From NCBI RefSeq assembly GCF_012843435.1, contig NZ_JABAFC010000001.1, positions 248,001 to 312,000 of the forward strand: 64,000 nucleotides of DNA, given 5' to 3'. The notes under the pieces are model-generated. The model searched no databases. It worked only from the letters and a program-made list of their open reading frames with translations, and was not told the DNA's origin. Both the position numbers and the translations under genes were made by a program. Of the stretch, positions 1 to 64,000 are shown piece after piece. The DNA is from Psychrobacillus sp. BL-248-WT-3 (GTDB lineage Bacteria; Bacillota; Bacilli; Bacillales_A; Planococcaceae). The number at the start of each line of letters is the position of its first letter. Position 1 is the first letter of the stretch.

Positions 1-4
1 ATTG

Positions 5-35
5 CGAGTAGAATATTCTTCTACTCGTTTTTTTT
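5..35 (+). terminator. Rho-independent terminator of an upstream gene
   Basis: A perfect 9-bp inverted repeat (CGAGTAGAA at 5-13, TTCTACTCG at 19-27) with a 5-nt loop is followed by eight T residues. It ends a transcript that begins left of the window. Confidence 0.8.
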
Positions 36-57
36 ACAGAAAGAAGGGACAGACATT

Positions 58-837
58 ATGGATCTTTCCATTACATTTATAGTTGTTATTTTTGCCCTTG
101 GATTTATAGGGTCATTTGTTTCGGGCATGTTAGGAGTTGGGGGCTCCATCATTAAATACCCCTTGCTATTATACGTTCCACCACTATTTGGACTGGTGGC
201 ATTTTCTGCCCATGAAGTATCAGGAATTAGTGCGATTCAAGTATTCTTCGCTTCTATTGCAGGTGTGTGGGCATACCGAAAAAGTGGGCTGCTCCATAAG
301 GAATTGATTATTTATATGGGTGGGGCAATTTTACTTGGAAGCTTTATTGGTAGTTACGGTTCAGGATTTTTATCGGAGGACGCTGTTAATATTGTGTACG
401 GAATACTCGCTATAATTGCTGCGGTTATGATGTTTATTCCACGTAAAACTATAGAGGAAAACGCTAAAATTTCATTCAATAAAGTTCTTGCAAGTAGCCT
501 AGCGCTCATTGTTGGAGTTGGATCTGGGATCGTCGGAGCAGCGGGTGGCTTTTTACTCGTCCCGATTATGCTTACCGTTTTAAAAATTCCAACACGTGTT
601 ACAATTGCGACCAGTTTAGCAATCACCTTTATTTCTTCTATTGGTGGTAGTGTAGGTAAAATTATTACTGGTCAAATTGAGTACTGGCCTGCGTTCATTA
701 TGATTATCGCAAGTATCATCGCAGCACCTTTAGGAGCAAAAATTGGTCAAAAAATGAATGTGAAAATTCTACAATGGTTGTTAGCTATTATGATTGGTGC
801 AACAGCTATTAAAATTTGGATCGATATTTTACAGTAA
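58..837 (+). CDS. TauE/SafE family sulfite-exporter-like membrane protein
   Basis: Polytopic inner-membrane protein of 259 aa, the usual size for the TauE/SafE (DUF81) anion-permease family. About eight hydrophobic segments are visible. The two halves carry the family's internal repeat: GMLGVGGS near residue 24 and GIVGAAGGF near residue 159, each followed by a helix with a conserved Pro. AGAAGGGA lies 9 nt before the ATG. It follows a terminator and has no close partner, so it is probably monocistronic. The transported substrate (sulfite, sulfonate or another small anion) cannot be told from the sequence. Confidence 0.85.
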
Positions 838-1127
838 TACACAAAGAAAAGAATTTAAAGATGTATCTCGTGAATCAAGGTTTTTGTTTTGGATTAACGT
901 TTCAATTTAGCTAAGATTTCTATGAATCTCTATTATAAATCTATATCCTAATTAGTTCCTAGATAATCCAGTTCCATCAAATACAGTAATAATTTTATGG
1001 AAAGATGGTTATTAATGAAACAACCCATGAAATTTTAAATTGACTCAATAAACTATTTTTTGTTAAATATACGTTTTTTTAATAAAATGATGTATAGTTA
1101 AGTTCGATTAAATTTAAGGAGCAAGAC

Positions 1128-1937
1128 ATGAAAAATATTATTGTTATTACTTTGGGTTCGTTATTAATGGCTGTTGCACTGAACTTATTCTTAGTGCCTC
1201 ATGAAGTTATTCTAGGTGGGTTTTCTGGTATTGGGATGATAATAGGTATTCTAACCGGATGGAATATTGGTTGGATAATTTTCCTTTTGAACATCCCCGT
1301 GTTTATTCTTGGCTTTATAAGTATTGGGAAAAAATTTGTAGCATATAGTATGTATTCTGTTTTCCTTACGAGTTTAGCAATGCAATATATTCCGGTTTAT
1401 CAAATTACAGAAGATATTTTATTGTCCTCTGTTTTTGGAGCAGTAATAGGTGGTGCCGCTACCGGAATGATCATTAAATTCAATGGTTCTACTGGTGGAA
1501 TAGATATTATTGGGCTTGTTATTACCAAAAAGAAGGATTTCTCCTTAGGTACTTTAATGCTGGTCATGAACAGTGTTATTGTATTAGCTTCTGGTTACTT
1601 CATAGGCTGGGAGCAAACAATGTATACATTATTAGTTCTATATGTATTTGGAAAAGTAGTAGATGTCATTCATACCAAACATGTAAAAGTAACACTTATG
1701 ATCATCACTGAAAAAGGTGAGGAAGTTCAAGATAAGATGCTTAAAAGCTTAGTCCGAGGGATTACTGTTTTGGACGGAGAGGGAGCATATACTAAGCAAC
1801 CAAGAAAAGTGCTATTTACCGTCATTACGAGATATGAACTAGGGGAAGTAAAGAAAATGATTAAGGAAGTAGACAGTAATGCGTTTGTAAATATTACTGA
1901 AACGATTGAGGTTATGGGAGCATTTAATAAAAATTGA
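1128..1937 (+). CDS. YitT family membrane protein (DUF161 + DUF2179)
   Basis: 269 aa. The N-terminal two thirds form about five transmembrane segments, with the conserved GGFSGIGMI and NGSTGGIDIIG glycine-rich motifs of the YitT membrane domain. The last ~80 residues are a soluble DUF2179 domain (VKVTLMIIT ... GITVLDGEGAYT ... RYELGEVKKMIKEVD). Bacilli usually carry several paralogues, so no specific symbol is given. The function of the family is not established. AAGGAG sits just before the ATG and a hairpin terminator follows the gene. Confidence 0.9.
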   Translation: MKNIIVITLGSLLMAVALNLFLVPHEVILGGFSGIGMIIGILTGWNIGWIIFLLNIPVFILGFISIGKKFVAYSMYSVFLTSLAMQYIPVYQITEDILLSSVFGAVIGGAATGMIIKFNGSTGGIDIIGLVITKKKDFSLGTLMLVMNSVIVLASGYFIGWEQTMYTLLVLYVFGKVVDVIHTKHVKVTLMIITEKGEEVQDKMLKSLVRGITVLDGEGAYTKQPRKVLFTVITRYELGEVKKMIKEVDSNAFVNITETIEVMGAFNKN

Positions 1938-1944
1938 TTTTATA

Positions 1945-1972
1945 AAGTCCAGAAAACTCTGGGCTTTTTAAT
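1945..1972 (+). terminator. Terminator after the YitT-family gene
   Basis: AAGTCCAGA (1945-1953) pairs with TCTGGGCTT (1958-1966), with one G-T pair and a 4-nt loop. A short T run follows. Confidence 0.7.
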
Positions 1973-2180
1973 TTGCATTTTTATTAAAAATGATATTTAT
2001 GAAATTACCTCTTAGGTGATAAACATACAGTTTTAAAATAGTATTTTCTTCTCCACCACGTAACTGCAAAAGGGTCCATTGTAATTAACATTCTATATAA
2101 ATATATTTTTAGAGTTTAATTGTCTGAAAACGGGGTAAATACATTATAGTTACTATTTAAGAAAAGGGGAGATGCTAGTT

Positions 2181-3404
2181 ATGTGGAAAAGAATTTTATT
2201 TATCTCCGAGCATGGGGATCCACTTGAAACTTTAGGTGGTAAACAGGCTGGTGGACAAAACAACTATGTAAAAGAACTTGCCCTTGCCCTTGGAAGAAGA
2301 GGTATAGCAGTAGATGTAATTACTCATTGGAGTAACCCCAGTGCTCCTCAGGTGGAGAAATTAGGAAATATGTCAAGAGTCATTAGATTTGCTGCAGGTC
2401 ATAAAGGATATATAGCAAAAGATAAGATATATGATTTGTTACCACAATTCTATGATGAAATAAAAAACAATTTATCTATACCAAAATATGATGTTGTTCA
2501 TTCTCATTATTGGATGTCCGGGTTACTAGGGCTATCTTTAAAAGAAGAGTTTGGTATTCCCCTCGTTCACACTTCTCATTCATTAGGTATCGCAAAAAAA
2601 CAAGCTACTGGAACTGCAGACCCGATTCGTTTAGCCGCAGAAAAGAAAATTTTAACATCTGCGAATAAGGTGATCGCCACTACTGAAGTTGAACAGCAAA
2701 TAATTCAAGACTTTGCAGGTCCACTTACCAATATAGAAGTAATATCTATTGGAGTTGCAAAAGAATTCCAATCACAAGTTAAGAAAAAATCAGTAACTAA
2801 ACCGTTGCTAGTATATGCTGGTCGTCTGGAGAAGACAAAAGGAATCGGCACACTATTAGATGCCTTTAAGAAATTAAAAAAGGAAAATCCAGAACTGGAT
2901 GCTAAATTAGTGTTAGCTGGTGGTGATAAGGAAGAAATAGACATCAACTCAGGATTACCTATCAACCCCCATTTAAGGGAGCAAGTTAAAGGTATAGAGG
3001 AATACATTGAATTCATAGGACCTCAATCTCAACAAGGATTAAGTAATCTTTTTTCTAAAGCAACTTCCGTTATCGTACCGTCATACTATGAATCCTTTGG
3101 GATGGTGGCAGCAGAAGCCCAAGCATGTGGGACACCTGTTATTGCTTCTGGGGTCGGCGGACTCAAAGATGTAGTGTCTCATGGAAAAACAGGCTTACAG
3201 GTAAAGCCCAAGGATTCGTCTCAGCTGGCTTCAGCTATGAAAACTATATTAAAAGACAATCTTTTAGCAAAAAGACTAGGCAGAGAAGCTGGAGAACGTG
3301 CAAAACGTATCTTTAATTGGTCTTCCATTGCAAAAGAAATAGATCATACTTATGAGGAATTGTTATATGCAAATGATTACGCAAATGCTAGCAACCGATC
3401 TTGA
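2181..3404 (+). CDS. GT4 glycosyltransferase, sucrose-phosphate-synthase-like
   Basis: GT-B fold retaining glycosyltransferase of 407 aa. The N-terminal domain has the motif GGKQAGGQNNYV near residue 18, typical of the sucrose-phosphate synthase/mannosylfructose-phosphate synthase group. The C-terminal domain carries GRLEKTKGI and the E-x7-E signature in YYESFGMVAAEAQACGTPV, which binds the nucleotide sugar. An upstream in-frame ATG at 2172 touches the AAGGGGAG ribosome site, so the ATG at 2181 (9 nt spacing) is chosen. The gene overlaps a HAD-IIB phosphatase, as in synthase/phosphatase pairs. The inferred role is synthesis of a phosphorylated disaccharide; the acceptor is unknown. Confidence 0.8.
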   Translation: MWKRILFISEHGDPLETLGGKQAGGQNNYVKELALALGRRGIAVDVITHWSNPSAPQVEKLGNMSRVIRFAAGHKGYIAKDKIYDLLPQFYDEIKNNLSIPKYDVVHSHYWMSGLLGLSLKEEFGIPLVHTSHSLGIAKKQATGTADPIRLAAEKKILTSANKVIATTEVEQQIIQDFAGPLTNIEVISIGVAKEFQSQVKKKSVTKPLLVYAGRLEKTKGIGTLLDAFKKLKKENPELDAKLVLAGGDKEEIDINSGLPINPHLREQVKGIEEYIEFIGPQSQQGLSNLFSKATSVIVPSYYESFGMVAAEAQACGTPVIASGVGGLKDVVSHGKTGLQVKPKDSSQLASAMKTILKDNLLAKRLGREAGERAKRIFNWSSIAKEIDHTYEELLYANDYANASNRS

Positions 3405-4089
3405 TGGAACGCTTGTTGGTGATGAAAAACAGTTAAAAGACTTACTTACCTATTATGAGGGTCTTGAAAAGAAAGTTACTTTAGTTTATGTCACAGGTAG
3501 GCATCGGCAGTCAGCCCTAGAACTTATTAATGAGGCTAGCATTCCAATGCCGAGTATTTTAATCTCGGATGTGGGAACAGGCATATATATAGGCAATGAC
3601 CTTAAACCAGATGAAGAATGGAATCTTTTAATGAAGAAAAATTGGAATCCAGAGGCTATAAAGAAAATAGCTTCTCATTATCCAACTATTGTTCAACAAA
3701 AGCTACCAGATGAATCTAGGATTTCTTATACTGTACAAGAAGATGAAGGAAGTGTTAACAAGCTTAAGCAAGAATTGCTAGAAGCTAATATACCACACAA
3801 ATTTATCTTCAGCTCTGGTAGGGATATTGATATACTCCCTGAGAACAGTGGAAAAGGATCTGCTTTGACATACGTGATTGAAAAATATGTAGATGATCAA
3901 GCATCTATACTGATTGCAGGCGATTCAGGGAATGATGAAGAAATGATAAGTCTTGGATATCCATCTGTTATAGTAGCAAATGCACAACCAGAGCTAATAG
4001 CCATTCAAGATCACCCCCAATTATTTAGAGCAACTAAAAATTGTGCAGGCGGAATTCATGAGGCTTGGTTGCATTTTTATGATAATTAA
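3367..4089 (+). CDS. HAD-IIB phosphatase, sucrose-phosphatase-like
   Basis: 240-aa haloacid-dehalogenase superfamily hydrolase. HAD motif I is LATDLDGTL at the N-terminus (the two Asp are nucleophile and acid/base). Motif III/IV is the lysine in NSGKGSAL and IAGDSGNDEEM near residue 180. The type IIB cap and overall size resemble sucrose-6-phosphate phosphatase. Several in-frame ATGs occur; 3367 is preferred because GAGGA lies 8 nt before it. The start lies inside the end of the glycosyltransferase gene, suggesting translational coupling and a shared substrate. Sucrose phosphate itself is only one candidate. Confidence 0.8.
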   Translation: MQMITQMLATDLDGTLVGDEKQLKDLLTYYEGLEKKVTLVYVTGRHRQSALELINEASIPMPSILISDVGTGIYIGNDLKPDEEWNLLMKKNWNPEAIKKIASHYPTIVQQKLPDESRISYTVQEDEGSVNKLKQELLEANIPHKFIFSSGRDIDILPENSGKGSALTYVIEKYVDDQASILIAGDSGNDEEMISLGYPSVIVANAQPELIAIQDHPQLFRATKNCAGGIHEAWLHFYDN

Positions 4090-4122
4090 ATCCTTTTTTA
4101 AATCACATAAGTAAACTCATTA

Positions 4123-4163
4123 AGACTACAGACACATTTAAAATTGTCTATAGTCTTTTTTTT
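4123..4163 (+). terminator. Terminator after the glycosyltransferase/phosphatase pair
   Basis: AGACTACAGACA (4123-4134) pairs with TGTCTATAGTCT (4145-4156), with one mismatch, followed by a run of eight or more T. Confidence 0.85.
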
Positions 4164-4433
4164 GCGTCAAAGATAAGCATTTTATCTATATTGATACGTT
4201 AATACTTCTTATTAAATTTGTCTATAATACATGGCTATGTTTGATTTTTTGTACAAGACATATGCCAAATGCATGTTTACGAAATATATATTGTAAGTTT
4301 GAATATTGGAACTTCTAATTATTTCAACCGTATTAAAGTATAGGAGTAGGTTATTTCAAAGGTGTTTTTTAAAATACGTTCCATAATATTACATTTTATG
4401 TAAGGCGATGCAGGTGGCAGGAGAGGTGATGGA
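4164..4433. other. AT-rich intergenic stretch, no gene seen
   Basis: Between the phosphatase terminator and the next start codon I see only AT-rich sequence with stops in every frame. It presumably holds the promoter of the small membrane protein at 4434, but no convincing -35/-10 pair stands out. Confidence 0.5.
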
Positions 4434-4793
4434 TTGAGTTTAACTCAAGTTATATATATAGTGCTTATATGGACAATACCTAGTCTAGGTTCTTGGTATT
4501 CCTTCAGGAAAATGGAGAATGAGAAACAGAAAAAGGTTATAAAAGAGTTGAGAAATCCTTTATCTATTTTAGGGATTATTCCCAGTTTTATTGGTTTCCT
4601 CGTATATCTTACAGGCTCTGTTGCAGCATCTGACATGAAAGTCTTACGGGATTTAGGGATTGCTTTAGCACTATTTGGTTGGTTTGTAATTTGGGGAGTA
4701 GGTTTAATAAAAGGAGAGGAAAATTCCTTTAAGTGTATTACTAAGATATTAATAGGGATTTCCGTACTAATTGCTTATATCTATCTTTTTTAA
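4434..4793 (+). CDS. Small membrane protein of unknown function (119 aa)
   Basis: Not recognised. It starts with TTG at 4434 behind GGAGAGGTGA. Four hydrophobic segments are visible: residues ~4-24, ~45-65, ~75-95 and the C-terminal ~100-118. A charged stretch (RKMENEKQKKVIKELRN) between the first two predicts a cytoplasmic loop. Another small membrane protein follows about 45 bp downstream, so the two may be co-transcribed. No enzymatic motif is present. Confidence 0.6.
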   Translation: MSLTQVIYIVLIWTIPSLGSWYSFRKMENEKQKKVIKELRNPLSILGIIPSFIGFLVYLTGSVAASDMKVLRDLGIALALFGWFVIWGVGLIKGEENSFKCITKILIGISVLIAYIYLF

Positions 4794-4837
4794 ATAGGAA
4801 CCTTAATTCTTTTCAAAAGTATTAGAGGAAAAGATAG

Positions 4838-5089
4838 ATGAAGAAAGTTTTAAAAGGGGTGGAGTATATGAGTGAACGATTTGAATTAAGTTTTAAAAAT
4901 AAGGAAGTAAGAATCTGGTTCTATTTGATGGTACCAACGTTTATTATAGGAAGCATCTTTATATTTTATGGTGAACAAAAATATCAGTATATTCCTTTGG
5001 TAGTATTAGTAATAGTTTGGACTGTTTTTTATTTGTGGCGTTATTTTTATCGTAAGAAAATGAAGAATAAAGTAAAAAATTCTTTTTAA
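4838..5089 (+). CDS. Small two-TM membrane protein (83 aa or 73 aa)
   Basis: Not recognised. Two transmembrane segments (LMVPTFIIGSIFIFYG and IPLVVLVIVWTVFYLW) are followed by a strongly basic tail (RYFYRKKMKNKVKN), giving both termini in the cytoplasm by the positive-inside rule. The start is ambiguous. ATG 4838 has AGAGGAA 8 nt upstream, while ATG 4868 has GGTGGAG only 4 nt upstream. The first is used here. Confidence 0.55.
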   Translation: MKKVLKGVEYMSERFELSFKNKEVRIWFYLMVPTFIIGSIFIFYGEQKYQYIPLVVLVIVWTVFYLWRYFYRKKMKNKVKNSF

Positions 5090-5407
5090 GCTACAGCTGC
5101 CAGCCACAAGAATGAGTAAAGGCTTTTTCTTATTGAACTAAAGTAAGCAGTGCGGATTATAAGTGGGAGTTAGTTGGTATGGAAAACGGGCAACAGGATA
5201 TGATATTAATCAAAAAATGTTTTGGAGCATATTCAATATTTACTTGGTTTAAGTGAATGATTTTGTACACCTTATGGGAGCATTACTTTAAGTTGGAGTA
5301 ATGCCTTTTTTATTGATCTTAATGCAAAAGGTTAGCTGGACACGAATGGGAACTTTTACGAAATTTTAAAGTCATACTTAGAAGTTAAACTAATAGGGGT
5401 GTTATAT
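5090..5407. other. Intergenic stretch with a terminator, no gene seen
   Basis: No open frame with a ribosome site was found here. The only clear structure is the terminator at 5278-5312, which would end the transcript of the two preceding small membrane protein genes. Confidence 0.5.
5278..5312 (+). terminator. Terminator
   Basis: GCATTACT (5280-5287) pairs with AGTAATGC (5297-5304) across a 9-nt loop and is followed by CTTTTTT. Confidence 0.7.
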
Positions 5408-5689
5408 ATGAAACGATTCAGTATAAGCTCAATAGTCCTAATGTTTATTGGAATTCTATTCTTTATATTAAACTGGTTAATAGATGGTTACGTCGAACCT
5501 ATTGTACTTACTGGAGTTATTTTTATAGTTATAGGGGCAGTGTTTAGTTTTGTTGCGATCTCTAAAAGAGAAAAAGGAAGCGTGAAATATATATCAATTG
5601 CTACTTTTATTATTCTACTATTTTTAGTTACTTGTTTTGAACCTTTTCAAGTTATTAGAATGATGACTTGGTTTAGAAATATTACTTAA
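5408..5689 (+). CDS. Small membrane protein of unknown function (93 aa)
   Basis: Not recognised. The ATG at 5408 follows TAGGGGTG at good spacing; an in-frame GTG at 5399 overlaps that site and is rejected. Three hydrophobic stretches are visible (residues ~7-25, ~33-50, ~63-82). Like its two upstream neighbours it is a short, basic, lone membrane protein, with its own terminator after it. Confidence 0.5.
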   Translation: MKRFSISSIVLMFIGILFFILNWLIDGYVEPIVLTGVIFIVIGAVFSFVAISKREKGSVKYISIATFIILLFLVTCFEPFQVIRMMTWFRNIT

Positions 5690-5741
5690 CTAACCGGTAA
5701 TTTAACAAATTATTACAAAAACATAAAAGTAATAACAAAGT

Positions 5742-5780
5742 AAATGAGCAAAGATAAAAATATCCTAGCTCATTTTTTAG
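5742..5780 (+). terminator. Terminator
   Basis: AAATGAGC (5742-5749) pairs with GCTCATTT (5768-5775), with an inner GATA/TATC stem and a T-rich 3' side. Confidence 0.65.
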
Positions 5781-5782
5781 TT

Positions 5783-6052
5783 GTTTTAAAATTAACCTTT
5801 ACTCATACCATAATAATAGGACTACAACAGTCTGAACTAGCTAGTACTGTTTCATCGAGAGTCGTCCACTCCAGAGCCAAGTATATAGAGACGTTTTAAC
5901 AGGAACTCAAGTTGCTCTTTATACGTTTTGATTTATTAACTAATTTGTACGAATCTAGTTTTTATGAACATCCTGGAACGATTAAAGATGCTTATTATTT
6001 TTATTCCTTTTGGTCAGATCGAATCAAGAAAGATTATGTTATCTTAGGTTAA
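5783..6052 (+). pseudogene. Possible decayed gene with an internal stop
   Basis: One frame reads through as protein-like sequence except for a single TAA at 5897-5899. Before the stop it includes SSRVVHSRAKYIETF. After it come QELKLLFIRFDLLTNLY and GTIKDAYYFYSFWSDRIKK, ending at TAA 6050-6052. No start codon with a ribosome site is visible, and I do not recognise the family. It could also be chance in AT-rich DNA. It ends about 60 bp before the ribA promoter. Confidence 0.3.
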
Positions 6053-6113
6053 AAGTTATGGTAAGATGTTTATGTTTGTACGCACCATTCCCTAATGGAA
6101 AAGGGAAGAAAAG

Positions 6114-6142
6114 TTGACACGGCAAGGTTGCAATTATATACT
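6114..6142 (+). promoter_or_regulatory. Sigma-A promoter of ribA-ribD
   Basis: TTGACA (6114-6119) and TATACT (6137-6142) are separated by exactly 17 nt, close to the sigma-A consensus. The expected leader of about 75 nt is too short for an FMN riboswitch, and no RFN element motif is seen. Confidence 0.75.
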
Positions 6143-6222
6143 AGGTTACGTTATGTAAGTGCTTAAAAATAATTAGAATATAATAGACAAAAATGATGAA
6201 TATGAATGATAGGTGAATGAAA

Positions 6223-6969
6223 ATGAATATAAATAAAGAAACGCTGACATTGTTACAGGATAAAATAAAAATAATAGAAACGGTTGAGGAGCTTGATCTT
6301 TGTTTAGTTGGGCCAGTTAACTTGCCTATTAAGCAAGGCGATTTCCAAACAACCTTTCAATGGTATACCTGGGTTAAAATTGATAAAAATTTATCAAAAG
6401 AGGATATTTTAACATCATTGCCACAATCAAATTTAGCTTTTGGCCAACAATCCTCTGTTCTTGTTTATGGTGACTTCGCGAATGAGGAAGATGCTCTTAT
6501 TCGTATGCATAGTATTTGTCATACAGGAGATATATTTGGTAGTCAACGCTGTGATTGTGGTTTCCAGCTTCATGAATCGATGAAAATGGTAGTAAATCAT
6601 GGCTGTGGAGCCATTTTTTATTTAGCAGACCATGAAGGCAGAGGAATTGGTTTATTTTCTAAATCACTGGCTTATCTTTTACAGGAGGAAGGCTATGATA
6701 CGGTTGAAGCCAATCATGCACTAGGCTTTGAAGACGATAGTCGCTCCTATGAAGATGCAATTCGCGTGTTGGAAGTATTAAGAAGCAAGCAGGTGACTTT
6801 AATAACTAATAATCCTAGGAAGCTGGCTGCGTTAAAGAACCATGGTCTTCTTGCTAAGGATCACGTGCCTTTATGGGGTGGACTGACTGAAACAAATGAA
6901 TTTTATTTGAATACGAAAGTGAAAAAATCTGGACATATTGTAGAAGAGAGTCCAAGTTTAAAAGTGTGA
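6223..6969 (+). CDS. ribA: GTP cyclohydrolase II, stand-alone
   Basis: Opens GTP to the first pyrimidine intermediate of riboflavin synthesis. The zinc site GSQRCDCGFQL lies near residue 108 with all three Cys, followed by DHEGRGIGL and the substrate-binding stretch. At 248 aa it has only the GCH II half, with an N-terminal ~75-aa extension in place of the DHBP synthase (RibB) half found in the usual Bacillus RibBA fusion. An ATG at 6217 abuts AGGTGA, so 6223 is taken. ribD follows after 10 nt. The pair lacks ribE and ribH, so it could serve riboflavin or a dedicated pteridine/pyrimidine product. Confidence 0.85.
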   Translation: MNINKETLTLLQDKIKIIETVEELDLCLVGPVNLPIKQGDFQTTFQWYTWVKIDKNLSKEDILTSLPQSNLAFGQQSSVLVYGDFANEEDALIRMHSICHTGDIFGSQRCDCGFQLHESMKMVVNHGCGAIFYLADHEGRGIGLFSKSLAYLLQEEGYDTVEANHALGFEDDSRSYEDAIRVLEVLRSKQVTLITNNPRKLAALKNHGLLAKDHVPLWGGLTETNEFYLNTKVKKSGHIVEESPSLKV

Positions 6970-6979
6970 GGTGTACACA

Positions 6980-8080
6980 ATGAAAACCGACGAGGAATAT
7001 ATGAGGCTTGCATTAGACTTGGCGGCTAGTGCGAAAGGCAACACGAATCCTAACCCAGTAGTGGGTGCAGTAATTGTGAAAAATGGAGTAATTGTTGGTA
7101 CGGGACTACATCGCAAGGCAGGCGAGCCACACGCAGAAGTGCATGCATTTAAAATGGCGCAACAGCATGCGGAGGGTTCCACTCTTTATGTAACCTTAGA
7201 ACCTTGCTCACATTACGGTAAAACACCACCTTGTGCAAATTTAGTAAAGGAATCAAAGGTAAGCAGAGTCGTTGTAGCGACTAGGGACCCTAATCCTGAG
7301 GTTGCTGGGAGAGGCATTCAGCTGCTCCGTGACGCGGGCATTCAGGTTGATGTCGGGATATTAGAAAAAGAAGCGCAAAAGTTAAACGAGCGTTTTATAC
7401 ACAATATGCTTACCAAGCGTCCATTTGTCATTTCAAAATTTGCCATGACGCTAGATGGTAAACTCGCAACCTACAATGGACATTCTAAATGGATTACTGG
7501 AGAAGTATCACGTAAAGATGTGCATACGCTAAGAAATGAAGTAGACGGTATTTTAGTAGGGGTAGGTACAGTAATAGCAGATAATCCAGCCTTAACTACA
7601 AGACTTACTGAGCTTGATGGAAAAAATCCTACAAGAATTATCTTAGATAGCAGCCTACGGACTCCTTTAGATGCACAGGTCCTTCAAACAGAGGAAGCCA
7701 AAACGATTATAGTAACAAGTAAAGAAGTAGATTCAAACCGTGTTAAGGAGTATGAATCAAAGGGAGCAAAAGTATTATTTGTTTCCAAGAGAAATAGTGG
7801 ATTGGATTTAGAAGAGGTACTTAGTGAATTATATCAGCAAGGGTTAACCGACATACTAGTGGAAGGTGGAGGGGCGATAAATTCGGCCTTTTTGAATGCT
7901 GGTTTAATAGATAAATACTATATTTATATAGCTCCAAAAGTATTGGGAGGCAAAGAATCCATTACCCCTTTTACTGGGGAAAATCCAGAGTCAATGGATG
8001 CTGCCAAGCAATTGTATTTTGACGAGTTCCAAAAGTTTGGAGAGGATCTTCGTATAATTGCCTACCCTAAAAATAAATGA
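6980..8080 (+). CDS. ribD: Bifunctional diaminohydroxyphosphoribosylaminopyrimidine deaminase/reductase
   Basis: 366 aa, the standard RibD length. The N-terminal deaminase domain has the zinc ligands HAEVHAF and PCSHYGKTPPC (residues ~48-85). The C-terminal reductase domain begins near residue 145 (KFAMTLDGKLA) and has the NADPH-site motif LVEGGGAINSAFL. It deaminates and then reduces the product of the upstream GTP cyclohydrolase II. ATG 6980 is chosen over GTG 6971 because GAGGTG is 6 nt before it. Confidence 0.93.
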   Translation: MKTDEEYMRLALDLAASAKGNTNPNPVVGAVIVKNGVIVGTGLHRKAGEPHAEVHAFKMAQQHAEGSTLYVTLEPCSHYGKTPPCANLVKESKVSRVVVATRDPNPEVAGRGIQLLRDAGIQVDVGILEKEAQKLNERFIHNMLTKRPFVISKFAMTLDGKLATYNGHSKWITGEVSRKDVHTLRNEVDGILVGVGTVIADNPALTTRLTELDGKNPTRIILDSSLRTPLDAQVLQTEEAKTIIVTSKEVDSNRVKEYESKGAKVLFVSKRNSGLDLEEVLSELYQQGLTDILVEGGGAINSAFLNAGLIDKYYIYIAPKVLGGKESITPFTGENPESMDAAKQLYFDEFQKFGEDLRIIAYPKNK

Positions 8081-8155
8081 GCTACATAACTTTTGATCCA
8101 GTATTAAGAAAAATAAATAAAAAGTAACAATGGTATAAGAGTAGGAGAATAAAAA

Positions 8156-8725
8156 ATGAAATTCGGCTTTGATATTGACGATACATTAATTAATTTGAGA
8201 GAACATGCTTTTCACTTGTACAATAAGAAACTTAACCAAAATGTGAATCTTGACGTATTTCATGCTTTAAAAACGGTAGAGATTCATGAAGCTTTTGGTT
8301 TGGAAAAAGAAGCTGGAAACACCATGTGGAAAGATTGTATGGAGGAAATATATTTTACCGAATGCCCATCCTTTGAGGGAGCCTTGGAAACTTTAAATGC
8401 TCTAGAAAATGATGGACATGAGATTTACTACATTACCTCTCGTCCTAAAAAATATTGCGCTCAAACACGAGATTGGATGAAAGCACAAGGCTTTCCAATA
8501 ACAGATGAAAACTTCTACTGCGGGATGCAGGATGAAGAAAAAATAGCAACAATCAAGGCATTAGAGTTAGATTATTATTTCGATGATAAGCCAGCTGTTT
8601 TAGAAACGCTCCAAAACGTAAAAACAAAAGTATTCATAAAGGATCAATCGTATAATCAGTTAATGGATATGCCAAGGCTGAAACAATGGTCTGACTTGAG
8701 GAAAATTTTAGAGGAAACAGTCTAA
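8156..8725 (+). CDS. HAD-family nucleotidase (NT5C type)
   Basis: 189-aa HAD-superfamily phosphatase resembling the 5'(3')-deoxyribonucleotidase/YqfW group. Motif I is FGFDIDDTLIN at residues 3-13, motif II is ITSRPKKY near residue 96, and the final acidic motif is YYFDDKPAVL near residue 140. It probably dephosphorylates nucleotides or related phosphate esters in the cytoplasm; the substrate is not determinable. AGGAG precedes the ATG. A long hairpin terminator follows. Confidence 0.8.
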   Translation: MKFGFDIDDTLINLREHAFHLYNKKLNQNVNLDVFHALKTVEIHEAFGLEKEAGNTMWKDCMEEIYFTECPSFEGALETLNALENDGHEIYYITSRPKKYCAQTRDWMKAQGFPITDENFYCGMQDEEKIATIKALELDYYFDDKPAVLETLQNVKTKVFIKDQSYNQLMDMPRLKQWSDLRKILEETV

Positions 8726-8752
8726 CTCGACATAATATATTTCGTGATTCGA

Positions 8753-8800
8753 ATACCCCATGCACATTAGTCGCCAACTAATATGCACGGGGTATTTTTT
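8753..8800 (+). terminator. Strong terminator after the nucleotidase gene
   Basis: An 18-bp inverted repeat (arms 8753-8770 and 8778-8795, 16 of 18 positions paired) with a 7-nt loop is followed by TTTTT. Confidence 0.85.
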
Positions 8801-8885
8801 AAATGGAATAATTTTTAAATTTGAAACAAAGCAAGGGAAGGGCCGTCTAATTATAAAATAGTTAAAATCCAAAGGAAGTGACATT

Positions 8886-9326
8886 TTGAAAAAAATACAT
8901 TTCATTATCCTGTTAACATGTTTATCTATTTTACTAATAGGATGTCAATCAATTGAAAGCAAAGAAACAAATCACGATAACCCTCAGCAATCGTCAAATG
9001 AACAAGTAGAAGGTGAGGTAATGGAAGTTATCCTATCAAGCTCAACTTTGGAAGACACTATTATTTTTAAAGATGAAGCCAGTATAAAAGAGTTTAAAGA
9101 TATGATTTCAAGTTCAGTACAACAAGCTGGAATTGTTAATATGTCTAATCCAGATCATTATATAGATATTATGTTTAAAAAAGATAAAAAACAAACTTAT
9201 TATTTATGGTTAGGAGAGAACAGGGAAAACGGATCTTTAATGAAAGCTGATGATACCCATACGATTTATACTTTTGATGAAGAAACGAATAAAAAAATTA
9301 GCAATTTGTTGCAAAGGAAACAATAG
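8886..9326 (+). CDS. Putative lipoprotein of unknown function
   Basis: 146 aa. The type II signal peptide is basic (KK), then a hydrophobic core, then the lipobox LIGC at residues ~17-20, so the mature protein should be lipid-anchored outside the membrane. The mature part has a short Gln/Asn/Ser-rich linker and then a small domain (VILSSSTLEDTIIFKDE ... YYLWLGENRENG ... TIYTFDEETNKKI) like those of short Bacillus lipoproteins. It starts with TTG behind AAAGGAAGTGA. No function is assigned. Confidence 0.7.
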   Translation: MKKIHFIILLTCLSILLIGCQSIESKETNHDNPQQSSNEQVEGEVMEVILSSSTLEDTIIFKDEASIKEFKDMISSSVQQAGIVNMSNPDHYIDIMFKKDKKQTYYLWLGENRENGSLMKADDTHTIYTFDEETNKKISNLLQRKQ

Positions 9327-9430
9327 ACTTTGGGTTCAACTACATGCTTGACTGTTTTTAAAAGTAAAAAAAGATATAGGATTAGAATATATTTTTGTCA
9401 TTCTATGTACTCTAGCGTTGGAGTATAAGT

Positions 9431-10222
9431 TCAATTCATTACTTCAGTTATAATGATCCCGCCCAAATTATCCCCTGAAATTTCAAATTTATTGCTTTTG
9501 GATGACTCCATACTTTTTAATAGTTCCTGTTTTACATATCTTATTTGATATTGCTTACCTTCAATGGTTGTGTCATATTCGCTTTTTTCTTTTAAAAATG
9601 CGAGGTATTCTTCTAACACTAAATCTTCATTGGTCATAATAAGACTATGGGGTTTTCCAACGTAGCGGAAATGCCAAGGTTCAAAAGCGATTCCAGTTAC
9701 GTCCACTTTGTTCTCCGGATAACGTAAAATAAAGCCAAATTCTGGTGCATGTTGTGCTAACCAGTCGGCTTCCAGTGTATATTCCATCATTCCTTCGGTT
9801 GAACCAATATCAATGGACAAGCCTGACTGATGCTCACTATAGCCATTTGGCAGGGCATACTGTGAACCTAATTCTTCATAAAGTTGTTGTTGGACGATAC
9901 CAGTACGGAAACCACTATTAAGCTTGAAATGCATAATTTCATCTTTTTCAGCTGCCTCGAACATTTCCTGCATAGGGGTCAGTAAATCCTTATGTACAGT
10001 CATTTCTGATTGTATTTCTACGTTATTTGCAAAGTCATTAGGTACCGCTTCGATTTCGGTTGGTTCTTGTTGAAGTTTTACCTCGTTATTAATTAATATA
10101 AGATTCCCTTCATAAATCTGTTCTTCTTCAATTGTAAAGATTTGTCTGTCTTCATTGGTATAGTTAGTAAAGATCAAATACCCAAATGTTGAAAGGCAGC
10201 ATAATAAGAAGAATTTTTTCAA
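9431..10222 (-). CDS. VanY-like D-alanyl-D-alanine carboxypeptidase (M15)
   Basis: 263-aa membrane-anchored peptidase. An N-terminal hydrophobic segment (FFLLCCLSTFGYLIF) is followed by the M15B catalytic domain. Zinc ligands and active-site residues lie in SEHQSGLSIDIG near residue 150 and FEPWHFRYVG near residue 205. It should trim the D-Ala-D-Ala end of peptidoglycan stem peptides outside the membrane. The start is TTG at 10222, because GGGAG lies 8 nt upstream; an upstream ATG at 10255 has no such site and spoils the short signal. It appears monocistronic. Confidence 0.85.
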   Translation of the reverse strand: MKKFFLLCCLSTFGYLIFTNYTNEDRQIFTIEEEQIYEGNLILINNEVKLQQEPTEIEAVPNDFANNVEIQSEMTVHKDLLTPMQEMFEAAEKDEIMHFKLNSGFRTGIVQQQLYEELGSQYALPNGYSEHQSGLSIDIGSTEGMMEYTLEADWLAQHAPEFGFILRYPENKVDVTGIAFEPWHFRYVGKPHSLIMTNEDLVLEEYLAFLKEKSEYDTTIEGKQYQIRYVKQELLKSMESSKSNKFEISGDNLGGIIITEVMN

Positions 10223-10439
10223 CTGTCTCACTCCCTTACTAGATATATCTAGCATAGCAAGTAGACTTTAAGATTATGGTACGATAATTCTTAATTTTTT
10301 CTTAAGGTTATCATTTTGATAAACATCACCTCTTCACTAAAAACGTAATTAATAATCTATTCAGGTTGCTAGAAAGTAAATTGAAATTATCCATGCTGTA
10401 CATGAATATCTTTGCAATTTACTCCCAAAGCAATTTAAA

Positions 10440-11222
10440 TTAATTAGACCCATTTTTTATTTTTTGAAAGCTTGCTATAGAAGCCTGATACAGCTTCTCC
10501 ATTTTTTCCTCTATGAAATTCGTTCTTTCATATAATGAAAATCGAATATGGTCGATCTGCCTCATTATTTTCTCCAACAAGCCTTCTTGGAGATCTACTC
10601 GACTTGTTAAATCCTTTTGAGCTTCTTCCAAACCACTAATCTGTTGGGTAATCGTATGATGGAAATGATGCTGTTCGTCCATTTTGGCCATTGCTTCATG
10701 TTGAAACGCTGACACCTGCTCCATACTTGAAAGTACTTCTACATTTTTTAATGAAAGATCGTCTATCTTTTGAACAATCACTCCGGAAGTTTCTTCAGAT
10801 TTGTCTAATCGAACCTTTATATGGTGTTGTGTTTCATCTAGATGCTCAATATGTTCCATTAAACATTGTTTTCCAAGCTGCTCTTCTGTTATTAAGTGGT
10901 GCAACTTTTCGTTTTGTTGCTCTAATTTCTTTAAACCAGTTTGTATTTGTTTTTCAACCTGTTCATGCTGCATATTTAATTTCTTTAAGTACTCAAGTCT
11001 TTTGTTAAGTTCATTCCAATGGGTTATTTGTTGTTCTCCATATTGTTGTTGCGAATTATTTAATCGAATAATATTATCTAAAAAAGACTGGTTAGTTGCT
11101 TCTTGGCTAAGCATGAAATCGGTTAAGTAGTTACTACGAAACTCGACTTGGTTGCTAGCTTTTAATTCGCCATTATTTTTAAAAACACCTGGATGCTGGC
11201 TATCGTTGATGAATAATCCCAT
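10440..11222 (-). CDS. Coiled-coil protein of unknown function
   Basis: 260 aa, not recognised. After a short N-terminal region (FINDSQHPGVFKNNG) almost the whole chain is Gln/Glu/Leu-rich with heptad-like spacing (for example EQVEKQIQTGLKKLEQQNEK and EEKMEKLYQASIASFQKIK), predicting long coiled coils. No transmembrane segment or enzyme motif is present. A perfect AAGGAGG precedes the ATG. It sits alone between two oppositely arranged units. A structural or adaptor role is only a guess. Confidence 0.65.
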   Translation of the reverse strand: MGLFINDSQHPGVFKNNGELKASNQVEFRSNYLTDFMLSQEATNQSFLDNIIRLNNSQQQYGEQQITHWNELNKRLEYLKKLNMQHEQVEKQIQTGLKKLEQQNEKLHHLITEEQLGKQCLMEHIEHLDETQHHIKVRLDKSEETSGVIVQKIDDLSLKNVEVLSSMEQVSAFQHEAMAKMDEQHHFHHTITQQISGLEEAQKDLTSRVDLQEGLLEKIMRQIDHIRFSLYERTNFIEEKMEKLYQASIASFQKIKNGSN

Positions 11223-11401
11223 TAAATTTCCTCCTTATGAATTATCATATTTATTAGAATATGCATGTAGGTTAAATATAGGGATTGCGAGGCATGCATC
11301 AATTGGAATAGCGAAATAGTTTCAATTTTTACAAAATAATGAAAAAGGTATAGTTATTTATTATTAAGCTATTGTATAATATGACCTAGAGGTGTTTTAT
11401 T

Positions 11402-12175
11402 TTGAATAAACAAATAAATGATAGTTTGGATATAAAAATAACTGGAGAAATACTTGCACAGTCTTTCCCAAAGCGTCAAGGTGGAACATCATTTACCACC
11501 TTTCTACAAACTAAAAAAGGACAATTTGTATGGAAAGTAGCAACTGAGCTACCTTATCGAGAATGGCTAAAAAAAGAAGCAGAGGTAATGGAACTTCTAA
11601 ATAAAGAGACAGAACTTCCGATTCCATTATTCATGCATTACAAAGAGCAACCCGAAGAGAATTCACTTCTAATGAGTAAGTTAGAAGGCGTACCTTTAAG
11701 AGAAGCCTTACACGATGCAAATTCAATCGAGGAAAAGAGATCCCTTTTTCTCAGCTTTGGAACTCTTCTAAAATTATTACACACTACTAGACCTCCAGGT
11801 GCATTGCTAACTAAAAATATTTGGCTTGAAAAACAATTACATACAGCCGCTTACAACGTAAAGCATTACAAAGTGGATGGAAATGAAGAGCTACTCACCT
11901 ATTTAAAATTGAACCAGCCTAAGCCAATACCTCAAACACTTATACATGGGGATTGTACGATTGATAATGTACTTGTGAAGGATGGTATGGTATATGCTTT
12001 TATTGATCTTGCTGGAGTAGCACATGGTGACCCTAGGTATGACCTCGCTCTTGCTACTAGATCCATACAATCCAATCCATTATTAGTGGAAGCTTTCTAT
12101 GAGGGTTATGATTCTACACCAATTTCAATAGAAGAATTTAAATATTTTGATGGAGGTCTTTATGAATTTTTTTGA
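11402..12175 (+). CDS. APH-like phosphotransferase (aminoglycoside kinase family)
   Basis: 257 aa, close to the ~264 aa of APH(3') enzymes. The catalytic loop is LIHGDCTIDNVLV near residue 180 (HGD and Asn), and the metal-binding Asp lies in AFIDLAGVAHGDPRYDLAL near residue 200, the arrangement of APH(3')-type kinases. It transfers ATP phosphate to a small hydroxylated substrate. Whether that is an aminoglycoside cannot be known, since chromosomal members often have other or unknown substrates. It starts with TTG behind AGAGGTG. A small zinc-ribbon protein gene follows 18 nt later. Confidence 0.75.
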   Translation: MNKQINDSLDIKITGEILAQSFPKRQGGTSFTTFLQTKKGQFVWKVATELPYREWLKKEAEVMELLNKETELPIPLFMHYKEQPEENSLLMSKLEGVPLREALHDANSIEEKRSLFLSFGTLLKLLHTTRPPGALLTKNIWLEKQLHTAAYNVKHYKVDGNEELLTYLKLNQPKPIPQTLIHGDCTIDNVLVKDGMVYAFIDLAGVAHGDPRYDLALATRSIQSNPLLVEAFYEGYDSTPISIEEFKYFDGGLYEFF

Positions 12176-12193
12176 AAATGAGGTGACCTTGAA

Positions 12194-12535
12194 GTGAAGC
12201 TAATAGGTCCATTTATGATGATAGTTGGCATATGCTGCATAGGGTTTTCTTTGTTTGAATTTTTTACGCTGGAGTTTTTTGAGGAACCGCAGTATTTTTG
12301 GTTATTCTTTGTTGGTGCTCCCCTTATCTTTTTCGGATTTGTTTTAACTGGGGTAGGTAATTTTAAAAAACTAAAAGATCTAAATAACGAGGTAATACGT
12401 GAACAAATGGCTGCAGCCAGCCAAGGATGGGAGGAAGGACAGTTAAAAGCGGAAGCCTATTGCTCAAACTGTGGCCATCCAGTTCGTCGATCATCCAATT
12501 TTTGCTCCGACTGTGGTACCTCACTGCAAATGTAA
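12194..12535 (+). CDS. Zinc-ribbon membrane protein
   Basis: 113 aa. Two N-terminal transmembrane segments (residues ~4-24 and ~35-53) are followed by a cytoplasmic linker and a C-terminal zinc ribbon, CSNCGHPVRRSSNFCSDCG, with two CxxC pairs. Such proteins are common in Firmicutes, mostly without known role. It starts with GTG behind GAGGTGA, 18 nt after the kinase gene, so it is probably in the same transcript. Confidence 0.7.
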   Translation: MKLIGPFMMIVGICCIGFSLFEFFTLEFFEEPQYFWLFFVGAPLIFFGFVLTGVGNFKKLKDLNNEVIREQMAAASQGWEEGQLKAEAYCSNCGHPVRRSSNFCSDCGTSLQM

Positions 12536-12592
12536 GTATTTAGTCATTAGTATGGCTTATCTACTGAACTACAAGATAAAGGAGTGAAATGA

Positions 12593-13147
12593 TTGAGCGC
12601 TTGGAAAACATTAAGTTCCTCGTATATTTTTAAAACCCCATTTGGAAACTTAAGAGAAGACATTTGTGAACTACCAGATGGACAGGTAATTGAAAGCTAC
12701 TATGTCAATGAGTATACGGATTGGGTCAACGCCATTGTACTGACAAAGGAACAGCAGATTATATTAGTAAGCCAATATCGCTATGCAGGTCAAAATATCT
12801 TTTTAGAAATTCCAGCTGGAAAGCCAGAGGGACAAGAAAGCTACCAGGAAGCAATTATTAGAGAAGTTCAAGAGGAAACTGGCTATACAACCGATCGCGA
12901 CCCAGTTTTATTGGGTCAATTTTACGTAAACCCAGCTACTCAAACCAATAAGGTTTACACCTATTTGCTTTTAGATACGTATAAAACTAGCGACCAACAC
13001 CTGGATCCTACAGAATTTATAGATGTTCATACTTTTGATTTTAAAGAAATGCACTCTTTAATAAAGAATGGTGAAATTCAACAGCTTTTCACAGCCAATG
13101 CTTATTATATGGCTTTAGATTTTTTAAAGGAGTATGCAGTCAAATGA
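12593..13147 (+). CDS. Nudix hydrolase (ADP-ribose pyrophosphatase-like)
   Basis: 184 aa. The Nudix box is complete: G of GKPEG, then E, then REVQEETGY (residues ~79-101), as needed for Mg-dependent diphosphate cleavage. The N-terminal strand region and length resemble NUDT5/NudF-type ADP-ribose pyrophosphatases. It starts with TTG behind AAAGGAGTG. Its stop overlaps the next start (ATGA), so it is translationally coupled to the aldo/keto reductase. Confidence 0.85.
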   Translation: MSAWKTLSSSYIFKTPFGNLREDICELPDGQVIESYYVNEYTDWVNAIVLTKEQQIILVSQYRYAGQNIFLEIPAGKPEGQESYQEAIIREVQEETGYTTDRDPVLLGQFYVNPATQTNKVYTYLLLDTYKTSDQHLDPTEFIDVHTFDFKEMHSLIKNGEIQQLFTANAYYMALDFLKEYAVK

Positions 13148-14169
13148 TCAAAGGCTTTGCGTCAAAAGAAAATACTTTTGGTTACCTGAGTCTTCATCAA
13201 TCTAATTTTAGAGAAACGCCATGGTTTTATTGCTCTCCAATTGCACTTGGAACACATTTAGGAGAGATGACGGAGGCACATTCTGCCTTATATCAAGAAA
13301 CGATTCGTTATAGTCTATTGAACGGACTAAACTTTATTGATACCGCCTTAAATTATCGTGGTATGAAATCAGAAAGAGACATCGGCAAGGTTCTTTTAGA
13401 AATAACAGAAAACAAAAAATTGAACAGATCAGAATTTGTCCTTTCCACTAAAGGTGGGCTCCTACCTGGGGATAAAGATGCAGGACTTGTTCCAAAAGAT
13501 TATTTAGAGTCGGTGCTTTTACAAAATACAATTATTAAAGAGACAGATATACAAACTTTTGAACATCAAAAGCATGTACTTACTCCTAATTATTTCCGGT
13601 TTGCTATAGAGCAAAGCAGAAAGCACCTTTATTTGGATACGATTGATATATATTATTTACATGTTCCAGAGCTTTCTATGAAGGTTCTTGGAAAAGATGC
13701 ATTCTACAACCAGCTGGAGGATTTATTTTACTTTTTTGAGAAACAGGTAGAGAAACAAAATATCCGCTTTTATGGAATGGCTACATGGCTTGGACTTATT
13801 GGTGATCAGGATGAGAAAGGCTATATCTCTTTAGAAATAGCAGAAAGTATAGCCAGAAATGTCGGAGGGGAATACCATCATTTTAGATTTGTGCAATTAC
13901 CTGTAAATAGAGTTTTTCCTGAAGCAATCAAAAAGAAAACTCAATCAGTTGCTGGAATTGAAATGACAGTACTCGAAGCAGCAAGACAGTTAGGAATACA
14001 CGTAACGACCAGCGCACCCTTTAACCTAGGAAAAGAAATACAAAAAAAAGATGATAGCTTGCGATTCCTAATGAATACGAAAGGCATATTATCAACAATG
14101 GTTGGCATGAAGCAAATCGACCATGCCAAGTGCAACATAGCAACGAGTAAACGTAGAACCATTCAATAG
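13144..14169 (+). CDS. Aldo/keto reductase family protein
   Basis: 341-aa NADPH-dependent oxidoreductase of the AKR barrel fold. Visible landmarks are the catalytic Asp/Tyr stretch FIDTALNYRGMKSERDIG near residue 60, the lysine in STKGG near residue 103, and DTIDIYYLHVPE near residue 165. It is longer than typical AKRs because of an insertion around residues 115-140. The substrate is unknown. The gene overlaps the Nudix gene by 4 nt and is followed after 9 nt by the peptidase gene, forming a three-gene unit. Confidence 0.8.
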   Translation: MIKGFASKENTFGYLSLHQSNFRETPWFYCSPIALGTHLGEMTEAHSALYQETIRYSLLNGLNFIDTALNYRGMKSERDIGKVLLEITENKKLNRSEFVLSTKGGLLPGDKDAGLVPKDYLESVLLQNTIIKETDIQTFEHQKHVLTPNYFRFAIEQSRKHLYLDTIDIYYLHVPELSMKVLGKDAFYNQLEDLFYFFEKQVEKQNIRFYGMATWLGLIGDQDEKGYISLEIAESIARNVGGEYHHFRFVQLPVNRVFPEAIKKKTQSVAGIEMTVLEAARQLGIHVTTSAPFNLGKEIQKKDDSLRFLMNTKGILSTMVGMKQIDHAKCNIATSKRRTIQ

Positions 14170-14178
14170 GAGGATAAA

Positions 14179-15216
14179 TTGAGAACGATCATCAAGCGAG
14201 CTTTGTGTCTGTTGTTTCCTTTCGTCATTGGAGCGTATACCGTGCAAGCATTTACTATGTATTATAGCTGGAGCAATCTAGTGTGGAGCATATTAATTAG
14301 CTGCTTACTTTTTATCTTTTATATGTATTACTTGGATACCAAACGAGACTTTTCGCTGTCTATTGTTCGTCCTCCAGTGAGCTTTATATTAACAGCCACC
14401 TTATTTTGCTCCTTTTACATAGGAGGTAGCGCATGGTCTAATTTCATAGAAGAACCTTATAAAGAGATAGCGCCTCTAGCTGCTGGAGCCAAAGCAGAAG
14501 AGAAGAAAAGCAGAAAATTATTCTCTTTATTTTCAGGAGACTCAATCCAAAAAAATGTGGAGTCTAAGCAGATTGATAGTATCTCTTATTATTTTGCAGC
14601 AGATAATATTGCTTCTGTGCAGGAGTACTCCTCGCTGTTAGCTAAGGAAAAGGCAAAGTTAGATCGGATTTTCGGGTCAGAGCTAAAGGACCCTTTAAAG
14701 ATTGAAATATACAATGATTCTTCGGCTATTAAGGAAGTGTCCCCTGGAGCAGTAGGTTATTACAAACGTAGGAATCAATCTATTCATCTAATGAAGATGG
14801 ATGATGAAAAAAGATGGGAACGAATATTATTACACGAATATACCCACTATCGTATTCACCAATTTGCAAAGGTTAATGGATTGAGTAGTAAAATGGAGCA
14901 TCTGCCTTTTTGGTTCATAGAGGGGCTAAGTGAGTACGTTGGTTATCAGGATAGGGTGATTAACCATCAGATCCTAGGTGAAACAGTGGATTATCGCTTA
15001 CTAGACACAAATAAAACCATCCCAGCGACTCTGGAACATTATAAAGTATATTTACAAGGCTACTTCACAGTGAAAAAGTTGGATAGTTTATATGGATCAG
15101 AAGTCATAGCGAAGTTGTTATTATCGGAGTCTTTAAATGATTTTTATAGCACCATGGAGAAAACTACTGGACAAAGCACAGAGGAATTTCAGAAAACTCT
15201 TCTAGCAACTTATTAA
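14179..15216 (+). CDS. Membrane-anchored gluzincin-like metallopeptidase
   Basis: 345 aa. Three N-terminal hydrophobic segments (residues ~5-25, ~32-50 and ~63-82) are followed by an extracytoplasmic domain. Its zinc motif HEYTHYRIHQF near residue 215 is followed about 20 residues later by WFIEGLSEYVGY, giving HExxH plus a downstream Glu as in peptidase-MA-like gluzincins. No substrate is known. It starts with TTG behind TAGGAGGAT at ideal spacing. It is the last gene of the Nudix-AKR unit, ended by the terminator downstream. Confidence 0.75.
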   Translation: MRTIIKRALCLLFPFVIGAYTVQAFTMYYSWSNLVWSILISCLLFIFYMYYLDTKRDFSLSIVRPPVSFILTATLFCSFYIGGSAWSNFIEEPYKEIAPLAAGAKAEEKKSRKLFSLFSGDSIQKNVESKQIDSISYYFAADNIASVQEYSSLLAKEKAKLDRIFGSELKDPLKIEIYNDSSAIKEVSPGAVGYYKRRNQSIHLMKMDDEKRWERILLHEYTHYRIHQFAKVNGLSSKMEHLPFWFIEGLSEYVGYQDRVINHQILGETVDYRLLDTNKTIPATLEHYKVYLQGYFTVKKLDSLYGSEVIAKLLLSESLNDFYSTMEKTTGQSTEEFQKTLLATY

Positions 15217-15241
15217 AAGACTTCTCTTTTATTATCAAATT

Positions 15242-15276
15242 AAAAAGAGCTAGATAACTAATTCTAGCTCTTTTTT
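15242..15276. terminator. Bidirectional terminator between convergent genes
   Basis: AAAAGAGCTAGA and TCTAGCTCTTTT form a perfect 12-bp stem with an 8-nt loop. The A-rich and T-rich flanks allow termination in both directions, ending the peptidase unit (+) and the VOC gene (-). Confidence 0.85.
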
Positions 15277-15315
15277 AATGCACGCCGTAACTCAATTTTT
15301 ATTTTAATTAGATTA

Positions 15316-15675
15316 TTAATCTTCAAATTGCAGGTATTCTAAAATATTACCAAAAGGGTCTCGAAAACTAATGAATTTTCCTGGAGGACAATCAGTTGGT
15401 TCATCTATTATAAAATGTACTTCTTTTTCTTTTAAGATTTTAACCTTTTCATAAATATCTTCCGTTTGCAATCCCAATGCAACTCCTGAAGCATTTTGGT
15501 TATTGCTTGCACTATCATTTTCCTCCAAAACAAGAGGTAAGTTTCCGTTAACGAGTGATGCAAGCTTAGGACCATACTGCTTATGTAGTTCAAAACCTAA
15601 CGTATTAGTATAAAAGTCAATTGCTTTATTTAAATTTGGCACATAAATGCTTATAACACAAATTTGATTTTTCAA
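15316..15675 (-). CDS. VOC family (glyoxalase/dioxygenase-fold) protein
   Basis: 119-aa single-domain VOC protein with two beta-alpha-beta-beta-beta modules: VYVPNLNKAIDFYTNTLGF-like at the N-terminus and SFRDPFGNILEYLQ at the C-terminus. The Glu of ILEYLQ is the usual metal ligand. Members include glyoxalases and fosfomycin-type resistance proteins, but nothing fixes the substrate here. The start is TTG at 15675 with AGGAGGG upstream; a longer frame reaching 15708 lacks a ribosome site. Confidence 0.75.
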   Translation of the reverse strand: MKNQICVISIYVPNLNKAIDFYTNTLGFELHKQYGPKLASLVNGNLPLVLEENDSASNNQNASGVALGLQTEDIYEKVKILKEKEVHFIIDEPTDCPPGKFISFRDPFGNILEYLQFED

Positions 15676-15828
15676 ATTATCCCTCCTATTAATAGTATTT
15701 TTATACATATTCTACATTACTTATTGATTGTCCTTTTTAGAGGATATAAATTTCCTTAGTCGAATAACATAAGTTAGAAATAATATTTTAATAGTTCAAC
15801 AACATTTAAAAAAAGGGGGACATATTAA

Positions 15829-16410
15829 GTGTTTATTCGGGATTATAACGATTCAGATGAGATAGGTTGGGTAAGATGTAGAACACTATCATTTCTAAAT
15901 ACAGCCTACTTTGATAACGTATTGAATAAAAAAGAAAACTATGAAAATCCTGCAATCGAACTCGTGGCAGAATTAAATGGACAAATTATTGGACTCATTG
16001 ATATAGAGTATGAAAAGGAAGAAAAAACCGTTTGCTCAAGAGGTCACGGCTTAGGAGGTATGGTTTGGCATGTTGCAGTACATCCAGATTACCAACGACA
16101 GGGAATTGGTGAGCAACTTCTCCAAGAAGCAGAAAAAAGAGCAATCAATATAGGGTTGAATCGATTTGAAGCGTGGACTAGAGATGATCGTTGGGTACGG
16201 AATTGGTATGAAAAAATGCAGTTTAAAAAAGTCTATTCCTATTACCATATTTATTTCGAAGGAAATGAAATGAAAAATAGAATTCAAAGTACTATTCCTA
16301 ATCTTCACTTACAGAATACGTTTGCTCATTATGTAGGAGAAGATATTGAACAATTTTCAGATAACCAACGAATTCATGAATGCGTTTGCTATGAAAAATA
16401 TTTTAAATAA
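15829..16410 (+). CDS. GNAT family N-acetyltransferase
   Basis: 193 aa. The acetyl-CoA binding motif A is visible as VHPDYQRQGIGEQLLQEAEK near residue 85, and motif B as FEAWTRDDRWVRNWYEKMQF near residue 118. The C-terminal ~50 residues extend past the minimal GNAT fold. The acceptor substrate is unknown. It starts with GTG behind AAAGGGGGA. Confidence 0.8.
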   Translation: MFIRDYNDSDEIGWVRCRTLSFLNTAYFDNVLNKKENYENPAIELVAELNGQIIGLIDIEYEKEEKTVCSRGHGLGGMVWHVAVHPDYQRQGIGEQLLQEAEKRAINIGLNRFEAWTRDDRWVRNWYEKMQFKKVYSYYHIYFEGNEMKNRIQSTIPNLHLQNTFAHYVGEDIEQFSDNQRIHECVCYEKYFK

Positions 16411-16475
16411 AAAATACATCTTATTTTCCTAAAGCGTTAAAATGCTTTACCACGATTGTAAAGTGAGGTGTTGTA

Positions 16476-16880
16476 ATGAAAATCAGAATGCTCTTTATGA
16501 TGATTGTAGGAATATTATTCATTCCAGCTTGTGGGTAGGAAAGTCTTAATGAACGTCACGAAGTATATTTATCAGAAAAAGGTTGGGAGATAAAAGATTC
16601 AATTGAAGTTGAAACTTATATATTAGATATTCCCGATGAATTGCTTAGTAACTATGAAGCAAGTGGAATTACATTTTTGAGTGAGTATTTAAGTGAAGAA
16701 GTTATACGGCATACTTATGAGTTAAAAGAAAAAGATGATAATGGAGAACGTTTGCAAGCTGTGATATTCGAAGTATACAAAGAAATTATTGGGGGCTATG
16801 GAGTACTTCGGACATGGGTGCCAGGCGTATTTAACTTGGACGATAAGGAACGTCTCATTAAGGAGCAAATGATTAAGTAA
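16476..16880 (+). pseudogene. Lipoprotein gene interrupted by an amber codon
   Basis: An ATG behind GTGAGGTG opens a clean lipoprotein signal ending in the lipobox IPACG. Codon 21 (16536-16538) is TAG, and the same frame then continues as coherent protein (ESLNERHEVYLSEKGW ... RTWVPGVFNLDDKERLIKE) to 16880. The break falls two codons after the lipidated Cys, so the product would be only a signal peptide. An ATG-initiated C-terminal piece could start further in but lacks a good ribosome site. The family is unknown. A sequencing error is the alternative. Confidence 0.65.
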
Positions 16881-16943
16881 AGAAAGTAGATACATATAAA
16901 GTCAAATAGAGATTGCAAATATTTTTTTTAGGAGGTAAAAATA

Positions 16944-17534
16944 ATGAATTTGGTTAACGAATTTTTAATCAGTTTAAGAGGAGCATTATCAAAAGTTGAG
17001 CTCAACGAATTAAATACAGCACAGGGGGCTTCAAAAGAGGATCTTAATACCCTCAGGTCAGAATATCCAGAATGTCCAGAATCACTAATCTGTTTACTGG
17101 AAAATATAGACGGTACATATTGGAGGGAATATAAAGAAAATGAAATTGCGATTTGTATTTTAGGCGCTGATGTTGCTGATGGCGAATATCCATACTATTT
17201 GCTATCTACACAACAGATGCTCGATAGTTCTAAGGAAGAAGAAGATGTCTCCTATCTATTAGAATATCAAGATGACGAGGAGGCTGTTGACCCTAAGATA
17301 AATCCAGAGGGACTGCTACCTGGTAAATATATTCATTTTGCCGACTGTATGAACAACGGTGGGACATCAAGACTCTTTATCGACTTTAACCCTTCAGCTG
17401 ATGGTGTAAGCGGTCAAATAGTTCGATTTTTGCACGATCCAGATGAATACAAAGTGATTGCAGACAGCTTTGACGAGTATTTACAGGATATTATTGACGG
17501 TAACTTTATTTTTCTTGATAACGAAGAACAGTAA
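16944..17534 (+). CDS. SMI1/KNR4 (SUKH) family protein
   Basis: 196 aa with SUKH-superfamily features: a helical N-terminus with the motif ASKEDLNTLRSEYPECPESL, then CLLENIDGTYW and a strand region (ICILGADVADGEYPYYLLS), and an acidic C-terminus (DNEEQ). SUKH proteins often act as immunity proteins against polymorphic nuclease toxins, but many are stand-alone. No toxin gene lies beside it. TAGGAGG precedes the ATG. Confidence 0.7.
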   Translation: MNLVNEFLISLRGALSKVELNELNTAQGASKEDLNTLRSEYPECPESLICLLENIDGTYWREYKENEIAICILGADVADGEYPYYLLSTQQMLDSSKEEEDVSYLLEYQDDEEAVDPKINPEGLLPGKYIHFADCMNNGGTSRLFIDFNPSADGVSGQIVRFLHDPDEYKVIADSFDEYLQDIIDGNFIFLDNEEQ

Positions 17535-17572
17535 TATATTCTAAGCTTGTACAGTGTTAAAGGGGAGGTTAC

Positions 17573-18196
17573 CTGAACATCAATTCTATAATTTACAATA
17601 AAGTTAAGTATATTGTTTTGTTGTTGATACTACTTTTTTTTCCTTTTTTTAATTTTTTCTCTGTTACAGGTTACGCTTGTTCATGTGATGGACCAAACAC
17701 CGTGAAAGAAGAATTAGATTTTAGTTCCACAGTTTTTTCTGGAAAAGTTGTTGAAATAATAGATGGGAACAAAAATAAGTCCATACAATCTTCTGCTGAT
17801 CCTATTGCTGTACATTTTGATATGAATGAATATTGGAAAGGGCCAAATCAGTCACCAATTACAGTTTATACTGTAAGAAATACGGAAAGTTGTGGCTACG
17901 AATTTGAATTGAATCAAGAGTATTTAGTATATGCAATTGAATCAAATGGAGAAATTCAAGTGAATTACTGTTCCAAAACTACTCTGTTGTCTTTAGCAGA
18001 TAAGGATTTATCCGAATTAGGAAAAGGTGAAAAAACAATTGAACTAGTTTCAAATAATTCAACTGCTAGCAAGGATGAAGAACAGTTAACTCCCAAAAGT
18101 TTAACAAATATGAATAGTATATATATTAGTCTGCTCGCCTTAGGTTTATTACTGGTAATGATATATGTCCTAAAACGAATTAAGAAATCGCCTTAA
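17573..18196 (+). CDS. Secreted TIMP/NTR-like protein with C-terminal membrane anchor
   Basis: A long hydrophobic signal (VLLLILLFFPFFNFF) ends before YACSCDGP, the Cys-rich start typical of bacterial tissue-inhibitor-of-metalloproteinase-like domains. The domain (VFSGKVVEI ... VHFDMNEYWKG ... ESCGYEFELNQEYLVYA) is followed by a linker, a TM helix (LLALGLLLVMIYVL) and a basic tail. The only standard start in frame is TTG 17618, inside the hydrophobic core and lacking the basic n-region. The AAGGGGAGG site at 17560-17568 instead points to CTG at 17573. The start is therefore uncertain; function unknown. Confidence 0.65.
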   Translation: MNINSIIYNKVKYIVLLLILLFFPFFNFFSVTGYACSCDGPNTVKEELDFSSTVFSGKVVEIIDGNKNKSIQSSADPIAVHFDMNEYWKGPNQSPITVYTVRNTESCGYEFELNQEYLVYAIESNGEIQVNYCSKTTLLSLADKDLSELGKGEKTIELVSNNSTASKDEEQLTPKSLTNMNSIYISLLALGLLLVMIYVLKRIKKSP

Positions 18197-18553
18197 TCTT
18201 ATAAGCTTAAAGATATTGGTTGATTTTGACTAACCATTCTTTTTTAAAGTGACTGTAAACATAAACAAAGGAACTTTCAAATAGCTATTAAGAACATATA
18301 TAGTTGGTGACAGTTTTTCACTATGTTTAAATGAGTAAATTTGTGCGCTTTATGGATGCTAAAGAGGTTCCCATTTATTGATTGCAGCGCCAGACTGCGA
18401 CTCCTACGGGATGAGGGATACAGATAAGCCATCACAACCACGCGCGTAAGTGATTGTGATGGCTTATCGCTCACCCCGCGGAAAGCTTCCGGCTGGGGCG
18501 GAAATCAATTCTACTCTCTGATCTAAGATTTCTTTTCATCATAAATCAACCCT
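18197..18553. other. Intergenic region holding a GC-rich repeat unit, no gene
   Basis: No supported gene. The left part is AT-rich; the right part holds the GC-rich structured element annotated separately at 18380-18510. A short minus-strand open frame over it is created by the repeat and is not credible. Confidence 0.6.
18380..18510. repeat. GC-rich dispersed intergenic repeat with hairpin core
   Basis: A sharp rise in GC, with GACTCCTACGGGATGAG on the left and CCCCGCGGAAAGC ... GGGGCGGAAATCAA on the right, matches the dispersed intergenic repeat style common in Bacillales. In its middle GATAAGCCATCACAA (18423-18437) and TTGTGATGGCTTATC (18454-18468) form a perfect 15-bp stem. Only one copy lies in the window, so its repeat nature rests on general knowledge. 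Confidence 0.55.
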
Positions 18554-18554
18554 T

Positions 18555-18590
18555 AGAAGGAGCCCCGGATATTTCTCCTGGGCTCCTTCT
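18555..18590. terminator. Hairpin between convergent genes
   Basis: AGAAGGAGCCC (18555-18565) and GGGCTCCTTCT (18580-18590) form a perfect 11-bp stem. The T tract is weak on both sides, but the location just past the ogt stop suggests it ends the minus-strand repair operon. Confidence 0.55.
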
Positions 18591-18596
18591 TGACAT

Positions 18597-19085
18597 TTAT
18601 AAAGTAGTTTTTATATTTTGCAATTTAGCTCGTTCATGCTGTAAAAGCCATTCTTTCCTCCATAGTCCTCCAGCGTAACCAGTCAACTTTCCTCCAACGC
18701 TTATGATCCGATGACAGGGTATAACAATAGGCAATCTGTTTTTGTTATTAGCACTTCCTACAGCTCTAACTGCACGATTTTTCCCAATTGTTTCTGCTAT
18801 ATGCTTATAGGTAGCAGTTGTCGCATAAGGAACTTGTGTAAGTGCTTGCCAAACCGACTGCTGAAATGCAGTGCCCTCATAGTTATAGAGAAAAGTAAAT
18901 TCCATACGGTCTCCATAAAAATACTCATTTAATTGCTCGATACAAGTATGAAGTATAGGAGGATGATCGACCTCAAGCGCGCGTTCTACTTCTTTTCTTT
19001 CCGTAAAGCGAATCGCATCAATAGCCTCGCTCGTACTTGAGATTTCTAATACTCCAATCGGTGATTGATAGTCTACTTGATACAT
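18597..19085 (-). CDS. ogt: Methylated-DNA--protein-cysteine methyltransferase
   Basis: 162-aa suicide DNA repair protein that removes O6-alkyl groups from guanine. The active-site PCHRI occurs in IVIPCHRII near residue 130, the helix-turn-helix DNA-binding part is ATYKHIAETIGKNRAVRAVG, and the C-terminal GYAGGLWRKEWLL is conserved. ATG 19085 follows GGAGGTCC. The start overlaps the stop of the alkA gene (TAATG), so it is the third gene of the adaA-alkA-ogt operon. It also corresponds to AdaB of Bacillus. Confidence 0.92.
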   Translation of the reverse strand: MYQVDYQSPIGVLEISSTSEAIDAIRFTERKEVERALEVDHPPILHTCIEQLNEYFYGDRMEFTFLYNYEGTAFQQSVWQALTQVPYATTATYKHIAETIGKNRAVRAVGSANNKNRLPIVIPCHRIISVGGKLTGYAGGLWRKEWLLQHERAKLQNIKTTL

Positions 19086-19816
19086 TATAAGGACCTCCAT
19101 AGATAAAATGTAGCGTATGCCTGCCAGCCTTTCCATCTTTCGGCTAGTTCTTTTAGTTCGACCACCGTAGGTTTACGGTCTAAATTTAATTGTTTTTTCA
19201 GGGCATTATGCAATCCAACGTCTGAAATAGGGAAAGCAGAGGGCTCTTGTAGGCTTTTCATCAACACATAGTCTGCAGTCCAAGGTCCAATACCTCTTAT
19301 AGTCGTTAAAAACAAATGCTTTTGTTCAAATGTCTCTAGTTTAAATAATAGGTCCTTGTCTAACTTTCCGCCTTTCATCAGCTGAGCAATACCAATGATA
19401 TACTCTGCTTTTCTAGAACTAAATTGTAAGGCTCTTAAATCATCTGTTGTTAAAGAAGCAACCATTTCAAAGGAAGGAAATGTATAAAATCTTTTCCCAT
19501 CATATTCTACAAAGTCTCCGTATTTTTCTACTAATCGCTTTTTTAAAGTATAGGCAAATGTTAAATTAATTTGTTGACCGATAATGGCCCAGGCTAACGC
19601 TTCAAAAAATCGTACATGTAGAGCATCAGGTTTCCATTCAATTATAAACAAAATTGGCTCATCATCATCTAATTTAATAGCTTTATAAATAGAGTAATTT
19701 ATTACTTGGTGCATCGTTTCTTGTTCCGATCTCATTAAATGAGCTAGACATTCCTCGAAGCAAAAGTCAGAAGGTGTAGGTATATTTAGTGTATTTGGTT
19801 TTAGGCTCTCATTCAT
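19085..19816 (-). CDS. alkA: DNA-3-methyladenine glycosylase II
   Basis: 243-aa HhH-GPD base-excision glycosylase that removes alkylated purines from DNA. The helix-hairpin-helix and catalytic segment are GIGPWTADYVL near residue 175, followed by FPISDVGLHNALKK, whose Asp is the catalytic residue. It lacks the longer N-terminal domain of E. coli AlkA, as do other Bacillus members. ATG 19816 overlaps the adaA stop as ATGA and has GGAGGAG 9 nt upstream. The ATG at 19834 lies within that ribosome site and is rejected. Confidence 0.88.
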   Translation of the reverse strand: MNESLKPNTLNIPTPSDFCFEECLAHLMRSEQETMHQVINYSIYKAIKLDDDEPILFIIEWKPDALHVRFFEALAWAIIGQQINLTFAYTLKKRLVEKYGDFVEYDGKRFYTFPSFEMVASLTTDDLRALQFSSRKAEYIIGIAQLMKGGKLDKDLLFKLETFEQKHLFLTTIRGIGPWTADYVLMKSLQEPSAFPISDVGLHNALKKQLNLDRKPTVVELKELAERWKGWQAYATFYLWRSL

Positions 19817-20382
19817 ATTTGCGAACTCCTCCATTGTTTTCGATATTCACTAGGAGAGGTTTGTAAGGAATTTTTAAAAGCCTTATAGAAAGTCGATGTA
19901 CTTTTAAAGCCTGTTTTCAATGATATTTCTAGGTTTGTATTATCTGTATTCTTCAATAAATGGATTGCTTTTTCTATGCGAACTTTTTCTAAAAACGTAC
20001 GTGGACTCTCGGACGTAACTTGTTTAAAGACTCGCTCCAGATGGAATGGACTTACTCCAATATGTAAAGAGAGGCTCTCCAGCGTAATAACCTCTTTGTA
20101 ATTGCAGGTCAGAAAAGAAATTACTTCGCTTACTAAATCCTCTTGAGGCGCAAGATCTATATCAGGCTTGCATCTTTTACAGGCTCGAAAACCAGCATTC
20201 TCTGCCTCAGATTTAGTTTTATAAAACTGTACGTTCTCTTTTTTGGGTTTTCGGGATTTACAGGAGGGCCTACAATAAATTTTAGTAGTTTTTACAGCTG
20301 TATAAAAGCATCCATCATAATTACGATCGCAAGATATAATCCTTTGCCACATTTCCTCAAAAGAAAGGTTTACTTTAGCCAC
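19813..20382 (-). CDS. adaA: AdaA-type methylphosphotriester-DNA methyltransferase/AraC activator
   Basis: 189 aa with two domains. The N-terminal Ada metal-binding domain has the four zinc Cys in FYTAVKTTKIYCRPSCKSR and ACKRCKPD; the first of these is the methyl acceptor. The C-terminal ~100 residues are an AraC-type double helix-turn-helix (LSLHIGVSPFHLERVFKQV). In Bacillus this protein senses methylated phosphates and activates its own operon, which fits the adaA-alkA-ogt order here. It starts with GTG behind GGGAGTG. Confidence 0.9.
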   Translation of the reverse strand: MAKVNLSFEEMWQRIISCDRNYDGCFYTAVKTTKIYCRPSCKSRKPKKENVQFYKTKSEAENAGFRACKRCKPDIDLAPQEDLVSEVISFLTCNYKEVITLESLSLHIGVSPFHLERVFKQVTSESPRTFLEKVRIEKAIHLLKNTDNTNLEISLKTGFKSTSTFYKAFKNSLQTSPSEYRKQWRSSQI

Positions 20383-20794
20383 GAATTTTCACTCCCTTTT
20401 TCAGTAAATTTTATTCATCATATCATATAACTTTTTTCGTTTGTAATTGCCTTATGTCTACTTTAACAAATATAGGAGAAGGAATCGTCTTAATTCTTGC
20501 TATTATGGTCCAATATTTATTGTTATTTTCTGAATTTTTAGTTGACTAATTTTAAGGATACTATTAATCTGTAATAAAAGTATCACTAAATTTGAGTTTT
20601 ACGTTTAATATTTGTTATATAAATTACTGATTAATCATAGAGACTACTATAGTAATTTTTTATGAAAATTACTGGGTTTAAGAGCATTCGTTTATTTGGG
20701 GGTTAAAGTATGTTATATACTTTTATGTTAAGGCGTTTTAATGGTGTTATGAGTTATTTTAGAAAAGCATAGCTTAAATAAAGGAGGAAGGTAA
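20383..20794. other. Divergent intergenic region between adaA and paaA
   Basis: AT-rich DNA that must hold promoters for the adaA operon (leftward) and the paa operon (rightward). It contains the palindrome at 20705-20723 and a CodY-like box at 20524-20538 with 3 mismatches. No gene is seen. Confidence 0.6.
20705..20723. promoter_or_regulatory. Palindrome over the probable paa promoter
   Basis: AAAGTAT (20705-20711) and ATACTTT (20717-20723) form an inverted repeat around GTTAT. The right arm contains TATACT, a good -10 hexamer, about 75 nt before the paaA start. It is a candidate site for PaaX or another local regulator, but no factor can be assigned from the sequence. Confidence 0.35.
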
Positions 20795-21751
20795 GTGAGC
20801 ATAGTTCTAACTTCACAAGATGAGCAGCAGCAAATGGATCGTTTTATGGAACGAATTGAAATGGGAGATAAGATTGAAGCCGATGATTGGATGCCTGAGG
20901 AATATCGCGTCACATTAATTAAATTGATCTCTATGCATGGGATGAGTGAAATTATGGGGGCTCTGCCAGAGAAGGAATGGGTGCCACGTGCTCCTTCTCT
21001 ATCTAGAAAGTTAGGTATTATGGCGAAAGTGCAAGATGAAATGGGTCATGGTCAGCTGTTACTTAGGGTGACAGAGGACTTGCTAAAGCCTTATGGGAAG
21101 AATAGGGCTGATTTGATGCAGGATCTCTTTAAAGGAGATCTAAAGTTCCACAATGTCTTTCATATGGGGACAAAAACTTGGGCAGATGCAGGGATTATTG
21201 GCTGGCTAGTAGATGGAGCGGCTATCATAACTCAGACAAATATGCTGGGTGCCTCGTATGGTCCGTACTCAAGAGCATTGCAGCGAATTTGTGCCGAAGA
21301 GGTGTTTCACGCGCAGCATGGGGAATCGATTATCATGGCTCTCGCTGAAGGTACAAGCAAACAAAAAGAGATGATTCAAGAAGCCCTTAATCGTTGGTGG
21401 GAGCCCCTCCTTATGTTCTTTGGCCCCGCATCTAAGGAAACTACAGGCTCCTCTAAACAGGATTTAACGATTAAATACAAAATAAGAACGAAAACAAATG
21501 AAGAATTTAGACAAATCTTTTTTGATAAATACATCCCTAGAATTTTATCCTTGGGGCTGACTGTTCCTGACCCAACCTTAACATTCGATAAATCTACAAA
21601 TACGTGGATATACCAGCAGCCTGATTGGAATGAATTTAAGAAAATTATTAAAAATGGTGGTCCTAGATCAGAGGCGCGCCTAAATTTAAGAAGAATCTCA
21701 TATGAAAATAATGCATGGGTCCGGGATGCACTTAGTGCGACAGTAAGCTAA
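20795..21751 (+). CDS. paaA: Phenylacetyl-CoA epoxidase, catalytic subunit A
   Basis: 318-aa di-iron oxygenase subunit that epoxidises the ring of phenylacetyl-CoA. The iron-binding helices are visible: AKVQDEMGHGQLL near residue 75 (ExxH) and AEEVFHAQHG near residue 165 (ExxH). The length agrees with PaaA of other bacteria. It starts with GTG behind AAAGGAGGAAGG. It heads the close-packed paaABCD operon and should bind PaaC as its structural partner. Confidence 0.95.
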   Translation: MSIVLTSQDEQQQMDRFMERIEMGDKIEADDWMPEEYRVTLIKLISMHGMSEIMGALPEKEWVPRAPSLSRKLGIMAKVQDEMGHGQLLLRVTEDLLKPYGKNRADLMQDLFKGDLKFHNVFHMGTKTWADAGIIGWLVDGAAIITQTNMLGASYGPYSRALQRICAEEVFHAQHGESIIMALAEGTSKQKEMIQEALNRWWEPLLMFFGPASKETTGSSKQDLTIKYKIRTKTNEEFRQIFFDKYIPRILSLGLTVPDPTLTFDKSTNTWIYQQPDWNEFKKIIKNGGPRSEARLNLRRISYENNAWVRDALSATVS

Positions 21752-21767
21752 GAAAGGAGTAGCTAAT

Positions 21768-22112
21768 ATGAAAGAAGAAAATTTTTATCAAGAATATGAA
21801 ATATTTAGCAAACGAACTCCAAGCTCAGCTTTTTTACATCAATTTAGTTTACTCGCTCCGAATGAAGATATGGCTTTTATAATGGCTCAAGAAAACTTTA
21901 TGAGACGAGAACCGGTAGCTGACATATGGATCGTCAATCGCAAGCATATCCGTAAGCTTGACCTGGAGGAGAAGGAAACGTTAGCAAGACTAGACAACAA
22001 GGATTATCGAACGACAAAGGGCTACGGGTACCTAAAGAAAAAATGGCGACACTATGAGCAGCAAATATTAGATGAAAAAGAAATACTATCTTGGGGAGGG
22101 GATCGGAAATGA
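21768..22112 (+). CDS. paaB: Phenylacetyl-CoA epoxidase subunit B
   Basis: 114 aa, slightly longer than the ~95 aa of E. coli PaaB, with the conserved core YEIFSKRTPSSAFLHQFSLL and NFMRREPVADIWIVNRKHI. PaaB bridges PaaAC heterodimers in the epoxidase complex. AAAGGAG precedes the ATG, and its stop overlaps paaC. Confidence 0.93.
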   Translation: MKEENFYQEYEIFSKRTPSSAFLHQFSLLAPNEDMAFIMAQENFMRREPVADIWIVNRKHIRKLDLEEKETLARLDNKDYRTTKGYGYLKKKWRHYEQQILDEKEILSWGGDRK

Positions 22113-22912
22113 CTGTTGAGATGAGCAAGGAACATAAGGAAGCTATAGCCAGCTTGCTGTTTCAGTTAGCAGATGATGACTTTATGTATGCGTATCGTGG
22201 ATCAGAGTGGCTTGGCCTCGCCCCTCATATAGAAGAGGACGTCGCTTCCTCATCCATTAGCCAGGATAGCATGGGGCATGCCGTCATGTATTACAGCCTA
22301 CTTGAAGAATTGGGGTTGGGGAATGCTGATGATCTTGCTCATCTGAGGGAGTCCAATAATAGAAAGAATAGCATACTGACGGAAAGAGCCAACGGGAAAG
22401 GCTCTTACATGGAGGTTCCACAATATGACTGGGCTTTACAAGTAGTCAGAAGCTATTTTTATATTACTGCCAAAAAGGTTAAAGTCGATTCCCTGTGTTC
22501 TAGTTCATATATTCCTTTGGCTGAAATTGCTAAAAAGGTAAAGATGGAAATTTACTACCACCGTTTGCATTGGGAAACATGGTTTAAGCAACTATTGAAT
22601 TCAACCGACTTAGCTAAAAAGAAAATGACAGATGCAATAATGCTAATAAGTGATGACTTTGCTGATTTTTTCTCCTTTGGAGCAGACAAGGAGATTATAG
22701 AAAAGCATCAGTTAATAGAACCAGAGAATGTATTAATGGAAAGATGGCTACAAAGCGTAGCTCCTACTTTTGAATTTCTTCAGCTAGCTAAACCAAATAT
22801 CTCCACCGTCCCCAATAAAAACGGTCGCAATGGAATGCATTTGAAGGACTTAGATGATGCGATTGAAACTCTTTCAGAGGTATATAGGATGGATCCGGCG
22901 GCTTCCTGGTAA
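22109..22912 (+). CDS. paaC: Phenylacetyl-CoA epoxidase subunit C
   Basis: 267-aa ferritin-fold structural subunit that pairs with PaaA. The relic metal-site helices are recognisable (SISQDSMGHAVMYYSLLEEL and YYHRLHWETWFKQLL) but lack the full set of Glu ligands, as expected for the non-catalytic subunit. ATG 22109 overlaps the paaB stop by 4 nt and follows GGGGAGGGG; a longer frame from 22091 would include that ribosome site. Confidence 0.93.
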   Translation: MTVEMSKEHKEAIASLLFQLADDDFMYAYRGSEWLGLAPHIEEDVASSSISQDSMGHAVMYYSLLEELGLGNADDLAHLRESNNRKNSILTERANGKGSYMEVPQYDWALQVVRSYFYITAKKVKVDSLCSSSYIPLAEIAKKVKMEIYYHRLHWETWFKQLLNSTDLAKKKMTDAIMLISDDFADFFSFGADKEIIEKHQLIEPENVLMERWLQSVAPTFEFLQLAKPNISTVPNKNGRNGMHLKDLDDAIETLSEVYRMDPAASW

Positions 22913-22938
22913 GGCTCAAATGAAAAGAGGTGACAAGA

Positions 22939-23439
22939 GTGACCCAAAGTTTAATAGTTTTAAAGGATTTAGTGATCAATGCCCTTTATGAAGTAATGGA
23001 TCCAGAGATAGACTCAGTTAGTATTATGGATCTTGGTATGGTGGAGGAGATAAAGATAGATGGTGGGAAAGTTCAGATCCATTTATTGCCTACCTTTTTA
23101 GGCTGTCCTGCGTTAGAAATTATTAAAGGCAATACTAGGTCTGCAATTGAGCGAATACCAGGTGTACTGGGAGTGGAGGTAGATTTTATTTTTCATCCGC
23201 CCTGGACTTCGGAAAGGATAACAAAACAAGGGCATGTAAATCTAAGGAAGTTTGGCATAGCGTCTCCTCCTATATTTAAGGAAGGAGAAGATGTGTGGCA
23301 GGTGGACTGTGCTTATTGTGGGTCCACATATACAACTTTAGAGAATCTCTTTGGTCCAACAGCTTGCAGAAGCATTCTGTACTGTAAAAGCTGTAAAAAC
23401 GTATTTGAAGCAATGAAACCAATATCTACGATTATGTAA
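22939..23439 (+). CDS. paaD: PaaD, epoxidase metal-cluster assembly factor
   Basis: 166 aa. The N-terminal MIP18/DUF59 domain (DPEIDSVSIMDLGMVEEI) resembles SufT/PaaJ-type Fe-S maturation factors. The C-terminus has four Cys in VDCAYCGST and YCKSCKNVF, plus FGPTACRSI. PaaD is required for an active PaaABC epoxidase in other bacteria. GTG 22939 is chosen since AGAGGTGA lies just before it; GTG 22930 overlaps that site. Confidence 0.9.
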   Translation: MTQSLIVLKDLVINALYEVMDPEIDSVSIMDLGMVEEIKIDGGKVQIHLLPTFLGCPALEIIKGNTRSAIERIPGVLGVEVDFIFHPPWTSERITKQGHVNLRKFGIASPPIFKEGEDVWQVDCAYCGSTYTTLENLFGPTACRSILYCKSCKNVFEAMKPISTIM

Positions 23440-23452
23440 AGGAGGATTATGA

Positions 23453-23755
23453 ATGGCTAAATTAGTCGCGATGTATAAGCAACCAGAAAACAAAAAGGAA
23501 TTTGATGAACACTATTTTAATGTCCACGCTCCCATTACACAAAAAATCCCAGGTTTACGAGAAATGAAAGTAACTAAATTTACGGGATCTCCAATGGGGG
23601 GAGAGTCGGAATATTATTTAATGTGTGAAATGATCTATGATGATATGGATTCCTTGAAAGCTGGATTAAAATCAACGGAAGGAAGGGCTTCAGGAAAGGA
23701 TTTAATGGGATTTGCAGGAGACTTAGTTACACTAATGATAGGCGAGGATGCATAA
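23453..23755 (+). CDS. EthD family protein in the paa operon
   Basis: 100-aa dimeric alpha/beta-barrel protein of the EthD family (MAKLVAMYKQPENKKEFDEH ... HAPITQKIPGLREM ... FAGDLVTLMIGED). EthD-like proteins accompany ring-hydroxylating or ether-degrading oxygenases in many clusters, with unclear role. Here it sits between paaD and paaF, at the place where paaE (the reductase) is found in proteobacterial operons, but it has no flavin or Fe-S motif. Its stop overlaps the paaF start (TAATG). Confidence 0.8.
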   Translation: MAKLVAMYKQPENKKEFDEHYFNVHAPITQKIPGLREMKVTKFTGSPMGGESEYYLMCEMIYDDMDSLKAGLKSTEGRASGKDLMGFAGDLVTLMIGEDA

Positions 23756-24528
23756 TGTCCTTCAACTTCATTGAAACAAACATTAATGATCATATAGGGT
23801 TAATCGAATTAAATCGTCCTGATCGGCTCAATTCACTAAATAGAAAAATGGTTAGTGAAATAATGGATGCACTGTTAGCATTTGAATGTGAAAAGGAAGT
23901 TCGGGTTATTGTCATAACAGGAAGAGGCAGGGCATTCTCGGCTGGTGCTGATATTGAGGAAATGATGGAGGACGATCCAATCAGTCTTGAATTACTAAAT
24001 CAATTTTCTGATTGGGATCGTATAGCTACTGTTAAAAAGCCAATTATTGGAGCAGTCAAAGGATTTGTTTTTGGTGGAGGCTTTGAGCTTGCTCTTGCTT
24101 GTGACCTTTTGATAGCAGCTACAGGAACGGAGTTTTCATTCCCGGAGGTAGGACTTGGTGTAATGCCTGGCGCTGGTGGCACCCAGAGATTGACGAAGCT
24201 AGTCGGTAAAACGAAAGCGCTAGAATGGCTTTGGACAGGGGAAAGAATCCTAGCAGCCACGGCTCTCGACCATGGTATTATCAACAAAATAGTAGCGAGC
24301 GAGCTGCTTATGGAAGAAACAACGAGGCTGGCCCAGAAGCTTGCTAAACAACCGCCTATTTCTCTCCGTCTCATAAAGGACTCCGTTAACAAGGCGGTAG
24401 ATTATTCCCTCCATGAAGGTATGCAATATGAAAGAAAAAACTTTTATTTGCTATTTGGTACCGAAGATCAAAAAGAGGGAATGAATGCATTTATGGAAAA
24501 AAGAAAACCGAACTATCAAGGGAAATAG
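23755..24528 (+). CDS. paaF: Enoyl-CoA hydratase (PaaF-like)
   Basis: 257-aa crotonase-fold enzyme. The oxyanion-hole motifs are FSAGADIEEM near residue 62 and VFGGGFELALACD near residue 105. Both catalytic Glu are kept, in GGFELALA and FPEVGLGVMPGAGGTQRL, so a true hydratase is expected. In the Paa pathway it hydrates 2,3-dehydroadipyl-CoA. The 1-nt overlap with the EthD gene indicates coupling. Confidence 0.85.
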   Translation: MSFNFIETNINDHIGLIELNRPDRLNSLNRKMVSEIMDALLAFECEKEVRVIVITGRGRAFSAGADIEEMMEDDPISLELLNQFSDWDRIATVKKPIIGAVKGFVFGGGFELALACDLLIAATGTEFSFPEVGLGVMPGAGGTQRLTKLVGKTKALEWLWTGERILAATALDHGIINKIVASELLMEETTRLAQKLAKQPPISLRLIKDSVNKAVDYSLHEGMQYERKNFYLLFGTEDQKEGMNAFMEKRKPNYQGK

Positions 24529-24543
24529 CGAGGTGTTGAGCGT

Positions 24544-25317
24544 ATGTATGAGACGATTAAGTTTGAACTGAAAAATGGAGTAGCATGGATTACTCTTAAC
24601 AGACCAGATAAGCTAAATGCTTTTACCTGGGATATGAATCGAGAACTTAAGACTATCTTTAAATCGGCATCATCTAACGAGGAAGTACGATGCATCGTGT
24701 TGACTGGAGAAGGAAGAGCGTTCTGTTCAGGGCAGGATTTAGCTGAAGTAGATGATCAGATGGATCATGGTAATCTACTCAGAGAGTCCTATTATCCAAT
24801 GCTTCTCCAGATCCGGCAATGTGAAAAGCCAGTAGTAGCTGCTGTTAATGGAGTAGCGGCAGGAGCAGGTTTTAGTCTGGCGTTAGCATGTGACTTTCGA
24901 GTGATATCAGAAAAGGCTAGTCTTATCAACGCCTTTATACACGTGGGACTCGTACCCGATTGTGGGAACCTGTATTACTTAACTAAACTAATAGGGTATG
25001 CGAAAACGTTAGAGCTATCTATATTAGGAGAGAAAGTTACGGCACAAAAAGCAATGGACCTAGGTTTAGCGAACAAGATAATACCTATGGAAAGCTGGGA
25101 AACCGAAGTAATTAATTTTGCAGAGCATCTTGCATCTCTACCAACAAAAGCAATTGCTCTTATAAAACAAAATTTGAAAGCGGTTTCAGATATGAGGTTA
25201 GAAGATTACTTAGAATTAGAGGCACAAACGCAGCGTATTGCCGGTCTAACAACTGATCACCATGAAGGTGTTGAAGCCTTCTTACAAAAAAGAAAACCTG
25301 TTTTCACAGGGAAATAA
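24544..25317 (+). CDS. paaG: Ring-1,2-epoxyphenylacetyl-CoA isomerase (oxepin-CoA forming)
   Basis: 257-aa crotonase-fold isomerase. Oxyanion-hole residues lie in AFCSGQDLAEV and AAGAGFSLALACD. One of the two hydratase Glu is missing and Asp appears in HVGLVPDCGNLYYL near residue 135, the PaaG arrangement (catalytic Asp) rather than a hydratase. It converts the epoxide made by PaaABC to oxepin-CoA. GAGGTGTTGAGC precedes the ATG. Confidence 0.9.
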   Translation: MYETIKFELKNGVAWITLNRPDKLNAFTWDMNRELKTIFKSASSNEEVRCIVLTGEGRAFCSGQDLAEVDDQMDHGNLLRESYYPMLLQIRQCEKPVVAAVNGVAAGAGFSLALACDFRVISEKASLINAFIHVGLVPDCGNLYYLTKLIGYAKTLELSILGEKVTAQKAMDLGLANKIIPMESWETEVINFAEHLASLPTKAIALIKQNLKAVSDMRLEDYLELEAQTQRIAGLTTDHHEGVEAFLQKRKPVFTGK

Positions 25318-25329
25318 GGAGTGGGTACT

Positions 25330-26847
25330 TTGACAACTGTTAAAGACGACAAAACGGAAAAAGAAACTATTAAAAGAGAATTTTATCATTTAATAATAGA
25401 TGGAGAAAAAATGAAAGGGTCGAGTGGGGAAACGATAAAAACCTACAATCCGGCAACGGGCGAGCTAGTGGCAGAAGTTGCAAAGGCTTCAAAAGAGGAT
25501 GCAGAAAAGGCAATAGCTGCTGCCCGTCATTCATTTGATCATGGAAAGTGGAAAATGTATCCCGTTGGTCGAAGAGCACAAGTGTTAAATAAAATAGCTG
25601 CCATCATGCGATCTCGGTTTAATGAACTAGTAGAGCTAGAAATTTTAGATACGGGAAAATCACTACACGCCGCTCAGGGCCAAGTAACACAGGCGATAGA
25701 GGATTTTGAGTTTTATGCAGGGGCCATTGTTGGTCATAGAGGGACGGTTAATAACGTACCCGGTCAGTTTCACAACTACACCGAAAAAGAACCTATTGGC
25801 GTATGTGCACAAATCATACCGTGGAACTACCCACTAATGATGGCTGCCTGGAAGGTTGCTCCTGCAATTGCTGTTGGCTGCTCAGTTATTGTAAAACCAG
25901 CATCTTTAACTCCTCTCACTGCCATTGTACTGGGTGAAATTTGCCTAGAGGCAGGCGTGCCAGCCGGAGTTGTGAACGTCATTCCAGGGTCAGGGTCGGA
26001 TATAGGTAACTATTTAGTAGAGCATTCCCAAGTGGATAAGGTTGCTTTTACTGGGTCCACGCCTATTGGTAAGGATATTATGGGGAAGGCATCTGAAAGC
26101 TTAAAGCGAGTAACTCTTGAACTAGGCGGGAAGTCTCCGAGTATAGTATTTTCTGATGCTGATATTGATGCAGCAGTAGATGGCTCGTTGTTTGGTATTT
26201 TCTATAACTCAGGTCAATCCTGTGAAGCCCGTTCTCGATTGTATGTCCAAGAGGATATCTATGATGAATTTATGAGTAAGTTTGTAGAAAAGACAAAAAG
26301 GCTTCAATTAGGAAACCCTTTTGATAAAGGGACACATGTTGGGGCAATTATAGATCAAACCCAGCTGGACACTATAAATGGATATGTTCAGTCGGCAATT
26401 AAGGACGGAGCAGAGATTCTAGCTGGAGGTCATAAATGTTCTCCTAAAGGATATGAAAAAGGCTTCTGGTTTGAGCCGACGATCATTACTAATGTGAATC
26501 ACGACATGAACGTAGTGAAGGAAGAAATCTTTGGACCGGTTGTGGTGGTAATGAAGTTTAAAGATGAAAAAGAAGCTATTAAGCTAGCTAATGATACTAC
26601 TTTTGGTCTTGGCTCTGCGGTTTGGTCTAAAGACGGAGCAAGAGCAACAAGAGTAGCTAATCAAATAAAAGCAGGAATTGTAATGGTAAATTGTCCGTTT
26701 TCTGCATTTCCAGGCACTCCGTTTGGTGGCTATAAGCAGTCAGGCTTTGGCCGAGAGCTTTGTATTGAAACATTAGATTTATACTCAGAAACGAAGAGTA
26801 TTTTATCATATTATGGTAGCCGTCCTTTGAACCCTTTAGGACTATAA
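25330..26847 (+). CDS. Aldehyde dehydrogenase in the paa operon
   Basis: 505-aa NAD(P)-dependent aldehyde dehydrogenase of the betaine/phenylacetaldehyde group. Catalytic Glu is in LELGGKSPSIVF near residue 265 and the nucleophilic Cys in NSGQSCEARSRLY near residue 300. There is no N- or C-terminal hydratase domain, unlike PaaZ. In context it may oxidise the semialdehyde released after oxepin-CoA ring opening, or phenylacetaldehyde. The TTG at 25330 is 8 nt after AAGGAG; GTG 25321 overlaps that site. It is the last gene before a terminator. Confidence 0.85.
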   Translation: MTTVKDDKTEKETIKREFYHLIIDGEKMKGSSGETIKTYNPATGELVAEVAKASKEDAEKAIAAARHSFDHGKWKMYPVGRRAQVLNKIAAIMRSRFNELVELEILDTGKSLHAAQGQVTQAIEDFEFYAGAIVGHRGTVNNVPGQFHNYTEKEPIGVCAQIIPWNYPLMMAAWKVAPAIAVGCSVIVKPASLTPLTAIVLGEICLEAGVPAGVVNVIPGSGSDIGNYLVEHSQVDKVAFTGSTPIGKDIMGKASESLKRVTLELGGKSPSIVFSDADIDAAVDGSLFGIFYNSGQSCEARSRLYVQEDIYDEFMSKFVEKTKRLQLGNPFDKGTHVGAIIDQTQLDTINGYVQSAIKDGAEILAGGHKCSPKGYEKGFWFEPTIITNVNHDMNVVKEEIFGPVVVVMKFKDEKEAIKLANDTTFGLGSAVWSKDGARATRVANQIKAGIVMVNCPFSAFPGTPFGGYKQSGFGRELCIETLDLYSETKSILSYYGSRPLNPLGL

Positions 26848-26853
26848 AATAAC

Positions 26854-26890
26854 AGGACAGGAGCTAAGAGTGGTTCCTGTCCTTTTTTAG
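26854..26890 (+). terminator. Terminator ending the paaA-ALDH transcript
   Basis: AGGACAGGA (26854-26862) and TCCTGTCCT (26875-26883) form a perfect stem followed by TTTTTT. It separates the upstream paa genes from paaH-paaJ. Confidence 0.85.
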
Positions 26891-26921
26891 TATAGTAATA
26901 AAAAATATGGAGGTGCTTATA

Positions 26922-27782
26922 TTGATTAACTGCATAGTTGTTGTGGGTTCTGGGGTAATGGGGCGAGGTATTGCTTACGTAGCAGCACTTTCTGGTTTTG
27001 CCGTAACGGTGGTGGACACAAAATCTACTGCCTTAGAACAGGCTAAAAAAGAAATTGAGAGCTTATTTGAAAAAGGTATTAAACGACAAAAGATAACTTC
27101 TGAGATGGCGGAAAAGTCTTTAAACAAGCTGAGGTATGAAAAAGATCTTTCTTTTGCAGCGGAAACTGCTGACTTAGTTATAGAAGCTGTGCCTGAGCAA
27201 CTAGCGATTAAGAAATCCGTCTTTGAAGCATTAGAATTGCATGCTCCGGCTAAATGTTACTTTGCTACTAATACGTCTACCATGAGTCCTACGGAAGTTG
27301 CTTCCTTTTCTAATCGTCCGGATAAAACAATTGCCATGCACTTTTTTAATCCGGTACATAAAATGCCATTAGTAGAGATTGTAAGAGGGCTTGAGACGAG
27401 TGATGAAACAGTTGCTGCTATTAAACAGGTTGCTGAGCAAATGGGAAAGGAAACGGTAGTAGTTAAAGAATTTCCAGGCTTCATAACTAGTCGAATCAGT
27501 GCTTTGGTTGGTAACGAAGCGTTCTATATGCTTCAGGAAGGAATCGGTACGCCAGAGGAAATTGATAAGGCGATTAAGCTCGGCTTGAATTATCCAATGG
27601 GTCCGTTTGAGCTAGGAGATCTCGTTGGTTTAGATACTAGACTGAACAATTTAAAATATTTACATGAAAAGCTTGGTGAAAAATATCGGCCTGCCCCCCT
27701 CCTTGAACAGTACGTCAAGGCTGGGCGTCTTGGAAGGAAGACAGGCAAGGGAGTTTATAGCTATACCGGTGAGGAGGAGTGA
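26922..27782 (+). CDS. paaH: 3-hydroxyacyl-CoA dehydrogenase (PaaH-like)
   Basis: 286-aa NAD-dependent dehydrogenase of the 3-hydroxybutyryl/3-hydroxyadipyl-CoA type. The Rossmann motif [10 protein letters not shown] is at the N-terminus, the catalytic segment is [16 protein letters not shown] near residue 135 (His and partner Glu), and the C-terminal domain has [16 protein letters not shown]. In the Paa pathway it oxidises 3-hydroxyadipyl-CoA. TTG 26922 is 6 nt after GGAGGTG; an ATG at 26907 touches that site and is rejected. It is coupled to the thiolase gene. Confidence 0.85.
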
Positions 27783-27784
27783 AG

Positions 27785-28987
27785 ATGAAAGAGGTTGTAA
27801 TAGTCGATGCTGTTCGTACTCCTATCGGGAGATATAATGGTTCTTTAAGAAGTATTAGACCCGACGATTTGGCTGCCATGGTTATTAAGGGACTTCTTGA
27901 AAGAAACGAACGCGTTCCAGTTGACCAAATAGAAGAAGTTGTCCTAGGTAATGCAAACCAAGCAGGGGAGGATAATCGTAATGTGGCAAGAATGTCCGCA
28001 TTACTTTCTGGTCTTCCAATAGAGGTTGGAGGCACGACAATAAACAGACTTTGTGGTTCTGGCTTAGATGCTATCGTTTATGCTGCTCGAGCCATAGCAG
28101 TTGGCGAAGGCGATATATACATAGCTGGCGGAACAGAGAGCATGACTCGCGCCCCATATGTAATGGCAAAGCCTATGAAAGAATTTCCCCGAGGGAATAT
28201 GGAGCTTATAGATACGACAATTGGATGGAGATTTATAAATCCATTGTTAGAAGAAAAGTATGGTACAGATTCGATGCCTAAAACAGCTGAGAACGTTGCC
28301 GAGAAATATAAAATAACTAGAGAAGATCAGGACCTCTATTCCTTTGAAAGTCAGCAAAGGGCTAAAAAAGCAATGGCTGAAAATCGCTTCTTGAATGAAA
28401 TAATACCAGTGAAGTATACAAATCAAAAGGGTCAGGAAGTGATCATTGATACTGATGAGCATCCGAGACCAGAAACAAGCTTGGAAAAGTTGAACAACCT
28501 TCCTCCTATTTTTAAAGGAGGGACTGTAACAGCTGGAAATGCGTCTGGTGTAAATGATGGAGCAGCAGGCTTGCTTCTAATGAGCGCAGACAAAGCGAAG
28601 GAATTAGGTTTGAAGCCAATAGCGAGGTATATTGCATCCGCTACTGCTGGCGTAGAGCCTGGTATAATGGGAATAGGACCTGTATATGCAACTAACAAAG
28701 TACTTAAGCGCTCAGGAGTTTTAAAAGAAGAAATTGGCTTAGTCGAATTAAATGAGGCATTTGCTTCACAGTCGTTGGCTTGCATTCGGGAATTAGAACT
28801 CGACCCTGCAATTGTGAATGTGAATGGTGGCGCAATCGCTCTCGGACATCCGTTAGGTGCTAGCGGAGCAAGGATAGTAACTACACTTCTATATGAGATG
28901 AGGAGAAGAGAAGTGAGATTCGGTCTTGCCACTATGTGTGTAGGCGTAGGTCAAGGTATAGCTGCAGTATTCGAAAATATACAGTAA
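27785..28987 (+). CDS. paaJ: Thiolase (3-oxoadipyl-CoA thiolase, PaaJ-like)
   Basis: 400-aa degradative thiolase. The acylated Cys lies in NRLCGSGLDAIV near residue 90, His in VNGGAIALGHPLGASGAR near residue 350, and the second Cys in TMCVGVGQG near residue 382. It would cleave 3-oxoadipyl-CoA to acetyl-CoA and succinyl-CoA, the last step of the Paa pathway. GGAGGAG lies 5 nt before ATG 27785. A strong bidirectional terminator follows. Confidence 0.88.
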   Translation: MKEVVIVDAVRTPIGRYNGSLRSIRPDDLAAMVIKGLLERNERVPVDQIEEVVLGNANQAGEDNRNVARMSALLSGLPIEVGGTTINRLCGSGLDAIVYAARAIAVGEGDIYIAGGTESMTRAPYVMAKPMKEFPRGNMELIDTTIGWRFINPLLEEKYGTDSMPKTAENVAEKYKITREDQDLYSFESQQRAKKAMAENRFLNEIIPVKYTNQKGQEVIIDTDEHPRPETSLEKLNNLPPIFKGGTVTAGNASGVNDGAAGLLLMSADKAKELGLKPIARYIASATAGVEPGIMGIGPVYATNKVLKRSGVLKEEIGLVELNEAFASQSLACIRELELDPAIVNVNGGAIALGHPLGASGARIVTTLLYEMRRREVRFGLATMCVGVGQGIAAVFENIQ

Positions 28988-29021
28988 TTCTTAGTTATAA
29001 ACAAAGAAAATGATTGCTTAA

Positions 29022-29063
29022 AGCCAAAAGACCTCGTAGAGATATCTGCGAGGTCTTTTGGCT
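29022..29063. terminator. Bidirectional terminator between paaJ and the MFS gene
   Basis: A perfect 15-bp inverted repeat (arms 29022-29036 and 29049-29063) with a 12-nt loop lies between the convergent genes. Runs of A and T inside the stem give weak U-tracts in both directions. Confidence 0.85.
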
Positions 29064-29066
29064 ACA

Positions 29067-30506
29067 TTAAACTACCAGATTATTTAGTTGGAACGCTCTT
29101 TTGTTAGGATAAAATACGGTGATAAGTAACGCCAGTATGGATAGTATAGTCATGAAAATATAGGCGTCGCTTGAACCGTAAATGGATGCAAACGCTTTAA
29201 GCTGATCGATACCAGCTGTTGGGATTTCCTTCGAGATATTTTCGGTATGCTTTAATGACTGAACCGTGAAAATAGTAACAACAACTGCTGTTCCAATCGA
29301 GCCAGCAAGCTGACGAACCGTATTGTTAACTGCAGTACCATGTGTTATAAGCAATTTAGGTAAGGCATTTAGCCCAGCTGTATTTAGCGGCATCGTGATG
29401 AAGCTTAGCCCAATACGCAAGAAAATCGTTCGAATCATTAAAAATGTAAAGGACGTCGAATCATTTAAATCTGTCACGACCCACATGGTTGGAATAATGA
29501 ATAACAATCCAGTTATAAACAATGGTTTGGCACCATACTTATCGTATAGTTTTCCTGTAACTGGTGACATGAAAGCGTTGATTAACGCTCCTGGTAATAA
29601 TAATAACCCAGCATCAAGAGCTGTAAAGCCTCTACCGTCCTGCAAGTAAATGGGCAGTAAAATCATATCTGCATACATAATCATCGTAACAAGCACATTA
29701 ATTATGGATGTCATAGTGAATGTCTTATTTGTAAAGACATTTAAATTGAGCAACGGATCCTCTAATCGTAATTGACGCATGCAGAAAATGTAGGTAATGA
29801 CTATTCCAGCAACTATAGAGCTTATAATAATTGGACTAGTCCAGCCTTGACTGCCTGCGCTACTAAAACCGTAAAGTAAAAATCCAAATCCAAGTGTAGA
29901 TAATATAACACTTAGCCAATCTAGCTGAGCGGTTTCCTGATCAGATATATTGATCAAGTATTTAAGTGCAAGTACGATAATGAATACGACAAAAGGCAAT
30001 AAACCAATAAATAGCCAGCGCCATGAAAAATATTCAAGTATAAATCCAGCTAATGTAGGAGCGATGGCTGGAGCGAAGATAATAGCAAAACCGATTAAGC
30101 CCATTGCACTTCCACGTTTTTCAGGTGGATATATGAACATAACAATACTCATCATTAACGGCATGATTATTCCAGCTCCAGCTGCTTGAATCATTCGACC
30201 AGTTAGAAGAATACTAAAGTTCGGAGCAAGTGCGCAAAAAATGGTGCCCAACAGCAAAAGGGTCATTGAGCTTATAAATAGCTGTCTGGTGGAGAAGCGC
30301 TTCATTAAATAAGCTGTAAATGGTATAAGTATACCATTTACTAACATAAATCCTGTCGCTAGCCATTGTACTGTACTTGGGGATACTTTAAATACGTCCA
30401 TTAAACTACTAAGCGCAACATTTAATAGAGTTTGATTTAATGTTGATAAAAAACATCCTATGATTAAAACTGTCATTAATACTTTCTTATTTATATTAGT
30501 AGACAT
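29067..30506 (-). CDS. MFS multidrug efflux transporter (DHA2/EmrB-QacA type)
   Basis: 479-aa drug:H+ antiporter with about 14 hydrophobic segments. The DHA2 signatures are visible: LNVALSSLMDVF near the first loop, WLATGFMLVNGILIP, GRMIQAAGAGIIMPLMM near residue 105, and the proline/glycine-rich motif GFAIIFAPAIAPTLAGFI near residue 145. ATG 30506 follows GGAAGG. It is divergent from a TetR gene and its promoter carries a long palindromic operator, so TetR-type derepression by a drug or aromatic compound is likely. Confidence 0.9.
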   Translation of the reverse strand: MSTNINKKVLMTVLIIGCFLSTLNQTLLNVALSSLMDVFKVSPSTVQWLATGFMLVNGILIPFTAYLMKRFSTRQLFISSMTLLLLGTIFCALAPNFSILLTGRMIQAAGAGIIMPLMMSIVMFIYPPEKRGSAMGLIGFAIIFAPAIAPTLAGFILEYFSWRWLFIGLLPFVVFIIVLALKYLINISDQETAQLDWLSVILSTLGFGFLLYGFSSAGSQGWTSPIIISSIVAGIVITYIFCMRQLRLEDPLLNLNVFTNKTFTMTSIINVLVTMIMYADMILLPIYLQDGRGFTALDAGLLLLPGALINAFMSPVTGKLYDKYGAKPLFITGLLFIIPTMWVVTDLNDSTSFTFLMIRTIFLRIGLSFITMPLNTAGLNALPKLLITHGTAVNNTVRQLAGSIGTAVVVTIFTVQSLKHTENISKEIPTAGIDQLKAFASIYGSSDAYIFMTILSILALLITVFYPNKRAFQLNNLVV

Positions 30507-30526
30507 ACAAAAATCCTTCCTATTTG

Positions 30527-30561
30527 ACTTCATCGACACCGTGTCAATGAAGTTGATTATA
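30527..30561 (-). promoter_or_regulatory. MFS promoter -10 with TetR-type operator
   Basis: On the minus strand TATAAT lies at 30556-30561. Directly downstream is a 27-bp near-perfect palindrome: ACTTCATCGACAC (30527-30539), central C, and GTGTCAATGAAGT (30541-30553), 12 of 13 arm positions complementary. Its place over the expected transcription start suits repression by the adjacent TetR protein. Confidence 0.75.
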
Positions 30562-30591
30562 CCAACTATTTTTATGAAATAACATAAACAG

Positions 30592-30645
30592 TTTACATAA
30601 TAATGTGGTTTAAACTACAATAATAGACATAGTGTCAAAGAAGTT
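30592..30645 (+). promoter_or_regulatory. tetR promoter with second operator copy
   Basis: TTTACA (30592-30597), an 18-nt spacer and TACAAT (30616-30621) form a plausible sigma-A promoter. GACATAGTGTCAAAGAAGTT at 30626-30645 repeats 17 of 20 positions of the first operator (30535-30554) in the same orientation, with a palindromic core GACA..GTGTC. It suggests autoregulation. Confidence 0.65.
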
Positions 30646-30672
30646 ACAGATCATAGATGGAGTGATCAAAAC

Positions 30673-31215
30673 ATGTCTACAAATAAAAAAGATCCGCGAG
30701 CAATGCGATCTCAGAGGATGCTTAAAGAGGCATTAGTAGCATTGTTGAACGAAAAAACTGAACTGCAAGCGCTGACGGTTAAAAAAGTGGCAGACAAGGC
30801 AGAATTGAATCGAGCAACATTTTATTTACATTTCGTAGATTTAAATGACTTATTAAAAGATCTAGTAAAGGACATATTTTCAGATTTAGAAGAAAAGTTA
30901 AAACCCTTACTCCTATTAGAAAGCTCTAATGAACGAACTCAGTTATTATCATATTTAGACTATTTCTATAACCATCGCATCATGTTCTCCGTTTTATTTA
31001 AAGAAGACCGTTTTAAGCGCAAAATGCATAAAGAAATAAAGTCATTTATCAAAGCGAGGAGAACAAACAGACAAGTATTGGATGGGCCAGAACGTTTCTC
31101 ACTGGATATACTTGCTTCTGCAATGTTTGGGGTGATTGAATGGTGGTTGGAAGAAGGTACGGAGCATAGCTCAGAATATATCGTCAATCAAATCGAATTA
31201 CTATTTAGAAGATAA
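30673..31215 (+). CDS. TetR/AcrR family repressor
   Basis: 180 aa. The N-terminal TetR helix-turn-helix is clear: LTVKKVADKAELNRATFYLHF at residues ~35-55. The C-terminal ligand domain resembles TetR_C_8-type regulators. GGAG lies upstream of the ATG. It is divergent from the MFS efflux gene, and two copies of a palindromic operator lie in the shared promoter region, so it most likely represses the pump and itself. The inducer is unknown. Confidence 0.85.
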   Translation: MSTNKKDPRAMRSQRMLKEALVALLNEKTELQALTVKKVADKAELNRATFYLHFVDLNDLLKDLVKDIFSDLEEKLKPLLLLESSNERTQLLSYLDYFYNHRIMFSVLFKEDRFKRKMHKEIKSFIKARRTNRQVLDGPERFSLDILASAMFGVIEWWLEEGTEHSSEYIVNQIELLFRR

Positions 31216-31443
31216 ATTTATTTGCTGTTTTAATAACATACAGGTAGTAATAGTTGCTTTAATGGATAGAAATGCATTTGGGATCTGACGTTGTCATATA
31301 CAGTCTTGAAGGTAGTGAGATTGTGAAGAAACGATATTTTTTTTGAACTAAAGGGCGGTAGTACAGTTCGTGGGGTTGCTTCGGTAACTTTTTTTTAGAT
31401 TTAAAGTAAGTGGGCTGAAATATGTAATAAAGGGGAGATGAAA

Positions 31444-31950
31444 ATGAAACGGATAGACAAAGGTGAAATAAACGAAATAGTTTACAATAATACAGTTTAT
31501 TATAATGGAAAATATAAGATTTACCCGACTATTACTGAGTTAAAAGGAATATTAGATGAGATTATTAGTTCTGATTCAACTACCGAATATATTAGGATTA
31601 CTCCATTCTACATAAATGAGGAAGTGGATATGCAAATTGAATTCGAGGAATTCATGTTTTATATAGAATGTAGAGATGGTTTTGATGAGAAAGACCAAAA
31701 GAAACATATCTTAGATTGTCTTAATCCACTAGATTCCCCTAGAAGACTTAATGATGTGAAGCTAGGTGCCTTACTTTATCCATTATGTAAACATAACGAT
31801 ATTGCTTCATATCAAAAGGCACTTGTAGAATATAAGGAGTCTTTAAGGCAGACATTACCGAGGATGATGAAAATAGCAAAGTCAGAAATGAAGTTAAAAG
31901 AAGAACATTTGCCATTTGGGTATTTTTGCTTTGAAATTCATAATGGTTAG
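31444..31950 (+). CDS. Conserved-looking protein of unknown function (168 aa)
   Basis: Not recognised. It is soluble, acidic and without signal or membrane segment. Notable stretches are PTITELKGILDEIISSDST, then YIRITPFYINEEVDMQIEFE, and a C-terminal helical part (ALVEYKESLRQTLPRMMKI). The N-terminal half looks like an alpha/beta domain that could bind a partner, reminiscent of small immunity-type proteins, but this is only an impression. ATG 31444 is 6 nt after AAGGGGAG. Confidence 0.55.
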   Translation: MKRIDKGEINEIVYNNTVYYNGKYKIYPTITELKGILDEIISSDSTTEYIRITPFYINEEVDMQIEFEEFMFYIECRDGFDEKDQKKHILDCLNPLDSPRRLNDVKLGALLYPLCKHNDIASYQKALVEYKESLRQTLPRMMKIAKSEMKLKEEHLPFGYFCFEIHNG

Positions 31951-32040
31951 TAAGTTGTTAAACTTACGGGTAGATGACTTCAAGATGGGTATGAAAAGGT
32001 GTAATAAAAAAAATTTAATGAACGAGCTTGAGGTGAAGTT

Positions 32041-33006
32041 GTGTATATTTTAGATCAAACGAACGAATGGGATGTAGATTTACCTGAGTTTGATGTGCGG
32101 AATGACGAAATTAAAAATCAACGAGATATGCTTTTTGATTATTTTATTATGAAGGCCTCTACAGTGGATATATTGGTATACCAAGGTTTAAATGAAGAGA
32201 AGACGATAAAGCAAATGAAGAAGCTTTTTAAAAATAAGCAAATAAGAACGGAACATAGAGCTAGATGCTACAAGTTCTTTTTAGATGATACTGCAAAAAA
32301 ATGGATTTTAGCAAATAATTTAAGTGAATGTACAAGCGTTATATATGATAAAAATGAGAATGTGATTGCGGATTTTAATAGACATGTGTCGTTTTATGAA
32401 AAAGTGTCTATGGCAAATAGTATATTACTGGTCAAAGAGCTACCAATTCAAATTGAAATTTATAACCGTGAAATAGATAGGGAATGGGAAATAGAGTTAC
32501 AAGACCAGGCTAAATCTTATTATATTAGCACGCACTATGATTGGATTGAGAAACTTGCTTTTGAAACAATTGAAAACCTTTATTTTTATCCATTGTCTAT
32601 CTATATTGAAAAGCACGATGGAGAGCAGTATCAAATGCAAAAGGATTGGGCGAAGTATGGTGTAGAATATATAGACTCCGGGCAGCGGGTGTTTACCCTT
32701 TCGTCAAAAGGAATGTATCATGCGGAAGTCCCAGGCTTCTTTTTAACAGTAAAAAACACCGATGAATTAAAAGTTGTGTTCGAAGAGCTATTTTACTTAG
32801 CCTATCAAAACGATGCATTCATCGTGTCTCAAAATAAGCTGAATATACGAACTGGCCGTAATCGAATTTTTAAATCAGGTGATGAAATCATTCTAACATT
32901 CGATCATGATGCACAAGGGATTGTCCTACAGAGTGTACTAAATTTTGAAAAAGTAAAAAGCTTATTTACAAATTGTATGATTACACATATACAACAAGAG
33001 AGTTAA
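32041..33006 (+). CDS. Protein of unknown function (321 aa)
   Basis: Not recognised. It is soluble, with no signal peptide. An N-terminal part rich in charged helices (KTIKQMKKLFKNKQIR) is followed by a beta-rich middle (VSMANSILLVKELPIQIEIYN) and a C-terminal part (FEELFYLAYQNDAFIVSQNK). No catalytic motif stands out. It starts with GTG behind GAGGTGA. It lies about 90 bp after the 168-aa unknown gene in the same direction and upstream of paaX. Confidence 0.5.
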   Translation: MYILDQTNEWDVDLPEFDVRNDEIKNQRDMLFDYFIMKASTVDILVYQGLNEEKTIKQMKKLFKNKQIRTEHRARCYKFFLDDTAKKWILANNLSECTSVIYDKNENVIADFNRHVSFYEKVSMANSILLVKELPIQIEIYNREIDREWEIELQDQAKSYYISTHYDWIEKLAFETIENLYFYPLSIYIEKHDGEQYQMQKDWAKYGVEYIDSGQRVFTLSSKGMYHAEVPGFFLTVKNTDELKVVFEELFYLAYQNDAFIVSQNKLNIRTGRNRIFKSGDEIILTFDHDAQGIVLQSVLNFEKVKSLFTNCMITHIQQES

Positions 33007-33225
33007 GATGGCATAGAAATTATATACAGAATGACGAACAATATGTAGTAGTTCTTTCTGAATCTCGTGCAATAATATGGGCCCGACAATATTGTGAAAA
33101 CTAATTCAGAAAATTAAATTATTTTCGGGGAAATAATTAGTATACCCTTATAACAAATTAAAGAAAAAATTCTGAAAAAGTGATATATTATTAATTAGGT
33201 AAAATAGAAATGAGTGATTAATAAC

Positions 33226-34107
33226 ATGTCTAATACACAGTCAATGATCTTCACTGTTTATGGTGACTATATAAGGCACTACGGCAATAAAATATGGATT
33301 GGAAGTCTGATTCGCCTACTCAAGGAATTCGGACATAATGAGCAATCCGTACGCGTAGCAGTTTCTAGAATGATGAAACAAGGTTGGCTTGAGTCTGAAA
33401 AACAAGGTAATAAAAGCTATTATTTTCTAACTCATCGAGGCAAAGTAAGAATGGAAGAAGCGGCAAATCGAATATTTAAGCTTATGCCTAACGAATGGGA
33501 TGGGAAATGGCGTATGTTAATGTACACAATTCCCGAGGAAAAAAGACAAATAAGAGATGAGCTTCGAAAAGAGCTGCTTTGGAGTGGTTTTGGAAGTTTT
33601 TCTAGTGGTTGCTGGATCTCTCCGAATAATCTAGAAAAAGAAGTCAAATTTTTAATAGATAAATATGAAACACATGAGTATGTTGATTTTTTTGTATCTG
33701 ACTATAAAGGTCCGAAAGAGAACCAAGCATTGGTTGAAAAAAGCTGGCCACTTACTGAAATAGAAGCAAAGTACAAGGAATTTATAGCAGCTTATAGTCA
33801 TCAGTATATTGTGCATCAGAGTATGATAAATGATAATAAAATGTCCTCTGCAGACTGTTTTGTAGAACGAACAAGGTTAGTCCATGAATACCGAAAGTTT
33901 CTTTTTATTGATCCTGGTCTTCCGAAGGAGCTACTGCCAGAGATCTGGAACGGAAATCATGCTGCTCTTTTGTTCGAGCAATACTATAAATTACTTGCAC
34001 CATTAGCAAGTGAATTTTTTGAGGGTGTTTTCCAAGAGGATAATGATTTGAAAAGAAGAGATGAAGAATATGATGTTAATTATCACCCTCTATTAAAAGA
34101 ACTCTAG
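33226..34107 (+). CDS. paaX: PaaX family repressor of phenylacetate genes
   Basis: 293 aa, the usual PaaX size. The N-terminal PaaX winged-helix domain (SMIFTVYGDYIRHYGNKIWI ... HNEQSVRVAVSRMMKQGWLE) is followed by a ferredoxin-like middle (WRMLMYTIPEEKRQIRDELR) and the C-terminal PaaX_C region. In E. coli PaaX represses paa genes and is released by phenylacetyl-CoA. It stands 4 kb from the paa cluster and 3.6 kb before the HPA operon, so it may control either or both. ATG 33226 is taken, with GAGTG upstream. Confidence 0.9.
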   Translation: MSNTQSMIFTVYGDYIRHYGNKIWIGSLIRLLKEFGHNEQSVRVAVSRMMKQGWLESEKQGNKSYYFLTHRGKVRMEEAANRIFKLMPNEWDGKWRMLMYTIPEEKRQIRDELRKELLWSGFGSFSSGCWISPNNLEKEVKFLIDKYETHEYVDFFVSDYKGPKENQALVEKSWPLTEIEAKYKEFIAAYSHQYIVHQSMINDNKMSSADCFVERTRLVHEYRKFLFIDPGLPKELLPEIWNGNHAALLFEQYYKLLAPLASEFFEGVFQEDNDLKRRDEEYDVNYHPLLKEL

Positions 34108-34122
34108 GAGTAGTGCTATTCC

Positions 34123-34147
34123 TAATAAATAAATAAATAAATAAATA
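34123..34147. repeat. TAAA tetranucleotide microsatellite
   Basis: Five uninterrupted TAAA units (34126-34145) with partial units on both sides lie right after paaX. It is probably a neutral slippage tract. Confidence 0.7.
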
Positions 34148-34207
34148 GTAGAAACTTCTTTAACAGTTATTCGTAAGTATATGAATACAAAATGGAGGTT
34201 TACTTAG

Positions 34208-34398
34208 ATGATGGAATGGTGGAAGCGTAAAAAAGAGGTAAGCATTAAAAGAAAAAAGAATAAAATCCAAGTATCAAAGTGGAGTTATTTTGATTTTTTT
34301 TCACTTTAGCAGATATTATTATACTGCCAATTCGTTTTGTATTTTGGATACTTCGAGGTATTGGTAGAGCGATAGGAAATCTTTTTGATGGGATATAA
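34208..34398 (+). pseudogene. Small hydrophobic protein gene with a frameshift at a T8 run
   Basis: A good GGAGG site precedes the ATG. The first frame gives a basic N-terminus (MMEWWKRKKEVSIKRKKNK) and stops at TAG soon after eight T (34294-34301). Adding one T joins it to a second frame that reads ADIIILPIRFVFWILRGIGR and ends at TAA 34396-34398, right before a terminator. The joined product of ~63 aa has a basic head and one amphipathic/hydrophobic segment. It may be a real frameshift, polymerase slippage at the T run, or a sequencing error. Confidence 0.55.
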
Positions 34399-34407
34399 TA
34401 TGATGGG

Positions 34408-34434
34408 GACACCATGCCAAATGGTGTCTTTTTT
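34408..34434 (+). terminator. Terminator after the small frameshifted gene
   Basis: GACACCAT (34408-34415) and ATGGTGTC (34421-34428) form a perfect stem with a 5-nt loop and six T. It confirms that a transcribed gene ends just before it. Confidence 0.85.
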
Positions 34435-34475
34435 AATTGTTTATGAAATTATAAAGTTATGAATCTGTGGGTAAA

Positions 34476-34850
34476 TTGATGTCCAGCTTCATCGCCTTGC
34501 CCCTCGGGGTCAAATGGATAAAAGCTCCGGTGGCTGAGGAACTGCCTCCTCGCTTTTATCCATTTGCCTGTCGGGGCAGTGACAGGCGATTGCGCTTTTC
34601 TTGATGTCTAGCTTCATCGCCTTGCCCCTCGGGGTCAAATGGATAAAAGCTCCGGTGGCTGAGGAACTGCCTCCTCGCTTTTCTCCATTTGCCTGTCGGG
34701 GCAGTGACAGGCGATTCCGCTTTTCTTGATGTCTAGCTTCATCGCCTTGCCTCTCGGGTCAAATGGGTAAAAGCTCCGGTGGCTGAGGAACTGCCTCCTC
34801 GCTTTTCCCATTTGCCTGTCGGGGCAGTGACAGGCGATTCCGCTTTTCTT
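34476..34850. repeat. Three tandem copies of a 125-bp GC-rich repeat
   Basis: Units begin at 34476, 34601 and 34726 with TTGATGTCNAGCTTCATCGCC and end in GGCGATTNCGCTTTTC. The period is exactly 125 bp between copies; the third has two 1-bp losses. Each unit has outer arms that can pair (CGCC ... GGCG) and an inner inverted repeat (AAATGGATAAAAGC with GCTTTTATCCATTT), so each could fold into a long hairpin. The style matches a dispersed GC-rich intergenic repeat widespread in Bacillales. No open frame is supported. Confidence 0.85.
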
Positions 34851-34980
34851 GTTTGCAATAAATTTGTCACTTTCAAGTTCGGGTGTCTATAAAAATGGAA
34901 ACCATTTTATTGAGAACATCATTTACATTTTAAACTGAAAATCCCTTCACTGATAAATGTAGACATATATTTAATGATAC
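34851..34980. other. Intergenic remainder before the hexapeptide gene, no gene
   Basis: AT-rich DNA with no open frame carrying a ribosome site on either strand. Confidence 0.5.
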
Positions 34981-34984
34981 ACTT

Positions 34985-35020
34985 AAAAAAGAGCTGGGAA
35001 CTGTATCTCCAAGCTCTAAG
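34985..35020 (-). terminator. Terminator of the hexapeptide-protein gene
   Basis: Read on the minus strand, AGAGCTTGG and CCCAGCTCT pair across a 10-nt loop and are followed by six T. Confidence 0.7.
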
Positions 35021-35057
35021 TGACTTTGATCATTTTTAACTAAGTCTTGTTCGTAGA

Positions 35058-35597
35058 CTAATCTGCAGTTTTAACTGACAAGGTGTCTTCAAAAATTTCT
35101 CGGTAATCATACCCTTTTTGTACATAAGTATCAATTGATAGTTGTATAAGCTCAAGATCCTTATCGTTAAGCTCCCTCACAACTTTTCCAGGGGAGCCGA
35201 CGATTAATGAACGAGGAGGAAATTTTTTACCTGATGGCACTAGGGTGTTAGCCCCTACGATACATTCCTCACCAATCTCGGAATGGTCTAAAATAGTAGA
35301 TCCCATTCCAATAATGGACCGTTTACCAATCCTGCAGCCATGTAGAATGACATTATGTCCTACAGTCACTTCATCTTCTATAATAACTGGAGCATCTTCA
35401 TACAAGTGAATCGTTGAATTGTCCTGTATGCTACATCTATTACCAATCGTTATTGGTGCCTCATCACCACGTAAAACAGCGTTAAACCATATAGTGGATT
35501 CCTCACCCACTCGTACATCGCCAATAATCTTCGCTCCTGGTGCAACCATTGCGTTATCACTTATACTAGGTGACTTTCCTTTGAATGAAATAATCAA
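35058..35597 (-). CDS. Left-handed beta-helix (gamma-carbonic-anhydrase-like) protein, possible PaaY
   Basis: 179 aa of hexapeptide repeats (IIGDVRVGEESTIWFNAVLRG ... IIGMGSTILDHSEIGEECIV). The three metal-site His occur in STIHLYED, VGHNVILHGC. The fold and length fit both gamma-carbonic anhydrases and PaaY, the thioesterase that clears a dead-end CoA ester in phenylacetate catabolism. Its place close to paaX favours the second. The start is TTG at 35597 with AGGAGG 7 nt upstream. It is divergent from the nitronate-monooxygenase-like gene. Confidence 0.75.
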   Translation of the reverse strand: MIISFKGKSPSISDNAMVAPGAKIIGDVRVGEESTIWFNAVLRGDEAPITIGNRCSIQDNSTIHLYEDAPVIIEDEVTVGHNVILHGCRIGKRSIIGMGSTILDHSEIGEECIVGANTLVPSGKKFPPRSLIVGSPGKVVRELNDKDLELIQLSIDTYVQKGYDYREIFEDTLSVKTAD

Positions 35598-35678
35598 ATA
35601 ATTTCCTCCTTTTTAAATATTAGCAATTGTCATTCTACTAATTATAATATAACATATTTTTATAGGGGTTGATAAATA

Positions 35679-36647
35679 ATGATATACGTTTGTAAGTTGT
35701 TAGGTATTTCCTATCCAATCATTCAGGGAGGGATGGGAAACATAAGTAACGCTCAGCTTACAGCTGCAGTGTCTGAAGCTGGAGGATTAGGTACAATTGG
35801 TTGTGGTACGATGACACCCAAAGAAGTGGAACAAATCATACTAGTAACAAAAGAGATAACCAAAAAAAGATTTGCTATTAATATTGCCATTAATGTTTCA
35901 CCATTTGTAGAAGAACTGATAGAACTTGTTATAAAACACGAAGTTCCGATTGTATCTTTATCGGCTGGAAACCCAGCACCCTATATTCCTATTTTACAAG
36001 CAAACGGGATTAAAGTGATGACGGTTGTCGCTTCTGTAAAACAGGCGTTAAAATCAGAACAAGCAGGGGCAGATATGATAATTGGTGAAGGTTTTGAAGC
36101 TGCAGGTATTAATTCTAGTCTTGAATTGACCACCTTCACGTTAATTCCTCAGCTAGTAAAACATGTGAGGGTACCTGTTATTGCGGCAGGAGGAATTGGT
36201 GATGGGAAAGGATTGGCGGCCGCACTATCTCTAGGTGCTAGTGGGGTGCAGCTAGGAACAAGGCTAGTGGCGACGAAAGATGCTCCCTTTCATGAAATGT
36301 ATAAAAAAAGAGTAATTCAAGCTGGTGATTTAGATACGCTATTGCTTGGGCGAAGTGTTGGTAGAATTCGGAGAGTGTTAAATACTCCTTATGCGAGTCG
36401 GTTGATTGACCGAGAAAAACAGGGGCTGACTATCGATGATTATTTAAAAAGTACGACGGAGGAGCACCATAAAAAAGGAGCGATAGAGGGAGACCTAGAA
36501 AGTGGTTTTTTAAACAGTGGCCAAATAGCTGGTTTGTTGGATGATCTGCCTTCAGTAGAAGATTTGTTCAATAGAATGATGATCGAAGCAGAACAAAAAC
36601 TTCAAAATGATTTAATAGAAATTAGACAATTAAAAAAAGAAAGCTAA
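35679..36647 (+). CDS. Nitronate monooxygenase/FabK-like flavoprotein
   Basis: 322-aa FMN-binding TIM-barrel protein. Family marks are PIIQGGMGNIS at the N-terminus, IAAGGIGDGKGLAAALSLGASGVQLGTR near residue 170, and LGRSVGRIRRVLNTPYA. The catalytic segment that normally reads ExxxGGH is EGFEAAGINS here, so the usual His is absent and the reaction may differ from nitronate oxidation or enoyl-ACP reduction. It lies between regulators of the aromatic clusters, so a role in aromatic catabolism is possible. Confidence 0.75.
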   Translation: MIYVCKLLGISYPIIQGGMGNISNAQLTAAVSEAGGLGTIGCGTMTPKEVEQIILVTKEITKKRFAINIAINVSPFVEELIELVIKHEVPIVSLSAGNPAPYIPILQANGIKVMTVVASVKQALKSEQAGADMIIGEGFEAAGINSSLELTTFTLIPQLVKHVRVPVIAAGGIGDGKGLAAALSLGASGVQLGTRLVATKDAPFHEMYKKRVIQAGDLDTLLLGRSVGRIRRVLNTPYASRLIDREKQGLTIDDYLKSTTEEHHKKGAIEGDLESGFLNSGQIAGLLDDLPSVEDLFNRMMIEAEQKLQNDLIEIRQLKKES

Positions 36648-36674
36648 AAACGAAGACCACTCCGGTCAGCGAAT

Positions 36675-37319
36675 TTAACTTCTCATTTTAAAGGCATCAA
36701 GCGTTTTTAGTTTGTGATTTCTAGCATACTGCTCGATAGAAGAACTGCTCGCCTTATCCTCTAGTAGTTGTATAAGGGTCTCATGTTCTTCAATGGATTG
36801 GGGGGTTCTCTTAGGATAAAACGTAAAACCAGCCTGTCTCACTATATCTAGTCGCCCCCATGTTTCTTCAATATTTTTTATTAGTAATTCGTTTGGACAA
36901 AATGAGTAAATATGAAAATGGAATTCTCTATTAAGTGCTCCTAGTTTATCTAATTCATAGTTATCAAGCATGATTTTCATTTCTCGGTTAATTTCTTTTA
37001 ACTTTGTAATACCATCAGCTGTAATGCTTGTGGCGCTAATAGCCGTAGCATAGCCCTCAAGCAAAGCGAGTACTTCCAATGATTCCTTATATAGTTGATT
37101 GTCAATTCCTTTGACGATTGCTCCAATATTAGGTTTAAATTCAAGAAGCTTTTCTGATTCGAGCTGATGAATTGCTTCCCTGACGGGAATATGACTAGAG
37201 CCGACCTCCTTTGCAATTTGATTGATAATGATTCGTTGACCAGGTGCGTAAGTACCATCTACTATTCTTGTACGAATAACTTTGTAAGCATATTGGCGTT
37301 TATTCATATTAGTTTTCAT
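36675..37319 (-). CDS. GntR family (FadR/FCD) transcriptional regulator
   Basis: About 214 aa. The N-terminal winged helix is RIIINQIAKEVGSSHIPVREAIHQLESEKLLE at residues ~30-60, and the C-terminal all-helical FCD domain includes LEGYATAISATSITADGI and REFHFHIYSFC, with His residues that often bind a metal. It is divergent from the thioesterase/PheDH operon and is its most obvious local regulator; FCD regulators usually sense carboxylic acids. The start is uncertain: ATGs at 37340, 37319 and 37307 all lack a clear ribosome site. Confidence 0.85.
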   Translation of the reverse strand: MKTNMNKRQYAYKVIRTRIVDGTYAPGQRIIINQIAKEVGSSHIPVREAIHQLESEKLLEFKPNIGAIVKGIDNQLYKESLEVLALLEGYATAISATSITADGITKLKEINREMKIMLDNYELDKLGALNREFHFHIYSFCPNELLIKNIEETWGRLDIVRQAGFTFYPKRTPQSIEEHETLIQLLEDKASSSSIEQYARNHKLKTLDAFKMRS

Positions 37320-37342
37320 AATAATCGAATTGTATATCATTT

Positions 37343-37354
37343 AATATATGAAAT
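37343..37354. promoter_or_regulatory. Candidate GntR operator near the regulator's own start
   Basis: AATATATGAAAT lies just upstream of the GntR coding start. Its exact reverse complement recurs at 48867-48878 upstream of hpaB, and a relative, GATATATGATAT, at 37541-37552 overlaps the thioesterase promoter. This is a weak motif in AT-rich DNA. Confidence 0.35.
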
Positions 37355-37521
37355 CAATAAATAGATAGATTATTTAAAAATTACTGAAACAATTTATACA
37401 GTTATTTTGTCAAGATACGAACTAAATATAGAAAATAGTGAGATTTATACGCTTCCTATTAGTAGAGTAGAACATAATATCAAATATATATTCTGATAAT
37501 AAAATAAATTCTGATAAAATA

Positions 37522-37550
37522 TTGTAATAATATATAAAATGATATATGAT
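37522..37550 (+). promoter_or_regulatory. Candidate promoter of the thioesterase-PheDH operon
   Basis: TTGTAA (37522-37527) and TATGAT (37545-37550) are 17 nt apart. The -10 overlaps the motif GATATATGATAT. Transcription would begin about 130 nt before the first start codon. Confidence 0.45.
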
Positions 37551-37619
37551 ATTTGTAAATATTTAACGAAATTTCTCCTGCTTGCTCGATAAAAGAAAGG
37601 AGTAATTCATTTCATCTAC

Positions 37620-37634
37620 TTGTAAGCGCTTCCA
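37620..37634 (+). promoter_or_regulatory. CcpA cre site
   Basis: TTGTAAGCGCTTCCA fits the cre consensus WTGNAANCGNWNNCW at every position. It lies between the candidate promoter and the first gene, where CcpA can block elongation, as expected for a catabolic operon under carbon catabolite repression. Confidence 0.7.
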
Positions 37635-37686
37635 AAAGTGTGATGTGTGTTCCTTAAAAACTAAATGATTAAAGTAGGTGAGTTAT

Positions 37687-38082
37687 ATGTTAGAAGGCTT
37701 AGAGATTGGGAGTAAAGAGACCATTCAAATCACAGTTACAGAATTGATGTTTGCTGCATTTGAAGGAGAAGTAGTACACCCTGTCTATTCGACGGTGAGT
37801 ATGACATATCATATGGAATGGGTTTCTAGGAAAATAATTTTACCTTTTTTAAGCGCTGAACAAGAGGGAATGGGAGCTGCAGTTAAGATCAAGCATGTTT
37901 CACCCGCTCCTTATGGAAGTCTTGTTACTTTAACTGCTACTGTTACAGAGCTTCGAGACAATAAAGTAATAACAAAAGTGGTAGCTGAGAGTCAAGCTGG
38001 TGTTATCGGTCTGGGTGAGGTAACTCAGGTTATTTTGCCAAAGGCTACAATAAAAACAAAATGGAACGAGGCTACAGCGTAA
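37687..38082 (+). CDS. FlK-like hotdog-fold acyl-CoA thioesterase
   Basis: 131-aa hotdog protein resembling fluoroacetyl-CoA thioesterase FlK. The catalytic triad positions of that family appear intact: Thr in YSTVSM, Glu in HMEW and His in KIKHVSPAP. It should hydrolyse a short or aryl acyl-CoA. As first gene of the PheDH/2-oxoacid dehydrogenase operon, a fitting substrate is 4-hydroxyphenylacetyl-CoA, giving free 4-hydroxyphenylacetate for HpaBC. That substrate is an inference. ATG 37687 follows TAGGTGAG; GTG 37678 overlaps that site. Confidence 0.75.
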   Translation: MLEGLEIGSKETIQITVTELMFAAFEGEVVHPVYSTVSMTYHMEWVSRKIILPFLSAEQEGMGAAVKIKHVSPAPYGSLVTLTATVTELRDNKVITKVVAESQAGVIGLGEVTQVILPKATIKTKWNEATA

Positions 38083-38120
38083 GAATGTACACTGAAATTG
38101 CCTAAGGAGGAACTGATCTA

Positions 38121-39260
38121 ATGCTAGCTGAAAGATTATCAATGACAAAAGAATTTGAGCTTTTCGATCGAATGGCTTCTCATGAGCAGGTTGTATTTTG
38201 TAATGATCCCACTACTGGCCTACGAGCGATTATCGCTATCCATAATACGACCCTTGGTCCAGCTCTCGGTGGATGTCGAATGCAACCTTATAATAGTGTG
38301 GAAGATGCGCTCGAGGATGTTCTAAGGCTTTCAAAAGGTATGACGTATAAGTGTGCAGCAGCAGATGTGGACTTTGGGGGAGGAAAAGCAGTCATTATTG
38401 GTGATCCTAAAAAGGATAAATCACCGGAGCTATTCAGAGCATTTGGTCAATTTGTCAATTCACTTGGCGGCCGTTTTTACACAGGTACAGACATGGGCAC
38501 GACGATGGAAGATTTCATACATGCGATGAAGGAAACTAATTTCATTAATGGACTACCTGAGGCCTATGGTGGTGGAGGGGATTCATCGATCCCAACAGCA
38601 GCTGGAGTTATAAATGGATTAAAAGCTACAAATCGAACACTGTTTGGAGATGAAGAACTCGGAACGAAAAGCTATGCAATTCAAGGACTAGGAAAAGTAG
38701 GATATAAAGTTGCTGTTAGTTTACTAGAAGCTGGAGCGAACCTTTTTGTAGCTGATATAAATGACGAAAGCCTTCATTCCATTCAGCAGATTTCAGCAAA
38801 TTTAAAAGGAAACGTAAAGATTGTATCAAATGATGAAATTTACTCTACTGATGCCGACGTTTTTATTCCTTGTGCACATGGTGGGATTATAAATGATATG
38901 ACGATTCCTAAGTTGAGAGTAAAGGCTATAGTAGGTTCTGCCAACAATCAATTACTAGCAGATCGACATGGAAGAATGCTCAGAGAAAAAGGAATACTAT
39001 ACGCACCAGACTATATCGTCAATGCAGGCGGTCTGATTCAAGTAGCTGATGAGCTATATGGCTTTAACCATGAGCGAGTTCTAGCTAAAACGAAGCAAAT
39101 ATATCATACCTTATTAGAGGTATATAAGGAGGCTTCCCTAACCGGAAATACAACGGAAGAAGCAGCAAATACGATGTGTGAAAAGCGTATTAAGAACAGA
39201 AAAGCTCGCAATAACTTTTATTCAGCACCATTAAAGCCAAAGTGGAGTATTCGCAAATAA
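38121..39260 (+). CDS. pdh: Phenylalanine dehydrogenase
   Basis: 379-aa NAD-dependent amino acid dehydrogenase, the same length as PheDH of Lysinibacillus sphaericus and very similar by eye along its length. Catalytic residues are K77 and K89 ([20 protein letters not shown]) and D124 (GTDMGT). The segment [12 protein letters not shown] is the PheDH version of a region that reads GNPSPVTAYGV in leucine dehydrogenases. The Rossmann motif is [12 protein letters not shown]. It deaminates Phe, and usually Tyr, to the arylpyruvate, which feeds the dehydrogenase complex encoded next. Confidence 0.9.
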
Positions 39261-39280
39261 GTCGTTTGGAGGGAAGCTAA

Positions 39281-40336
39281 GTGAAGCATAATTATCCTTT
39301 AAAAAGAATAATGGATGATGAAGGGACACTACTAGATGAACAATTCAAAGAACAAATTGAGGAAAGCTTAGTCAAAGAACTTTATTTTCACATGCTCCGC
39401 ATTCGAACGTTCGACCGGAAGGCTATTAACCTACAGAGACAAGGTCGATTAGGAACCTATGCACCATTTGAGGGCCAAGAAGCAGCTCAGGTTGGTAGCG
39501 CGCTTGCATTAACGGAAGATGACTGGGTTTTTCCGACCTATCGTGATCATGGGGCAACTTTAACTTTTGGTAAGAGTATGGCCAAAACTTTCTTATACTG
39601 GAATGGAAGAATAGAGGGATGCTTATCCCCAAAGAATAGAAACATATTCCCTCCTGCTGTACCAATAGCTACTCAGCTTCCCCATGCAGCTGGAGCAGCC
39701 TGGGCAGAAAAAAGAAAGGGCACAAAAAATATAGCAATCGCTTATTTTGGTGATGGTGCTACATCCGAGGGAGATTTCCATGAGGGCTTAAACTTTGCTA
39801 GCGTCTTTAAAGTACCTGCTATCTTTTTCAATCAAAACAATGGCTTTGCAATTTCTGTTCCTACTGAAAAACAGATGAATTCAGAAACCATTGCACAAAA
39901 AGCAGTGGCTTATGGAATGGCTGGTGTTAGAGTAGATGGAAATGATAGCCTTGCTGTATATTTTGAAACGCTTAAAGCAGTAGAGAAAGCACGAGCAGGG
40001 GATGGACCTACCTTAATAGAGGCTGTCACATGGAGAAAAGGTGCTCATACGACTGCAGATGACCCATCCAAATATAGAGATGCTACCATGGGAGACCATG
40101 TTGTAGATCCCCTTCTAAGACTGGAGTTATTTATGAAAAACTACGGTTACTGGAATGAAGAATGGTTGCAAGCTACTACTGAAGAGATTAGTAATGAAAT
40201 AGATGTAGCTATAGAAGAAATGGAAAGTTTTCCAGCTCCAAAAGTAGAAGATGTGTTTAACCATGTGTTTGCCGAAATGCCTGCTCAGCTAACCGAACAA
40301 AAAGATGCTTATCTTGCATATTTAGGGAGGCAATGA
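39281..40336 (+). CDS. 2-oxoacid dehydrogenase E1 component, alpha subunit
   Basis: 351 aa. Thiamine diphosphate binding is shown by GDGATSEGDFHEGLNFA near residue 162 and the closing QNNGFAIS. The phosphorylation-loop-like region (YRDHG; ADDPSKYRD) is of pyruvate/branched-chain E1alpha type. It decarboxylates a 2-oxoacid together with E1beta. The position directly after phenylalanine dehydrogenase makes phenylpyruvate and 4-hydroxyphenylpyruvate the natural candidate substrates. It starts with GTG behind GGAGGGAA; E1beta follows 3 nt after the stop. Confidence 0.88.
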   Translation: MKHNYPLKRIMDDEGTLLDEQFKEQIEESLVKELYFHMLRIRTFDRKAINLQRQGRLGTYAPFEGQEAAQVGSALALTEDDWVFPTYRDHGATLTFGKSMAKTFLYWNGRIEGCLSPKNRNIFPPAVPIATQLPHAAGAAWAEKRKGTKNIAIAYFGDGATSEGDFHEGLNFASVFKVPAIFFNQNNGFAISVPTEKQMNSETIAQKAVAYGMAGVRVDGNDSLAVYFETLKAVEKARAGDGPTLIEAVTWRKGAHTTADDPSKYRDATMGDHVVDPLLRLELFMKNYGYWNEEWLQATTEEISNEIDVAIEEMESFPAPKVEDVFNHVFAEMPAQLTEQKDAYLAYLGRQ

Positions 40337-40339
40337 TCA

Positions 40340-41356
40340 ATGACCCAGTTAAAACAATCAAGTGCTTCACAAGAGACAACAAAGCAAATGACATTAATCC
40401 AAGCAATAAACGATGGGATGCGCGTTTTACTAGAGGAGGACGAATCTACACTGGTGCTTGGTGAAGATGTTGGTAAAAACGGTGGCGTTTTCCGAGCTAC
40501 TGAGGGACTCCAAGAAAGGTTCGGTGTTGATAGAGTAATAGACACTCCTCTTTCTGAATCAGGAATAATAGGAACCTCTATTGGATTAGCTGTAAATGGA
40601 TTTAGACCAATAGCTGAAATTCAGTTTTTAGGGTTTATTTATCCAGCATATGAGCAAATCATGACACATGCTTCGAGAATTCGGATGAGGTCGATGTCTC
40701 GTTTTACAGTGCCAATGGTTATTCGTGCACCTTATGGAGCAGGGATACGTGCACCCGAAATACATTCAGACAGCACCGAAATCTTATTTACTCATATGCC
40801 TGGTATTAAGGTAGTCTGTCCTTCCAGTCCATATGATGCAAAGGGATTGTTAATAGCTGCAATGGAAGATCCCGATCCAGTTCTTGTCTTAGAGCCTATG
40901 AAGAACTATCGATCGGTGAGAGAGGACGTACCAGTAAATAAATATAAAGTGGAAATTGGAAAGGCGAAGGTTGTCCAAGAAGGGGCAGATGTAACCCTTA
41001 TTGCTTGGGGAGCAATGGTTTCAATCGCCCAAAAAGCTGCTGAGCTAGCAGGAAAAAAAGGAATACATTGCGAAATAATAGATTTACGTACGCTTTATCC
41101 ATTAGATCGGGAAGCAATCGCCAAATCTGTGCAAAAAACAACTAGAGCAGTAATCATTCATGAAGCTCATCCTACAGGTGGGTTAGGTAATGACATCGTA
41201 TCTATTATTAACGATACCTCATTCTTATATTTGCGAGCACCTGTTGAGAGAATTACAGGTTTTGATGTTCCTGTTCCATTCTTTACTTTAGAAGAGCATT
41301 ATCTACCTACTCCCGCTAGAGTGATGGAGGGGATTGATAAAGTAATTCATTTTTAA
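40340..41356 (+). CDS. 2-oxoacid dehydrogenase E1 component, beta subunit
   Basis: 338 aa. The transketolase pyrimidine-binding domain has LGEDVGKNGGVFRATEGL near residue 40 and DTPLSESGIIG. The C-terminal domain has the conserved IDLRTLYPLDREAI and HEAHPTGGLGNDI. It forms the alpha2beta2 E1 with the preceding gene. There is a short extra N-terminus (about 15 residues) before the usual start of homology. GGGAGG lies 9 nt before the ATG. Confidence 0.9.
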   Translation: MTQLKQSSASQETTKQMTLIQAINDGMRVLLEEDESTLVLGEDVGKNGGVFRATEGLQERFGVDRVIDTPLSESGIIGTSIGLAVNGFRPIAEIQFLGFIYPAYEQIMTHASRIRMRSMSRFTVPMVIRAPYGAGIRAPEIHSDSTEILFTHMPGIKVVCPSSPYDAKGLLIAAMEDPDPVLVLEPMKNYRSVREDVPVNKYKVEIGKAKVVQEGADVTLIAWGAMVSIAQKAAELAGKKGIHCEIIDLRTLYPLDREAIAKSVQKTTRAVIIHEAHPTGGLGNDIVSIINDTSFLYLRAPVERITGFDVPVPFFTLEEHYLPTPARVMEGIDKVIHF

Positions 41357-41368
41357 GGAGGGTTTTGA

Positions 41369-42571
41369 ATGATTGATGTGAAATTACATGATATAGGAGA
41401 AGGAATGACTGAAGGAGAGGTTATCCACTATTTAGTTAAAGTGGGTGATAGGGTGCAAACGGACCAGCCTTTAGTTGAAGTCCAAACAGATAAAATGGTT
41501 GCTGAACTTACCTCTCCTTGTACTGGTATTGTCAAAGAGATTCGAATTGCTGCTGGAGAAATGGTAAAAGTAGGTACCAGTCTTCTTTCCTTAGAAAGTG
41601 AGGGCGGAGGGGGTTCCTCAACCGAGCAGTATTCAAAGGATATATCAGTAGAGACTAGCAGTAACCAGCCCTTAAAAGAAGATAAATCCTTAGAGTTTAC
41701 TTATAAGAGAATACTAGCTACGCCTTACACAAGAAAAATAGCTAGGGAACATAACATCAATTTAGAGGATGTGACCCCTTCAGATCCTTCAGGAAGAATT
41801 ACAGAAGAGGACGTTATGAGGTTTATAGATAATAAAACAGAGAAGAAGATTATACCTGAGAAGATTGTTGTCCAGACGCAACCAGATGAAATACCTTATA
41901 AAGGAATTAGAAAAAAGATTGCTGAAAATATGAAGAAATCACTCTTTACCATCCCACACGTAACCCATTTTGACGAAGTGAATATGACTAATCTATTAGA
42001 AATGAAGGCACAGATGAAAGCCACTGGTCATTCCATAAGTATTCCAGCCTTTCTCTTGAAAGCACTTGTCATTTCCTTAAAGGATTTTCCGATATTCAAT
42101 GCCGAGCTTGACGAAGAAAATAGTCGGATACTCCTCAAGAAAAGCTATCACATAGGCATAGCCACCAACACAGAAAACGGACTGATTGTCCCTGTACTCC
42201 ACGATACCGATAAAAAATCTCTCATACAAATAAATCAAGAAATAAAAGAATTAACACAAAAGGCCATAGCAGGAAAGCTTCAACCATCAGAAATGCAAAA
42301 CAGCACATTTACAGTTAGTAATGTAGGACCTTTAGGCAGCATAGCCGCCACTCCTATTATCAATTATCCAGAGACTGCATTAATCGCTTTTCATAAGACT
42401 AAAAAACAGCCAATCGTTAATGCGCAGGATGAGATTGTTATTGGACACATCATGAATCTATCCATGTCATTTGATCACCGCGTAGCAGACGGTGCAACTG
42501 CAATTGCATTCACGAATCGTTTTTCAAGTTTAATCGAACATCCACATAAACTAATTTTGGAGATGATTTAG
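41369..42571 (+). CDS. Dihydrolipoamide acyltransferase (E2)
   Basis: 400 aa with three parts. A single lipoyl domain has the modified Lys in VEVQTDKMVAEL near residue 43. The peripheral-subunit-binding domain is ATPYTRKIAREHNINLEDV near residue 118. The catalytic domain starts near residue 170 and has DHRVADGA, with catalytic His and Asp, near residue 370. Acidic/Ser-rich linkers connect them. It moves the acyl group to CoA, here predicted to form arylacetyl-CoA. AAGGAGG precedes the ATG. Confidence 0.92.
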   Translation: MIDVKLHDIGEGMTEGEVIHYLVKVGDRVQTDQPLVEVQTDKMVAELTSPCTGIVKEIRIAAGEMVKVGTSLLSLESEGGGGSSTEQYSKDISVETSSNQPLKEDKSLEFTYKRILATPYTRKIAREHNINLEDVTPSDPSGRITEEDVMRFIDNKTEKKIIPEKIVVQTQPDEIPYKGIRKKIAENMKKSLFTIPHVTHFDEVNMTNLLEMKAQMKATGHSISIPAFLLKALVISLKDFPIFNAELDEENSRILLKKSYHIGIATNTENGLIVPVLHDTDKKSLIQINQEIKELTQKAIAGKLQPSEMQNSTFTVSNVGPLGSIAATPIINYPETALIAFHKTKKQPIVNAQDEIVIGHIMNLSMSFDHRVADGATAIAFTNRFSSLIEHPHKLILEMI

Positions 42572-44008
42572 ATGGTTGTAGGAGAAATAAGCCATAAACG
42601 AAATCTGATCATTATTGGGGGTGGACCAGGAGGATACAGCGCGGCTATACGAGGTGCTCAGCTTGGCCTTTCCGTTACTTTAATTGAGCAAAAAAACCTG
42701 GGAGGAGTGTGCTTAAACGAGGGTTGTATACCTTCAAAGGTTTATACTTTTGCAGGCTCGAAACGTTCCGAGTTGGATCAGCTAGCTATGATTGGTATTG
42801 GTGCGGATCGAAGAGATATAGATATCCAGAGATTGCTTGAATATCAAAAGGATGTAATCGGACAGCTGAGGTCAGGTGTAGAGAGGCTTTGCCAGGCGAA
42901 TAAGGTAGAAATCGTTCAAGGGAAAGCTACGTTTATAGCAAAGCATAAAATTGGTGTGGAAAATGGTCACCAATTCGATATGTATGAGTTTGACCAAGTA
43001 ATTATCGCTACGGGCAGTAAAAATATACTTCCTAGCTATATAAAATCTACGGGTCCTCATGTGCTATATCCGTTTGAGTTTTTTCAACTAAGCAAGCTGC
43101 CTGAACATGCAATCATTGATGGTCAAGACTATATTGCCCTAGAAGCGGCCTCATGCTTTGCAGCGCTTGGCACACAAGTTACCTTATTAATAGATTCCGA
43201 TACTGGGCTACCTTTTGATGAATCGGTCAATAAGGAGTTATTAAGAATATTTAAAAAGAGAAAAATAAAAGTAATAGAGAAAAAAGAGACTATTGGTACT
43301 CAGAATGATATAAACGGTATCTCTGTTACGGTGTTAACCAATCAGCATAAAGAATTGACAATTGAAGCTTCTTATTTAGTCGTGCCTGAGCTTAGGGTCT
43401 CAAACATAGAAGAGCTTGGGTTGAAGCGTCTGGGCATGGAGTTAGATGTAAATGGATTTATCCAAGTAAATAATCGTTTGGAAACTTCTATCAATAACAT
43501 ATATGCAGTTGGAGATGTAACAGGTGGTCCACTGCTTGCTTGGAAGGCTATCAAGCAAGGAAAAGCGGCAGTATCATTCATAGCTGGAGAAAAACCAGAG
43601 GTGGACTTAACAATCGTACCCACTTGTGCTCATACAATCCCCCCGGTAGTATCTGTTGGTTTAACGGAACAACAGGCAAATAACCTGGGACTTTCTGTAC
43701 GTACAAGTAGATTTTCCCTTGGCAGTAATGGTTATTCCACAATTACTGGGAAAAGAGATGGATTTATAAAGGTAATCTCTGATTCTACGACCGAAGTAAT
43801 TCAAGGAATTCATATGATTGGCGATGGCGCTATCGAATTGTCAGGCTCCTTTTTACAACTATTAGAGATGGCTGCGAAGGAGGAGGATATAAAATTTCCA
43901 AATTACGTGCACCCAGGCATAAATGAGGCACTACTGGAATCTGTGGAAGGATTGCTTGGACAAGCGATTCATCTAGCTCCAGTAAAGAAGGAAGTGGTAA
44001 TTGGTTAA
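42572..44008 (+). CDS. Dihydrolipoamide dehydrogenase (E3)
   Basis: 478-aa FAD-dependent disulfide oxidoreductase that reoxidises the E2 lipoyl group. The FAD site is IIIGGGPGGYSAA, and the redox disulfide is GGVCLNEGCIPSK near residue 45 (Val replaces the common Thr). The second FAD motif is NIYAVGDVTGGP near residue 310 and the C-terminal catalytic His-Glu is in HPGINEALLE. A dedicated E3 in the operon completes the complex. It starts directly after the E2 stop. Confidence 0.9.
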   Translation: MVVGEISHKRNLIIIGGGPGGYSAAIRGAQLGLSVTLIEQKNLGGVCLNEGCIPSKVYTFAGSKRSELDQLAMIGIGADRRDIDIQRLLEYQKDVIGQLRSGVERLCQANKVEIVQGKATFIAKHKIGVENGHQFDMYEFDQVIIATGSKNILPSYIKSTGPHVLYPFEFFQLSKLPEHAIIDGQDYIALEAASCFAALGTQVTLLIDSDTGLPFDESVNKELLRIFKKRKIKVIEKKETIGTQNDINGISVTVLTNQHKELTIEASYLVVPELRVSNIEELGLKRLGMELDVNGFIQVNNRLETSINNIYAVGDVTGGPLLAWKAIKQGKAAVSFIAGEKPEVDLTIVPTCAHTIPPVVSVGLTEQQANNLGLSVRTSRFSLGSNGYSTITGKRDGFIKVISDSTTEVIQGIHMIGDGAIELSGSFLQLLEMAAKEEDIKFPNYVHPGINEALLESVEGLLGQAIHLAPVKKEVVIG

Positions 44009-44076
44009 ATTACGGCTGTAAACTATTTTACCAGAAGCTTGTTATATAACTAAAAGAGTCGGAGGGGGAAATAAAC

Positions 44077-45051
44077 GTGAAGAAGAGATGGAAGAGTCTT
44101 TTAACTGTATTAGCTAGTGCATCCTTGTTACTTGCTGCCTGTGGAGATGAGGTAGATGAAGCTTCTTCGTCCAAAACCTATAATATTGGAGTTACTCAAA
44201 TTGCGGAGCATCCATCCTTAAATGCAGCTTATGACGGCTTTAAAAAGGCTTTAGAGGATGCAGGGATCGAGGCAGAATACGAGTTTCAAAATGCGCAAGG
44301 AGACGGTAATAATAACACAACTATAGCTACAAACTTAGTTAGCTCCAATGTAGATTTGATCTTTGCAAACTCAACAGGAAGTGCTCAAGCTGCACTTAGT
44401 GCAACGCAGGACATTCCGATTGTATTTACATCTGTTACAGATGCAGTTGGTGCAGAGCTAGTCGAATCGATGGAAAAGCCAGGTGGTAATGTCACGGGTA
44501 CTATTGATTCCCACCCGGACGCTATTGCTAATACTATGAAATTTTTAAAAGAAGAGCTTGGTGCAACGAAAGTAGGAATGGTATTTAACTCCGGAGAACA
44601 AAATTCACGCTCTCAGGTAGATTCCGTTAAAGAGTTATTGGAAGACATGGATATGACGGTTGTAGAAGCCTCTGTAGCTACAACTGCCGATGTAAAACAA
44701 GCAACGGAATCACTTATAGGAAAAGTCGATTCTATGTATATTATTACAGATAACACAGTTGTTTCCGCTCTAGAGTCGGTAATCTCGGTAGCAAATGAAA
44801 ATAAAATTCCTGTGATGGTGGGAGAATTTGATTCGGTTAAGCGTGGTGGCTTAGGAGCATATGGATTTGAATACTTCGATATTGGTTATGAGGCTGGTCA
44901 GATGGCAGTCAAAATATTAAAAGGTGAAAGTAAGCCTGCTGATATCCCTGTTCAAGTACCTCAAAAGCTTAAGCTAATTATGAACAAAGAAACTGCAGAT
45001 ACAATCGGTGTTGATATTAAAGACGAGTGGAAAGCTGAAATGAGCGAATAA
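44077..45051 (+). CDS. ABC transporter substrate-binding lipoprotein (TrpX-like)
   Basis: 324 aa. The lipobox LLAACG at residues ~18-23 shows a lipid-anchored extracytoplasmic protein. The PF04392-type fold is recognisable: GVTQIAEHPSLNAAYDGFKK, LIFANSTGSAQAA, PIVFTSVTDAVGA and MVGEFDSVKRGGLGAYGF. This family includes tryptophan/tyrosine-type binding proteins. Together with the permease and ATPase genes that follow, and the aromatic catabolic genes around, uptake of Phe/Tyr or an aromatic acid is likely. It starts with GTG behind GGAGGGGGA. Confidence 0.82.
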   Translation: MKKRWKSLLTVLASASLLLAACGDEVDEASSSKTYNIGVTQIAEHPSLNAAYDGFKKALEDAGIEAEYEFQNAQGDGNNNTTIATNLVSSNVDLIFANSTGSAQAALSATQDIPIVFTSVTDAVGAELVESMEKPGGNVTGTIDSHPDAIANTMKFLKEELGATKVGMVFNSGEQNSRSQVDSVKELLEDMDMTVVEASVATTADVKQATESLIGKVDSMYIITDNTVVSALESVISVANENKIPVMVGEFDSVKRGGLGAYGFEYFDIGYEAGQMAVKILKGESKPADIPVQVPQKLKLIMNKETADTIGVDIKDEWKAEMSE

Positions 45052-45068
45052 CGAGGAGGTGATTCTTT

Positions 45069-46115
45069 ATGTTTTCAGCAGTATTCGGCTCAATGGAACA
45101 AGGAATCATTTATGCGATTATGGCACTTGGAGTGTATATCTCATTCCGAGTGCTAGATTTTCCAGATCTGACGGTTGACGGTAGCTTTGTTATAGGGGCA
45201 GGGACTGCCGCTACGATGATTATACTTGGGTATCATCCAGTTTTGGCAACAACTATGGCTATATTAGCAGGCTTTATAGCAGGTTGTATGACTGGGTTGC
45301 TGCATACGAAGGGTAAGATAAACCCCCTTCTATCTGGAATATTAATGATGATTGCATTGTACTCGATTAATTTAAGAATTATGGGACTCACCTCTGAAAA
45401 CTCTATAGGTCGTCCTAATATTCCACTGTTGAATGCGGAAACCCTTTTTGTTCAGTTCCAATCATTTTGGAGTGGGCTTGGCATAGATTCCGCTCTTAAT
45501 AGCTTTTTGCAAATGCTTGGAGTAGAAAGAGTTCCATCTACATGGGGAACCATTTTTCTTATGGCTATAGTAGTAATCCTTATTAAAATCATCGTAGATT
45601 GGTTTTTAAAGACCGAGATAGGCTTAGCGATCAGAGCTACTGGTGACAATAAGAAAATGATCCGCAGTCTATCAGCCAATACAGATACTTTAATCATTAT
45701 AGGTCTTGGTTTTTCTAATGCCCTTGTTGCTTTCTCAGGGGCCTTAATCGCGCAGTACGCTAAATTTGCAGATATTGGCCTTGGGATTGGGATGATTGTC
45801 ATTGGTCTTGCTTCGGTGATTATTGGGGAAGCTATTTTTGGAACAAAAACGATTGTCCGTACAACATTAGCTGTAATAGCTGGAGCGATAATTTATCGTA
45901 TCGTACTTGCACTGGCTCTCCGTTTAAACTTTTTGGATACAGGTGATATGAAGCTTATCACCGCGGTAATTGTTATAGGAGCATTAGTGCTACCACAGTT
46001 TTTAGAAAAGAAAAGAGAGAAAAATAGAAAGGCAAAGCGACATTCTGAAAGACTTCGAGAAAACCAATCCTTATTGAAGGAGGGGCCAGCTATTGTTAAA
46101 GCTCAATCAGATTAA
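45069..46115 (+). CDS. ABC transporter permease (TrpY-like, BPD_transp_2)
   Basis: 348 aa with about nine hydrophobic segments. Family features are YIAIMALGVYISFRVLDFP-like start, the DLTVDGSF motif near residue 38, and IGLASVIIGEAIFG near residue 245, as in permeases paired with PF04392 binding proteins. A long charged cytoplasmic C-terminus (KKREKNRKAKRHSERLRE) overlaps the start of the ATPase gene. GAGGAGGTG precedes the ATG. Confidence 0.85.
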   Translation: MFSAVFGSMEQGIIYAIMALGVYISFRVLDFPDLTVDGSFVIGAGTAATMIILGYHPVLATTMAILAGFIAGCMTGLLHTKGKINPLLSGILMMIALYSINLRIMGLTSENSIGRPNIPLLNAETLFVQFQSFWSGLGIDSALNSFLQMLGVERVPSTWGTIFLMAIVVILIKIIVDWFLKTEIGLAIRATGDNKKMIRSLSANTDTLIIIGLGFSNALVAFSGALIAQYAKFADIGLGIGMIVIGLASVIIGEAIFGTKTIVRTTLAVIAGAIIYRIVLALALRLNFLDTGDMKLITAVIVIGALVLPQFLEKKREKNRKAKRHSERLRENQSLLKEGPAIVKAQSD

Positions 46116-46890
46116 TAAGCTTTTTAATGAAGCAACACCAGATGAAAAGGTAGCATTAGACCAAATTAACCTTGAGCTCCGTCCGGGTGACTTTATGACA
46201 GTCATTGGCAGTAACGGAGCAGGTAAATCAACTATGCTTAATATGATATCGGGCGCTCTATCTCCAGATTTCGGAACAATAGAGATTGAAAAAAAAGATG
46301 TTACGAAGATGCCTGAATATAAACGCTCTCAAATGATTGGTCGAGTTTTTCAGGACCCGATGGCTGGTACCGCTCCGACGATGACTATTGAGGAAAATCT
46401 TGCGATGGCCTATTCAAGAAATAAAAAAAGAAGTCTCAAAATTGGTGTCGATAAAAAAAGGCGTGAATTTTTTCGGACCTCTCTTGAAACGTTACATCTC
46501 AACTTAGAAAATCGACTAAATGCAAAAGTCGGGTTGCTGTCTGGTGGAGAAAGGCAGGCACTTTCCTTATTAATGGCAACCTTTACAAAGCCGGCCATTT
46601 TACTTTTAGATGAGCATACAGCAGCACTCGATCCTTCCAGGGCAGAACTCATTACGAGTTTAACAAAGGAACTGGTGGAAAAGGATAAGTTGACGACGTT
46701 GATGATCACGCATAATATGCAGCAGGCTTTAGATTTAGGTAATCGATTAATAATGATGGATAAAGGTCAAATCATTTTACAAATAGATGCCGAGGAGAAA
46801 AGAACTTTAACAATTAATAAGCTTATGGATGAATTCCAACGAATCCGGGGAGAGAAGTTAACAAGTGATAAAGCATTGTTATCGGTTTAA
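46093..46890 (+). CDS. ABC transporter ATP-binding protein (TrpZ-like)
   Basis: 265 aa. Walker A is GSNGAGKST near residue 37, the signature LSGGERQAL near residue 150 and Walker B AILLLDEHTAALDP near residue 172. It powers the importer formed with the two preceding genes. It starts with TTG 7 nt after AAGGAGGGG, inside the 3' end of the permease gene, so translation is coupled. The hpa genes follow immediately. Confidence 0.88.
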   Translation: MLKLNQINKLFNEATPDEKVALDQINLELRPGDFMTVIGSNGAGKSTMLNMISGALSPDFGTIEIEKKDVTKMPEYKRSQMIGRVFQDPMAGTAPTMTIEENLAMAYSRNKKRSLKIGVDKKRREFFRTSLETLHLNLENRLNAKVGLLSGGERQALSLLMATFTKPAILLLDEHTAALDPSRAELITSLTKELVEKDKLTTLMITHNMQQALDLGNRLIMMDKGQIILQIDAEEKRTLTINKLMDEFQRIRGEKLTSDKALLSV

Positions 46891-46902
46891 GGAGGTATGC
46901 AG

Positions 46903-47685
46903 ATGAATTCAGCAAGCATAAAGCTTCGTCATCTAAACGCGTTAAAAACAGTTGAGGTGGATCCTGTAACTAATTCGTTTTACTTAAATGGACAAAGAAA
47001 TGGGCTAAAGGATTACCCTGTTGCTTCACCCGTTTGTGGGACAGTGTACGGAACTATACTTAACTATAAAGAAGATCTCACAGCTATAGAAGAGCAGCTT
47101 CATCAAAAACCTTATGCTGCTCCTCCTAACGCACCTATCTTGTATATAAAACCGGCAAATACAATCAATTTTCATGGTGCTCCTATTCCTATGCCAAAGG
47201 GGTTCTCTACACTAGAAGTTGGAGCATCGTTAGGAGTAGTTATCGGTAAGAAGGCAATTGCTATAAAAAAAGAGGATGCATTTTCTTATATTGCTGGTTA
47301 CACGATTGTAAATGATGTCAGTATTCCACACGATAGTATTTTCCGACCAGCGGTGCCATACAAGGCAAGGGATGGTTTTTGTGCCATTGGACCTTGGATT
47401 ATAGATGCCAAAAATATTATGGATCCAAATTCCTTTACGATAAAGGTCTATATAAACAATGAACTCCGGTTAGAAAAAAACACGTCTACTCTAGTGCGCC
47501 CAATTGCTAGATTGCTAGAAGAAATAACGGAGTTTATGACGTTAGACGTTGGGGACCTCCTACTGGTCGGAATTCCTACAGCTTCTCCTAAAGTACACGT
47601 AGGAGATCAGATCAGAATTGATATAAGCGAAATAGGATCATTAGAAAACTATATGATGGATGAGGAAGAGGGGTGTTTCCTATAA
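46903..47685 (+). CDS. hpaG1: 4-hydroxyphenylacetate degradation isomerase/decarboxylase, N-terminal-half homologue
   Basis: 260-aa fumarylacetoacetase-family protein that matches the N-terminal half of E. coli HpaG (VCGTVYGTILNYKEDL ... YAAPPNAPILYIKPANTI ... SIPHDSIFRPAVPYKARDGF). The FAH acidic metal-binding residues are less obvious than in the partner. HpaG decarboxylates and isomerises 5-oxopent-3-ene-1,2,5-tricarboxylate. Here the two halves are separate genes with a 13-nt overlap and may form a heteromer. ATG 46903 is 6 nt after AAGGAGGT. Confidence 0.85.
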   Translation: MNSASIKLRHLNALKTVEVDPVTNSFYLNGQRNGLKDYPVASPVCGTVYGTILNYKEDLTAIEEQLHQKPYAAPPNAPILYIKPANTINFHGAPIPMPKGFSTLEVGASLGVVIGKKAIAIKKEDAFSYIAGYTIVNDVSIPHDSIFRPAVPYKARDGFCAIGPWIIDAKNIMDPNSFTIKVYINNELRLEKNTSTLVRPIARLLEEITEFMTLDVGDLLLVGIPTASPKVHVGDQIRIDISEIGSLENYMMDEEEGCFL

Positions 47686-48440
47686 AAAGAGCTAGAGTTG
47701 CATATGGTGGTGCTATTTATAATGCAAGTGAATATGACGCTAGTCTTCAGCTTGAGGATGGTAGGATTGTGAACCAGGATGAGGTTACATGGTTAACACC
47801 CCTTAACCCGCGAACAACGTTTGCTTTAGGTCTTAACTATGCCGATCATGCTGCAGAATTAGCTTTTGATGCCCCTTCTGAACCTCTTATCTTTCTAAAG
47901 GGACCTAATACATTTGTAGGTCATAACGGGTTTACCAGACGACCATCAGATATAACTTACATGCATTACGAATGCGAGCTTGCTGTTGTAATCGGTAAAA
48001 AAGGCAGATATGTAAAAAAAGAAGACGCTTACGACTATGTGAAAGGCTATAGTATAGCAAATGATTATGCATTTAGAGATTATCTTGAGAACTATTACCG
48101 ACCAAATCTTCGTGTGAAAAATAGGGATGGCTGTACTCCGCTTGGACCATGGTTAGTGGATAAGGAGGACATTTCAGATCCAATGAATCTTCCATTATAT
48201 ACGTACGTTAATGACAAGCTCGTTCAAAAGGGTAATACGAAGGATATGATATTTGATATTCCAACACTTATTGAATATATCAGTAGCTTTATGACCTTAA
48301 CTGAAAATGATGTCATTTTAACCGGGACACCTAAAGGCTCGGTGGATACTAAAGTGGGCGATCATATTGTGACCGAAATTGAAGGAATTGGTCGCCTAGC
48401 AAATACTATTATAGGTGATGAGACATTCATGAAGAGTTAA
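47673..48440 (+). CDS. hpaG2: 4-hydroxyphenylacetate degradation isomerase/decarboxylase, C-terminal-half homologue
   Basis: 255-aa FAH-family protein matching the C-terminal half of HpaG (FALGLNYADHAAEL ... PNTFVGHNGF ... YMHYECELAVVIGK). The metal-binding Glu pair lies in HYECELAVV near residue 105, then NDYAFRDYLENYYRPN and LTGTPKGSVDTKVGD. It is the likely metal-dependent decarboxylase partner of the preceding protein. It starts with GTG inside that gene behind GAGGAAGAGG. Confidence 0.88.
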   Translation: MFPIKRARVAYGGAIYNASEYDASLQLEDGRIVNQDEVTWLTPLNPRTTFALGLNYADHAAELAFDAPSEPLIFLKGPNTFVGHNGFTRRPSDITYMHYECELAVVIGKKGRYVKKEDAYDYVKGYSIANDYAFRDYLENYYRPNLRVKNRDGCTPLGPWLVDKEDISDPMNLPLYTYVNDKLVQKGNTKDMIFDIPTLIEYISSFMTLTENDVILTGTPKGSVDTKVGDHIVTEIEGIGRLANTIIGDETFMKS

Positions 48441-48458
48441 TACGGGAGGGGAATTGAT

Positions 48459-48839
48459 TTGCCTCATTTTATTGTAGAGTACACAGACAACTTAAAGGAA
48501 GACATTAATGTGGAGCAGCTATTAAAAGATGTTCATCAAATACTTATAGCTAGAAATGATACATTCCCAATTGGAGGAATAAGGTCGAGAGCAATAGAGC
48601 TAACAGACTATCGAGTGGCTGATGGGTTAGAGGATGATGCATTTGTACATGCCACATTAAAGATTGCTGCAGGTAGGTCTGAAGAAATCAAGGCAGAAGT
48701 ATGTGACGCTATATTCGAGGTTATTAAAGCTCACTTCGATGAAACGATGAATAAAAGATATTTAGCACTGTCTATGGAATTGGTTGAATTTAGTGATTCA
48801 GGAACATACAAACAGAACAATATTCATTCTCGTTTTTAA
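48459..48839 (+). CDS. hpaF: 5-carboxymethyl-2-hydroxymuconate delta-isomerase
   Basis: 126-aa CHMI of the tautomerase superfamily. After removal of the initiator Met, Pro1 (start MPHFIVEYTDNL) would be the catalytic base. The internal motif IGGIRSRAIEL and the C-terminal LSMELVEF are typical. It isomerises the product of HpaE. It starts with TTG behind GGGAGGGG and is the last gene before an 84-nt gap in the operon. Confidence 0.9.
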   Translation: MPHFIVEYTDNLKEDINVEQLLKDVHQILIARNDTFPIGGIRSRAIELTDYRVADGLEDDAFVHATLKIAAGRSEEIKAEVCDAIFEVIKAHFDETMNKRYLALSMELVEFSDSGTYKQNNIHSRF

Positions 48840-48866
48840 ATATCGTCATGCTTTAAATCATATATT

Positions 48867-48902
48867 ATTTCATATATTTTCGTTTATTTTGTTCAGAAAA
48901 TT
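48867..48902. promoter_or_regulatory. Candidate regulatory sites before hpaB
   Basis: In the only sizeable gap inside this part of the operon, ATTTCATATATT (48867-48878) is the reverse complement of the motif beside the GntR gene. TTTGTTCAGAAAATT (48888-48902) matches the CodY box at 12 of 15 positions. A secondary promoter here is possible. Confidence 0.35.
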
Positions 48903-48923
48903 CGGATTTAGGAGGTAGTAATT

Positions 48924-50408
48924 ATGGGTGCTCGAACAGGGAAGGAATACATCCAAGGTGTGAAGGATCGTCAAACAGAGGTGTGGATTCACGGAGAAAA
49001 AGTAGAGGATGTGACTACTCATCCAGCTTTTAAAAACGTGGTAGAAAGTGTAGCGGGTTTATATGATCTCCAGCATGAAAAACCAGAGAAAATGTTATAC
49101 AAATCACCAACTACCGGAGATAAGGTGGGGCTTTCCTTTATCGCACCGAAAACAAAGGAAGATTTGTTTAAAAGAAGAGAAATGCATAGTGAATGGGCAG
49201 CTTTTTCGGGTGGAATGATGGGTCGTTCACCTGATTATTTAAACACGAGCATTATGGCGTTTGGAACAGCAAGTAAGTTCTTTGCACAGGAGGGCGGCGG
49301 GAGTAAGCAATTTGCTAAAAATGCAGAAGATTATTATGAATATGCGAGAGAGAACGACATCAGTCTTACGCATACACTTATTCATCCGCAGGTGAACCGA
49401 TCCATGCTGACACAATCGGAACAAAAGGACCCTTTCTTATCTGCACGTATTACTAAAAAGACGACAGATGGAATTATCATAAACGGTTGTCGCCTTCTAG
49501 CTACCTTAGGGGGAATAACGGATGAATTAGTCGTCTTCCCATCTACTATAAATCGAACTCCCGGTACAGTGGACGATCCATTTGCCTTTGCATTTGCTAT
49601 TCCAAACAACACGCCAGGCTTAAAATTTCTCTCTCGCGAATCTTTTGATTATGGAAAGAGTAAATGGGACCATCCACTAGGTGCTAGATTTGATGAAAGT
49701 GATGCGATTATATCGTTCGAGGATGTTTTAGTGCCTTGGGAGAGAGTCTTTGTTTGTGAAAGCACCGATATTTGTAATCGTACGTATGCAGAAACGAATG
49801 CCGTTATTCATATGACGCATCAAGTAATCTCTAAAAACGTTGTGAAAACTGAATTTATCCTAGGTGTAGTTATTAGCATGATGGAGGCCATTGGTATCGA
49901 TAAGTTCATGCATGTAAAGGAAAAGGCTAGTGAAATCATGGTGATTCTAGAGGTGATGCGCTCTCACTTATACCGAGCAGAGCATAACGCAAAGATAGAC
50001 CAATATGGCAATATGACTCCAGACTTCGAACCGTTGAATGCCGCTCGAAACTGGTTCCCTAAAATGTACCAGCGTATGAATGAAATTATCAAAATTTTAG
50101 GTGCCTCAGGATTAATGGCATTGCCAACTGAAGCAGACTTTAGCAACGATGATGTAGGTTCTTTAGTACATCGCTATACTCAGGGTGCAAATATAAATGG
50201 GGAAGAACGTGTGCAGCTGTTCCGTTTAGGCTGGGATATATCCATCAGTGCATTTGGAAATCGACAAGCTCTATATGAATATTATTTCTTTGGAGATCCG
50301 GTTCGTATGTCCAATGCTTATTATGATAACTTCAATAAACAACCGTATAAGGATATGGTGACTAGCTTTCTAAATAGAGCCAAAAAGGAAGCAGGCATAC
50401 TTTCATAG
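48924..50408 (+). CDS. hpaB: 4-hydroxyphenylacetate 3-monooxygenase, oxygenase component
   Basis: 494-aa FADH2-dependent monooxygenase of the HpaB family. Visible family features are the N-terminal TGKEYIQGVKDRQTEVWI, HTLIHPQVNRS near residue 153, the flavin/substrate region WDHPLGARFDESDAII near residue 250, and the C-terminal YTQGANINGEERVQLFRL. It hydroxylates 4-hydroxyphenylacetate to homoprotocatechuate using reduced flavin from HpaC, encoded next. TTAGGAGG precedes the ATG. Confidence 0.93.
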   Translation: MGARTGKEYIQGVKDRQTEVWIHGEKVEDVTTHPAFKNVVESVAGLYDLQHEKPEKMLYKSPTTGDKVGLSFIAPKTKEDLFKRREMHSEWAAFSGGMMGRSPDYLNTSIMAFGTASKFFAQEGGGSKQFAKNAEDYYEYARENDISLTHTLIHPQVNRSMLTQSEQKDPFLSARITKKTTDGIIINGCRLLATLGGITDELVVFPSTINRTPGTVDDPFAFAFAIPNNTPGLKFLSRESFDYGKSKWDHPLGARFDESDAIISFEDVLVPWERVFVCESTDICNRTYAETNAVIHMTHQVISKNVVKTEFILGVVISMMEAIGIDKFMHVKEKASEIMVILEVMRSHLYRAEHNAKIDQYGNMTPDFEPLNAARNWFPKMYQRMNEIIKILGASGLMALPTEADFSNDDVGSLVHRYTQGANINGEERVQLFRLGWDISISAFGNRQALYEYYFFGDPVRMSNAYYDNFNKQPYKDMVTSFLNRAKKEAGILS

Positions 50409-50435
50409 TAAAGATTTTCATAAAGGAGTGTATCC

Positions 50436-50918
50436 ATGCAACAGCTTAAAAATGAAATAGATAATCAGTTATTCCGAACGATAATGGGCAGCTTTGCAAC
50501 TGGAGTTACGGTAATTACTACACAAGTAGAGAACGAAGTTTATGGCATGACAGCGAATGCATTCATGTCAGTTTCTCTAGAGCCTAAGCTAGTGGCTATA
50601 AGCATAGGAGACCAAGCTAAAATGCATTCTTATATAAACTCATCTAAACGATTTGCCATCAATATTTTGACTGCTAACCAACTGGAGCTTTCGAAGCAGT
50701 TTGCCGGGCAGTTGAATTCGAACCTGGAAGTAGCATTTGATTACTATCAGGAGCACCCTATTTTAAAGAACTCACTTGCAGTTATCACATGTGAGTTGTT
50801 TAACCAAATAGACGCAGGCGATCATACTATTTTCATCGGAAAAGTAATAGGGGTAAAGCACGAACCAAGTGAGCCTCTCTTGTTTTTTGGAGGTAAATAC
50901 CAAGAGTTAAACAAATAG
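50436..50918 (+). CDS. hpaC: Flavin reductase partner of HpaB
   Basis: 160-aa short-chain flavin:NAD(P)H reductase (FMN-binding split barrel). Signature segments are IMGSFATGVTVITT at the N-terminus, GMTANAFMSVSLEPKLVAIS near residue 38, and DAGDHTIFIGKVIGV near residue 128. It supplies reduced flavin to the preceding oxygenase. The ATG follows AAAGGAGTG, 27 nt after hpaB. Confidence 0.92.
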   Translation: MQQLKNEIDNQLFRTIMGSFATGVTVITTQVENEVYGMTANAFMSVSLEPKLVAISIGDQAKMHSYINSSKRFAINILTANQLELSKQFAGQLNSNLEVAFDYYQEHPILKNSLAVITCELFNQIDAGDHTIFIGKVIGVKHEPSEPLLFFGGKYQELNK

Positions 50919-50958
50919 TTGGAGGAAGAAAATAAAGGGTTGAAAGGAGTCGAATAAA

Positions 50959-51885
50959 ATGGCGTATGAAGAAGAAAAAAAGAAGCTAAGAGGTTCTATT
51001 TGTCCTGTAGTTACTCCCTTTACAGAAAATGGAGAAATAGATGAGGAATCCTTTAAGAACCTTATCCATTGGCAAATAGAAAGTGGGAGTCACGGTATAT
51101 CTGTGACGGGTACAAGTGGGGAACCAAGCTCATTAACCATTAATGAACGTAAAAGAGTAATGAAGCTAGCCAGTGAAACAATTGCTGGGCGAGTATTTTT
51201 TGCACCTGGTACAGGTTCAACCAACCACGACGAAACAATGGAGCTTACTAAGTATGCAGAGGAATTAGGCGCTGATGCTGCTATGGTAATTGTTCCCTAT
51301 TATAATAAGCCAAATCAGGAAGCCTTATATACACACTTCAAAGTAGTTGCAGACTCTGTGAAAATCCCAATTATTATCTATAACATTCCAGGCAGATCTG
51401 CAGTAAATATGGAAGTCGGTACGATGAAGAGACTAGTTGAAGCTTGTCCAAACATTGTTGGAGTAAAGGAGGCCAATAAGGATTTTGAGCATGTAAATCG
51501 AGTCCTATTAAACTGTGGAAGAGATTTTCTTCTTTATTCAGGAATAGAGCTTCTATGTTACCCAATGCTTGCTATTGGCGGTGCAGGCTTTATTAGCGCG
51601 ACGGCTAATGTAGAGCCTGCTAAAGTAGCGGAGCTTTACAATGCTTGGACAGCTGGAGATGTGGAGAGGGCTCAGGGTCTACATTTCGAACTAATGCCTT
51701 TGAACGATGCGTTATTTAGAGATACGAATCCTGCTCCGGCAAAGGTAGCCTTAGGGATGATGGGGAAGATAAACCCTAAACTGCGTCTTCCATTAGGTCC
51801 ACCTTCACAAGCTGTAAAGGATGAAGTGCGACAGACTTTAATAGAATTAGATATTCTGCCGAAAGAAACTGCCCAACAATTTTAA
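50959..51885 (+). CDS. DapA-family aldolase, likely 2,4-dihydroxyhept-2-ene-1,7-dioate aldolase
   Basis: 308-aa class I aldolase of the DapA/NAL family. The Schiff-base lysine is K170 (IVGVKEA) and the catalytic Tyr is Y141 (IIIYNIPGRSAVN), with the GTSGEPSSL substrate loop at ~51-59. No lysine-biosynthesis gene is near. Its place between hpaC and hpaE matches the known DapA-like HpaI substitutes of Gram-positive and some other HPA clusters, so cleavage to pyruvate and succinate semialdehyde is inferred. AAAGGAGTCG precedes the ATG. Confidence 0.82.
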   Translation: MAYEEEKKKLRGSICPVVTPFTENGEIDEESFKNLIHWQIESGSHGISVTGTSGEPSSLTINERKRVMKLASETIAGRVFFAPGTGSTNHDETMELTKYAEELGADAAMVIVPYYNKPNQEALYTHFKVVADSVKIPIIIYNIPGRSAVNMEVGTMKRLVEACPNIVGVKEANKDFEHVNRVLLNCGRDFLLYSGIELLCYPMLAIGGAGFISATANVEPAKVAELYNAWTAGDVERAQGLHFELMPLNDALFRDTNPAPAKVALGMMGKINPKLRLPLGPPSQAVKDEVRQTLIELDILPKETAQQF

Positions 51886-51903
51886 TGAAAGAAGGTGATG
51901 AAC

Positions 51904-53415
51904 ATGGTGTCTTCTCATGAGTTAATGTCACTCAAGCATGAAACCCAACAAAGCATTTCCCTCTATATAAACGGTGAATTTACGTCTGCAGCTAGTGGTG
52001 CCACCTTCATCAACATGAATCCTTTTACGAACGAGCAAATCAATACAGTCTCGGAAGGTCAAAAGGAAGATATAGATAAAGCCGTTGCAGCAGCTCGTGA
52101 TGCTTTTGACAATGGTCCATGGAAAACAATGAAGTTAAGTAAAAGGTTGTCTTATATTTATCGTATTGCAGACCTTATTGACGAGGAGGTTGAACGAATC
52201 GCATATTTAGAGGCTTTAGACACCGGTTTGCCAATAAGCCAAACAAGAAAAATGGTAAACCGTGCCTCTGAAAACTTTCGCTTTTATGCAAGAATGGTTG
52301 AGAGTCGTCTGGTAGGCGATGTCTATCAGGTGGATGACGAATTTGTCAATTATACGATACATGCCCCTGTAGGTGTAGCCGGCTTAATAACTCCATGGAA
52401 TGCACCTTTCATGCTTGAGACATGGAAGATTGCTCCAGCCCTTGCTACAGGAAATACAGTAGTCCTAAAGCCGGCAGAGCTTTCTCCTTTATCGGCAAAT
52501 CTATTGGCAGAGGTTATTCATAAGGCAGATTTACCAAAAGGAGTCTTTAATGTGGTTCACGGTAAGGGAGAGGTAGCTGGTGATGCTTTAGTTAAGCACC
52601 CAGACGTACAGCTCATTTCGTTTACCGGGGAGACTATAACTGGATCTACTATTATAAAAAATAGTGCAGACACCTTGAAGAGCTGTTCCATGGAGCTAGG
52701 CGGCAAATCTCCAATAATTGTTTTTGAGGATGCTGATTTCGAGCGAGCACTAGACGCCTGTGTATGGGGTATATTTTCCTTTAATGGAGAACGCTGTACG
52801 GCTAATTCTCGATTATTCGTCCAAGAAAGCATAAAAGACAGATTTATAGATGCATTAAAAAAGAGAGTTGCTAATATCAAAGTGGGAGACCCTTTAAATG
52901 ACCTGACGGAGGTTGGTCCTCTTATTGATCGAGGTCACTATAACAAGGTACGTGGCTATATAGACATAGCACGTGAAGAAGGTACTGAGGTAATCTCAGG
53001 ACATATTCCAGCTGAATTTTCCAAAGGAAATTTTGTGCCTCCAACATTAATTTTAAATGCTCATAACCAAATGCGGGTTGCTAAAGAAGAAATATTCGGC
53101 CCTGTTCTAATTGCTATGTCGTTCAAAAATGAAGAAGAAGTCATTAAGCTTGCGAATGACACTGATTATGGATTGGCAGGTTATGTGTGGACGAACGATA
53201 TTAAACGTGGACATCGTGTAGCACATAAAGTGGACGCAGGAATGCTATGGGTAAATGCCCAAAACGTTCGAGATCTTAGAACTCCTTTTGGAGGGACGAA
53301 GTATTCTGGCATAGGCAGAGAAGGTGGGCATTACAGCTTTGATTTTTACACGGAGCATAAAATTATTCACGTATCAATTGCTGACCATCATATCCAGCAA
53401 TTCGGAAAACAATAG
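51904..53415 (+). CDS. hpaE: 5-carboxymethyl-2-hydroxymuconate semialdehyde dehydrogenase
   Basis: 503-aa NAD-dependent aldehyde dehydrogenase. The catalytic Glu lies in MELGGKSPIIVF near residue 262, the Cys in FNGERCTANSRLF near residue 298, and EEIFGPVL near residue 398. Its place between the aldolase and hpaD, and the HpaE-like N-terminus, support oxidation of the ring-cleavage semialdehyde rather than a general role. ATG 51904 follows GAAGGTGA; upstream in-frame GTG/ATG codons overlap that site. Confidence 0.88.
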   Translation: MVSSHELMSLKHETQQSISLYINGEFTSAASGATFINMNPFTNEQINTVSEGQKEDIDKAVAAARDAFDNGPWKTMKLSKRLSYIYRIADLIDEEVERIAYLEALDTGLPISQTRKMVNRASENFRFYARMVESRLVGDVYQVDDEFVNYTIHAPVGVAGLITPWNAPFMLETWKIAPALATGNTVVLKPAELSPLSANLLAEVIHKADLPKGVFNVVHGKGEVAGDALVKHPDVQLISFTGETITGSTIIKNSADTLKSCSMELGGKSPIIVFEDADFERALDACVWGIFSFNGERCTANSRLFVQESIKDRFIDALKKRVANIKVGDPLNDLTEVGPLIDRGHYNKVRGYIDIAREEGTEVISGHIPAEFSKGNFVPPTLILNAHNQMRVAKEEIFGPVLIAMSFKNEEEVIKLANDTDYGLAGYVWTNDIKRGHRVAHKVDAGMLWVNAQNVRDLRTPFGGTKYSGIGREGGHYSFDFYTEHKIIHVSIADHHIQQFGKQ

Positions 53416-53432
53416 AAAGGAGGAGAAGGCCA

Positions 53433-54416
53433 TTGGATTTTTCCATTATACGTATCGCTCGCACAGTGCTACATGTTAAGGATTTAGAGCTATCTCGTAA
53501 ATTCTATGTAGATGGGTTGGGGATGATAGAAACTGAGAGAGATGATAGGCATGTCTATCTAAGAGGATTAGAAGAGCATTGTCATCACAGTCTGTTACTA
53601 AAAAAAGCCGAAAAATCAGTTGTGGAAGTGCTAAGCTACAAGGTGATGAAGGAAGAAGATTTGGAGCACATTGAAAAATTATTCAAGGCTAAAGGACTTA
53701 AAACGAAGTGGATGCCTAAAGGAAATCAGTATGCTATCGGTAGAACGCTTAGAGTTCACGACATTTCGGGTATTCCGCTAGAATTTTTTGCAGAAATGCC
53801 TACCGTGGATCGGATGCTTCAAAAATACGACCTATATCGTGGTGCAAAAATTCAGCGAATAGATCACGTCAATTGTGCTGTACCAAATGTGCAAAAAGCC
53901 TATGACTTTTATGTGAAGAGTTTAGGATTTTCTTGTTCCGAATATACAGAAACGGAGGATGGAGACCTCTGGGCTGCTTGGTTATTCCGAAAGCCTACAG
54001 TTCATGATCAAGCGTTCATGAGTGGGCCAGGGCCTAAGCTCCATCATTTTGCGTATACTTTATCTGACCGGTTGAGCGTACTCGACTGCTGTGATGTGTT
54101 GGCTAGTATGGGCTATGCGGATTGTATCGAGCGCGGACCAGGTCGACATGGATTATCTAATGCATTCTTTCTATATTTAAGAGATCCAGATGGTCATCGT
54201 ATAGAGTTATATACAGGAGACTATTTGACTTGCGACCCAGATATGAAGCCAAAGCGTTGGGATTTAAATGATCCTCTACGTCAAACATTCTGGGGACATC
54301 AGGCACCAGACAAATGGTTCAATGAAACTAGCACATTTATTGATATTGAGACAGGCGAAGAAATAAATAGCGAAGAACCAAAGCTTGAGCAACGAAAACC
54401 GAAAATTTTAGTATAA
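53433..54416 (+). CDS. hpaD: Homoprotocatechuate 2,3-dioxygenase
   Basis: 327-aa two-domain VOC extradiol dioxygenase like those of Brevibacillus fuscus and Arthrobacter. The metal ligands are H145 (IDHVNCAV), H204 (KLHHFAY) and E258 (RIELYTGDY). The second-sphere residues H191, H239 and Y248 occupy the positions known from the Brevibacillus enzyme with a ~10-residue offset. It opens the ring of 3,4-dihydroxyphenylacetate by proximal cleavage. It starts with TTG behind AAAGGAGGAG and is the last gene of the operon. Confidence 0.94.
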   Translation: MDFSIIRIARTVLHVKDLELSRKFYVDGLGMIETERDDRHVYLRGLEEHCHHSLLLKKAEKSVVEVLSYKVMKEEDLEHIEKLFKAKGLKTKWMPKGNQYAIGRTLRVHDISGIPLEFFAEMPTVDRMLQKYDLYRGAKIQRIDHVNCAVPNVQKAYDFYVKSLGFSCSEYTETEDGDLWAAWLFRKPTVHDQAFMSGPGPKLHHFAYTLSDRLSVLDCCDVLASMGYADCIERGPGRHGLSNAFFLYLRDPDGHRIELYTGDYLTCDPDMKPKRWDLNDPLRQTFWGHQAPDKWFNETSTFIDIETGEEINSEEPKLEQRKPKILV

Positions 54417-54454
54417 ATATGGATTCATCTGAGATTAGTGCAGATGTTATTTTT

Positions 54455-54510
54455 AGACTGTAGATAGACACCTTGAATATTGGTGTTTACCTATAGTCTT
54501 TCATCTTTTA
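54455..54510 (+). terminator. Terminator at the end of the hpa operon
   Basis: An 18-nt inverted repeat (arms 54455-54472 and 54482-54499), mostly paired with two G-T pairs and one mismatch, is followed by a T-rich tail. It ends the long operon. Confidence 0.75.
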
Positions 54511-54827
54511 TATAGAAATTAAGTGAGGAAGTTTCACTTTCGCTATCAGCGGTATTTTTTCCAAGGAAAGGCTTTAGTTGCTTCTCTTTCTGATGTTACT
54601 AGGGTCTTCGGCTTGCGATATACTAACTGAGTCACCAATCTTTGCTCTAACCAAGTGTTTTTATTGGAATTTCAAGTAACTCTTAATATTATATTTATAT
54701 AATTTTCAGAAAATTGTTGAAATTAGTTACTAATATATGTTAAAGTGTAATTAGTCCTATTGAGTATCAGTCGAAAGAACTAATCTATTGTTTTTATAAT
54801 ACAAATTATTTTTTGAGGAGAATAAAC
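54511..54827. other. Intergenic region with nitroreductase control sites, no gene
   Basis: No open frame is supported. The region carries the CodY box at 54701-54715 and a candidate promoter just right of it (TTGTTG at 54715-54720, TATGTT about 17 nt later). Confidence 0.55.
54701..54715. promoter_or_regulatory. Perfect CodY box
   Basis: AATTTTCAGAAAATT matches the CodY consensus AATTTTCWGAAAATT at all 15 positions. It overlaps the -35 region of the candidate nitroreductase promoter, a repressing position. Confidence 0.75.
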
Positions 54828-55478
54828 ATGAATATAGAAGAATTAATAAAATTTCGTCATTCAGCAGTTAACTTTATTGAAGAAGAAAAAATGACAGAAG
54901 ATGACTTTAAGAAAATTTTCAATTTAACAAAACTTGCACCAAGCGCATTCAATCTTCAATTTGCGAATTACTTGGTAATCATGGATGAAAAGAAAAAAGA
55001 AAAAGTAAAGGAATTAAACCACCATCAGCATAAAATTCAGACAGCAAGTGCTGTTGTTATCGTAATGGGTAATAAAAATAGTGCTGAAAAATCCGAGGCA
55101 GAAAGAATATTTAGTCCTATGAAAATGCTTAAAATGATGAGTGAATTGGAATATGAAAATACTATAGAAAATATAAAGAAATATAATGATAATTTGCGTT
55201 TAAATTCTAATGGACTAGATACTGAGTTAGCGCTCCATGTTGGGATCCATGCAATGTTATTTATGCTTTGCGCTAAACATTTCGGTTTTGATACTTGTCC
55301 AATGCATGTGCATAATGTAGATGAAATGAGGAAAGAGTTCAATATTCCTGATCATCTACAACCTTATATGATGATTACTATAGGTAAAAGTGTAGACAAT
55401 ACTAGGCCAAGAGGTTATCGAAAACCAGTCGGAGAATTTGTGAATTTTAACGGATTTAACTTAAGTTACCAGAAATAA
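54828..55478 (+). CDS. Nitroreductase family protein
   Basis: 216-aa FMN-dependent oxidoreductase. Family signs are the N-terminal IEELIKFRHSAVNF (FMN-phosphate-binding Arg), LAPSAFNLQFANYLV near residue 34, and the C-terminal ITIGKSVDNTRPRGYRKPV. The HSA segment replaces the usual RRSVR pattern. The substrate (nitroaromatic, quinone or other) is unknown. GAGGAG lies 7 nt before ATG 54828. A perfect CodY box upstream suggests amino-acid/GTP control. Confidence 0.82.
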   Translation: MNIEELIKFRHSAVNFIEEEKMTEDDFKKIFNLTKLAPSAFNLQFANYLVIMDEKKKEKVKELNHHQHKIQTASAVVIVMGNKNSAEKSEAERIFSPMKMLKMMSELEYENTIENIKKYNDNLRLNSNGLDTELALHVGIHAMLFMLCAKHFGFDTCPMHVHNVDEMRKEFNIPDHLQPYMMITIGKSVDNTRPRGYRKPVGEFVNFNGFNLSYQK

Positions 55479-55568
55479 TTCGACACAGCAAAGAAGATTT
55501 GGTAGTTTTTTAATACATAATATTTTTATAATACGTGGACTTACGTGGACAATATTGGAGGGAAGGCT

Positions 55569-55979
55569 TTGAATGAGAAATTAATAAGAGTTGGAACTAT
55601 TTATATCCCAGTTTCAAATGTTTCTCTCGCAAGCGACTGGTACCAGGAGCAACTCGGCGCTGTCGAGAATTATAAGGACGAGGATAAGGCCATTTTGGAC
55701 CTAGCCAATCAAAGTGTCTTTTTGATTAAAAGTAAAAAAGAAGAAAGTCTGAACTTTAAAGATTTCCATGGCCGAGAGCAATTTGTCTTAACATTTGAAG
55801 TAGATGGGGTAGATAATCTCCTATTATTACACAAAGAATTTAAAGAAAAAGGATTGCAGGTTGGGGAAATAGAAGATAGAGGACATGCTGGTAGAAATTT
55901 TGTATTTCAGGATCTTGATGAAAACAAATTTGATGTATGGAGCGAATTAAGTCCTTCTTTTAAAAATAATAGGAACTGA
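55569..55979 (+). CDS. VOC family protein
   Basis: 136-aa single-domain VOC (glyoxalase/bleomycin-resistance fold) protein: IYIPVSNVSLASDWYQEQLG at the N-terminus and FVFQDLDENKFDVWSE at the C-terminus. No typical metal His/Glu set is complete, so it may be a binding protein. The TTG at 55569 follows GGAGGG; a frame reaching 55545 has no ribosome site. Confidence 0.7.
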   Translation: MNEKLIRVGTIYIPVSNVSLASDWYQEQLGAVENYKDEDKAILDLANQSVFLIKSKKEESLNFKDFHGREQFVLTFEVDGVDNLLLLHKEFKEKGLQVGEIEDRGHAGRNFVFQDLDENKFDVWSELSPSFKNNRN

Positions 55980-55981
55980 TA

Positions 55982-56009
55982 AAAAAGAGACTACCTATGT
56001 CTCTTTTTT
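55982..56009 (+). terminator. Terminator after the VOC gene
   Basis: AAAAAGAGAC (55982-55991) pairs with GTCTCTTTTT (55999-56008) across a 7-nt loop, with a T tail. Confidence 0.8.
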
Positions 56010-56119
56010 ATTTTGTTTAACTGGATTATTTTTCGAAAAACAACTGATAAATAGGTTTTAAGGTGATATATCAGGGAATTACAAATAAGGAATGCACTAT
56101 TTCGAAGGAGGATTTCATA

Positions 56120-57739
56120 ATGGCAGAAGAAAAAGAAATGAGAAATGGTTCAACCGAAAGTAACCAAGGAAAAGAGACGCTTACAACTCGACAAGGTCAT
56201 TCTGTAACGGATAATCAAAATATTCGAACTGTAGGAAATCGCGGTCCAGCTACTCTTGAAAACTATCATTTCATTGAAAAAATTTCACACTTTGACCGAG
56301 AAGAAGTTCCTGAGCGAGTAGTTCATGCTCGTGGAGCTGGTGCTTTTGGCTATTTTGAAACTTACGGAAAAGTAGGGGACGAGCCCGTAGAAAAGTATAC
56401 TCGTGCAAAAGTATTTTCAGGTGCTGGAAAACAAACACCTTTGATGGTGCGCTTTTCAACAGTTGCAGGCTCTAAGGATTCTCCAGAGACTGCCCGCGAT
56501 CCTCGTGGTTTTGCAGTGAAAATGTATACGGAAGATGGTAACTGGGATTTAGTTGGAAACAACTTAAAAATATTCTTTATTCGTGATGCGATGAAATTTC
56601 CAGATATGATTCATGCATTTAAGGCAGACCCTGCTTCTAATATCCCTAACCCAGAGCGTATGTTTGACTTTGTTTCTAAATCACCTGAAGCGACACATAT
56701 GATTACTTTCCTATTCTCCCCATGGGGAATTCCGGCTACATATCGCCATATGCAGGGATCTGGTGTAAACACGTATAAGTGGGTAAATGATAAAGGCGAA
56801 GCAGTATTAGTAAAATATCATTGGGAACCAAAGCAAGGTATTCGCAACCTAACTCAAGATGAAGCTGATGCCATTCAGGCAAAAAATGTTGCTCATGCCA
56901 CACAGGACTTATATGAATCCATTGAGCGAGGAGAATATCCAGAGTGGGAGTTATTTGTTCAAATTATGAGCGATGATGAGCATCCTGAATTAGATTTTGA
57001 CCCATTAGACGATACAAAGCTATGGCCACCGGAACAATTCCCGTTCCTACCAGTTGGTAAAATGGTATTAAATCGAAATCCAGTAGATTATCATGCAGAA
57101 ATTGAACAAGCTGCCTTTGGTACTGGTGTACTAGTAGATGGTTTGGATTTCTCAGATGATAAAATGCTTCAAGGACGTACATTCTCTTATTCAGATACAC
57201 AACGTTATCGTGTAGGAGCTAACTATTTAAAGCTACCTGTTAATGCCCCTAAGGTTCCTGTAAGAACAAACCAACATCGTGGTCAAATGGATGTGCATAG
57301 ACCAGAGGAAGCTGGTGGAAATCCACATATCAATTATGAACCATCCATGATAGGTGGACTTCAGGAGGCTGAAAAAACAGAGCGTATTAAACATGAGCCA
57401 CAATATAATGCTAAGGCTACAAGTGCACCAATAGATCGAGAGAATAACTATGGACAAGCTGGCGAGACTTATCGTAGCTTTGAAGATTGGGAACGCGATG
57501 AATTGATAAACAACCTGTCTACCGCACTTTCTATTTGTGATCCTCGAATCCAAGAGGCTATGGTCTACCACTTTACACAAGCAGATGAAGATTATGGTCG
57601 TCGTGTAAAAGAAGGTATCGAGATGAAGATGAAAGAAATGGAAGACTTAAAAAAACAACAAAAACAAGAGAGTTCTCCGGGTGCCAATGCTGCTGCGGAT
57701 AAAGCAGAAGATGTTGGTCGAGAATCTAAACCTTACTAA
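56120..57739 (+). CDS. Heme catalase
   Basis: 539-aa monofunctional catalase. The catalytic His is H69 in [11 protein letters not shown], the distal Asn is N147 in [11 protein letters not shown], and the proximal heme Tyr is Y357 in [13 protein letters not shown]. The length exceeds the ~480 aa core because of an N-terminal Gln/Thr-rich part and a C-terminal charged tail ([16 protein letters not shown]). It breaks down hydrogen peroxide. AAGGAGGA lies 7 nt before ATG 56120; a longer frame from 56063 is not supported. No PerR box is seen upstream. Confidence 0.95.
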
Positions 57740-57747
57740 TAATTTCA

Positions 57748-57780
57748 AACCCCTTCACTTAAATGAAGGGGTTCTTTATT
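57748..57780 (+). terminator. Terminator after the catalase gene
   Basis: AACCCCTTCA (57748-57757) and TGAAGGGGTT (57764-57773) form a perfect 10-bp stem with a 6-nt loop, followed by CTTTATTT. Confidence 0.85.
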
Positions 57781-57806
57781 TCAATTATCAAAAGGAGTGT
57801 ATATAA

Positions 57807-58451
57807 ATGAAAGTAATAGTAGTAGGAGCGAATGGTCAGATTGGTAAACAGGTCGTGGAAAAATTACAAGATCATAGGGAACATACGGTGACAGCAGTAG
57901 TTCGAAAACAGGAGCAGGTTAATGAATTTAAGAAAAAAGGGATAGAAGCAGCATTACTTGATCTCGAGGGTAAGGTAGACTCATTAACCGAAGCATTTAC
58001 TGGAGCTGATGCAATCATTTTCGCAGCAGGCTCAGGAGGACATACAGGTCCTGATAAGACATTACTTATTGACTTAGACGGAGCAGTAAAAACAATGGAA
58101 GCGGCTGAAGCGGCTGGGGTTGAGCGATATATTTTGGTTAGTGCATTTGATGCTGACAAGCGTGAAAATTGGAACGCTGAAATGAGACCATACTATGTTG
58201 CAAAGCATTATGCAGACCGAATGCTTGAGCAAAGTAAACTAAACTATACTATTGTTCGACCTGGTGGGTTAATAAATGAAAAAGCACTAGGAAAAGTGAC
58301 GGTTGGGGTGGATGCAGAGCCAAGTACAATTACTCGCGAGGATGTAGCGGAGATACTTGTAGCATCTTTAGAAGAATCAGGCACCTATCAAAAAAGTTTT
58401 AATGTCGTTAATGGGACACAATCCATTAAAGAAGCTATTAAGAATATATAG
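57807..58451 (+). CDS. NAD(P)-binding atypical SDR oxidoreductase
   Basis: 214-aa NAD(P)H-binding protein of the YwnB/YhfK-like group. The Rossmann motif is VVGANGQIGKQVVEKL at residues 4-19, followed by the dinucleotide-side region AVVRKQEQ and LDLEGKVDSL. The segment YYVAKHYADRML retains a Tyr-x3-Lys-like element. Homologues are seen in stress or redox contexts, substrate unknown. AAAAGGAGTG precedes the ATG. Confidence 0.8.
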   Translation: MKVIVVGANGQIGKQVVEKLQDHREHTVTAVVRKQEQVNEFKKKGIEAALLDLEGKVDSLTEAFTGADAIIFAAGSGGHTGPDKTLLIDLDGAVKTMEAAEAAGVERYILVSAFDADKRENWNAEMRPYYVAKHYADRMLEQSKLNYTIVRPGGLINEKALGKVTVGVDAEPSTITREDVAEILVASLEESGTYQKSFNVVNGTQSIKEAIKNI

Positions 58452-58471
58452 TAAAAATATATATATTAAAT

Positions 58472-58499
58472 GGACTCCATATTGTGGAGTCTTTTTTTA
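58472..58499 (+). terminator. Terminator
   Basis: GACTCCA (58473-58479) and TGGAGTC (58485-58491) with a 5-nt loop are followed by seven T. Confidence 0.8.
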
Positions 58500-58536
58500 T
58501 AGGACTTTTCTTATTCTCTTAAGTTATTAATTAAAA

Positions 58537-58665
58537 CTACTCGGTAAGGCAAACAGCCTTAGTTAATAACTGTATATCATAGAGAATTTCTTGTTTAAAA
58601 GCGTCATTTTCACATCTATAGTAATCATCTACTAGTCTAACTAGTTCTATATAAATGAGGTTCAT
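58537..58665 (-). CDS. Small protein of 42 aa
   Basis: A short minus-strand gene with an excellent start: AAGGAGG (58674-58680 complement), 8 nt spacing, then ATG at 58665. The product begins MNLIYIELVRLVDDYYRC and ends LTKAVCLTE. It is helical and acidic with two Cys, resembling small Firmicute regulatory or spore-related proteins in style only. No family is assigned. Confidence 0.5.
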   Translation of the reverse strand: MNLIYIELVRLVDDYYRCENDAFKQEILYDIQLLTKAVCLTE

Positions 58666-58699
58666 TATAAATGCCTCCTTTTTCATTAGTCAAAAGTAT

Positions 58700-59243
58700 C
58701 TATTCTATTATACCTACTTTTAAGTGGTCATAAACATTTATTTTAAATTAATAAAGAGGACGGTAAGAAATGTTCTCTATCTCTACCTAGAAGTTTCTTT
58801 ATACCGGAAAATTCCCACTCCTTTGTGCTCGTTATTCCTTTTTTACATATTTCCTTGAAAGGAAAGGTAAATAATGTTAAATTTAAATAGTCTGAATTTT
58901 TATTTTTTAAAAAGGGGGCGGTATGATGAAAGTCATTAAATATACTTGTTTTGAGAATTACGTGTGGAAGAGGAATACTTAGCGTGTCCTTAAGCATTTA
59001 TTAGAGTGATGGCACGTCCAAAGAAACGGAAGCTATAGGTTAACTTGAATTGGATTAGAAGTATGGGTATGTCTTCATATACAAATATATATATATAATC
59101 TTAGCTTTAAGCAAGATGTCGTTCTTTAAGAGCGCTAACTACAACTCTAACAATACGTAAGCAAAGTAGGTAAGAAAATATAAAAAATTTTAAGTAAGTA
59201 TGAATTATCAACTGGCAATTAACTTATGAAGGAGAGTAACCGT
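58700..59243. other. Long intergenic stretch, no supported gene
   Basis: An open minus-strand frame at 58743-58997 has no ribosome site and an unlikely composition, so it is not called. Two very short plus-strand frames start behind GGAAAGG (near 58897) and AAAGGGGGCGG (near 58926) but give only ~20 aa each. Otherwise the DNA is AT-rich with a TATATATA run near 59090. Confidence 0.45.
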
Positions 59244-59621
59244 ATGATTAAAGAGAGTTTTCACACTGTGCTGATTAAGCACTTAGATTTAATGCAAAAT
59301 AAAGATATTATTCCTTTTCTACAAACTATTTCTGAACAAGAAGATATAAGTGTAATAATGCCTAACGGTCGCTTGATTAGCGGGTATAAAGATGTCGCTG
59401 AATTTAATAAAGATTGGTTTGCTGATATCGATTGGAGTTTAAGTTATCAAATCATTAAAGAAGAGTGTACAGACGAGATGGGCTACGCTGTTGTGGAGAT
59501 TGAGTATAAGGACGTGGATCAGAATGGGAATCCATATAACAAAATTTATTACCTTACATTAATATTTAAAAAAAATAATGAAAAATGGTTATTGGTTCAT
59601 GATCAAAATACCTTTACTTGA
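59244..59621 (+). CDS. NTF2-like/SnoaL-type protein
   Basis: 125 aa with the layout of NTF2-like domains: an N-terminal helix (FHTVLIKHLDLMQNKDII), then strands with IMPNGRLISGYKDVAEFNKDW and a C-terminal LIFKKNNEKWLLVHDQNT. Such proteins are small binding domains or enzymes. Function is unknown. ATG 59244 is chosen because AAGGAGAG lies just before it; ATG 59226 lies before that site. Confidence 0.65.
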   Translation: MIKESFHTVLIKHLDLMQNKDIIPFLQTISEQEDISVIMPNGRLISGYKDVAEFNKDWFADIDWSLSYQIIKEECTDEMGYAVVEIEYKDVDQNGNPYNKIYYLTLIFKKNNEKWLLVHDQNTFT

Positions 59622-59682
59622 AATGTGTAATTGTGAGTGCTTAAAGATAAGCAGTTTAGTGGCAATGTAAAGAGGTGAATTA

Positions 59683-59916
59683 ATGGATAACATTGATAAA
59701 CGGAATCGATTGGGCGAGGAAGTCTTTACGTATAGAATTACGAAAGATAAAAAAGTATTTATCTCTTTTCAAGGAAGACATGTTACCACGCTCGTAGGAA
59801 AAGCTAGCGAAAAATTTTTGAGCAAGATCCATTCTGCAGACTTCAAGGAAGCACAATTGCTAATGGCCAAAGCGACAGGAAATTTTAAGCATGGAAATGA
59901 AAAGGATAACAAATAA
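59683..59916 (+). CDS. Small protein of unknown function (77 aa)
   Basis: Not recognised. It is basic and soluble, with RLGEEVFTYRITKDKKVFIS at the N-terminus and LLMAKATGNFKHGNEKD at the C-terminus. A good AAAGAGGTGA site precedes the ATG. It lies 61 nt after the NTF2-like gene and before a terminator, so the two may share a transcript. Confidence 0.6.
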   Translation: MDNIDKRNRLGEEVFTYRITKDKKVFISFQGRHVTTLVGKASEKFLSKIHSADFKEAQLLMAKATGNFKHGNEKDNK

Positions 59917-59935
59917 TTTAAGTTCAGTTGATAAT

Positions 59936-59976
59936 AAACAGCTTATTGATTTTAAAATCATAAGCTGTTTATTTTT
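59936..59976 (+). terminator. Terminator
   Basis: AAACAGCTTAT (59936-59946) and ATAAGCTGTTT (59960-59970), with an inner GATTTT/AAAATC pairing, are followed by ATTTTTATTT. Confidence 0.8.
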
Positions 59977-60071
59977 ATTTGATTTCCTTTTAGGAAAGCC
60001 CCTATTATCTTTCCTACTTTTCTTGATTTGTCATGATGAGAGGGCGGGGAAGCAATTATTTTTTTATTTAT

Positions 60072-60111
60072 GACATAGTACTTTGACAGACATAGTAATT
60101 TGATATACATT
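60072..60111 (+). promoter_or_regulatory. padR-operon promoter with tandem repeats
   Basis: TTGACA (60083-60088) is 17 nt from TACATT (60106-60111). The region repeats ACATAGTA-TTTGA: ACATAGTACTTTGACAG is followed by ACATAGTAATTTGATAT and then ACATTGTAA, a 17-nt period. The copies overlap the promoter and may be PadR operators. Confidence 0.5.
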
Positions 60112-60130
60112 GTAATAAGAGGTGATAAGT

Positions 60131-60475
60131 TTGTCAGAAAATGAAGTAAGTGCTGATTTAATAAGAGGTCATATCGATACCATAATTTTAAAGGTTTTAA
60201 AGGCAGGAGATAATTATGGATATGAAATTATGAAGGCTATCTCAGTCGGTAGCAATGGAGAGTATATATTGAAAGAGCCGAGTTTATATAGCAGTCTGAA
60301 ACGATTAGAAAAGTTTGAACTTATCCATGCCTACTGGGGTGATCAGTCCCAAGGTGGCCGACGAAAATATTATACGATTACAAAAGAAGGCTTAGCGGCC
60401 TACGAAGAAAATGTAAGAGCATGGAATCGAGCAAAGCTGCTCATTGATCGATTAGTTTTAGGAGGGTGTGATTAA
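60131..60475 (+). CDS. PadR family transcriptional regulator
   Basis: 114 aa. The PadR winged helix is visible: IDTIILKVLKAGDNYGYEIM, LKEPSLYSSLKRLEKFELI and GGRRKYYTITKEGLAAYEE, with the C-terminal dimer helix short. PadR proteins usually repress their own operon and a neighbouring membrane protein gene. It starts with TTG 6 nt after AGAGGTG; GTG 60122 is inside that site. The next gene starts 1 nt after its stop. Confidence 0.88.
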   Translation: MSENEVSADLIRGHIDTIILKVLKAGDNYGYEIMKAISVGSNGEYILKEPSLYSSLKRLEKFELIHAYWGDQSQGGRRKYYTITKEGLAAYEENVRAWNRAKLLIDRLVLGGCD

Positions 60476-60476
60476 G

Positions 60477-61157
60477 ATGAATGAGGTACGAAATTATGTT
60501 AATAAAATGTTTGCTGGATACCCAAAAAATGAAGAAACATTAGAGTTAAAAGAAGAAGTAATCGGAAATTTAGAGGCTGAAATTGAAGACTTAGTTATGA
60601 ACAAGGGCATAACTTCTAAACAAGCATTTAGGATTAGCACAGAGAAGATGTCTAAACTGGATAGTGTAATCGAAGGTGTACAATCAGTTCAATTAAGTAA
60701 AGTGTTGGTCAAGCTTACGCAATGGTCGCTGATTTATTTATTGATAGCATGGATCATCTCTATTCCGTTTAATGTTTTTAGTTCCTTAAGGGCTACGAGC
60801 TGGCTGTTGTTAATAATCATATTAATAATTGGCGTATTTTATATCGTGTTAAAAATCATAGCAGGTTCTTTAACGAATGAAAGAACAATCCAATTAGCTT
60901 TTATGAATAGATGGCAAAAATGGATTTGGATTATTTGGGCATTGTTTATGGTAGCGCAGTGGGGAATGATTACTGCCATCCATTTTGGTAGTGATCTATG
61001 GTTTGGCCGTAATATCTCTATTGAAGGTCCTTATCAATTCGGTCAGACTATAGCAGCCTATTTGGCTCCATTTTTCTCCATCATTGTACCTTTATTAATT
61101 AACAGATTTAAAAACATAGTTATCAGAGGAGGTAATGAAGCGAACTATGAAGAATAA
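60477..61157 (+). CDS. Membrane protein of the PadR operon (permease-prefix/DUF1700-like)
   Basis: 226 aa. The N-terminal ~60 residues (MNEVRNYVNKMFAGYPKNEE ... LKEEVIGNLEAEIEDLVMNKG) form the helical domain typical of proteins encoded next to PadR regulators. Four transmembrane segments follow (residues ~80-100, ~108-128, ~148-170 and ~190-210). The pair PadR plus such a membrane protein usually responds to envelope stress or drugs. ATG 60477 follows GGAGGGTG. Confidence 0.75.
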   Translation: MNEVRNYVNKMFAGYPKNEETLELKEEVIGNLEAEIEDLVMNKGITSKQAFRISTEKMSKLDSVIEGVQSVQLSKVLVKLTQWSLIYLLIAWIISIPFNVFSSLRATSWLLLIIILIIGVFYIVLKIIAGSLTNERTIQLAFMNRWQKWIWIIWALFMVAQWGMITAIHFGSDLWFGRNISIEGPYQFGQTIAAYLAPFFSIIVPLLINRFKNIVIRGGNEANYEE

Positions 61158-61701
61158 GTTAATAATTGGATTATTCATTACTGGGCTTATACTTTTTGGA
61201 TGGATGAACCTTTTTTACCTACCAGAAAAAGAAAATTTACAAGCGGAAGAAATGCTACGGCAGCTTGATCCAGAGACCCATGATTTTAGCAAGGTGCTAG
61301 TATATGAAAATCTATATATGGGAAACAACTCAAATAATGCACATTTGTTTCAATCACTTCCTTTACAAAATTATTTGAATGGCTTTGAACAGGACCCTGA
61401 TCGTTTTTTGTTAATCGTGAATTATAAAGATTTAAGTGACGTTTCTCCTCGTCAAGTACAACAATCGGTCATTTATAATACTACAGCTGCTTTTGTACTT
61501 ATTAAGAATTTGGAACAAATAGAGTTAAGACTTCCAAATGAAAATTTTCTCGTTAACAGAAGCAATGTAGAGAGTGTTCTAGGGAATTTGGATGAGCTTT
61601 TAGATCCTCCATTATTTGAAAAAGAAGTGCAACAGCGATTAAAAACGGAAGAGATAGAGGATTGGTTAGACCAGTATATACAAGTCAGCAAGGAGGGCTA
61701 A
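61147..61701 (+). CDS. DUF4825-like membrane-anchored protein
   Basis: About 184 aa. One N-terminal transmembrane segment (LIIGLFITGLILFGWMNLF) is followed by an extracytoplasmic domain with the DUF4825 pattern: YMGNNSNNAHLFQSLPL, FLLIVNYKDL and TTAAFVLIKNLEQIEL. Function is not known. The start is uncertain: GAGGAGGT sits 1 nt before ATG 61135 and 13 nt before ATG 61147. It overlaps the end of the preceding gene and is followed 1 nt later by a methyltransferase gene. Confidence 0.7.
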   Translation: MKNKLIIGLFITGLILFGWMNLFYLPEKENLQAEEMLRQLDPETHDFSKVLVYENLYMGNNSNNAHLFQSLPLQNYLNGFEQDPDRFLLIVNYKDLSDVSPRQVQQSVIYNTTAAFVLIKNLEQIELRLPNENFLVNRSNVESVLGNLDELLDPPLFEKEVQQRLKTEEIEDWLDQYIQVSKEG

Positions 61702-61702
61702 C

Positions 61703-62407
61703 ATGAAGGATCGTGTCATTCAGGCGTATAACCAGCTCGCCGATGATTATGAATTTAACGTCGATCAAAGAAGTATATATAACACGGAATATGAGAGACC
61801 AGAAATGGTCAAACAAATGCCTTCTAATTTAAATAATCTAAGCGTTTTGGATGCGGGTTGTGCTGCAGGATGGTATACCTCCCAGCTTATACGGGAAGGG
61901 GCAACGGTTACAGCAATCGATATCAGTCCTAAAATGGTAGAGGCAACGAAAAGAAGAGTAAAGGACAAAGCAAATGTTCTTTGCTTAAGCTTAGAAGAAG
62001 AACTTCCCTTTGAAGACAATAGTTTTGATCTCATTATTAGCTCATTAGTCCTTCATTATATCAATGATTGGGAATTGACATTTAAAGAGTTTCAAAGAAT
62101 CTTAAAGCCAGGCGGTCAATTCATATTTTCGGTACACCACCCAACTATGGATATAAGATTGGCTAAGGAAGGAGATTATTTTTCACATGAATTTATAATA
62201 GATCAGTGGAAGCGCGATGGGAAAATAATTGAAGTGCCTTTTTATAGGAGACCTATGCAAGCCATCTTAAACGAAACTTTAAAATATTTTAAATTAGAGC
62301 GTCTTATAGAGCCACAGCCTACGGAAGAATTTAAGAAGATAGATCCTAAAGGTTATCACAAGCTGATGACAACACCACATTTTTTGATAATTAACGCTAG
62401 AAACTGA
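61703..62407 (+). CDS. Class I SAM-dependent methyltransferase
   Basis: 234 aa. SAM-binding motif I is VLDAGCAAGWYTSQL near residue 48, followed by AIDISPKMVEATKRR, motif II-like SFDLIISSLVLHYI and LKPGGQFIFSVHHPT. This is the Methyltransf_11 layout; the substrate is unknown. GGAGGG precedes the ATG. It is the last gene of the padR transcript or close to it. Confidence 0.82.
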   Translation: MKDRVIQAYNQLADDYEFNVDQRSIYNTEYERPEMVKQMPSNLNNLSVLDAGCAAGWYTSQLIREGATVTAIDISPKMVEATKRRVKDKANVLCLSLEEELPFEDNSFDLIISSLVLHYINDWELTFKEFQRILKPGGQFIFSVHHPTMDIRLAKEGDYFSHEFIIDQWKRDGKIIEVPFYRRPMQAILNETLKYFKLERLIEPQPTEEFKKIDPKGYHKLMTTPHFLIINARN

Positions 62408-62436
62408 GGGACATAAGGGTTAAGGGGGGATTAAAT

Positions 62437-62619
62437 ATGTCTAAAGAGTTTATTGCCATAATATCAATAGTTTCTGTAGTGATCTGGATGGTAGTTTCCC
62501 AAGAGGCTGTAAAACCCTCAAAAGAGATAAATTGGTGGAAAATGATAAGCTTACTTTCTGTAGGAACCGTATTGGTATTAGGGTTAACCATTTCCCTTTT
62601 TCAAAGCCTGCCGTTCTAG
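62437..62619 (+). CDS. Small membrane protein (60 aa)
   Basis: Two transmembrane segments (FIAIISIVSVVIWMVV and ISLLSVGTVLVLGLTISLF) are joined by a short charged loop. A strong AAGGGGGG site precedes the ATG. Function is unknown. Confidence 0.55.
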   Translation: MSKEFIAIISIVSVVIWMVVSQEAVKPSKEINWWKMISLLSVGTVLVLGLTISLFQSLPF

Positions 62620-62668
62620 GATAGGTAACTGGGTTTTTGTTGAATATCTAAATAACTATATGATTTTT

Positions 62669-62712
62669 AAAAGGACTTAGTTTGTTTGAAGTAAGCTAAG
62701 TCCTTTTATCCT
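62669..62712 (+). terminator. Terminator of the padR-region transcript
   Basis: AAAAGGACTTAG (62669-62680) and CTAAGTCCTTTT (62696-62707) form a perfect 12-bp stem with a 15-nt loop. Confidence 0.8.
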
Positions 62713-62764
62713 ACTAAAATGATTACACATTATAATAAATTTTATATTTCTTGGAGGAGTTAAA

Positions 62765-63178
62765 ATGTCTATAAAAGTAATCCATCATTTTACTGAAAAG
62801 CATTTAACAGACTTGTATCAATTATTTCAAAATGAATGGTGGACAAAAGAGCGTAGCTTAGCTGATATAAAAACAATGATTGATTTGAGTCATGTAACGA
62901 TAGGCTTAGTTGATCAGGTCTCAGATGAGCTAGTGGGCTTCGCAAGAGCAATTTCAGATGGAGTATACAGGGCGTTTATTTTTGATGTAATTGTAAAAGA
63001 AAACGGTCGGAAACAAGGATATGGGTTAACTCTAATGAACAGCCTGTTAAATCACTCAGTCATTCAGGATGTAGAGCGAGTCGAGCTTTATTGTCCTGAA
63101 AGATTAGTTTCCTACTATGAGCAATTTGGATTTTCTACCGATGTGAATGGTAGTACATTAATGAGGTTAAAGAGATAA
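62765..63178 (+). CDS. GNAT family N-acetyltransferase
   Basis: 137 aa, a minimal GNAT. Motif A is FDVIVKENGRKQGYGLTLMN near residue 75, and the C-terminal ELYCPERLVSYYEQFGF carries the conserved Tyr region. The acceptor is unknown. TTGGAGGAG precedes the ATG. Confidence 0.8.
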   Translation: MSIKVIHHFTEKHLTDLYQLFQNEWWTKERSLADIKTMIDLSHVTIGLVDQVSDELVGFARAISDGVYRAFIFDVIVKENGRKQGYGLTLMNSLLNHSVIQDVERVELYCPERLVSYYEQFGFSTDVNGSTLMRLKR

Positions 63179-63337
63179 CAGAAAGGACAAGGAACAGGGG
63201 AAAATATGGCTTTTATAGATTGATTACCTTTACAAGGGGGAAACAAAATTCACATTATATTCTTGGAGAAAGTATGAAGGACTTTTAGGAGTAATAATAA
63301 ATGAATCCCATAAAGCTATAAATGTCTAATTCAAAAT

Positions 63338-63384
63338 AAAGCTCCAGAAATTTTGCTTTGCGCAAAATTTTTGGAGCTTTTTAG
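63338..63384. terminator. Bidirectional terminator
   Basis: A 19-nt inverted repeat (arms 63338-63356 and 63362-63380) with one or two mismatches and a 5-nt loop lies between convergent units. A and T flanks allow function on both strands. Confidence 0.8.
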
Positions 63385-63415
63385 AGGGGCAATTTTATTC
63401 CCTGCAAATATTCGA

Positions 63416-63616
63416 TTATTTATTATTCCTTTTTATTAGCTCTGTTTGTTTAAGCGTTCGTTTATTTGCTTTATGGTCATGTACTACAAGGATAGCATGA
63501 ATAATTCCAGGTACGTAACCTAAAAAACATAGTAGTAAATTAAGAAAAGCTTGAAATGGCTTCCCGGAGAATAAAACTGCTACTGGTGGTAAAACAATAG
63601 CTAAAAGATACATCAT
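63416..63616 (-). CDS. YqaE/Pmp3 family membrane protein
   Basis: 66-aa two-TM proteolipid-type protein. The Pmp3 signature is plain: LLAIVLPPVAVLF, then NLLLCFLGYVPGIIHAILVV, with a basic C-terminal tail. In other organisms members respond to salt or membrane stress. ATG 63616 is 8 nt after AAGGAGC; a second ATG follows directly. A longer frame to 63649 is not supported. Confidence 0.85.
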   Translation of the reverse strand: MMYLLAIVLPPVAVLFSGKPFQAFLNLLLCFLGYVPGIIHAILVVHDHKANKRTLKQTELIKRNNK

Positions 63617-63726
63617 AGTTACTAGCTCCTTACAAGGATTTGTACACAATCATACAGAACAACTTGTAGGATTAGCAAACTATAACATAGTGGTATATAA
63701 TGGGTACTTTTCCTGAAGTAATAATA

Positions 63727-64000
63727 TTAATTAATGCTTTCTAATGCAATCTTTAAATTAGGGTAAATGACATCTGCAGCCACATCTATTCCTTCATTAA
63801 TGGTCATTTTAGCTAAATCAGGGCAAATCCCTGTTGCCATAACACTAATTCCCATTATACGAATCATTTGAACCAATTCGTTTATATATTGAACGTTTCC
63901 TTTATCGATTTTATATACCCCTGAAAAGTCAATTATAACGTAAAATACACCAGCACTTGCAATTTTAGGAGTTAAATTTTCTATCATATAGTCTATCCGA
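63727..64000 (-). CDS. STAS-domain protein, RsbR-like, 5' end outside the window
   Basis: The frame stays open to the right edge, so this is probably the C-terminal STAS domain of a longer protein. The domain reads VIIDFSGVYKIDKGNVQYIN then VMATGICPDLAKMTI, like the RsbR family of sigma-B stressosome co-antagonists. The positions where RsbR has phosphorylated Thr are Lys/Asp-Lys here. An ATG at 63987 is in frame but has no ribosome site. Length and partner genes are unknown. Confidence 0.6.
   Translation of the reverse strand, partial: RIDYMIENLTPKIASAGVFYVIIDFSGVYKIDKGNVQYINELVQMIRIMGISVMATGICPDLAKMTINEGIDVAADVIYPNLKIALESIN

Follow-up and report, generated by a model that had tools for sequence, protein, structure and literature searches.

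A predicted arylpyruvate dehydrogenase operon with putative outlets to phenylacetyl-CoA and 4-hydroxyphenylacetate degradation in Psychrobacillus

We analyzed a 64-kb stretch of Psychrobacillus DNA (the window), in which six undamaged open frames lie on the plus strand at positions 37678-44008. The first encodes a FlK-type hotdog thioesterase (37687..38082; Pfam FlK, 110.1 bits against a gathering score of 27) that matched PDB 2cwz and FlK structures; its frame (37678-38082) opens with a GTG at 37678, and the ATG at 37687, from which the original prediction began, is the preferred and probable start. Next come a Glu/Leu/Phe/Val dehydrogenase (ELFV) family member assigned as phenylalanine dehydrogenase (PheDH; 38121..39260), the E1alpha of a proposed arylpyruvate dehydrogenase complex (39281..40336; E1_dh match, in which Thr59 replaces a pocket Phe), a PDH-type E1beta (40340..41356), an E2 with one lipoyl domain, an E3-binding domain and a 2-oxoacid_dh (acyltransferase) domain (41369..42571), and an E3 dihydrolipoamide dehydrogenase with its CxxxxC redox pair (42572..44008). 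The intergenic gaps, from thioesterase to E3, are 38, 20, 3, 12 and 0 bases. Thus, the frames, gaps and family matches bear out the intact, tightly spaced gene set described originally, including the importer and hpa genes that follow it, and the full component and domain set of a 2-oxoacid dehydrogenase complex (alpha2beta2 E1, E2 and E3) is encoded. His142 of E1beta, the equivalent of His128beta in the Geobacillus stearothermophilus PDH, is conserved, and we spotted by eye what we take to be the ThDP GDG...NN, lipoyl DK, HRxADG and CxxxxC motifs. The best NCBIfam matches of E1beta, E2 and E3 all fell under their curated cut-offs (for E3, 380.5 bits against 408.8). E1alpha scored above the cut-off of the NCBIfam model TIGR03181, "pyruvate dehydrogenase" (465.5 bits; cut-off, 411.35), a point on which the earlier reading needs amending.

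Downstream on the same strand is a TrpX-like ABC importer (44077..46890; binding protein, 44077-45051; permease, 45069-46115; ATPase, 46093-46890) that scored 249 bits, below the cut-off of 390, and whose binding protein was found in 31 of 39 relatives' loci. A curated-model search placed homoprotocatechuate (hpa) genes immediately after it (46897..54416, plus strand): HpaG-N (46897), HpaG-C (47673), HpaB (48924), a DapA-type HpaI (50959), HpaE (51895) and HpaD (53433) exceeded curated cut-offs, and HpaF-like (48459) and HpaC-like (50436) genes fell under them. A paa cluster (20795..28987, plus strand) ends 8.7 kb before the operon, in agreement with the roughly 9 kb noted earlier. It comprises PaaA (20795; epoxidase subunit, TIGR02156, 462 bits against a cut-off of 280), PaaB (21768), PaaC (22091), PaaD (22930), an EthD-type gene (23453), crotonase-fold genes (23755 and 24544), an aldehyde dehydrogenase (25321), PaaH (26907) and a thiolase (27779). 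PaaA, the aldehyde dehydrogenase and the EthD type were named by models, and the others are presumed assignments made by eye. Between the cluster and the operon lie a PaaX regulator (33214..34107, plus strand; Pfam PaaX, PaaX_M and PaaX_C), a hexapeptide-repeat (PaaY-like) protein (35058; family match) and, divergent from the operon, a GntR/FCD regulator (36675..37340, minus strand; family match). The last is a possible regulator of the operon; an orthologue stood at the same place solely in five relatives' loci (L044, L045, L046, L056 and L096). Directly before the operon, TTGTAAGCGCTTCCAA (37620..37635, plus strand) is the sole match without mismatch in the 64-kb window to what we take to be the cre (CcpA) pattern. 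With at most one mismatch the window held 8 matches against 3.8 expected, a number reached by 5 of 100 shuffles. Upstream matches with at most two mismatches occurred in 28 of 39 relatives' loci versus 8% in shuffled sequence, the pattern used for the window being one letter looser than that used for the relatives. A search for an operator common to the operon, paaA, paaX and paaY yielded ungapped 18-mers no better than those of shuffles and no promoter motif shared with paa, and sigma-70 and terminator scans gave nothing informative.

The dehydrogenase had been called a clear PheDH. The family assignment stood, but the best curated model was Trp_DH_ScyB, under its cut-off. PheDH is 49% identical to the LeuDH-like protein adjoining the genome's own BKD genes and forms a clade apart from LeuDH (SH-aLRT 98); in a sequence search of structures with PheDH as the query, LeuDH structures outscored Rhodococcus PheDH. 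Gly122 and Leu305, presumably a PheDH-type pocket, were found in 9 of 9 aligned sequences, whereas the genome's LeuDH-like protein has Ala and Val. We dropped this signature as a discriminator, since it also occurs in 8 nonlinked homologues of 50-54% identity. A plasmid search with PheDH returned matches of <60% identity throughout.

The operon E1alpha belongs to a clade separate from housekeeping PDH and BKD E1alpha (SH-aLRT 100). At the pocket position of BCKDH Phe85 (human numbering), given as side-chain-binding in a docking paper, Phe was present in 14/14 PDH and 14/14 BKD rows, and Thr in 92/92 rows of the clade. This pocket sits at an alpha-beta' interface. The operon protein thus lies outside the BKD group and is without Phe85; it also lies outside the PDH group and is without that group's conserved pocket residues, having Thr59, Thr86 and Trp107 where PDH rows have Phe (14/14), Gly (12/14) and Ser (14/14). 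Salinicoccus has, next to PheDH, an E1 of the PDH clade with Asn at the Phe85 position together with Thr86. The pocket Phe is also missing from E1 proteins of Rhodococcus ruber, with no aryl neighbours visible, and Nonomuraea, with unannotated surroundings; absence of the Phe is therefore not specific for aryl substrates, which weakens the Phe-to-Thr change as a marker.

Synteny of PheDH with the E1-E3 genes held among relatives. In a survey of 250 family genomes, PheDH was present in 40, and in all 40 E1alpha followed it directly, a median of 15 bases away in the 39 loci fetched; a PheDH search showed the association in 55 of 80 named loci. The order PheDH-E1alpha-E1beta-E2 was repeated in 39/39 fetched loci, the remaining genes being variable, and the arrangement is therefore not due to chance. 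All 40 PheDH-operon genomes carried paaA, at 20 kb or less from PheDH in 29, farther away on the same contig in 4 and on another contig in 7. Clade E1alpha occurred in 44 genomes, with paaA in 44 and PheDH in 40. Alicyclobacillus, Tumebacillus and Kroppenstedtia have paa-type crotonase or thiolase genes followed immediately by PheDH-E1-E2, and five Exiguobacterium loci show the PheDH-E1alpha adjacency. In three loci (L074, L077 and L079) we saw by eye an NSS transporter upstream of PheDH; the best structure for that of L079 was PDB 4us3, which we take to be MhsT.

These observations suggest, with a probability of about 0.77, that the complex specified by the operon is a dedicated arylpyruvate dehydrogenase, equipped with an importer, PheDH and Paa and Hpa outlets, a reading in which gene content, order and conservation are observed and we infer the substrates, the transport and the role of the thioesterase. 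The importer would take up aromatic amino acids, and PheDH would deaminate phenylalanine and tyrosine to arylpyruvates, which E1alpha-beta, E2 and E3 would oxidatively decarboxylate with CoA and NAD to arylacetyl-CoA. Phenylacetyl-CoA would enter PaaABC directly, without a ligase. Probably, 4-hydroxyphenylpyruvate would likewise give 4-hydroxyphenylacetyl-CoA, which the FlK-type thioesterase may hydrolyze to 4-hydroxyphenylacetate for HpaB and the homoprotocatechuate genes. The step from phenylalanine to phenylacetyl-CoA is strongly supported, short of proof, by comparative genomics.

The proposed bypass of the ligase was helped by the distribution of PaaK. A whole-genome model search detected none here (best score, 34.2 bits against a cut-off of 646.3, slightly below which full-length family PaaKs score at 607-642 bits), and a conspecific genome assembled in one contig (G096) likewise yielded none. 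All 22 family genomes with paaA and without PaaK carry the operon. The claim that the complex replaces PaaK held for part of the family, but a PaaK match remains in 18 of the 40 operon genomes (one partial, with stop codons). On the PaaA tree, PaaK presence changed about six times (at least four), and all PaaK-less rows are operon rows. A Fisher test of PaaK absence against the operon gave p = 5e-4, to which we give no weight alone because it treats relatives as independent; the association is confounded by kinship. A phylogeny-aware sign test (p = 1) had no power, since the operon label changes just twice on the tree, and the PaaA tree cannot separate loss from gain. Phenylacetate could still be activated by a different AMP-forming ligase; the genome encodes fatty-acid-type ones.

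For tyrosine, the CoA ester step of the original prediction was kept, but the ester is probably not the final product, because HpaB acts on free 4-hydroxyphenylacetate. The thioesterase, listed earlier yet left unexplained, would probably supply this acid. Orthologues of hpaB (at least 88% identity) were found in 25 genomes, every one with the operon, and in 24 of these within about 20 kb of PheDH; HPPD was found in 0/250 family genomes. A competing explanation, somewhat doubtful but the one we take most seriously, is that the complex acts on phenylpyruvate only and feeds Paa, that the thioesterase acts in PaaI/FlK-like fashion as a safety valve freeing CoA and that hpa degrades external 4-hydroxyphenylacetate. 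Some loci have the thioesterase gene but no hpa, and 7 of the 39 fetched loci lack the thioesterase, which makes its tie to 4-hydroxyphenylacetate weak, and we rejected as overstated the idea that it exists solely for hpa. Moreover, locus L115 retains it even though an HPPD after the complex gives tyrosine another exit. The absence of HPPD from the family and the proximity of hpaB to PheDH argue against this explanation, as does the finding that FlK is encoded in 22/22 genomes with paaA and without PaaK (the window and 21/21 loci), where any phenylacetyl-CoA hydrolyzed by a thioesterase could not be regained. We give even odds to the fullest version of the preferred scheme, a branched phenylalanine and tyrosine catabolism free of ligase and decarboxylase, in which one lipoamide complex makes two arylacetyl-CoAs, the unsubstituted one passes to Paa, a selective thioesterase frees solely 4-hydroxyphenylacetate for the homoprotocatechuate genes, this branch stands in for the HPPD/homogentisate route in the family and PaaK was lost several times as the complex made it dispensable.

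It is improbable that the genes encode a second pyruvate or branched-chain dehydrogenase cotranscribed with PheDH by happenstance. The TIGR03181 score fits such an enzyme, and an amino-acid dehydrogenase adjoining E1-E3 is also the layout of the genome's LeuDH-BKD set (L083), but the genome has this set and a PDH set besides the operon, so pyruvate and branched chains do not call for a third complex; the distinct E1alpha clade, its altered pocket and its co-occurrence with PheDH and paaA point the same way. Similarly unlikely is the ordinary route, in which a decarboxylase and an aldehyde dehydrogenase yield phenylacetate for an unrecognized CoA ligase while the complex serves something else. 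The paa cluster includes an aldehyde dehydrogenase, and besides the fatty-acid-type ligases the genome has two TPP enzymes, L177 and L178, of ambiguous substrate; however, among the matches listed at E <= 1e-60 for five TPP enzymes (for two of them, the best 25 of 43 and the best 25 of 28), there was no indole/phenylpyruvate decarboxylase model, and the lack of PaaK and the invariable position of E1 after PheDH also count against it. Very unlikely indeed is tryptophan as the main source, with indolepyruvate converted by the complex and thioesterase to indole-3-acetate. The TrpX-like importer and the tryptophan dehydrogenase model ScyB, both under their cut-offs, hint at it, but the neighbours degrade phenylacetyl-CoA and 4-hydroxyphenylacetate, and a Paenibacillus locus without E1 has PheDH beside HPPD and fumarylacetoacetase, all of them phenyl-ring routes.

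Among known systems, bcd-bkd (leucine dehydrogenase-BKD), which serves branched-chain use, resembles the operon in having an amino-acid dehydrogenase adjoining E1-E3 and an acyl-CoA product but differs in E1 clade and pocket residues. The PaaK-PaaABCDE pathway shares the Paa ring-epoxidation outlet, but PaaK is missing here. The original prediction knew of no standard pathway drawn this way; precedents do exist, although we found none fuller than the following in a literature whose subscription journals were thinly covered. In the available text on phenylglycine biosynthesis in Streptomyces pristinaespiralis, a PDH-like E1alpha-beta (PglB/PglC) is proposed to convert phenylpyruvate to phenylacetyl-CoA, and a thioesterase lies within the operon. 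By that description, rather than by sequence, the system is biosynthetic, with neither PheDH nor its own E2/E3 described and with the thioesterase acting at a later step, on benzoylformyl-CoA, whereas the operon would be catabolic, with its own PheDH, E2, E3 and Paa/Hpa outlets. Indolepyruvate:ferredoxin oxidoreductase, described in Pyrococcus and postulated in Desulfococcus, also makes arylacetyl-CoA from arylpyruvate without a ligase, but it is ferredoxin-linked and found in anaerobes, unlike a lipoamide/NAD complex leading into an oxygen-dependent pathway. A 2008 account of Exiguobacterium sibiricum (PMC2615787) remarked on PheDH adjoining a "pyruvate dehydrogenase," probably the same type of locus, and suggested phenylpyruvate conversion; in the passage concerned the product is routed to phenylacetate with a phenylacetate-CoA ligase, and neither a bypass of the ligase nor a thioesterase or tyrosine branch is mentioned there.

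If the proposed reading is true, the operon would give many Bacillota PheDHs a physiological partner, account for Paa clusters that lack a ligase and put right a "pyruvate dehydrogenase" mislabel that is likely to spread through automatic annotation. With the complex, the ATP-using ligase that this genome lacks would no longer be required, which would spare the ATP of PaaK and avoid free phenylacetaldehyde, and the thioesterase would have to leave phenylacetyl-CoA intact. The operon would also be a potential modular source of arylacetyl-CoA for biosynthesis, and PaaK-less strains would be expected to grow on phenylalanine but not on phenylacetate.

All six genes of the operon (37678-44008), encoding a thioesterase, phenylalanine dehydrogenase (PheDH), E1α, E1β, E2 and E3, are intact and in the order given by the original prediction, with intergenic gaps of 38, 20, 3, 12 and 0 bases from the thioesterase through E3. 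The first gene product is an FlK-type member of an acyl-CoA thioesterase family (110 bits to Pfam FlK; start probably ATG 37687); its closest solved structures are 2cwz and FlK itself. A TrpX-like ABC importer (44077-46890) and then eight homoprotocatechuate-pathway (hpa) genes (46897-54416) follow downstream in the same direction. Upstream lie the phenylacetyl-CoA (paa) cluster, running from paaA to a thiolase gene (20795-28987) with an EthD-type gene at 23453, together with PaaX and a gene resembling paaY. Two genes lying between the cluster and PaaX (31438-31950 and 32041-33006) gave zero Pfam matches at E <= 0.001. A FabK/nitronate-monooxygenase-like gene occupies 35679-36647 and stands in many loci near paaY, paaX or the operon.

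A cre-like site before the thioesterase (37620-37635) was the sole zero-mismatch match within the 64-kb window to what we take to be the CcpA motif. The pattern used here was one letter looser than that applied to the upstream regions of relatives, where cre-like matches were found in 28 of 39 loci, themselves mutually related, compared with 8% in mononucleotide shuffles. The site suggests that the operon is catabolic and controlled by CcpA. The operon and paa upstream regions yielded no common motif.

We screened 250 family genomes (244 of good quality) for PheDH (E <= 1e-120), window-type E1α (E <= 1e-135), the phenylacetate-CoA ligase PaaK (E <= 1e-100) and the epoxidase subunit PaaA (E <= 1e-80), which were present in 40, 44, 30 and 52 genomes, respectively. 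Every PheDH genome (40/40) carried both E1α and PaaA, and PaaA accompanied the window-type E1α in 44/44. The distance from PheDH to PaaA was at most 20 kb in 29 of the 40 genomes and larger, on a shared contig, in 4; in the other 7 the two genes are on different contigs. PheDH-E1 was detected in all 22 genomes that had PaaA without PaaK; the 30 with both comprised 18 with PheDH-E1, 4 with E1 without PheDH and 8 with neither. One genome counted as PaaK positive (G153) owes this to a partial match that contains two stop codons and looks like PaaK loss in progress.

The synteny of PheDH with the E1-E3 genes anticipated in relatives was borne out when the loci of the other 39 PheDH genomes were fetched (one, L067, truncated by a contig end). 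E1α directly follows PheDH in all 39 (gap, -25 to 32 bases; median, 15), and none of the 39 lacks E1β or E2. The FlK thioesterase occurs in 32 of these loci, E3 in 33, hpaB in 22 and the importer binding protein in 31, the 8 loci without the last including the contig-cut L067. In one locus (L054), a gene judged transposase-like by eye (17668-19104, opposite strand) stands between the thioesterase and PheDH and may separate the operon promoter from PheDH. In five loci (L060, L062, L064, L065 and L067), the thioesterase gene is flanked by two PheDH copies, which may be isoenzymes directed at Phe and Tyr. E1α-E1β-E2 genes of the same clade occur without PheDH in L084-L087 and L088; in L084-L087, a gene of 150-151 aa of the Lrp/AsnC type (Pfam checked on L084) precedes E1α.

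In the whole window genome, the best match to the PaaK model TIGR02155 scored 34 bits against a cut-off of 646. No family genome exceeded 646, but 29 full-length matches scored 607-642 bits, and the absence of PaaK from the window genome is therefore clear. An assembly gap is an unlikely cause, since a single-contig genome from this species (G096) likewise gave no PaaK match at E <= 1e-100. On the PaaA tree, six changes of the PaaK label are needed, four of which supported branches make unavoidable; the operon label needs two. The PaaK-less rows are all operon rows. Repeated PaaK loss would be the simplest reading, its direction not being given by the tree; a sign test on independent pairs, PaaK versus operon, was powerless.

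The window genome also encodes other complexes of this general kind. A whole-genome search with E1_dh gave seven matches, the window's own included; beyond the window E1α, two sets belong to the short α2β2 type, and the other matches are long single-chain or weak. The pyruvate dehydrogenase (PDH) set (contig C45, L089) has the order E1α-E1β-E2-E3, and the set beside a LeuDH-like gene (contig C1, L083) has the order LeuDH-E3-E1α-E1β-E2; the window E1α shares 41% identity with the E1α of the first set and 37% with that of the second. In a quick E1α tree (122 rows, LG+G4, several long branches flagged), the window E1α belongs to an 86-row clade (SH-aLRT 100) apart from the PDH and branched-chain (BKD) clades. 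Of these 86 rows, 81 stand beside PheDH, a count that is biased since PheDH hits brought many rows into the set; the unbiased count is 40 of 44 family genomes.

E1α position 59 corresponds in a gap-free alignment to human BCKDH residue 85 (Phe). According to a docking paper, Phe85 of BCDH is one of the residues to which the branched side chain binds, and the ligand site of PDH includes Phe61 (PMC12655727). Position 59 is Phe in 14/14 PDH and 14/14 BKD rows and Thr in 92/92 clade rows (86 distinct) and in 5/5 PheDH-adjacent rows of the Thermoactinomycetaceae/Alicyclobacillaceae type. Among five plasmid E1s, chosen from 109 plasmid records with a match, it is Phe in the B. velezensis PDH, Thr in Haloferax and R. 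ruber, and Val in Deinococcus and Nonomuraea. As some of these plasmid E1s also lack the pocket Phe, its loss marks "not PDH or BKD" rather than "aryl" itself. Position 86 precedes the Tyr touching the thiazolium (Y102α; PMC2663715). In E1β, His142 (H128β) is kept in 89/89 rows, and Ala replaces T124β, part of the H128β nest (PMC2663715), in 87/89. The Salinicoccus sediminis E1α (L154 = L206, one gene fetched twice) adjoins PheDH and lies on a long branch in the PDH clade, with Asn59, Thr86 and Tyr107 versus Phe, Gly and Ser in PDH; it may have been recruited independently, with convergent pocket changes.

A Deinococcus psychrotolerans plasmid (L264, 3807-11002) carries in a row PaaK (633 bits, just below the cut-off), crotonase, IclR, E1α, E1β, FlK thioesterase and E2, and may represent a second, PheDH-less arrangement making arylacetyl-CoA. 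On a Haloferax larsenii plasmid (L263, 6420-10923), aminotransferase, E1α, E1β and EthD-family genes stand together. This group, whose E1α is 47.8% to the window E1α and has Thr at the pocket position, is a candidate for such chemistry in haloarchaea.

A PheDH search of named genomes listed at least 584 related stretches, of which 80 were kept. E1α lay within 3.5 kb of PheDH in 55 of these, and the remaining 25 include L096 (contig-cut), L150 (thioesterase-PheDH only) and L152. Fifteen loci without E1α nearby (L161-L175, 50-54% identity) fall on the LeuDH side of the tree, and a PheDH subclade of 7 loci lacks E1. Within this subclade, Paenibacillus L145, the only one of the 7 run against curated models, has as neighbors genes for 4-hydroxyphenylpyruvate dioxygenase (HPPD), fumarylacetoacetase and a protein that weakly matches homogentisate dioxygenase; L147 resembles it by eye, and no genes like these three were found near PheDH in L144. 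Genes for HPPD and a homogentisate-dioxygenase-like protein come after the complex in Cytobacillus (L115). PheDH and E1-E2 stand immediately downstream of paa-type crotonase or thiolase genes in Alicyclobacillus, Tumebacillus and Kroppenstedtia. These neighbors indicate that the partners of PheDH concern arylpyruvates in most loci. By eye, an NSS-type transporter lies ahead of PheDH in L074, L077 (which also has a binding protein) and L079, where its best match is PDB 4us3, presumably the hydrophobic amino-acid transporter MhsT. LeuDH-side homologues in L163, L166, L168 and L169 sit within other operons; by eye, a phosphotransacylase-like protein follows in L163 and a kinase-like one in L166, along with genes of sizes suggestive of a ferredoxin-dependent 2-oxoacid oxidoreductase. 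The pocket residues Gly114 and Thr115 of T. intermedius PheDH (PMC8967036) correspond, matched by motif only, to Gly122-Thr123 in the window.

For tyrosine, HPPD was found in none of the 250 family genomes at E <= 1e-40, and hpaB was present in 38 (E <= 1e-150). Orthologues of at least 88% identity account for 25 of the 38, every one in an operon genome and 24 linked to the operon (the window, 22 loci and, upstream of PheDH, G241), the copy in G218 lying elsewhere; the other 13 (54-64% identity) are in some cases in operon-less genomes. Because the HpaB family hydroxylates free 4-hydroxyphenylacetate, a CoA ester derived from tyrosine must be hydrolysed. The operon thioesterase would thus convert 4-hydroxyphenylacetyl-CoA to the free acid for HpaB. 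Retention of the FlK thioesterase in loci without hpa counts against a simple thioesterase-hpa link; a 4HBT-type thioesterase near the complex in all three FlK-less loci examined (L079, L086 and L088) favors a conserved role. The FlK gene is present in 22/22 PaaK-less genomes (the window and 21/21 loci), so the enzyme can hardly act freely on phenylacetyl-CoA and would be expected to spare it.

The adjacency of PheDH and "pyruvate dehydrogenase" is already in print for Exiguobacterium sibiricum (PMC2615787). Conversion of phenylpyruvate to phenylacetyl-CoA has been proposed for PglB/C in the setting of phenylglycine biosynthesis (PMC7089894, PMC10685826), and indolepyruvate:ferredoxin oxidoreductase shares this step but uses ferredoxin (PMC5109826). 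In the literature searched, we found no published account of direct CoA-ester entry, the missing ligase, the breadth in Bacillota or the tyrosine branch. The PheDH-E1-PaaA co-occurrence, the synteny and the absence of PaaK support the original interpretation, and on this genomic evidence we consider it likely (probability, about 0.77) that the operon encodes an arylpyruvate dehydrogenase feeding Paa. The chances are roughly even that the full two-branch scheme holds, in which phenylalanine would be routed to Paa and tyrosine through the thioesterase to hpa.
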